Source of the DNA: a virus
DNA length: 23,917 nucleotides
Virus record (IMG/VR): IMGVR_UViG_3300032116_001306
Location: 1 to 23,917 of that record
Direction: 5' to 3' (one strand)
The notes beneath the pieces were generated by a model. It saw only the letters and a program-made list of their open reading frames with translations, ran no database searches and was not told the origin of the DNA. A program made the translations under genes and the position numbers. This document shows, piece after piece, positions 1 through 23,917 of this stretch (position 1 is its first letter; every line of letters starts with the position of its first letter).

Positions 1-949
1 TACCGCCAGTATTAGCGTGGTTTTGCCACACCGTATTAGTGCCGGTTGTTGAAGTGTAATTTGCTCTTGCTGTGGGAGCGGCGACATTGAATGTGTAAGT
101 TAGGGTGTTTGTTCCCAAACCAAAATTTGTCCCATCAAACACCAGCGCCGTCCCACTCGTCGCCACCTTGCTGCCGTTCAAATACAACACGCCGTTGGCG
201 GTGCCGCCGGACAAAGCGAGAGTGGTGCTGATGGTGGCAGAGGACGAAGTGAGCGTCGTGATGTTGGCCGAGGCGATATTTAGGTTAGACAGCGTGACGC
301 TAGTCAGCGCAAGGTTCGTGACCGTAGCCGAAGTGAAAGTCGCCGTGGTGCCGGAGAGCGTAGCGATATTGGCCGAAGTGCCCGTAAGCGTAGTGATAGT
401 TGCAGAAGTAGACTGCAACTGAGTGATGTTGGCCGAACCGCTGGAAATGGTCGTAATCCCAGCCGAAGTGCCCGTGAGGGTCGTAATGGTCGCGCTGGTT
501 GCCGTCAGGTTCGTAACGGTGAAACTGTTGGTTCCGAAGTCAGCGATGTAGTTAATACCGTTGACGATATCCGTGCCGTTACTAACCAGCACCACCTTCT
601 TACCCTGCGGCACCGAGACCCCAGTCTGGCCCGAGACCTTCACAGTCACTGCACCAGTGCTGTTGTTGAAGATGAAATAGAGTTTCTTGTTGGATGGGAC
701 GATCAGGTTGGTGTTGGTACCACCCGTGCCGGTCAACTCAATGTACATATTGCGGGCTACGCCCGTGGCACCGTTCGGGATCGTGATCGTCGTGTCCGTA
801 CCCGTGGCAACTGCCTGAGTGACATACCCAGAGATCGCCTGTTCGATCAGGGTTCCGAGGTTAGTGTTGGTGGTATTGCCCCAGACACCGGCCTGATCAC
901 CAGTACCGATCAATTCAAGGGCAAGATTTGTGCTGTATGTACTCGGCAT
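1..949 (-). CDS. Tail-fibre-like structural protein, partial (C-terminus outside window)
   Basis: The frame is open from the ATG at 949 to the window edge (316 codons), so the C-terminus is missing. It begins MPSTYSTNLALELIGTG and has a globular N-terminal part of about 150 residues. This is followed by a long Thr/Ser/Ala-rich section with degenerate repeats of the ITTLTGTSA type (for example TSATITTLTGTSANIATLSG). Near the edge comes an LYLNGSKVATSG / FDGTNFGLGT segment of the kind seen before fibre tips. The repeats suggest a beta-helix or trimeric fibre shaft, probably for host recognition. A GAGGT ribosome-binding site lies 8 nt before the start, and the repeat protein upstream ends 11 nt earlier, so the two are probably co-transcribed. 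Function is inferred from composition and position; the start is well supported. Confidence 0.75.
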   Translation of the reverse strand, partial: MPSTYSTNLALELIGTGDQAGVWGNTTNTNLGTLIEQAISGYVTQAVATGTDTTITIPNGATGVARNMYIELTGTGGTNTNLIVPSNKKLYFIFNNSTGAVTVKVSGQTGVSVPQGKKVVLVSNGTDIVNGINYIADFGTNSFTVTNLTATSATITTLTGTSAGITTISSGSANITQLQSTSATITTLTGTSANIATLSGTTATFTSATVTNLALTSVTLSNLNIASANITTLTSSSATISTTLALSGGTANGVLYLNGSKVATSGTALVFDGTNFGLGTNTLTYTFNVAAPTARANYTSTTGTNTVWQNHANTGG

Positions 950-960
950 TTTCAGTTACC

Positions 961-1929
961 TCACGCAGCGATTTGAGTCCAATTCGGACTTTGCGCCGCA
1001 TTAATTTCATTCCAACCCGCTGTCTGAGATACCCCGACCCCAGTCCAGTTCGCGTTCTGCGATGTTCCAATATCATTCCAGTTCGCTGTCTGAGATACCC
1101 CAACCCCAGTCCAGTTCGCGTCTTGGTTGGTATTAATAATTCCCCAAACGTTAACCGCACCAACAACGCCCGTTCCAAATACCCCAGAGACTACAACATT
1201 TGCCCCTGCGGATGTAGTGACCGATCCAAGTTCTGTAGTAGCCGAAACGCCAGTGACCGGGATAACAATACTGAGGAGAACCGTGGCATTACCGAGCGCC
1301 GTAGTGCCTTGCACGCCCGTGACCGACAACACTTGGTCGGTGACAACGAATACGTTACCAACCTGACCTGCTGCCTGAACGCCGGACACCGCAGCCACGG
1401 CTGCTGCCGCAACAATGACGTTCCCAACCGCACCTGTAATTTCCTCACCTGTAACCGAAGCATTAGCGTTTGCCGCAACAGTTACCGTTCCAACCGCCCC
1501 AGTCCCTACAACCCCCGTAACCGCTGCTACCGCCGCTGCGGCAATAACAACAGTACCGATCTCACCAACGCCCTCTACACCATCCTCAATAACAACCGCG
1601 TTGGCTTCAACTTCTACATCGCCAACTTGACCCGTGGCCTGAACGCCCGTGACCAGAACGTTGGCTACGCCGACAACAAAGACATCCCCAACCTGCCCCG
1701 AGGCTTCAACCCCAGTAACAAGCACCACGGCTTCGGCAACAACGGTAACATCGCCAATCTGGCCTGTGGCCTCAACCCCAGTCAGGAAGACAACTGCAGA
1801 CGCGGCAATATCTACCGATCCGACCTCACCGGTCGCGGTAACATCAGAATGCCCTTCGCCCCAACCTTGTTCGCCCCAGCCTACGCCAGAAGCGTTCCAA
1901 CCGTCGAAGGCGACAATTACGCCTGCCAC
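961..1929 (-). CDS. Virion-associated repeat protein with 22- and 11-residue repeats
   Basis: The 322-aa product begins at a GTG with AGGCAGGG upstream. After a Trp/Gly-rich N-terminus (about residues 1-28), around eleven tandem 22-residue repeats follow, typified by TGVEATGQIGDVTVVAEAVV. The C-terminal ~55 residues switch to five 11-residue repeats of the form QxANWxxIGxS. This architecture suggests an extended beta-structured fibre or surface protein. It lies between a small structural protein and the tail-fibre-like gene in one minus-strand operon, which supports a tail or surface role. I recognise it as a type seen in uncultured aquatic phages but know no experimentally assigned function. 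A long open frame on the other strand here is a composition shadow. Confidence 0.75.
   Translation of the reverse strand: MAGVIVAFDGWNASGVGWGEQGWGEGHSDVTATGEVGSVDIAASAVVFLTGVEATGQIGDVTVVAEAVVLVTGVEASGQVGDVFVVGVANVLVTGVQATGQVGDVEVEANAVVIEDGVEGVGEIGTVVIAAAAVAAVTGVVGTGAVGTVTVAANANASVTGEEITGAVGNVIVAAAAVAAVSGVQAAGQVGNVFVVTDQVLSVTGVQGTTALGNATVLLSIVIPVTGVSATTELGSVTTSAGANVVVSGVFGTGVVGAVNVWGIINTNQDANWTGVGVSQTANWNDIGTSQNANWTGVGVSQTAGWNEINAAQSPNWTQIAA
1008..1121. repeat. 66-bp tandem repeat inside the repeat-protein gene
   Basis: A 35-nt block starting TGTCTGAGATACCCC at 1021 recurs at 1087 with one mismatch, exactly 66 bp away, and the flanking ATTCCA...CGC is also shared. It encodes two pairs of the 11-residue Trp repeats, so it looks like a recent in-frame duplication. 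Confidence 0.8.
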
Positions 1930-1935
1930 GGCCCT

Positions 1936-1951
1936 GCCTAACTAATTAGGC
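1936..1951 (-). promoter_or_regulatory. Intergenic hairpin at a gene junction
   Basis: A perfect 6-bp inverted repeat (GCCTAA / TTAGGC, 4-nt loop) spans the stop codon of the 153-aa gene and reaches the purine-rich ribosome-binding region of the GTG-started repeat protein. In mRNA it could tune translation of the downstream gene. There is no T-tract, so it is not a convincing terminator. Confidence 0.4.
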
Positions 1952-2407
1952 GATGCGAAGAATCGCAGTGGTGGACGTTGCAGCCGGGAACTGAATGGTA
2001 AAATTACCCGCCGTCGAGGTCTTATCCCCGCCGAACGCCAGCACCGCAACCGCTTTATTCCCCTGCGTTTCGTTGTAGATCAGCGCACCATTGGCCGTCA
2101 GCGTGGCACTCGGGAAGGTCAGATCATCAAAGTCCAACCACGCCGTCGTGCTCGTGAATGTCGGGGCCTGCGAAATGGTCAGCGTCAGCCCACCCTGCGG
2201 GTAGTTCGTGCCGGAACTGGACACCTCATCCGATAGCGTCGTCGTATATGCCGTCGTTGCAGCACTCAACGTAGCCGAAGAAGTGAACAATGCCAGCCTG
2301 AACTTATCCGCAGTGCCCGTGGCGCGAACCGGCGCAGTACCAAAGTTGTGGACACCTTCAAGGATCTGCACCTTGAACGAAGTCGCCATGGCCTGAGAAA
2401 TCGCCAT
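1946..2407 (-). CDS. Phage structural protein (153 aa)
   Basis: The product begins MAISQAMATSFKVQILEG and is rich in Thr, Ser and Ala with short alternating hydrophobic stretches. That fits a beta-sandwich virion protein such as a tail-associated or decoration protein. The conserved-looking part runs from FGTAPVRATGTADKF to the C-terminal FTIQFPAATSTTAILRI. The ribosome-binding site AGGAG is embedded in the last codons of the upstream 80-aa gene, and the start codon lies one base after that gene's stop region, so expression is tightly coupled. I recognise it as a common small structural gene of uncultured aquatic phages. No enzymatic motif is visible. The exact role is unknown. Confidence 0.7.
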   Translation of the reverse strand: MAISQAMATSFKVQILEGVHNFGTAPVRATGTADKFRLALFTSSATLSAATTAYTTTLSDEVSSSGTNYPQGGLTLTISQAPTFTSTTAWLDFDDLTFPSATLTANGALIYNETQGNKAVAVLAFGGDKTSTAGNFTIQFPAATSTTAILRIA

Positions 2408-2408
2408 T

Positions 2409-2651
2409 TTAATCTCCTAAACGCTTTGCAGCGTCGTTAAACCCATTTTCAATAAGAAGACGCCGCACATTCATCCGTTCGGACTCTTGCGCTTCGTGCA
2501 GATACTTCGTCAGTACCCGATTTAGTTCTTCCTTCGTTTGTACACGAAGGATACGGGCTGTCGCCCGTTCAGCAATCTCTTCGGGAGTATAGCCCCGGTT
2601 GCTTGTGGTCTGGACAAAAACTTGCCCAAGTGCGGTATCCCCACTCATCAT
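2409..2651 (-). CDS. Small conserved phage protein (80 aa)
   Basis: The small charged protein carries the sequence TSNRGYTPEEIAERATARIL followed by a predicted amphipathic helical C-terminal half. The start overlaps the stop of the upstream adaptor gene in an ATGA arrangement, indicating translational coupling; a second ATG directly follows the first. It sits between an adaptor protein and a structural protein, so it may be a minor assembly or virion component. The NRGYTPEE element is familiar from other aquatic phages. I cannot assign a function. Confidence 0.65.
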   Translation of the reverse strand: MMSGDTALGQVFVQTTSNRGYTPEEIAERATARILRVQTKEELNRVLTKYLHEAQESERMNVRRLLIENGFNDAAKRLGD

Positions 2652-3286
2652 GTGACTTGCACCCGAACCTGACCCGAACGGTACGCATCCTGACGATCCA
2701 AGCCATCGCCAAGGCGCTTCAACTGACCCAAGGCTTCCATGTACTTCTGGTCGTAATACTGCATCATGTCCTGCTCGCCCTTGAGGTACACATACGCCTC
2801 TCGAAGCGCGCCATAGAGCAGCACGGTCTCGAAGTTATCCCCAAGCCACGAGGTTGAGTTCGTGACAATGGAAACCGGGTAGTAATAGTAGTGCAGTTCC
2901 GCCGAGTAGTTTACGTCCGGCGTCGGCCCCAGAATCATGCTGGCGTTGTTCCAAATAGCGTAGTACTTGGGCTTGCCGTATGAGTTGGGCGGCGGGTAGG
3001 AGGCCCGGATAAAGTTCACGTCCTTATTCAGCAGGTACTCGTATTCGCCCGTCGTCGGGTCAATTACCGCCAAAGAGAACGTGGAGAGCCAGTCAGAAGG
3101 GAGTTGAAAGTACTGAAAGTTCTGCGTCATCGTGCCGGTGACGTTCTTCCGAATTGCCGGAATCTGCACCGAGTTGTAGATCCGCTCTTCCGCAAGTTGG
3201 ACAAAAGTCGGGATATTCGCCACGAAGGAAGTCTCCGTGGACTGACAATAATCCTGAATCAACTGCGAAAGTTGCGAATAGTTCAC
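2648..3286 (-). CDS. Head-tail adaptor protein (SU10 adaptor-like)
   Basis: The 212-aa protein starts MNYSQLSQLIQDYCQSTETS and continues with FVQLAEERIYNSVQIPAIRKN, then a beta-rich centre with QYFQLPSDW. A C-terminal helical stretch (about 155-200) contains the LLYGALREAYVYLKGE segment. This order matches the phage SU10-type adaptor family, which forms a dodecameric ring under the portal and joins head to tail. Length is typical. It overlaps the preceding small gene by ATGA and the following 80-aa gene by ATGA, so three genes are translationally coupled. The family call is from recognition of the N-terminal pattern, not from a search. Confidence 0.7.
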   Translation of the reverse strand: MNYSQLSQLIQDYCQSTETSFVANIPTFVQLAEERIYNSVQIPAIRKNVTGTMTQNFQYFQLPSDWLSTFSLAVIDPTTGEYEYLLNKDVNFIRASYPPPNSYGKPKYYAIWNNASMILGPTPDVNYSAELHYYYYPVSIVTNSTSWLGDNFETVLLYGALREAYVYLKGEQDMMQYYDQKYMEALGQLKRLGDGLDRQDAYRSGQVRVQVT

Positions 3287-3471
3287 GACCAGCCAGCCCG
3301 CACCTTGCCGTTGTACTGCAGGTTAATCTGCGAAACGAACTTCGTCCCCTTGGTGGCCGCGCCCGCACCCTTCATCTTCATGTGGGTGACGCCCTTATTG
3401 ACATCCTTCTCAGGATAGCCGTTCTGCCCCGTGGACTCGGTGTTCTTGTGGATCTTGCCCATGTCTTTCAT
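3283..3471 (-). CDS. Small basic phage protein (62 aa)
   Basis: A short Lys/Gly-rich protein (MKDMGKIHKNTESTGQNGYP...) with no recognised domain. A GAGGT ribosome-binding site lies 7 nt before the start, overlapping the stop of the 60-aa gene. Its end overlaps the start of the adaptor gene by ATGA. The tight fit between two genes and the good ribosome-binding site argue that it is translated. It belongs to the cluster of basic small proteins in this operon, which may be internal virion proteins or assembly factors; this is inference. Confidence 0.6.
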   Translation of the reverse strand: MKDMGKIHKNTESTGQNGYPEKDVNKGVTHMKMKGAGAATKGTKFVSQINLQYNGKVRAGWS

Positions 3472-3476
3472 GGCAA

Positions 3477-3659
3477 TTACCTCGGGCCAGAAGAGCCGCG
3501 CATCGGGCTGCGCTGGTTCATCACCTTCGCCATACCACGACCGTACTTCTTCATTTCGCTGTTGGTCTTACCACCAGCCCGCATGCCTTTCTTGCCGTGC
3601 ATATCACGCTCGTGCTTACCCACTTCTTCCTTAGCAATCTTACGCATACCGTTCTTCAT
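3477..3659 (-). CDS. Small Lys/Arg/Gly-rich phage protein (60 aa)
   Basis: The highly basic protein has HGKKGMRAGGK in the middle and a KKYGRGMAKVMNQR element near its end. That last pattern is familiar from small basic proteins of aquatic phages. An AGGAG site sits 7 nt before the ATG, overlapping the stop of the zinc-ribbon gene. There is no membrane segment or catalytic motif. Its charge would suit binding to nucleic acid or to an acidic assembly partner, but no role can be proven from sequence. Confidence 0.6.
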   Translation of the reverse strand: MKNGMRKIAKEEVGKHERDMHGKKGMRAGGKTNSEMKKYGRGMAKVMNQRSPMRGSSGPR

Positions 3660-3668
3660 CTCAATCTC

Positions 3669-4046
3669 CTAGGTCGTTACGACCGTTACCGTTCCGACTT
3701 CACCCGCCGGAGCCAATGTGTTCGGTGTCAATTCTGCATCAAACGAACTCGATCCACCAACGGGGTTCCATCCCCAATAAATCTGCCGACTACCTGTCGC
3801 GCCGTCATTACCTACTTCAAAATAACTCAGATCGGGGCGCGGGTTACGCAAGGCTTGCGGGTCGTCAACTGGATACAGGCCGAGAGAAAGTTGGGGCTGA
3901 TCGGCTTCCCAACACTCCGGGCACACCAAGATATTCACGTTCTTGGTCTTGATCACCAGCGACTTCAACTGCCGCAACTTGTAGCGAAACCCACACCGGT
4001 CGCACTCCGCAATCGCGTGCTTGCCACTTGCAAACCTGTTTGGCAT
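3669..4046 (-). CDS. C4 zinc-ribbon phage structural-region protein (125 aa)
   Basis: An N-terminal zinc ribbon is clear: C15-x2-C18 (AECDRCGFRYKLRQL) pairs with C42-x2-C45 (ILVCPECWEADQPQL). The following LGLYPVDDPQALRNPRPD stretch is a pattern I recognise from aquatic phage genomes. The C-terminal tail PAGEVGTVTVVTT resembles one unit of the 22-residue repeats in the protein at 961-1929. The start codon overlaps the stop of the connector gene (TGATG). It lies between two head-tail connection genes, so a role in neck or tail assembly is plausible. No enzyme signature is present. Confidence 0.7.
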   Translation of the reverse strand: MPNRFASGKHAIAECDRCGFRYKLRQLKSLVIKTKNVNILVCPECWEADQPQLSLGLYPVDDPQALRNPRPDLSYFEVGNDGATGSRQIYWGWNPVGGSSSFDAELTPNTLAPAGEVGTVTVVTT

Positions 4047-4771
4047 CAGTAGCCACCCAAGAAACTCTCGCGGGGTACAAACCGCACTGCCGCCTTCTCA
4101 CGATCTTCCCCAGCCGCCAGATCCCAAGCCTCGTCATACTGGGCTTTAAGAAGTTCAGTTCGTTCCGCCGCCCCCGGAATTTTTAGCGAAAGCATGTAGG
4201 CAAGCCCTGCTACCAAACAAGGCAAGAAACGGAACGGAATGTCCTGACCGTTAGACCCCACGCCCGGATCAAACATCCGACGGAGCCTCGTGTAGACCAG
4301 CGTCCAAGTCGTCGTGTTGTCAGGCAACGGCCATACCGTGTACTGCGGATAGACCACTACGTTGTTCGCGCCCGTTGCACCCGTACGACGATTGATCCAG
4401 ATCTGGATTGGACGCCCCGTCGCATTCTTGTTAGGAATGGAGAGATACGTGCTGGATGAGATACGGGTGATGTTGATGTCTTGCTGGTTTGTGCCAGAGC
4501 CCGTACGGATCACGTGGTCAAGCAAGTCCACCGTATCTACAGGCAAGTCATAAGTTCCAACGTTATAGGACAGCACCTGCTGCCCCGTCTCAAGCGTCCA
4601 AAGGTTGATACCCCGGTTCGCCCAATCCATCAGCAAAAGGGCAAGACTACGCTTAGACGTACGGAAATCATAACCCGTACGCAGTTCAGACCCGCACCGC
4701 TCATACGCCTCTTCAATGATCGTATTGAGGTCGAGATTGAACTCAGTTGTGGCTGTAGTCTTGTCTACCAT
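4046..4771 (-). CDS. Head-tail connector / tail tubular-like protein
   Basis: The 241-aa protein begins with FNLDLNTIIEEAYERCGSEL, followed by a helical RSLALLLMDWANRGINLW stretch and a central beta-rich part. The C-terminal helix (about 180-225) includes PCLVAGLAYMLSLKIPG and QYDEAWDLAAGEDREKA. This helix-beta-helix organisation is typical of phage connector proteins that stack under the portal, comparable in role to T7 gp11 or P22 gp4. The start lacks a strong ribosome-binding site (GAGAAG nearby), and the stop overlaps the zinc-ribbon gene start. The role is inferred from fold-like pattern and position. Confidence 0.65.
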   Translation of the reverse strand: MVDKTTATTEFNLDLNTIIEEAYERCGSELRTGYDFRTSKRSLALLLMDWANRGINLWTLETGQQVLSYNVGTYDLPVDTVDLLDHVIRTGSGTNQQDINITRISSSTYLSIPNKNATGRPIQIWINRRTGATGANNVVVYPQYTVWPLPDNTTTWTLVYTRLRRMFDPGVGSNGQDIPFRFLPCLVAGLAYMLSLKIPGAAERTELLKAQYDEAWDLAAGEDREKAAVRFVPRESFLGGY

Positions 4772-4805
4772 CTACTTCTCAACTTTGGCTTTTGACTTCG
4801 CCCGC

Positions 4806-5039
4806 TTAGCGGTAGCCGCGCGTTTTAGCAGCAACGCCTTTGGGTTGCCGTACGAACTGCTTGCCTTGCGCTTTACCTTTTCGCTTGGCGGCAGTGGTTC
4901 GGGCATACTCGGCGGGGGAGAGAGCCTTGATCGCAGCCTCTGGAAGATATCTTTCACCCGTGTCAGAAGATCGTTTACCACTTTTGGTTCTCCATTTCTG
5001 CTGCGTCCAAGCCTTCAAAGATTGTTGGGGGGCTTTCAT
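4806..5039 (-). CDS. Basic conserved phage protein (77 aa)
   Basis: The product contains KAWTQQKWRTKSGKRSS, then TGERYLPEAAIKALSPAEYA, then a Lys/Arg-rich tail ending KTRGYR. This pattern occurs in many phages and large viruses as a small basic protein of unknown function, possibly related to the DUF5872 group. The start lies two bases after the stop of the Gly-rich gene. An overlapping frame at 4772-4981 also stays open but lacks such a pattern. Its basic charge suggests a DNA-associated virion or packaging role, which is inference. Confidence 0.7.
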   Translation of the reverse strand: MKAPQQSLKAWTQQKWRTKSGKRSSDTGERYLPEAAIKALSPAEYARTTAAKRKGKAQGKQFVRQPKGVAAKTRGYR

Positions 5040-5041
5040 GA

Positions 5042-5788
5042 TTAGCCAAACCCATAGAACATCGGACTGTAGCCGCCAAATTGCCCATATCGGGCCATCA
5101 TCGGATTAAAACCACCAAAGCCCATATTTCGTTGAACAACGGCACCCTCTAAACCTTGATCCGCACTGGCTTCTACATTTGAACTTTCAGTTTGTGGTTG
5201 TTGAGTAGGCTGTGGCATAGGTTGAGGTTCAAGTCGCGGCGGTCTTGCTTGATAATTTTCAAATCCGCCATACCCGCCATACCCGCCATCAAACCCGCCA
5301 AACTGACCGTAGCCACCCATGCCGCCGTAACCACCAAATGCACCGAGGCCCATCGACATCATGGGGTTAAACCCGCCCATGCCACCGTAGCCGCCGAAGC
5401 CACCCATCATGGGATTAAACCCGCCAAAGCCCCCACCGAAGCCGCCCATCATGGGGTTAAATCCAAAGCCCCCCATGCCACCGCCGTAGCCACCAAACCC
5501 GCCAAGGCCAGCATCCATACCGCCATAACCACTGACGTTGAACGGCATCCCGCCCATACCGCCGTAGCCACCCTGCATGGGGCCAAACCCGCCTAGCCCT
5601 CCACCAAACAGGCCGCCCATGCCTTGACCACCGCCGCCTCCGCCGCCACCCATCCGTTGATTAAGAATGGACGAGTAGCCGCCTTGCTGTCGTGCAGGGC
5701 CAGAAGTAGTGGGCGTTCCCGTTCCCGTGGTCGGGGCTGGGCCTTGAGTAAAAGTCTGCGGAGTAAAATCTCGTGAGAAAGAACTCAT
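5042..5788 (-). CDS. Gly/Phe/Met-rich low-complexity protein (248 aa)
   Basis: After about 45 residues rich in Thr, Pro and Gln (MSSFSRDFTPQTFTQGPAP), the protein runs into eight consecutive glycines. A long Gly-dominated section with many FG, GYGG and GMGG units follows, including four FNPMM copies. A more ordinary Pro/Gln segment (around 180-210) precedes a final FGGFNPMM-type tail. Such sequence is intrinsically disordered and may self-associate. The start overlaps the stop of the upstream basic gene by ATGA, so it is translated as part of the virion operon. No domain is recognised. It may be a virion or tail component, or an assembly factor. Confidence 0.65.
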   Translation of the reverse strand: MSSFSRDFTPQTFTQGPAPTTGTGTPTTSGPARQQGGYSSILNQRMGGGGGGGGQGMGGLFGGGLGGFGPMQGGYGGMGGMPFNVSGYGGMDAGLGGFGGYGGGMGGFGFNPMMGGFGGGFGGFNPMMGGFGGYGGMGGFNPMMSMGLGAFGGYGGMGGYGQFGGFDGGYGGYGGFENYQARPPRLEPQPMPQPTQQPQTESSNVEASADQGLEGAVVQRNMGFGGFNPMMARYGQFGGYSPMFYGFG

Positions 5789-6084
5789 GACTTATATCCC
5801 CCACCCTTCGCTTTGTACTGCTTGGCGAGCAATTGCGCCTTTCTCGCGCTCCACTGCCCAGCCTTCGTACCTTGCACCGCCCGAGACTTGATGGATTCAA
5901 ACAGGCTCTTACGCATACCGGGTTTGGTGTAGTTACCCGCTGCGTTGACCTTGCTCTTCACCTTGCCACCCTCGGCATGGCGGATCGGCTTCCCAGTGCC
6001 CTCAACGGGCTTATCGTCCCCGCGCCGCTTAGCACGAGGAACTTTTCTAGGAGCAATCACACCCATGCCTCGGGAGGGCATCAT
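5785..6084 (-). CDS. Basic conserved phage protein (about 99 aa)
   Basis: The protein starts MMPSRGMG and carries a PRKVPRAKRRG basic patch. Its second half has NAAGNYTKPGMRKSLFESIK and AGQWSARKAQLLAKQYKAKG. The NYTKP...GQWSARKAQLLAKQYK pattern is one I recognise from many aquatic phages, always in this kind of gene cluster, without known function. The chosen ATG overlaps the upstream stop (TAATG) with GGGAAG 8 nt before; an in-frame GTG two codons earlier is possible but less likely. Its end overlaps the Gly-rich gene. It is likely a virion-associated or DNA-binding protein by charge and context. Confidence 0.65.
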   Translation of the reverse strand: MMPSRGMGVIAPRKVPRAKRRGDDKPVEGTGKPIRHAEGGKVKSKVNAAGNYTKPGMRKSLFESIKSRAVQGTKAGQWSARKAQLLAKQYKAKGGGYKS

Positions 6085-6644
6085 TAGCACATCTTCCCGC
6101 GAGTCTTACCCTTCTTGGCAATACCGTCAGCCCGACGAGAGGCCGAACCTACTGAACCGCCTCCGGCATAACGATGCTTTTTAGGAGCCATGTGGCCCTT
6201 CACTTTTCCACCTTTACGCATATTGGGGTAAAACTCCTCATGAAAACGTTGCGGGGTTTGGACAGGAAGATCCTGTGGGCTATTACGATATTGGTCGTAC
6301 ACATCCTTTGCGGCTACCGCAGCATTAACAAGTTGCCCCGGTATGTTAGTCATACCAGTGAGCCGCGCAGCGCCCGCACCTAAACGGGCAGCGGAACTAC
6401 CCAATTTTGACAGCATTGAAGGAGAAGGCTTAGGCGCTGGAGCAGGAGACCCGCCCCCACGCATCTTCTTGATTGCCCCACCTTTAGCCTTTTTAACAGG
6501 AGGTCTTGGTTTCGGCTTGGGCGCACCAGCACCGAACTCTCTGCCCGGCGGGATTACCGACCTATCCGGCAAGTTGCCACGCGGAGGAAGATCATCCGAA
6601 GGTGACGGCGGCGGAGGAGCCGGTCTTTTGGGACTGCTGGCCAT
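6084..6644 (-). CDS. Pro/Lys-rich basic phage protein with C-terminal KGKTRGKMC motif
   Basis: The N-terminal ~75 residues are Pro/Ser/Lys-rich and disordered. A short helical segment (about 78-112) with Ala/Leu content follows, then a basic Gly-rich C-terminus ending RRADGIAKKGKTRGKMC. The terminal motif also occurs twice in the neighbouring protein encoded upstream (6644-7537). The start is taken at the ATG overlapping the upstream stop (TAATG); another ATG lies two codons earlier. No catalytic motif is visible. It probably belongs to the same virion-associated basic group as its neighbours. The last residue is cysteine, as in two adjacent genes. Confidence 0.65.
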   Translation of the reverse strand: MASSPKRPAPPPPSPSDDLPPRGNLPDRSVIPPGREFGAGAPKPKPRPPVKKAKGGAIKKMRGGGSPAPAPKPSPSMLSKLGSSAARLGAGAARLTGMTNIPGQLVNAAVAAKDVYDQYRNSPQDLPVQTPQRFHEEFYPNMRKGGKVKGHMAPKKHRYAGGGSVGSASRRADGIAKKGKTRGKMC

Positions 6645-7537
6645 TAGCATTTACCGCCGTAAGCCATCTTGACCATCCGACCCTTCGTCTTGCCCTTGGA
6701 CGCAATGCCATCGGCACCTTTGCGGTACACCGAACCACCGCTGGAATAAGCCATACCGCCACCAGCCATCTTCACAACACGGCCCTTGGTCTTACCCTTG
6801 TGGGCAACGCCATCAGCCTGACGACGGAACCCGCCTTTGGATTTAATTTGACCGCCATGGGCTTTACCTTGCGGTACGGGCTGCCCCTGTTCGTCCGTAA
6901 CAGTAACGGAGGGCTTCTTACGCCCAGCAAGTGCACTAAAACGCTCAACTATTTGCGGGCCGTATGCAGTACCCAACGCACCAAGCGCCGCACCGCCAGC
7001 CCCACCCAACTTGATGCCTTTTGAAAGCGCCTTTTGCCCGGCTTCTTTAATAGCCTGCGGGGCCCGTTCCCCTTTTTCGATAAGTTTATTCACCATTTCT
7101 TCATAACGGTGCGGGCTCATCCCCACGTCTTTACCAAACGACTGCAGTCTTTGAATCTCTATGGGAGTCTGGTATGAGCCTTTGTAGCCCCCGTTAATAC
7201 CGGGAACAATTTTAGCGTTAGGGTTAGCAACGTTTGGATTCGGAACAAGCCGCCCATTGGAAAACTTTTTAACCTTGCCTTTTCCGCCGCCACGCATCTC
7301 TTCTTCCTCGTGGCGGATCATGGACTTCGGAGCCCCCTTCTTTTTCATGAAGGCGACTTCTTTACGCATCATTGCTTTCGACTCTTTCATAGATCCTCCA
7401 GAACCAAATTTGCGGCCTTTATCAGCCTTCATAAAATCACGACCCACAGATTGAGAAATACCCAAACGCTTGGCTGCTTTGGGGTCGTTAGCAACCAAGG
7501 CCATCAGACGATGTTGTTTACCGGACTTACTTGGCAT
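6644..7537 (-). CDS. Basic virion-region protein with duplicated ADGxAxKGKTKGR motif (297 aa)
   Basis: The N-terminus SGKQHRLMALVANDPKAAKR followed by GISQSVGRDFMKADKG is a pattern seen at the start of many small phage proteins. The middle has a helical segment and an Ala/Gly-rich hydrophobic stretch (about 172-192, GIKLGGAGGAALGALG) that could insert in membrane or pack in a coil. The C-terminus carries two copies of ADGxAxKGKTKGR separated by about 30 residues and ends GGKC. It overlaps the holin-like gene by 11 nt. The start has only a weak ribosome-binding site, consistent with coupling. Function is unknown; an internal virion protein is a reasonable guess. Confidence 0.65.
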   Translation of the reverse strand: MPSKSGKQHRLMALVANDPKAAKRLGISQSVGRDFMKADKGRKFGSGGSMKESKAMMRKEVAFMKKKGAPKSMIRHEEEEMRGGGKGKVKKFSNGRLVPNPNVANPNAKIVPGINGGYKGSYQTPIEIQRLQSFGKDVGMSPHRYEEMVNKLIEKGERAPQAIKEAGQKALSKGIKLGGAGGAALGALGTAYGPQIVERFSALAGRKKPSVTVTDEQGQPVPQGKAHGGQIKSKGGFRRQADGVAHKGKTKGRVVKMAGGGMAYSSGGSVYRKGADGIASKGKTKGRMVKMAYGGKC

Positions 7538-7721
7538 CTTTATTGCGCTTGATAATTTCGTGAAACGGTTTGCCCGTCACCATCTCTGCAATACGCATTG
7601 AGGTCCAAATCGCGCCAATCAGGCCGAAGATTGGGGTAAACACTTGAAGGAAAGACCCTATGGTTGCAATGACCGACACTATGTCTAGTGTGTTTTTTAA
7701 AGTTTCGTTGTGCTCGCTCAT
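7527..7721 (-). CDS. Small membrane protein, holin candidate (64 aa)
   Basis: After a short polar N-terminus (MSEHNETLKN), residues about 12-29 and 31-45 form hydrophobic stretches (LDIVSVIATIGSFLQVF, IFGLIGAIWTSM). A basic tail ends KRNKDAK. One or two membrane segments, a charged C-terminus and small size fit phage holins, which perforate the inner membrane at lysis. No endolysin gene is in the window, so the lysis role is not confirmed by a partner. The ATG lies one base after the DUF6321 gene stop; an in-frame GTG six codons upstream is an alternative start. It could instead be another small virion membrane-interacting protein. Confidence 0.6.
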   Translation of the reverse strand: MSEHNETLKNTLDIVSVIATIGSFLQVFTPIFGLIGAIWTSMRIAEMVTGKPFHEIIKRNKDAK

Positions 7722-7722
7722 T

Positions 7723-7977
7723 TCAGCAGTTCCATGCACGAAGCGATTTGTTGATCCGCGAGTTGGGGTCGTTGGCGGTCTTGGCGCTCGTAAGTTTGCG
7801 CTTCATACCCGACATCCGGGCACAGAATGACTTCTTACGAGCCCCACCCTCGGGTTGAGGACGCTTCAGACCCGGCTTACCCGGATTGGCACGGTTGTAG
7901 GAAGCCCTGCCTTTGGCGTTCAATCCGCCAGCAGGATTCTTACCCTCCTTGCGTTGCCACGCAGGAGTTTTAGCCAT
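7723..7977 (-). CDS. DUF6321 family protein
   Basis: The 84-aa protein has the family's diagnostic pieces in order: AWQRKEGKNPAGGLNAKGRA, KKSFCARMSGMKRKL, then NDPNSRINKSLRAWNC at the C-terminus. This matches the domain of unknown function DUF6321, found in phages and some bacteria as a stand-alone basic protein. Length is as expected for the family. Its start lies inside the end of the previous gene (8-nt overlap). The conserved Cys at the very end is present. No biochemical role is known; gene order puts it with virion and holin-like genes. Confidence 0.85.
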   Translation of the reverse strand: MAKTPAWQRKEGKNPAGGLNAKGRASYNRANPGKPGLKRPQPEGGARKKSFCARMSGMKRKLTSAKTANDPNSRINKSLRAWNC

Positions 7978-8275
7978 AAATCACCATGGTCGAGATTACG
8001 GCTGACGGCACGATGTAGATGCTCTCTTGGAAGAGAAGCCCTTCGCCCGGTAGCAACACGTAATCTGGGGCAGTAGAACTTGCCTTGGTGTTCACCACAA
8101 TCTTGGTAGGGCCGCTTGCACCGCCATCAAGAAACGTAACCGTACCAGCGCCCGAGTCAGGAACGATGTAAATTGCCTTAACGCGGTTACGCCCAATAAC
8201 AAGGCTGTTTTGGTCCAATAAATTGCCAGCCGCCGTAGCGACCTTACTGGCTAAGACATCTGTTTGCATACCCAT
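7970..8275 (-). CDS. Small phage structural protein (101 aa)
   Basis: The protein begins MGMQTDVLASKVATAAGNLL and continues as alternating beta strands (VKAIYIVPDSGAGTVTFLDG, YVLLPGEGLLFQESIYIV). A compact beta-sandwich of this size would suit a head-decoration or tail-associated protein. An AGGAG ribosome-binding site lies 7 nt before the ATG. It is the first gene after the hairpin at 8300-8316 and overlaps the DUF6321 gene. I recognise the type from aquatic phage genomes but not an assigned function. Confidence 0.65.
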   Translation of the reverse strand: MGMQTDVLASKVATAAGNLLDQNSLVIGRNRVKAIYIVPDSGAGTVTFLDGGASGPTKIVVNTKASSTAPDYVLLPGEGLLFQESIYIVPSAVISTMVIYG

Positions 8276-8297
8276 CCCGAATCTCCTGTAATGGAAG

Positions 8298-8316
8298 AAG
8301 GGGGCTTAACGCCCCC
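8298..8316 (-). terminator. Possible weak intrinsic terminator
   Basis: A GGGGGC / GCCCCC stem with a 5-nt loop lies just after the 75-aa gene stop on the minus strand. It is followed by TTCTTCC, a poor U-tract. It may attenuate rather than stop transcription. Confidence 0.5.
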
Positions 8317-8325
8317 CACGAACTC

Positions 8326-8553
8326 TTACAGAGTCAGGGTCGTGTACAGCGGGATGTACTTGGTCGTCGCGCCGATCTTGACCGGGAGATAACCCTTCTG
8401 GTCAGTACCGACAACACCCGAAGCGACACTGCCCGTCGTCAGGATGCTGCTGCCGATAACGAGGGTCGCCGTAGCGATAACCGTGGTGCCTTCGACGCTG
8501 CCCTCGAAGCCGTTGTCAGACTTAACCGGGCCGGAAAAAGTTGTACGTGCCAT
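8326..8553 (-). CDS. Small phage structural protein (75 aa)
   Basis: The product starts MARTTFSGPVKSDNGFEGSV, a beginning I recognise from short structural proteins located next to the capsid gene in aquatic phages. It then has Thr/Val/Gly-rich beta-like sequence ending KYIPLYTTLTL. A GAGGT ribosome-binding site lies 8 nt upstream. Its position between the homing endonuclease and a beta-rich structural gene, and flanking hairpins, suggest an abundantly made virion component such as a capsid decoration or fibre base. The homing endonuclease probably separated it from the capsid gene. Confidence 0.65.
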   Translation of the reverse strand: MARTTFSGPVKSDNGFEGSVEGTTVIATATLVIGSSILTTGSVASGVVGTDQKGYLPVKIGATTKYIPLYTTLTL

Positions 8554-8598
8554 TGTAAATACCTCACATGCGAGTCAAGCACACCAGTCTGCATGTCG

Positions 8599-9564
8599 TC
8601 AGTCGGGGCTGTCTGGTATGCGGATTTTTCCCGATGACTCTGTATACGCTGCTGGGTTTGGGGTGTCAACAATCTTCGCTGCAATCAATGCGCGATCCTG
8701 CTCCGTCACTTGGCCATAGTCGGAATACTGAAACGTATACCCCGTTAAACGCCCCTTGCTGATAGGTTTTCCAGACTTTAAAGCCCTCTGAAGCGTTGGC
8801 ATTTTGAGGCCGTAATACAGCAGCACTTGGGTTAACGATGGGAACATGATCCCGTCCGGCATAACGAATACTTTGCGGCTCATTTTCTCCCGCACTTCCG
8901 TACTGAGTTTTTTGCCTTTCATGTGGCTGTACCGCCCTGCCGCTGCGGCAGCGCGAATCTTCGCCATGCCCTCCTCTGTAATCTTCCTAGGAGCCTTCTT
9001 TACCCCACGTTGGGCATCGCCAATCTTCTTGCGTACTTCTTCCGAGAGAGTCTGCCCATACCGATAGTGCTTCTCCCCCGAGGCAATCTTGCCCTGTATT
9101 GCAGCCCTGATCTTGGCTCTAGCCTCGTCTGAATGCTTCTTGCCCGCACGGGGGTGGTTGTTGGGGTTAGCGGCGTAAAACTCCCGCAAAGACTGAGAGA
9201 TGGCTTGGCGTTCGGCGTCGTTTCTAGGACGACCAAAATTAGGGTGTTTCTCTTTGGCAACTCCCCGCCACGGCGCACCAGAACGTAGTCCTACGTTGTA
9301 GCATTCGGGTTTACCCACGTATTTGGTCAGCCATTCATCTTCAACGGCCTGAAGATCCTGCCCGACAACAACTTCTACAACTTCAAACTTGAAGCAGTCT
9401 TCCCCGTACTTGTTCCAAGCAGCCTGCAAATGCGCGCAGTGGTGTTTGCCGGTACGTAATTTTTTACGATGGGTGCGAAACCGTTCTTGAGTATTGACGG
9501 TACTACCGACGTAAAACTTTCCGTTGGTTACGTTTCGTATCCGATATATGACTGGCTGTTTCAT
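8599..9564 (-). CDS. GIY-YIG homing endonuclease with NUMOD3 repeats
   Basis: The N-terminal domain (about 1-95) is a GIY-YIG nuclease: VIYRIRN and KFYVGST supply the two signature strands (Y7, Y18-V-G), R28 follows, and E75/E77 are candidates for the metal-binding glutamate. From about 107 to 230 come four NUMOD3-like DNA-binding modules (GRPRNDAERQAISQSL, GKKHSDEARAKIRAA, GQTLSEEVRKKIG, GKKLSTEVREKMS). A helix-turn-helix-like stretch (about 240-265, FPSLTQVLLYYGL) completes the DNA-binding half. Such enzymes cleave uninvaded alleles and spread their own gene. It stands free between the major capsid gene and a small structural gene, downstream of a terminator, with its own GGAG ribosome-binding site. 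No intron or inteins are evident nearby. Confidence 0.92.
   Translation of the reverse strand: MKQPVIYRIRNVTNGKFYVGSTVNTQERFRTHRKKLRTGKHHCAHLQAAWNKYGEDCFKFEVVEVVVGQDLQAVEDEWLTKYVGKPECYNVGLRSGAPWRGVAKEKHPNFGRPRNDAERQAISQSLREFYAANPNNHPRAGKKHSDEARAKIRAAIQGKIASGEKHYRYGQTLSEEVRKKIGDAQRGVKKAPRKITEEGMAKIRAAAAAGRYSHMKGKKLSTEVREKMSRKVFVMPDGIMFPSLTQVLLYYGLKMPTLQRALKSGKPISKGRLTGYTFQYSDYGQVTEQDRALIAAKIVDTPNPAAYTESSGKIRIPDSPD
8641..8669 (-). promoter_or_regulatory. Sigma70-like promoter inside the endonuclease 3' end
   Basis: On the minus strand a perfect TTGACA (8669-8664) is followed after 17 bp by TATACA (8646-8641). It lies within the last ~35 codons of the homing endonuclease and about 90 bp before the 75-aa structural gene, so it could restart transcription of the downstream structural genes after the terminator near 9640. 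Confidence 0.6.
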
Positions 9565-9597
9565 ATGTATCTCCGCTACAAATAGAACGAAGACCGT

Positions 9598-9626
9598 AAA
9601 CTACACGCTGTGGGCGGTTTCGTCAA
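9598..9626 (-). promoter_or_regulatory. Possible promoter for the homing endonuclease
   Basis: TTGACG (9626-9621) and TAGTTT (9603-9598) are separated by 17 bp just downstream of the capsid terminator and about 35 bp before the endonuclease start. The -10 box is poor, so this is tentative. Confidence 0.4.
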
Positions 9627-9629
9627 GAC

Positions 9630-9654
9630 AAAAAGAAAGGGGCCTTTCGGCCCC
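9630..9654 (-). terminator. Intrinsic terminator after the major capsid gene
   Basis: Read on the minus strand, GGGGCC-GAAA-GGCCCC forms a 6-bp all-GC stem with a GAAA loop and is followed by TTTCTTTTTGTC. It sits about 40 bp after the capsid gene stop. It should limit read-through into the homing endonuclease. Confidence 0.85.
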
Positions 9655-9695
9655 CTTCCCAATCAACGTAAAGTGTTGATTTTACAGCGCTTTTA

Positions 9696-10604
9696 TCAGG
9701 ACGAACCCGGCGAACCGAACATGCCCAGAGGATCAGACCACCCGAACGAGTAACGCTCACGGCTCTTATACCTGACGTTACCAGTATCGAAATCTCCGTC
9801 CATTGAGTTCTGGAGCGGAGTACGGACAAAGTGCTTCATGCCGTTCGGAACGTCGGTCGTAAGGAACCAAGCGTTCGTGTCCGTCAAGAAGTGGTTGACC
9901 GTATAGCCTTCCGGAATCGACCCCATCGCCTTGAGAGCGTTGATGTCGTTGTCCGCCGTCGCCACACGCAGTTCCGTATCGAGGAGTCGCTTCGCAGTGA
10001 ACATCAATGCCGGGGGCACGATGAGTTTGCGAGGCTTCGCCGCGATGAGGAGTCCACGCTCGTCGGTCCAACCAGCGATCTGAATAACCGCAGCCTCAAG
10101 CGAAGTTTCGTTGAGGTCCGAGGCCGTCAGACGGTTGCTGTTGGAGCCGCCCGAGACAAGCGGGTGATCCGCCGCGAACAGGGCCTTGCCGTCACCACCA
10201 ACGTAGTTGGACGAGAAGCCGTTGTTCAGGACAGAAGCCGCCTTGACCTGCTTCGTGTACGCCATGGCGCGAGCAAGAGCCTTCGTATAACGCTTGCTGA
10301 GCGAGTCGTACAGGTTGTCTTCAACCGCTTCTTCCGTGATGGAGAAGCCGAGAGCGATGGTCTCGTGGCTGTAACGAGCAGTCCACGCTTCCTGTGCGTT
10401 GTCATACGCAATCGCAGCACCTTCGGCCTTTACCGGAGCGGCGCTGAAACCAGAAAGTTTGGTCTCTTCTTCAAAGGAACGCTCGGAGGTCTCAGTCTCG
10501 TAGATCTCCTTGTGCTCCTCACCATATTGCTTGTACTCAAGGCCGAACAGGGCGTTCAAACCCGGCAGGAGTTCCTTAAGTAATTGTGCACGTGAAATAG
10601 CCAT
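9696..10604 (-). CDS. Major capsid protein, Mu gpT-like
   Basis: The 302-aa protein shows the arrangement of the Mu-like major head subunit gpT family. A charged N-terminal helix (EYKQYGEEHKEIYETETSER) is followed by SITEEAVEDNLYDSL and a helix ending with a conserved LFAADHPLVSGG (about 142-153). Later come LIAAKPRKLIVPPALMFTAK and a beta-rich C-terminus with SDPLGMFGSPGSS. This family adopts the HK97 fold and builds the icosahedral shell. Length is close to the family norm. A GGGGAG site precedes the ATG. A strong terminator lies just downstream and a scaffold gene upstream, as expected for a capsid gene. Confidence 0.88.
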   Translation of the reverse strand: MAISRAQLLKELLPGLNALFGLEYKQYGEEHKEIYETETSERSFEEETKLSGFSAAPVKAEGAAIAYDNAQEAWTARYSHETIALGFSITEEAVEDNLYDSLSKRYTKALARAMAYTKQVKAASVLNNGFSSNYVGGDGKALFAADHPLVSGGSNSNRLTASDLNETSLEAAVIQIAGWTDERGLLIAAKPRKLIVPPALMFTAKRLLDTELRVATADNDINALKAMGSIPEGYTVNHFLTDTNAWFLTTDVPNGMKHFVRTPLQNSMDGDFDTGNVRYKSRERYSFGWSDPLGMFGSPGSS

Positions 10605-10621
10605 TTCTTAGAACTCCCCTA

Positions 10622-11287
10622 TTAAATGCCGAGCGGGTTGTAATAAGCGTGGCCACCTTCAACCACACCCGAAACACCCGTGGTATACGGGGCATTGAAC
10701 TTAACAATGACTTCGGGGTAGTAGGTGGTACCGCCTGAAACAAACGCCGTGTCTTCAACAACGTCAACGATACGCATCGGCAGAGACCGGGTGGTCGCAA
10801 CCGACGACAGCAGGAGGCCCCGCTGCGAGTCGTTCGTAACAGTGCTGAGTGCCTCATCAACGAGGGCGACGTTCGCACCAATATCCTCGTACGTGAACCC
10901 ACTCGTCGTGGAGACGTTCAAAGACGCCGAAACGCCCACAGCCTTGAACAGGGTGTCCGGATCATCAGCCACGTACGCCGTAACGAACGTGCCGGACTTC
11001 ACCGAAGTGCCCGAAATCCAAGCCTGCGAGTAGGTCGGCTGACCCGTCACGCTGGAGACAAACGAGCAGCCCAAGAACACACCGGCAAAACCGGCGGTCG
11101 GAGCAGTCGTCGTCGAGGTGGAAACAGAGATGGTGCCGCTTGAGGTCAACTGAACCGGATCGCCGTAGCCAATGCTCGAAGCACTGGACGCAATACGACG
11201 CTGGCGCGTGGCCCCGGCAAACACCTGCCCGCCGATCAGATTGACCGGCTTCAAGCCATACGGCTTGTCAACAGTAGGATATGCCAT
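10622..11287 (-). CDS. Head decoration-like structural protein (221 aa)
   Basis: The product starts MAYPTVDKPYGLKPVNLIGG, followed by VFAGATRQRRIASSASSIGYGDPVQL. This beginning resembles a class of capsid-adjacent proteins of aquatic phages. The rest is Ser/Thr/Val-rich and probably beta-structured, ending VVEGGHAYYNPLGI. A GGAG ribosome-binding site lies before the ATG. It is immediately upstream of the major capsid gene, and together they would be produced in high amounts. A role in capsid stabilisation or decoration is likely but not shown by any motif. Confidence 0.65.
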   Translation of the reverse strand: MAYPTVDKPYGLKPVNLIGGQVFAGATRQRRIASSASSIGYGDPVQLTSSGTISVSTSTTTAPTAGFAGVFLGCSFVSSVTGQPTYSQAWISGTSVKSGTFVTAYVADDPDTLFKAVGVSASLNVSTTSGFTYEDIGANVALVDEALSTVTNDSQRGLLLSSVATTRSLPMRIVDVVEDTAFVSGGTTYYPEVIVKFNAPYTTGVSGVVEGGHAYYNPLGI

Positions 11288-11306
11288 TAGTTACTCCAAA
11301 AGAAAG

Positions 11307-11756
11307 TTATTTACCCTTGCCAAACGAGACCGTAGTCTTTCTCTCGTTAAAGAGCGGCATACGCTCGTCGTTTAGCCTCATAAAACTGTTGTCCACAGAC
11401 TGAATCTGAGCCTGAGCCTGCTTGGCGTAATAATCATCACGCTGCTTCATCAGTTCAGTTGGAGCCTTGCAGAGCAACAGCCCGCCGATTTCGATGTTCC
11501 CTTTGAATCGGGAGTTCGGGTCGGCTTGTAGCATCAGTTTGGGCTGGTCTTCGGCCTTCACAGGCTCCCAACCTTCCCGAAATTTTGCAGACGTATTAGA
11601 GGGATCGGGTTGACCCATAATACTGGTCCGGATCCAGCGAAATACCCAACCATCCTGCGGCTCCGGTTCAGGGAGCGTTTGGGGCGGGGTCCACGCCATT
11701 TTGCGTTGTGCGGATTCTCGATTTTCGAGTTCGCGTGCAAGTCTATTCTCAGCCAT
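11307..11756 (-). CDS. Conserved virion-module protein (149 aa)
   Basis: The protein has a Pro-rich start (WTPPQTLPEPEPQDG) leading into GWVFRWIRTSIMGQPD and REGWEPVKAEDQPKL, a pattern I recognise in many aquatic phages between scaffold and capsid genes. A later helical part contains LMKQRDDYYAKQAQAQIQSV. It is small and charged without enzyme motifs. A GAGG site overlapping the scaffold gene's end precedes the ATG. It may be a head completion or assembly protein; the family has no assigned function that I know of. Confidence 0.65.
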   Translation of the reverse strand: MAENRLARELENRESAQRKMAWTPPQTLPEPEPQDGWVFRWIRTSIMGQPDPSNTSAKFREGWEPVKAEDQPKLMLQADPNSRFKGNIEIGGLLLCKAPTELMKQRDDYYAKQAQAQIQSVDNSFMRLNDERMPLFNERKTTVSFGKGK

Positions 11757-11757
11757 T

Positions 11758-12744
11758 TTAGTTAGCCTCCAGTTTGAAAAGTTCTCGTGCGTACTGCTCG
11801 TTGCTCAGTCCCAGTTTCTTGGCGATAGCAACTTGAGTCGGTGTCAGGCGGACCTGACGCGGCGCGGTTCCCCGCGTTACCGGAGCCACTACATTGGCTG
11901 GTTTAGTGCGAGCAGGCTTTTCGTCCTGTCTCGTTTGAGTCGGCCTCTCCTCGGCTACATCTTCGTTGAAGTAGTCAGGGAAACGCTTCTTCATAGTCGC
12001 GTTAACTCGGTCGTAGTAATCGTCGCTTCGCGGATCTACCCCAGACCGGACCAATTTTTCATGCAGTCCCAAGGCGAGGGCGGTCATTTCCTCGTCGGTG
12101 CCAAACCACGAATTTTTCTCGCGCCATGCTTCTGCTTTTGGATCCGCAGGCGGAGATGCCGGGGGCACTGGGTACTGTTGAGTCGGTTGTACTACCAATT
12201 CCTCTGGTTGTAAAGAGGGTTGGAAATTCTCAAGTTGTTTTATACGGAACTTGGCTTCGGTTAATGCTTCTTGCGCTTCGGCAATTTTCTCCGCATCTCC
12301 CGCTTCATAAGCCTGCTTTAGCCGCTCCTTCGACGTAATCAGGTCGTTGCTTGCGGCTTTACTGACTTCCTGAAAATAAACTCGCTCTCCGTTGCCCAAT
12401 CGTCGCTTTAACTGCTGAATCTCATTCTCACGGGCACGAATCTCATTTTCACGGATTACCGCAAAGCGGATGGCTTCTTCCTTTTCGCGCTGGGCGCGTT
12501 CCTTCTCACGACGCTCGTCGTGCCAGACTTTCTTCATCTGGGAGAGGCGCTTTTTAACCTTGTCGGAATACTCCTCAAGGTCGTCCTTCTCCAACTCCTC
12601 TACCATGTCTTTAGGAAGAGGCTTACGGCCCCTGTCCTCGGGAGGAGTGTCGTCTATTACCTCAACTTTTAGGTCTTCCTCCACAGCGGAAGGCTTTTCC
12701 TTTTCAACTTCGTCAGGAAATTTAAACTCTTCTTGCTCAGCCAT
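11758..12744 (-). CDS. Scaffold-like head assembly protein
   Basis: The 328-aa product is highly charged. An acidic N-terminus (about 1-60) leads to a long predicted coiled coil (about 60-175, with runs such as RREKERAQREKEEAIRFAV). A Pro/Gln-rich linker (about 175-205) follows, then a helical region and a C-terminal module VRLTPTQVAIAKKLGLSNEQ. Such an acidic, coiled-coil protein directly before the capsid genes is the usual place and composition of a phage scaffold, which templates procapsid assembly and is then lost. An AGGAG site lies 8 nt before the start. No protease motif is present. Confidence 0.7.
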   Translation of the reverse strand: MAEQEEFKFPDEVEKEKPSAVEEDLKVEVIDDTPPEDRGRKPLPKDMVEELEKDDLEEYSDKVKKRLSQMKKVWHDERREKERAQREKEEAIRFAVIRENEIRARENEIQQLKRRLGNGERVYFQEVSKAASNDLITSKERLKQAYEAGDAEKIAEAQEALTEAKFRIKQLENFQPSLQPEELVVQPTQQYPVPPASPPADPKAEAWREKNSWFGTDEEMTALALGLHEKLVRSGVDPRSDDYYDRVNATMKKRFPDYFNEDVAEERPTQTRQDEKPARTKPANVVAPVTRGTAPRQVRLTPTQVAIAKKLGLSNEQYARELFKLEAN

Positions 12745-12755
12745 GATTTACTCCT

Positions 12756-13133
12756 TTATGCGCGGCGAATGCCACGGGGGTCTTGCACGACAGCCTCAAC
12801 GGTGTCGTCGTTAATGATGCGGAACTCCCTGCCGTGGATGACCACGCGGGTGCCTGAATACGGACGGGTCAAGACAAAATCACCTTCCTTGCACCAAGGG
12901 CCAGTCGGAAAGCGTTCTTTGTCGGCATAACACTGATCACCCATCTTGACGACGAACAAAACCACGGTGGTCTGCTCCTCGACTCGTTTGGTGTCATCTG
13001 CTTTGACGATACCGCCCTCAAACTCTTCTTCTACGTGCGGGACTGCACATAGCATCCGGTAGCCTTTCGGTTCCGGTAGGAGTTTGGCTTTAGCGGCCTC
13101 CTCCTGCGTCTTCTCAACGTTGATATTACTCAT
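12756..13133 (-). CDS. GroES-like co-chaperonin
   Basis: The 125-aa product resembles the 10-kDa chaperonin family. The EFEGGIVKADDTKR segment (about 37-50) matches the mobile loop that contacts GroEL. The C-terminal stretch CKEGDFVLTRPYSGTRVVIH with GREFRIINDDTVEAVV (about 81-116) matches the family's final beta strands. The central region is longer than in GroES. In phages such a protein (compare T4 gp31) works with the host GroEL to fold the capsid protein. Two adjacent ATGs are possible starts; the second has a GGAG 7 nt away. It lies between portal and scaffold genes, in the head-assembly operon. The call rests on motif recognition. Confidence 0.72.
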   Translation of the reverse strand: MSNINVEKTQEEAAKAKLLPEPKGYRMLCAVPHVEEEFEGGIVKADDTKRVEEQTTVVLFVVKMGDQCYADKERFPTGPWCKEGDFVLTRPYSGTRVVIHGREFRIINDDTVEAVVQDPRGIRRA

Positions 13134-13320
13134 CATCGCGCTCCAAGCGTTTTGCAAGGTCTTTGATGTGGTTCCGTGCGAGGTCAAGACCCTGTAACGC
13201 CCCGCAAAGACGTTTGTATTCACCCTCATCCAATTTGCCTTGAATCAAGGTATCAACAATCAACATGCGCTCTTCCTGCAACCTCGTGTCAAGGTACTCC
13301 AGAGCGTTGGCATAACTCAT
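13126..13320 (-). CDS. Small helical phage protein (64 aa)
   Basis: The protein is a charged, predicted all-helical chain (MSYANALEYLDTRLQEERML...KRLERDDE) with no recognised domain. A strong AAAGGAG ribosome-binding site lies in the last codons of the portal gene, and its end overlaps the co-chaperonin start. Its conserved-looking position between portal and co-chaperonin suggests an assembly function. It might bind the portal's coiled-coil C-terminus or act as an assembly factor; there is no direct evidence for either. Confidence 0.65.
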   Translation of the reverse strand: MSYANALEYLDTRLQEERMLIVDTLIQGKLDEGEYKRLCGALQGLDLARNHIKDLAKRLERDDE

Positions 13321-13323
13321 TTA

Positions 13324-15873
13324 TTACTCCTTTCTGGGGGGTTGCGAACGCTGCTGCGCAGTCATTCGTTGGAGATCGGCAGACTCTTTGGCCTTGCCCA
13401 TCTCAATACCAAGGCGGACTCCCTCCATCTGTTGTTTGGCAGATAGCGCAGCCTTGTCTTTCTGGATGTCCACACCGAGACGCGCTGCCTCAAGTTGTTG
13501 ACGCCCAGAGATTTCTGCTTTGCGAAGTTCCAACTCGTCGGCTTTGGCAGCGGCATCCATGATGTCTTTCTGCTGTTTGCGTTGGATCTCGGCCTGCTGG
13601 ATCTGTGCTTCGATCTGCATCTGCTGCGCTTTGGTCTGCGCTTGAAGTTGCTTGATCTGCAGGTCCATCTGTTGCATCTGGATAAGCGGGTCTTGCTGTT
13701 GCTGCTGAGCCTGTTGCATCTGCATCTCGGCCTGATCTTTCTGCAAGACTCGTGCGGCTGCAGCGGCAGCCAACTGCGACAACTGCGCCTCGAACTCCGG
13801 CGGCAAGTCGTACTCTTCCATGTCGTTCTGCGGCAGGGGCGGCAAGGCTGCGCCAAGTTGCTTCTCGATCTCGCGGCGATACTGGAAGGCCACGTGCTCC
13901 ATGATGTGCGCTTGAAGTGATGCAGTAATCTGCTGCGCCATCGGGTTTTGCCCAATCTGCTGCGCAATCTTGGGGTCTTGCCCAAGGGCCATGTGCACCG
14001 CGATGTGTGCCTCGTGATCCTGATACATGAAGGCTTTAAGCGGCTTACCCGTCATGGCGTCCATGTTTTCCGTCACGGGGTCACGCGGCTTGGCGTCATC
14101 TGCAAGGGGCACGATCTTGTCAGCATTCTTCACGCCGAGCGTTTCAATCATCTGCCGATGGAGATAGGGGAGATCGTAAAGTTGCGGAGCGGTTTGCGAG
14201 AGTTGGAGCACCGCTTGGTATTGCACAACCTTCTGCGACATCGTGGCGGCATTGGGATCGGCCACGGGAATAACATCAACGTCATCGTAATCCGACTTCT
14301 TGGCCTTACGATCTCCCACTTCTGGTTCGTACGAATACTCTTCGGGAGTATTGTCTCGAATAATTCCTGCAAGCAGTTTGAATTCCTGCTTCATCGCGTA
14401 GTACACGCGAGCCTGCACGGCGGTCATGACTTTGAGGACACGCTCCAATACCGCAAGCGTGGTGCCCACCGGGGCCTGTGCCGACATATCGCTGATCTTG
14501 AGATCGGATACGGCAGCAAAGCGGCGTCCTTCCTCGACCACCTTGTCCATGAGCATGGCAAGGGTCTGGCTCGGTTCTTTGTACGGCAGCGGCAGGATGT
14601 TGTCCCGCACTGCGCCAGAGGGTACGTCTACGTCTCGCCACTCGCCGGGGGCGATAGGGGTGTCATCTCCCTTGATACGGAGACCGCGTGATTTGAGACC
14701 ACCCGGAAGATTGCTAAGAGTTCCTGCGTCGATAAGTTGGCGAAGGAGGGAGGTTGCCGCTTTAGAGTGGCCGCCGATAAGGTGGATAAGTCCGAAATAA
14801 TAGAAGCCAAAGCCGGGGATATACCCGTAATGCACAAAGTGCTGTCGCTTCTGCTTGAGTTTGTCATCTTCTTTCCAATTCCGCCGTATGGCTAGAATCG
14901 TTCCCGTCCCCTTCTCAATCGTCACTACGTACGGTAGTGCAATGCCCGTCTCATTATTGTCTTTATCAACGTCCGGATATCCCGGCAGATCAATGTTGAC
15001 GTGCATCTCAAGCAACTGGAACCGATCGTCCATGCTGGCTGAGAAGCCTTGATCCTCTGCTTTTTGCTTCTCTACCTCGTCCATGACCCGCATGGGTTCG
15101 CCTAGGTCCACATCGCGGTAGAAGCCTGCGTACTGCAGTTTGATCAGTTCGTTCTTCGTCTTCCGCATCCGGTGCGTTACGCGGTCTGCGGTCTCAAGGT
15201 TCGGTGCGCCATAGGGCACGATGATGTCTTCGGCTGGGATGTACACCGCCGTCTGACGATCAAGCGAAGGATCGAAATACACCTTCTTGAATGCGTTACC
15301 TGCAAGAGCAAGGCTAAGCAGAAGCCGCTCGTGTTCCGGGCGATACTCCTTCATCACCTCGGTCAACTGGTAGTTCATGTCATCCGCAACGCGGATAGCC
15401 GAGTCACGCTTGTCTTGGGTCTCCTTGCCGATGATCTTCGTCTTGACCGGCCCCATCGCGGGGAAAGTCTCCATGATCGTCTCGGACTGGAACTTGACCG
15501 CTGATTCCATCAGAAGCGGATGAAAGACTCCGCAAGCACCGGGCCACGGCTCGGTACGTTCCTCGTACCGAATACCCAAAATCTTCAAGCCTTTAATGTA
15601 CGTATCAAGCCAATCCTTACGTGAGGAGAGGTCTTGCTCATAGTTACCGATCAACTCACCCGCAAGCGAGCCTAGTTCGTTCTCGCTCATGTACTCTGCA
15701 AGGTTGGCGTCGAAGTCTTCGGCACGAGGTTCCTCTTTGCCGAGTTCAATCATCATGCCATCAACGCCTATGCGGACCTCTTCAGGGTCCACAATTTCAA
15801 TCTCAATCGGCTCTTGGGGAGCAAGTGCTTCTAAACCCAACGGAGCCTCGTACAAACTTTTATCGACGGCCAT
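13324..15873 (-). CDS. Portal protein
   Basis: The 849-aa product has the layout of large podovirus-type portals. An N-terminal region contains GNYEQDLSSRKDWLDTYIKG, and a WPGACGVFHPLLMESAVKFQ stretch follows (about 110-130). The wing and stem regions contain VYIPAEDIIVPYGA and FVHYGYIPGFGFYYFGL. The last ~150 residues (about 700-849) are Gln/Ala/Lys-rich coiled coil, including a near-duplicate QQLEAARLGVDIQ / QQMEGVRLGIEMG, likely the barrel projecting into the head. The portal is a dodecamer through which DNA is packed by the terminase. It follows the large terminase with a short gap and has AGGAG before the ATG. P22 portals are similar in size. Confidence 0.88.
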   Translation of the reverse strand: MAVDKSLYEAPLGLEALAPQEPIEIEIVDPEEVRIGVDGMMIELGKEEPRAEDFDANLAEYMSENELGSLAGELIGNYEQDLSSRKDWLDTYIKGLKILGIRYEERTEPWPGACGVFHPLLMESAVKFQSETIMETFPAMGPVKTKIIGKETQDKRDSAIRVADDMNYQLTEVMKEYRPEHERLLLSLALAGNAFKKVYFDPSLDRQTAVYIPAEDIIVPYGAPNLETADRVTHRMRKTKNELIKLQYAGFYRDVDLGEPMRVMDEVEKQKAEDQGFSASMDDRFQLLEMHVNIDLPGYPDVDKDNNETGIALPYVVTIEKGTGTILAIRRNWKEDDKLKQKRQHFVHYGYIPGFGFYYFGLIHLIGGHSKAATSLLRQLIDAGTLSNLPGGLKSRGLRIKGDDTPIAPGEWRDVDVPSGAVRDNILPLPYKEPSQTLAMLMDKVVEEGRRFAAVSDLKISDMSAQAPVGTTLAVLERVLKVMTAVQARVYYAMKQEFKLLAGIIRDNTPEEYSYEPEVGDRKAKKSDYDDVDVIPVADPNAATMSQKVVQYQAVLQLSQTAPQLYDLPYLHRQMIETLGVKNADKIVPLADDAKPRDPVTENMDAMTGKPLKAFMYQDHEAHIAVHMALGQDPKIAQQIGQNPMAQQITASLQAHIMEHVAFQYRREIEKQLGAALPPLPQNDMEEYDLPPEFEAQLSQLAAAAAARVLQKDQAEMQMQQAQQQQQDPLIQMQQMDLQIKQLQAQTKAQQMQIEAQIQQAEIQRKQQKDIMDAAAKADELELRKAEISGRQQLEAARLGVDIQKDKAALSAKQQMEGVRLGIEMGKAKESADLQRMTAQQRSQPPRKE

Positions 15874-15883
15874 CTAAATTCTC

Positions 15884-17398
15884 CTAGTAATACCCTTCTC
15901 GCTTACGCTTGAAGTACCGTGTCGGTTCTGGCTCATCGCTCGCCAATCTCAAGAAGCCGCCCTGCCGATACCGCAGCAACGCTTGGGTCATCGAGTCTAC
16001 CAAGTCATCGTGCTCGCCAGAGGGAAAACTCGCTACTTCCTCGACCAGTTCTTCAGCCCAGTGAGTATTAGGAACCCAAACGCGCCCAGATGCAAACATG
16101 TCTGAAACAGCATTCAAACGGGCAATTTTGTCGTTTCCCCTGCTTGGGGTGAACTCCTGTACCGGGATGCCCATGGCACGCAGTTCAAATATGAGGGGGC
16201 TGCCTGCTGCTTTAGCCTCAATGATCATGCTGTCAGGGTTCCAGTACTTGTACTCCTCAAACGCCGTTTCCTTTAGTTCCGGAAACTCCATGCGCTTCTT
16301 AAAAGCGTTGAGAAGGATGATGTTGGACTGGTTTTTCCCGGTGTCATCCGGGTGTTCAAACACTCCCCACGTGGTGCAGGCTGAGTAGTCAGCCCGTTCT
16401 GACTTGAGAAACGCCGTATCCCACGACTGGATGATGTAACTACAGAAAGGTACGTTGTCTGCGTCCCAAACTCGCCACCAATCACGTTTGATGATGGCCG
16501 ATACGTCAGAAGTAGGCTCCTGCTGGTACTGAGCCATCCACTTGCCATTGGGCAGTTCCTGCCGCAAGGCTTCCAGTTCCTCGATGCTCCAAAACTCGGG
16601 CCAAAGTGCCTTATTTGACGGCAAAATAGCCGGAAATTCGATGACTTCCCACTCTTCTCCACTACGCTGAGCGGCTGCTTTGAGCACTTGACCCGTCAAA
16701 TCCTTCTTGGACCAGCGAGTCATAACAACCACAATAGCCCCACCCGGCTGGAGACGCTGCCGAGGCCCGGAGGTGTACCATTCGTACGTCTTGTCGTAGA
16801 CTTCGGGGTTAGTTTCAGCGAGAGTAGCCTCCTGCTCGCTGTGCGGGTCGTCAATAATGAGCAAATCCGCGCCTTTACCGGTCACGGCACCGCCTACACC
16901 GATAGCAAAGTACTCTCCAGCGTAGTTTGTAGCCCATCTACCGGCTGCTTTTGAGTCCGCTTGCAGCGCAACTTGCGGAAAAATGTCTTTATAGCGGTCA
17001 GAATCGACCAAATTACGCACTTTTCGGCCAAAACCCACCGCTAATTCGGCTGTATGGGAGGTCTGGATGATCTTTTTGTCCGGATATTTGCCTAAAAACC
17101 AACTAGGCAGCAGGTAAGACGCAAATTCCGACTTGGTATGCCGTGGCGGCATGTTAATAATGAGGCGTTTTGTCTCGCCAGAAGCCACTCGCTCAAACGC
17201 ACGGGCCATTTTCTCGTGATGCCGCCCATGAATGAAATTAGGCCACACGTATTTGACGTAGGCCATGAAGTCCGTCTTGGCTTTTTCTTGCGTTCCTGCC
17301 TTTCTTGCTTCAGCCACCAACTGTCCAACGCGCTGCTGGAGTTCTGGGGGCATGTTCGGAAGCCGTTTTTCAACGTCACGGAGCAGGTTCTGATCCAT
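15884..17398 (-). CDS. Terminase large subunit
   Basis: The 504-aa protein contains a packaging ATPase and a nuclease domain. ATPase signatures are a Walker A-like PPRHTKSE (84-91), Walker B LLIIDDPHSE (179-188) and motif III VVVMTRWSKKDLTG (223-236). The nuclease part shows the RNase H-like acidic triad SWDTA (D327), IIEAKA (E394) and HDDLVDS (464-469). The enzyme hydrolyses ATP to drive DNA into the procapsid through the portal and cuts the concatemer. Length is typical. The start lies inside the end of the small-subunit gene (23-nt overlap), with a modest ribosome-binding site. All key residues are present. Confidence 0.95.
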   Translation of the reverse strand: MDQNLLRDVEKRLPNMPPELQQRVGQLVAEARKAGTQEKAKTDFMAYVKYVWPNFIHGRHHEKMARAFERVASGETKRLIINMPPRHTKSEFASYLLPSWFLGKYPDKKIIQTSHTAELAVGFGRKVRNLVDSDRYKDIFPQVALQADSKAAGRWATNYAGEYFAIGVGGAVTGKGADLLIIDDPHSEQEATLAETNPEVYDKTYEWYTSGPRQRLQPGGAIVVVMTRWSKKDLTGQVLKAAAQRSGEEWEVIEFPAILPSNKALWPEFWSIEELEALRQELPNGKWMAQYQQEPTSDVSAIIKRDWWRVWDADNVPFCSYIIQSWDTAFLKSERADYSACTTWGVFEHPDDTGKNQSNIILLNAFKKRMEFPELKETAFEEYKYWNPDSMIIEAKAAGSPLIFELRAMGIPVQEFTPSRGNDKIARLNAVSDMFASGRVWVPNTHWAEELVEEVASFPSGEHDDLVDSMTQALLRYRQGGFLRLASDEPEPTRYFKRKREGYY

Positions 17399-17981
17399 CT
17401 TCCGAGTCTGCTTCGTTGTTGTTTAGTCCAAGTTCTTCATCCAAATCAAGTTCGGCTAGCGAAACAGGCTGATCCTCACTTACAACCGCATAATCCCCGT
17501 CGTACAACTCAAGAGTTTTGCGCAGTTCCGTCTCGATATCCTTAACCGTACGTTGTGTGACGGTGACATCTACACGCTCGGAGAAAAGCCCAACTCCCGA
17601 CACCTTGCCAAGCAGTTCTAGTGCCTTCAAACGGGTGCGGGCATCCGGGTCTTCAGCCTCAAGTATCAACTTGTTGGTGACGTAATTACGCAGGCGACGA
17701 TGTACGTCCAGAACTTCCCGGTCGTATTCAGACAGGATCGAATTAATGTGCTTAATTGCACCGGGGGTTGTTGTTTTTGCGGGAGGTAACTCGCCGCTAT
17801 TTACCGCCAAATGAGACTCGATCCGGTCGCTGTCCGTGACTTCGACCTCAAGCCCCTGCCTCTCCAACTCCTCAACTGTGTTGAGTAGAGCCTCGGCTTT
17901 TGCACGGAAGTCTTCTAGTTCTTCCGGTGATGTATCAAAAGGGAACGGAATCCCCAGTTCTGGCGTTGCAACAACCGGCAT
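17376..17981 (-). CDS. Terminase small subunit-like protein
   Basis: The protein has a helical N-terminal half and a conserved-looking core: HINSILSEYDREVLDVHRRL then RTRLKALELLGKVSGVGLFS and VDVTVTQRTVKDIETELRK. It ends in an acidic tail (LDLDEELGLNNNEADSEDG). Small terminase subunits recognise phage DNA and load the large subunit. Position directly before the large subunit with overlapping ends supports the role. The frame is open much further upstream, but that part lacks protein-like composition; the ATG at 17981 lies about 20 nt after a plausible promoter start point. The ribosome-binding site is weak. The final classification would need a profile search. Confidence 0.75.
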   Translation of the reverse strand: MPVVATPELGIPFPFDTSPEELEDFRAKAEALLNTVEELERQGLEVEVTDSDRIESHLAVNSGELPPAKTTTPGAIKHINSILSEYDREVLDVHRRLRNYVTNKLILEAEDPDARTRLKALELLGKVSGVGLFSERVDVTVTQRTVKDIETELRKTLELYDGDYAVVSEDQPVSLAELDLDEELGLNNNEADSEDGSEPAP

Positions 17982-18008
17982 ATTGGTGCCTATGGTGTCG
18001 TTGCGCGG

Positions 18009-18036
18009 AGTATACAGAACATTTCTAAAAATAGAA
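18009..18036 (-). promoter_or_regulatory. Candidate promoter for the virion operon
   Basis: Minus strand: TATACT (18014-18009) is a good -10 box; TTCTAT (18036-18031), 16 bp away, is a poor -35. Transcription would start about 20 bp before the small terminase ATG. The -35 box overlaps an inverted repeat TTCTA-AAAA-TAGAA (18023-18036), which could be an activator or repressor site, consistent with a late promoter needing activation. Confidence 0.45.
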
Positions 18037-18222
18037 GTATCCGTGTGGTGGGCAGGGGGCCCAAATGAATGACGGGGGGTGTTCCTATAAACATGGGGTG
18101 GGGGGTCTTGTGCCAAAAAATGGTGATTGGCTGCGCAGATCATAGAGTACAGAAGATGCGCGGGACTCCTAAATACATTTGGGCTGGTACGGGTACGGTG
18201 GGGTCGGGCTGCGCCCATTTTG

Positions 18223-18236
18223 TAAACACGTGTTTA
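18223..18236. promoter_or_regulatory. Operator palindrome, site 1
   Basis: TAAACACGTGTTTA is a perfect 14-bp palindrome that ends three bases before the -35 box of the first early promoter. It is the only one of the six repeats in the window with perfect symmetry. Confidence 0.7.
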
Positions 18237-18239
18237 TAC

Positions 18240-18268
18240 TTGACATTCCTACAATAATTTGAGATACT
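18240..18268 (+). promoter_or_regulatory. Early promoter P1
   Basis: TTGACA (18240-18245), a 17-bp spacer and GATACT (18263-18268) form a sigma70-type promoter. Its TACTTGACATT core is shared with the promoter at 20697. It would transcribe the 169-aa gene and is adjacent to operator site 1. Confidence 0.75.
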
Positions 18269-18298
18269 ATAGGCGTCGAGTGAGTGATGACCCACACA

Positions 18299-18312
18299 TA
18301 AACAACTGTTTA
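18299..18312. promoter_or_regulatory. Operator-like inverted repeat, site 2
   Basis: TAAACAACTGTTTA (one mismatch from perfect symmetry) lies in the 5' leader, 5 nt before the AGGAG ribosome-binding site of the 169-aa gene. Confidence 0.65.
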
Positions 18313-18330
18313 CAACTAGGAGTGCAAAAA

Positions 18331-18840
18331 ATGATTCAGTCAAACATCAAAAAGGCCGTAACCGACGCGATCCGCGCTGAGGGTACAGTCGCTAAAAAAT
18401 GGGCCGAGGTTGGTTCGGTTGTCCGTGGTGAATATGAGACACGTGAGGCCGTCGAAGCAATCCGCGCCGAGTTCCTTGACGAGGTTATATATCCCGCGAT
18501 GGGCGATGATTCGCTCCGAGTGATCCGCGCCGAGTTACCGCGCAAAGGCACGAAAGATTGGAACGCTGCCAGCAGCGAACAACAGGCCGCGTGGTCGCAG
18601 TTGAACGACGCCAAGAAAACGGTTCGCGGTAAGGGTTCGGTCTACTTTGGTCGCGTGGTTGAGTACGCATTCCCGAGCGATACCGACAAGGGGCCGACTC
18701 AGGCGCGTGATCTTAAAACACGTTTGAACGAGGAACTCGCCGCGCTCGTGAAGGCCTGCCAGAAAACCGAGTCCGCGTCGTTCGATATTGGTGCGACAAT
18801 CCGCGCCCTCGAAGCAACCCTCGCCGTGGTCAACAAGTAA
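18331..18840 (+). CDS. Unknown early protein (169 aa)
   Basis: The product starts MIQSNIKKAVTDAIRAEGTV, and the start is fixed by AGGAGTG nine bases upstream; the frame is open further but lacks a ribosome-binding site. The sequence is mostly helical, with KKWAEVGSVVRGEYETREAV and ELPRKGTKDWNAASSEQQAA segments and a C-terminal helix ALEATLAVV. I recognise this kind of protein from aquatic phages but know no function. It is the first gene of the rightward module, directly under promoter P1, and a strong terminator follows it, so it forms a single-gene transcription unit. That suggests an abundant early factor, possibly DNA- or host-interacting. Confidence 0.75.
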   Translation: MIQSNIKKAVTDAIRAEGTVAKKWAEVGSVVRGEYETREAVEAIRAEFLDEVIYPAMGDDSLRVIRAELPRKGTKDWNAASSEQQAAWSQLNDAKKTVRGKGSVYFGRVVEYAFPSDTDKGPTQARDLKTRLNEELAALVKACQKTESASFDIGATIRALEATLAVVNK

Positions 18841-18857
18841 TCCGACCCGCTCCGTAC

Positions 18858-18892
18858 CGCTAGGCTGCAAGGGCAGCCTAGCGCTTTTTTTT
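18858..18892 (+). terminator. Strong intrinsic terminator
   Basis: CGCTAGGCTGC and GCAGCCTAGCG form a perfect 11-bp stem with a 4-nt loop (AAGG), followed by C and eight T. It ends the transcript of the 169-aa gene 18 nt after its stop. Confidence 0.95.
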
Positions 18893-19312
18893 GCGCGAGT
18901 CAAGCGTGTTTTTGCTCTTTTTTTATCGCAACTATCATCGCAGAGGCTCAGCATCCGCAGAGTGGTCATGCTTTGTTTCATTTGTTTCGTTTTGTAGCAG
19001 CATGAAGATACAAGCCTAAGTCATTGATTTTATTAGGAATACATATCCTTTTTTATATATTGTTTCAATGTTTCATAAAATAATACCCCCTAAGGAAATT
19101 TTACTTTTTTCGCTCAGGGAACTGCGACCGGCTGCGCCTTCCTGCAAGTTCGGTAAGACCGTGAAAAACGTGAAACAATGCAACAAACGGAAATTTAACG
19201 TCCTAACACATTGATTCAAAAGGCGTCTGCACGAAAATCCTACTCCAAAACAATGCATTACAAGTGAAACAAGCAGCCCAAAACGCCCACTAATTCACCA
19301 AATCCCAACATG
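18893..19312. other. AT-rich non-coding region with TTGTTTCA repeats, candidate origin
   Basis: About 420 bp hold no convincing gene. TTGTTTCA occurs at 18973-18980 and 19060-19067, its reverse complement TGAAACAA at 19171-19178 and 19265-19272, and near-copies follow the first two directly (TTGTTTCG at 18982, ATGTTTCA at 19068). An AT-rich stretch with ATCCTTTTTTATATATTG lies between about 19020 and 19085. Iterated protein-binding sites in both orientations next to an easily melted tract are typical of replication origins or complex promoters. No initiator gene is visible here, so this is a proposal. Confidence 0.45.
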
Positions 19313-19326
19313 TAAACACATGTTTA
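19313..19326. promoter_or_regulatory. Operator-like inverted repeat, site 3
   Basis: TAAACACATGTTTA, flanked by TG and TAC as in site 1, lies about 13 nt before the GGAG ribosome-binding site of the zinc-finger gene. No clear promoter is seen just upstream. Confidence 0.65.
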
Positions 19327-19346
19327 TACAACCCACGGAGTGCAAC

Positions 19347-19559
19347 ATGACAAACGACTACCAATGCGACCGCTGCCAAGCCCCACTAAACCGGCACCGC
19401 TACGAGATCGGCTACACCACGTGTATGCCATGCGGCGAGAAAGCCGCGAAGCGGCGAAGGCACACCATCATTCCTCTACATAAATCCTGCTACATGGCAG
19501 TCAGTCCGGAGGCTGCGCGGGACTTGGTGAAGCATCTGAATAAACGAGCCAACACATAA
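19347..19559 (+). CDS. Small C4 zinc-finger protein (70 aa)
   Basis: Cysteines at C7-x2-C10 (QCDRCQAPL) and C26-x2-C29 (GYTTCMPCGEK) form a four-cysteine zinc finger. The GYTTCMPCGE part recalls the DksA/TraR C4 finger, but the long N-terminal coiled coil of those proteins is absent. A basic AKRRRHTIIPLHKS stretch follows, then a short C-terminal helix. The ATG is chosen because GGAGTGCAAC directly precedes it; the frame is open a few codons further upstream through the operator. The stop overlaps operator site 4. It could be a small regulator of host RNA polymerase or a nucleic-acid-binding protein; neither is proven. Confidence 0.7.
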   Translation: MTNDYQCDRCQAPLNRHRYEIGYTTCMPCGEKAAKRRRHTIIPLHKSCYMAVSPEAARDLVKHLNKRANT

Positions 19560-19570
19560 ACAACTGTTTA
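19557..19570. promoter_or_regulatory. Operator-like inverted repeat, site 4
   Basis: TAAACAACTGTTTA begins with the TAA stop of the zinc-finger gene and lies 6 nt before the AGGAG ribosome-binding site of the next gene. Confidence 0.65.
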
Positions 19571-19587
19571 CGAAACAGGAGAACACC

Positions 19588-19869
19588 ATGAACTACATAA
19601 ACCAAGACGACGAACTGGAGAACGAGTCAGGACTGCCTGAGCCAGACGAGTTCGACATCCTGCAAGAACTTTATACGCAGGAACGGATGGCTAACGACTT
19701 CCTGATTGAAAGACTCAAAGCCCTAGCCTCTGCCCAACCCGAGGAAGCCCTGCAAGGCATCCGAGACATCCTGACCGATGGCTATGCGTACTTTGGGGAG
19801 CAGCGACCTTGGGATCGCCCGAGCATCACATCCCTACTGCCAAACAACCAACAACTTGACCTGTTCTAG
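19588..19869 (+). CDS. Small acidic protein with C-terminal QLDLF clamp-binding-type motif
   Basis: The 93-aa protein is acidic in its first half (DDELENESGLPEPDEFD) with a helical middle (LQELYTQERMANDFLIERLK). Its last five residues are QLDLF (89-93), which matches the canonical peptide used by bacterial polymerases and repair proteins to bind the beta sliding clamp. AGGAG lies 8 nt before the start. It precedes the 273-aa unknown gene by 9 nt and its stop overlaps that gene's AGGAG site. A protein docking on the host clamp could redirect or inhibit host replication; the motif is seen, the binding is inferred. Nothing else identifies it. Confidence 0.7.
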   Translation: MNYINQDDELENESGLPEPDEFDILQELYTQERMANDFLIERLKALASAQPEEALQGIRDILTDGYAYFGEQRPWDRPSITSLLPNNQQLDLF

Positions 19870-19878
19870 GAGAGCAAC

Positions 19879-20700
19879 ATGTCCGCGACTTGTACGTACC
19901 AACAAATCAAAGAGCAATACGACACCACCAAACCCATTCGAGGACGCAGCGATGATGTCCGACCTGCGGGTAAGCGCCGACGAGATTGGGAACGTGTAGT
20001 CAAGACCGAGCATGGCTACGCCTACCAGATGCATGGGACTAACTGCGTCGAATTCACGGAGGAAAAACTAATACTCCGCTCAGGTGGATGGACGACAGTC
20101 GGTACGGGTAAGTTCATCAACGACTATGCACCCGTTGCTTGTGGCAAGAGATACAACGCACTCTGGGTTGGGATTGATAAGACTTGGGCGTGGGCTAATC
20201 CGCCGACGCACGACCACCCGACAGAACAATGGCTATGGATTCCCATCCCTGCCAAGGGCGAGATCACATTCACATGGGACGAGACACGGCAAAGATACGT
20301 GCTAGATCCCACAAAGATACAAGTGCGTACCGTCAACCGGAAACGGGCGAACGAGTCCCGCAAGCGCGTGAAACCCCTGCTCGACTACTGCAAAGCCATA
20401 CTCAAACTGAGCGACGGCGAGGTGCGACGGGAAGATATCTACGGGAGACGAGATGACCTGCGCCCGCACGACATATTAAAAGCCCACACCGACGAGCAGA
20501 TGCTGACGGCGTTCTACGCCTTGCTACGTGCAACCCAAGCGACATGGCAGGACTGGCAGCGCGGGGTGTATGCATACGGAATCGCATCAGTACAGAGAAC
20601 TTTGTACAAGATGCACGATGCGGGATCACCGGAGATCTACGACCACGAGTGGGTGGATCCAAGCAGCAAGATGCCAACCAACCATGTCGGATATACTTGA
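19879..20700 (+). CDS. Conserved phage protein of unknown function (273 aa)
   Basis: The protein has a basic N-terminal part (RPAGKRRRDWERVVKTEHGY). A mixed alpha/beta region with KLILRSGGWTTVGTGKFIND and Trp-rich ALWVGIDKTWAWANPP follows, then a helical C-terminal half with RKRANESRKRVKPLLDYCKA and further helices. I recognise the VKTEHGYAYQMHGTN...GGWTT pattern as a type found in aquatic phages, but it has no assigned role. AGGAGAG overlaps the previous stop and precedes the ATG. Its last codons contain promoter P2 (the TGA stop is part of TTGACA). No enzyme motif is clear. Confidence 0.7.
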   Translation: MSATCTYQQIKEQYDTTKPIRGRSDDVRPAGKRRRDWERVVKTEHGYAYQMHGTNCVEFTEEKLILRSGGWTTVGTGKFINDYAPVACGKRYNALWVGIDKTWAWANPPTHDHPTEQWLWIPIPAKGEITFTWDETRQRYVLDPTKIQVRTVNRKRANESRKRVKPLLDYCKAILKLSDGEVRREDIYGRRDDLRPHDILKAHTDEQMLTAFYALLRATQATWQDWQRGVYAYGIASVQRTLYKMHDAGSPEIYDHEWVDPSSKMPTNHVGYT

Positions 20701-20725
20701 CATTGTTGTAATAGTTTGGTATCAT
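20697..20725 (+). promoter_or_regulatory. Promoter P2 for the MoxR-VWA operon
   Basis: TTGACA (20697-20702), a 17-bp spacer and TATCAT (20720-20725) make a near-consensus sigma70 promoter. The TATACTTGACATT run is identical to that of P1. The -35 box overlaps the stop codon of the 273-aa gene. Confidence 0.8.
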
Positions 20726-20735
20726 ATAACAAATG

Positions 20736-20754
20736 GGGCTAAGTGAGTTAGCCC
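20736..20754 (+). promoter_or_regulatory. Leader hairpin near the P2 transcript start
   Basis: GGGCTAA and TTAGCCC form a perfect 7-bp stem with a 5-nt loop (GTGAG), within a few bases of the predicted start of transcription from P2. It is not followed by a T-tract, so it more likely protects or regulates the mRNA 5' end than terminates. Confidence 0.55.
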
Positions 20755-20770
20755 ACCGACGAGAGACCTA

Positions 20771-20784
20771 TAAACAACTGTTTA
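20771..20784. promoter_or_regulatory. Operator-like inverted repeat, site 5
   Basis: TAAACAACTGTTTA, identical to sites 2 and 4, lies 6 nt before the AGGAG ribosome-binding site of the AAA+ gene. Confidence 0.7.
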
Positions 20785-20803
20785 CAAGAGAGGAGAGTGC
20801 ATT

Positions 20804-21865
20804 ATGTTAACCAGTTCCGTATCGCTTGAAGAGTTTGCATTGAGTGTCGCCACGGCAGGTAACAAGGTCTGCTTCATTGGCGAGGGTGAGATGGGCATTG
20901 GCAAGTCAGCCATGCTCTACAAGATTGCCGAGATGTTACCGACACATCTCCCTGCGTACATCGACTGTACGTTGCTAGACCTAGGTGACTTTGCCCTGCC
21001 GTTCACGGTCGAGGAGAACGGTATGAAGGTGACTAGGTTCGCGCCGAATGCGCGGTTCAAGTTCCACATGGGTAAGCCAGTCATCATCATGCTCGATGAG
21101 ATCGGCAAGGCTATGAAGTCGGTGAAGAATGTCTTGCTCACTCTGATGAACGAGGGGCGCATCGGTGATCACTACCTGCCCAAAGGTAGCATCGTGTTCG
21201 GCACCACTAACTTGATGGGCGAGGGTGTCGGAGACTTGTTGGAGAGGCATGCTCGCAATCGTGTCTGCATGGTACGCATCAGGAAGCCAAGTGCCGACGA
21301 GTGGATCGAGAACTACGCTATCCCGAAGGGTCTGTTGCCCGAGGTCATCGCATGGGTCAAGCAGTTCCCGCATTGCATGTCATCGTTCGATGACCCGTCA
21401 CAACGTGACAATCCGTATATCAACCAACCGACCAAGGCAGGGCAGGGTGCGTGTGTGACTCCAAGATCTTTGGAGAAAGCGTGTTACATCGCACAACACA
21501 GATCGACTCTGGGTAATAACGTGACCATCGCAGCACTAGCCGGTGTGATCGGTGAGAGCGCAGCCCGAGACATGCAAGCGTTCTTCACAGTCGCAGACAA
21601 GTTGCCAACGTGGGAGGCCATCATCCACTCGCCTGACACGGCGAAACTCCCCGACGATGCAGTAGCCAAGTGCATCTGTGTGTATGGCGCACTTACACGT
21701 GTCGAGCGAGACACACTCAGTAAGTGGATGGCGTACGTCAGTCGCATGGACAAGGAGTGGCAAGCCCTGTTCGCCAAGTCGGTGATGAAGTCCCCCAAGC
21801 AATCGTTCTGTGTGATGAACAAAGACTTCAAGGACTGGGCGTTGGCTAACGAGTGGCTTTTCTAA
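20804..21865 (+). CDS. MoxR-type AAA+ ATPase
   Basis: The 353-aa protein has Walker A GEGEMGIGKS (26-35), Walker B VIIMLDEI (93-100, D98/E99), sensor 1 FGTTN (132-136) and a likely arginine finger region LLERHARNRV (145-154). A helical C-terminal part follows. It belongs with MoxR/CbbQ-like ATPases, which work with VWA-domain partners to remodel or activate target proteins. The partner is encoded directly downstream, with operator site 6 spanning the gene junction. AGGAGAG lies before the ATG, and promoter P2 and operator site 5 are upstream. Annotations such as CobS are common for this type but do not apply, because no cobalt-chelation genes are present. Confidence 0.85.
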   Translation: MLTSSVSLEEFALSVATAGNKVCFIGEGEMGIGKSAMLYKIAEMLPTHLPAYIDCTLLDLGDFALPFTVEENGMKVTRFAPNARFKFHMGKPVIIMLDEIGKAMKSVKNVLLTLMNEGRIGDHYLPKGSIVFGTTNLMGEGVGDLLERHARNRVCMVRIRKPSADEWIENYAIPKGLLPEVIAWVKQFPHCMSSFDDPSQRDNPYINQPTKAGQGACVTPRSLEKACYIAQHRSTLGNNVTIAALAGVIGESAARDMQAFFTVADKLPTWEAIIHSPDTAKLPDDAVAKCICVYGALTRVERDTLSKWMAYVSRMDKEWQALFAKSVMKSPKQSFCVMNKDFKDWALANEWLF

Positions 21866-21875
21866 ACAATGTTTA
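21863..21875. promoter_or_regulatory. Operator-like inverted repeat, site 6
   Basis: TAAACAATGTTTA has the same 6-bp arms with only one central base. It begins with the TAA stop of the AAA+ gene and lies 6 nt before the AGGAG site of the VWA gene. Confidence 0.6.
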
Positions 21876-21894
21876 CAAAAGAGGAGAGTGCAAC

Positions 21895-23064
21895 GTGAAC
21901 AAACTAACAGCCGAGCAGCGCGTACAACGAGCGCACGTAGCGTTGATGAACGATCCAAAATATTGCCTGTTCTCTGGGATATTTATGATCGGTAAGGTCG
22001 AGGTGCGTGACGACATTCCGACAGCATGCACTAACGGACGAGATGTTTTATACGGGCGCAAGTTCGTGGACAAACTCACCGAGCCAGAGTTGCGTGGGTT
22101 GGTGCTGCATGAGGCCAAGCACAAATCGTTCAGGCATCTGACCATTTGGAAACATCTGTACGAGCAGGACGCACGACGGGCGAACATGGCCTGTGACTAC
22201 GTGATCAATCTCATGATCCATGACTCCGACCCCGAGGGTAAGTTCGTCAAGTTGCCCGAGGGTGGGTTGCTCGACGAGAAGTACCGAGGCATGGATGCAG
22301 CGACGGTGTTCAAGTTGTTGGAGAACAAGAGCGGAGGTGGCGGGGGAGACCAAGGCGACGGTGAGTCGGGTGGTGGGTTCGACGAGCATGACTGGACGGG
22401 TGCCGAGGAGATGTCGCAGTCCGAGCGTGAAGCACTGGGTAACGAGATCGACCAAGCACTACGACAAGGCGCAATACTGGCAGGGAAAATGAGCGGCAAT
22501 GTGCCACGTGAGATCACCGATGCACTGACACCGAGAGTGGACTGGCGTGAAGCGTTGCGTGACTTTGTGACTTCACATTGCGCGGATCGTGACGAGAGTA
22601 CATGGCGTAGACCAGCCCGTAGGTGGATCGCACAAGACGTTTACATGCCATCAAGTATCAGCGAGACCATCGGGCGCATCGTGGTGGGCATCGACATGTC
22701 TGGGTCTATCGGAGCGAACGAGATCGGTCAGTTCTTGGGTGAGTTGCGGTCTATCTGCGAGACAGTCAAGCCCGACGGCATAGACATACTGTATTGGGAC
22801 ACACAAGTGTGTCGGCATGAGCCATACGAGCGTGACCAGTTGGACTCACTCTTGCAATCCACTAAACCCATGGGTGGTGGCGGCACTGACCCGCAGTGCA
22901 TACCCGATTACATCAAGGCTAAAAGTATTACGGCTGAGTGCGCGGTAATACTTACTGACGGTTACGTGCATCGGTGGGGCGAGGGTTGGTCGGTGCCTGT
23001 GTTGTGGGCCATCACTACTCCAAACATCACGGCAGATGTCGGCAAGTCGGTGACGGTGCAATGA
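21895..23064 (+). CDS. Metallopeptidase-like/VWA domain protein, MoxR partner
   Basis: The 389-aa product has an N-terminal region with an HExxH-type zinc motif (LVLHEAKHKSFRH, H72-E73-H76) followed by an ACDYVIN segment (about 99-105), matching the DUF2201-type predicted metallopeptidase domain. A Gly/Asp-rich linker (about 146-165) leads to a VWA-like domain with a complete metal-ion site: DMSGS (267-271), T331 in GGGGTD and D355 in LTDG. Such proteins pair with MoxR ATPases. The start is a GTG preceded by AGGAGAGTGCAAC; upstream in-frame codons lack such a site and overlap the ATPase gene. Its stop overlaps the next gene by ATGA. Peptidase activity is inferred from motif only. Confidence 0.85.
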   Translation: MNKLTAEQRVQRAHVALMNDPKYCLFSGIFMIGKVEVRDDIPTACTNGRDVLYGRKFVDKLTEPELRGLVLHEAKHKSFRHLTIWKHLYEQDARRANMACDYVINLMIHDSDPEGKFVKLPEGGLLDEKYRGMDAATVFKLLENKSGGGGGDQGDGESGGGFDEHDWTGAEEMSQSEREALGNEIDQALRQGAILAGKMSGNVPREITDALTPRVDWREALRDFVTSHCADRDESTWRRPARRWIAQDVYMPSSISETIGRIVVGIDMSGSIGANEIGQFLGELRSICETVKPDGIDILYWDTQVCRHEPYERDQLDSLLQSTKPMGGGGTDPQCIPDYIKAKSITAECAVILTDGYVHRWGEGWSVPVLWAITTPNITADVGKSVTVQ

Positions 23065-23258
23065 GCCGAGGATATGTCAAGTGGAAGCACGAGAAGATTT
23101 GGTATGTGATTGAGTCGTCAGACAAGCGGTATACGGTTAGAACAAGCATATACGTCAAGTACGATTTGAGGGATGACGAGAGAACAATTAATGAGGAGCC
23201 ACTAACGTGGCACGAGGCTGAAGTGTTCAGAAAACTACTAACAGGAGTGCAATCATGA
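23061..23258 (+). CDS. Small basic protein (65 aa)
   Basis: The product MSRGYVKWKHEKIWYVIESS... is a small mixed alpha/beta protein with Trp and Tyr residues and no recognised family. Its ATG overlaps the stop of the VWA gene and its stop overlaps the start of the next gene (both ATGA), so the three genes are translationally coupled. The frame is open further upstream within the VWA gene, but that part is a shadow. Coupling hints at a function with the MoxR-VWA pair. Confidence 0.65.
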   Translation: MSRGYVKWKHEKIWYVIESSDKRYTVRTSIYVKYDLRDDERTINEEPLTWHEAEVFRKLLTGVQS

Positions 23259-23917
23259 TTCAGAACAGTGCTGTATTAACTGACCTTCACATCAGCGTGT
23301 GGACGGGTCGCAAGATGGACAAGCGTGTGTCCGAGCAGGTGGATGCGAGTAACAACACCAAGGCACGTGCGGGTAACTACCACAAGAAGTTACTGGCAGG
23401 AACCGAGGCGTTGGATGGGCTGCACAAAGTAGTGAGCAGTATCCGTCAGTGGCACTACGACAACACGCTACCTTGGGCTGACAACGGACAACGACTGCTG
23501 CCGATGGCTAACTTCTTTGAGTACAAGGCCATGATGGGGGAGTTCAATCGCCAGTTCGACGACGCAGCGGAGAACTTCTACGCACAGTACGACAACCTCG
23601 TGACGGCATCTGCGTTCACGTTGGGCGACTTGTTCAATCCGGATGATTACCCGAGTGTCGAGCAGATCAGAACCAAGAACAAGTTTAGGGTTGTGTTCAG
23701 TCCGGTGCCGGACGCTGGTGACTTCCGCGTGGATATTCCGAACGAGTACCGCGAGGAGTTGCAGAAGATCTCCGACGAGCGTGTGACACATGCCATGAAA
23801 GATGCGTGGGATCGGTTGCACGAATGCCTGAGCCGCATCTCTGAGAAGTTATCGGGTACCGATAAACAGATATTCAGAGACTCGTTGGTGAATAACGCCG
23901 TAGAACTGTGCGCTACC
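23255..23917 (+). CDS. Conserved phage protein, partial (C-terminus outside window)
   Basis: Open for 221 codons to the window edge, it begins MIQNSAVLTDLHISVWTGRK and continues with RVSEQVDASNNTKARAGNYH and RQWHYDNTLPWADNGQRLLP. I recognise this as a conserved protein of aquatic phages usually found beside MoxR-VWA genes. The remainder is helical and charged, with FSPVPDAGDFRVDIP in the middle and a helix MKDAWDRLHECLSRISEKL. AGGAGTGCAA precedes the ATG, the same leader seen in other genes of this module. No catalytic motif is visible and no function is known to me. Confidence 0.8.
   Translation, partial: MIQNSAVLTDLHISVWTGRKMDKRVSEQVDASNNTKARAGNYHKKLLAGTEALDGLHKVVSSIRQWHYDNTLPWADNGQRLLPMANFFEYKAMMGEFNRQFDDAAENFYAQYDNLVTASAFTLGDLFNPDDYPSVEQIRTKNKFRVVFSPVPDAGDFRVDIPNEYREELQKISDERVTHAMKDAWDRLHECLSRISEKLSGTDKQIFRDSLVNNAVELCAT

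Follow-up and report, generated by a model that had tools for sequence, protein, structure and literature searches.

Operators that are dispersed and differ in sequence from branch to branch are known chiefly from temperate phages, in which they are the basis of immunity groups. In phage phiC31 (CIB sites) and phage P1 (C1 operators), both temperate and with identified repressors, a single repressor serves numerous operators scattered across the early region or the genome, and the P1 sites are asymmetric. The closest known cases to the repeats described here are two mycobacteriophage elements, the stoperators of cluster A and the start-associated inverted repeats of cluster K. Stoperators, as in L5 and Bxb1, are asymmetric sites for a monomeric Rep repressor, with 20-30 copies per genome, and they belong to temperate phages with an integrase or parABS (PMC6550527, PMC9283540). 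In the cluster K ESAS, imperfect arms of 17 bp flank a spacer of 4-13 bp, and the repeats are tied to the 13-bp SAS; their function is not known, and there is little support for mRNA hairpins (PMC3203893).

The window (the whole stretch of viral DNA analysed, 23,917 nt) contains six copies of the palindrome TAAACA-N1/2-TGTTTA, all within 18223-21875 and at the positions where an earlier note had reported them (18223, 18299, 19313, 19557, 20771 and 21863). None is found elsewhere in the window, and 100 dinucleotide shuffles gave an expectation of 0 full copies. The scan of 1-18222 returned no copy, as claimed for this virion half, so the motif is not equally frequent in virion genes. Relaxing the search to three mismatches adds one weak site in the window, which is at chance level. 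The features around the sites are as follows.

18223..18236, no strand: palindrome 1, TAAACACGTGTTTA, spacer CG, a perfect dyad ending 3 bp before the -35 of P1
18240..18268, plus strand: predicted sigma-70-type promoter P1 (TTGACA, 17 nt, GATACT), 10/12 matches, by consensus match only
18299..18312, no strand: palindrome 2, TAAACAACTGTTTA, spacer AC; SD AGGAG at 18318-18322, ATG at 18331
18331..18840, plus strand: first early gene (169 aa), with a strong terminator behind it
18858..18883, plus strand: intrinsic-terminator-like hairpin after the first early gene, 11 pairs (8 G-C), T8 tail
19313..19326, no strand: palindrome 3, TAAACACATGTTTA, spacer CA; GGAG at 19337-19340, ATG at 19347
19347..19559, plus strand: gene for a protein of 70 aa that has paired Cys motifs and weak, zinc-ribbon-like Pfam matches under the cut-off
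19557..19570, no strand: palindrome 4, TAAACAACTGTTTA, spacer AC; AGGAG at 19577-19581
20697..20725, plus strand: predicted promoter P2 (TTGACA, 17 nt, TATCAT), 11/12 matches, upstream of the AAA gene
20771..20784, no strand: palindrome 5, TAAACAACTGTTTA, spacer AC, within the AAA gene's 5' leader; AGGAG at 20791-20795
20804..21865, plus strand: MoxR-like AAA ATPase gene
21863..21875, no strand: palindrome 6, TAAACAATGTTTA, 1-nt spacer A; AGGAG at 21882-21886, GTG at 21895
21895..23064, plus strand: DUF2201 putative metallopeptidase / VWA-like protein (E 7.5e-28 and 2.6e-12), partner gene of the AAA ATPase

A Pfam search with the 169-aa product of the first early gene gave no match. Several details of the earlier note hold up. 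Site 1 is indeed a perfect palindrome beside a -35 box (TTGACA at 18240), and two copies supply the TAA stop of the previous gene, at 19557 (gene 19347-19559) and at 21863 (AAA gene 20804-21865). The claimed phasing is also present at sites 2, 4, 5 and 6, where AGGAG begins 5-6 nt past the palindrome (18318, 19577, 20791, 21882); it is looser at site 3, with GGAG after 10 nt. The GTGCAA-type leaders are seen at some sites, but site 4 reads AGGAG-aacacc-ATG.

Relatives were gathered through the MoxR-like AAA ATPase gene, and the motif is conserved among them. A near-identical contig of 43.5 kb (G001) has the same six copies and a seventh, intragenic, at 10806. Non-redundant relatives hold 149 perfect TAAACA copies and 16 with one mismatch, with less than one expected by chance. 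The palindromes measure 13-17 bp and number about ten per phage (about 4-13). In 19 contigs every copy lies within a single early block of 6.2-11.6 kb, which is 11-20% of the larger contigs. The other TAAACA loci inspected retain a counterpart of site 1, located 5' of the first early promoter's -35. An exact 15-mer search of viral contigs gave 110 matches, mainly single copies outside the family, a number that we judge, as an estimate, to be near chance for such a large collection.

Searches for cultured relatives gave no DNA match, and no close protein match for the AAA gene. The terminase relatives 023Pt_psg01, DSL-LC04 and HTVC027P have the virion module in common with this phage, and no repeated palindrome of this kind was found in the 50 kb examined. 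Profile searches for Phage_integrase, Resolvase and AAA_31 (ParA-type) gave no match in 22 contigs, some of them fragments, with positive controls. The phages of this group are uncultured and apparently lytic.

Other branches of the group carry different palindromes, among them TTAACA-NN-TGTTAA, ATACTGTCAGACAGTAT and GTTATCA-NN-TGATAAC. At least ten unrelated palindromes were found, occupying the corresponding early block and mostly reaching 15-17 bp once extended. Even the close relatives L028 and L029 differ. Across relatives the arms are about 6-8 bp and near-perfect, with a spacer of 0-4 bp. Within the operator reading, spacer lengths of 1 and 2 bp, and in rare cases 3 or 4, would be unusual for one dimer. 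The spacer is also strand-asymmetric (C 31 vs G 5, CA 16 vs TG 0), a bias not expected of a symmetric operator.

The palindromes are probably operators in double-stranded DNA, recognised by a dimeric regulator of the whole early block that the phage itself encodes. A MarR-like protein is the candidate, and it would act through promoter block and roadblocks. Conservation, confinement to the early block, the change of palindrome between branches and the positions in promoters and genes support operators; a winged-helix fold and gene co-variation with the palindrome support the candidate. Bound to the six palindromes, the regulator would control the entire early block. Near the predicted promoters P1 and P2 it may prevent initiation or affect the polymerase itself, and at intergenic and intragenic sites it could form a roadblock to elongating RNA polymerase, much like a stoperator. 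Placement upstream of ribosome-binding sites may simply be where tightly packed genes leave room. Among the options raised by the earlier note, roadblock operators for a phage regulator are the best fit, the sites being conserved, limited to the early block and in part located in promoters or genes.

The candidate is a winged-helix protein of about 99 aa (G001 11512-11811), 2.3 kb past the window end according to the G001 alignment. MarR-family proteins bind as a dimer to a palindrome of 16-20 bp. The structure model of the candidate monomer (pLDDT 92.5) has MarR and MepR as its closest folds (Foldseek, MarR 1.9e-4; MepR 4.7e-4, TM 0.73). Its profile matches MarR/TcaR/SarA, with E 6.7e-5 to a MarR-family chain, and single Pfam scores are under the curated cut-off. 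A MarR-type winged-helix fold is thus predicted, and we infer that this protein would bind and dimerise on the DNA, repress, and act as the roadblock.

Of the 20 G-series contigs that carry a palindrome and extend into the region, 19 have the candidate. In a tree of three core proteins L028 pairs with L029, with moderate support (0.82). The candidate tree places L029 among the other TAAACA phages (0.996), with L028 falling elsewhere; the tree of a neighbouring winged-helix gene retains the L028 and L029 pair (0.915). Phages with the same palindrome show an excess candidate identity of 0.049 beyond core identity (permutation 0.0005), bearing in mind that label permutation corrects shared ancestry only partly. 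The same test gave permutation values of 0.27 and 0.31 for two neighbouring genes, and a small effect also for the neighbouring gene C9 (0.014, permutation 0.0055). The recognition helix starts with Phe in 8/8 TAAACA candidate proteins and in 0/27 others. Judging from these sequence comparisons, the candidate gene tree appears to track the palindrome and not the core phylogeny. There are exceptions. No candidate homologue was detected in L057/G011, which has six perfect TAAACA copies, or in L054 of the same branch, and L063/G014 has the candidate without the palindrome family. Since the candidate is absent from one palindrome-bearing branch, its link to the palindrome is supported, not proven.

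DNA operators served by another phage regulator, such as a Cro-like 78-aa protein or a second small winged-helix protein, are a reading that we find doubtful. The Cro-like protein occurs in every palindrome-bearing contig that reaches it, G011 included, and is absent from the palindrome-free G014. Its recognition helix (SRxTVYxWF), however, is near-constant across branches with unrelated palindromes. We therefore dropped this protein as the factor that sets specificity, even though its occurrence agrees. The second winged-helix gene (C42) was also dropped, being undetected in several palindrome-bearing branches and having a tree that does not follow the palindrome.

The position of the sites relative to ribosome-binding sites raises a different reading, in which RNA stem-loops just 5' of them, protein-bound or alone, govern translation of each early gene. 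The palindrome-SD distance is tight and bimodal, at 1 nt (32) or 5-6 nt (37), and roadblocks alone do not explain such phasing. In one branch the AGGA of the SD is itself the palindrome spacer (ATTAAC-AGGA-GTTAATaaATG), and the spacer asymmetry relative to transcription points the same way. Phasing is real, as the earlier note had proposed, but it belongs to 90/153 copies and not to the element as such. Against this reading, the predicted RNA stems are weak, no stabler than shuffles (z-scores 1.15 to -1.51), and pairing is broken in 13/16 one-mismatch copies, with a left-arm T to C change as the most frequent. Copies upstream of the -35, within the -35/-10 spacer or deep in genes could have no effect at a ribosome-binding site. 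In L008 (9947), L009 (9945) and L029 (8387) the equivalent of palindrome 5 takes up the whole spacer that separates TTGACW from TATAAT/TACAAT. In L017 and L024 this equivalent is upstream of the -35, and elsewhere in relatives the AAA-gene promoter has the palindrome in the leader or upstream of the -35. With folding and mismatch types both unsupportive, we set aside RNA stem-loop control, raised as an option in the earlier note, as unlikely.

More improbable still is a role in turning early genes on, with the sites as activator elements or phage-specific promoter elements. Site 1 lies at roughly -46 of the predicted P1, near an activator-binding position, and the TAAACA loci inspected retain a copy ahead of the first promoter. 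However, relatives differ in the distance to the -35, from 3 to about 21 bp, some copies fall in a promoter spacer or in genes, and the majority have no recognisable promoter. The promoters are already good sigma-70 consensus matches. Because sigma-70-type promoters adjoin the sites at variable distances and many copies are promoter-less, a phage-specific promoter element, also suggested before, is unlikely.

Equally improbable are sites for a host protein, or for DNA replication, packaging or partition. The palindrome-bearing branches do lack one shared regulator, but the palindrome differs between the close relatives L028 and L029 and its change follows a phage gene tree, copies occupy gene starts across an 8 kb coding block and form no single origin-like cluster, and no ParA-type gene was found in the 22 contigs.

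Returning to operators for a phage-encoded regulator, the arrangement looks, by analogy, like a many-site DNA switch and resembles temperate-phage immunity systems. Here it is found in widespread aquatic phages without detected lysogeny genes. It is possible, and we propose it tentatively, that a lytic group has a many-operator switch for repression of its early block whose specificity diverges as in temperate immunity. The first phage to infect could then silence the early genes of an incoming relative with the same palindrome, and in one branch the operator would be fused to the SD. This raises the question of why a lytic phage diversifies such a switch, be it for the timing of early shut-off or for exclusion of co-infecting relatives. 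The phage set also offers natural regulator-operator pairs for a specificity code.

As in phiC31 and P1, one repressor would serve many dispersed sites, a likeness in arrangement. The palindromes resemble cluster A stoperators in that a single short site recurs many times, mostly outside promoters and sometimes within them, and in a consensus that varies between related subclusters. There it varies jointly with the repressor, and an elongation block has been proposed; here the palindrome varies between related phages and the link to the MarR-like gene has the exceptions L057/L054 and L063. Unlike stoperators, which are asymmetric and in one orientation to transcription, the sites are palindromes with only the spacer strand-biased. 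They also differ in having about 4-13 copies in one early block, a MarR-like candidate, and no integrase, resolvase or ParA-type gene found in the 22 contigs, some being fragments.

The cluster K 13-bp GGGATAGGAGCCC repeat was sought at the start sites and is absent; the leaders here are of AGGAGTGCAA type. Compared with ESAS, the arms are shorter (about 6-8 bp) and near-perfect, the spacer is 0-4 bp, and copies are also found in promoters and genes. Like the cluster K SAS/ESAS, these are inverted repeats just 5' of ribosome-binding sites, present only in the non-structural half, conserved along with the downstream gene and differing in consensus by subcluster, and they bear on the unexplained start-associated repeats of those mycobacteriophages.

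The TAAACA-N1/2-TGTTTA palindrome occurs six times in the 23917 bp IMG/VR virus record, with none expected, and every copy lies within 18223-21875. The genes are arranged in two divergent groups:

1-18218, minus strand: leftward genes for terminase, portal and virion proteins
from 18331, plus strand: rightward early genes

Four of these copies are followed by AGGAG after 5-6 nt, one has GGAG 10 nt downstream, and one stops 3 bp short of the -35 of a predicted promoter. At two, the palindrome itself supplies the TAA stop of the upstream gene. At the divergent junction, directly before palindrome 1, lies a G-rich stretch, GGTACGGGTACGGTGGGGTCGGG (18190-18222), which is much alike in many relatives and may belong to a leftward element. 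A hairpin, GGGCTAAGTGAGTTAGCCC (20736-20754), is found near the predicted transcript start of P2, the predicted AAA-gene promoter; L007 and L010, two relatives, have similar hairpins ahead of the palindrome. Among the virion genes, the ORF at 8599-9564 resembles, by eye only, a GIY-YIG homing endonuclease.

Relatives were gathered through the AAA ATPase gene. The nearest have identical arms with a varying spacer, mostly in 4-12 copies. Over 20 non-redundant loci, with spacers of 1 or 2 nt, we found 149 copies that are perfect and 16 that carry one mismatch (control motifs, 0.14 and 0.7). All copies of the local palindrome are confined to a single 6.2-11.6 kb block in 19 contigs, and a 63 kb relative has 12/12 copies inside 9 kb.

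More distant relatives lack TAAACA, and a de novo search revealed another palindrome repeated instead:

ATTAACA-NN-TGTTAAT
ATTAAAC-NN-GTTTAAT
GTTATCA-NN-TGATAAC
ATACTGTC-N-GACAGTAT
ATAATGTC-N-GACATTAT
TTTATACAC-N4-GTGTATAAA
TAAAAACGTTTTTA
TTTCTACAGTGTAGAAA
ACTAAA/TACTAA types
GGGTAC-NN-GTACCC or TGGTAC-N3-GTACCA, from contigs that sit in genome bins classed as betaproteobacterial or left unassigned

Within the ATACTGTC branch, one genome has mainly A at the palindrome's centre where another has mainly T, which may reflect site copying within a genome. Most GTTATC-N4-GATAAC copies of L031 (5526-14825) have no Shine-Dalgarno (SD) behind them and apparently lie within coding sequence; other branches differ. 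L254, a distant relative with GGGTAC palindromes, encodes next to its VRR-NUC gene a 230-aa protein (14569-15261) that, by eye, has an HTH-like N-terminal part and a C-terminal part like sigma-70 region 4.

The palindromes are quite probably DNA operators of some phage regulator. Enough flanking sequence was available for 153 TAAACA copies: 90 are followed by an SD and start codon, at a bimodal distance to the SD of 1 nt (32 copies) or 5-6 nt (37 copies), and at least 26 lie deep inside an open frame with no SD. One such intragenic copy, ahead of the VRR-NUC gene, is kept within a small gene in both G001 and G003. Around the AAA-gene promoter, the palindrome occupies the -35/-10 spacer in L008, L009 and L029, lies upstream of -35 in L017 and L024, and is in the leader in the window, L007 and L010; this shifting position is consistent with a DNA operator. 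When folded as RNA, the window sites were not more stable than shuffles. The RNA pair is broken in 13/16 one-mismatch copies and retained as G-U in 3/16, these copies not all being independent. Spacer sequences are strand-biased (C 31:G 5, GA 27:TC 5, CC 18:GG 7, CA 16:TG 0, AC 12:GT 1). Palindromes of the (A)TTAAC(A) branch often have the SD inside them, as in ATTAAC-AGGA-GTTAATaaATG (L032, L036, L045 and L065), and may therefore have an extra translational effect there.

For the regulator, we compared the small HTH genes common to the phage group. The likeliest is C25, a candidate that we favour a little beyond even chances:

G003 16121-16420 and G001 11512-11811: C25, MarR-like protein

Its profile matches MarR/TcaR/SarA chains, and its AlphaFold2 model (pLDDT 92.5) has MarR and MepR as closest folds. 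It is present in 19/20 palindrome-bearing G-series contigs reaching the region, all except G011. In the core tree (AAA, VWA and a third conserved protein), L028, with the TTTCTACA palindrome, pairs with L029, a TAAACA phage (support 0.82). They stay together for C42, a gene neighbouring C25 (0.915), but in the C25 tree L029 joins the TAAACA phages (0.996). Once core identity is regressed out, pairs with the same palindrome show an excess C25 likeness of 0.049 (permutation 0.0005), with a small effect for the neighbouring C9 (0.014, 0.0055) and none for C42 and VRR-NUC (0.27, 0.31). The C25 recognition helix begins with Phe in 8/8 TAAACA proteins and 0/27 others. The tree, co-variation and Phe speak for C25; against it, L057/L054 have palindromes without C25 and L063/G014 has C25 without palindromes, hence our restrained preference. 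G014, a 61.9 kb relative that looks complete, carries the MarR-like gene but has neither a repeated palindrome nor a Cro-like gene.

Phage_integrase, Resolvase and AAA_31 had no match in 22 contigs, some of them fragments (positive controls worked). Among 84,980 bacterial and archaeal genomes scanned, four distant relatives turned up, each of them in a metagenome-derived bin. The group is most simply read as lytic, although some contigs are fragments.

Cluster A stoperators likewise comprise many sites with a branch-specific consensus, there matched to the repressor (PMC6550527); they are, however, asymmetric and monomer-bound (PMC9283540). The ESAS repeats of cluster K resemble the present palindromes in lying at gene starts, in being limited to the non-structural half and in having a subcluster- or branch-specific consensus, and mRNA hairpins were judged unlikely for them too (PMC3203893). 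Since the present system lacks defining features of both stoperators and ESAS, we place it with neither the cluster A nor the cluster K type and regard it as a new form of regulation by dispersed operators.
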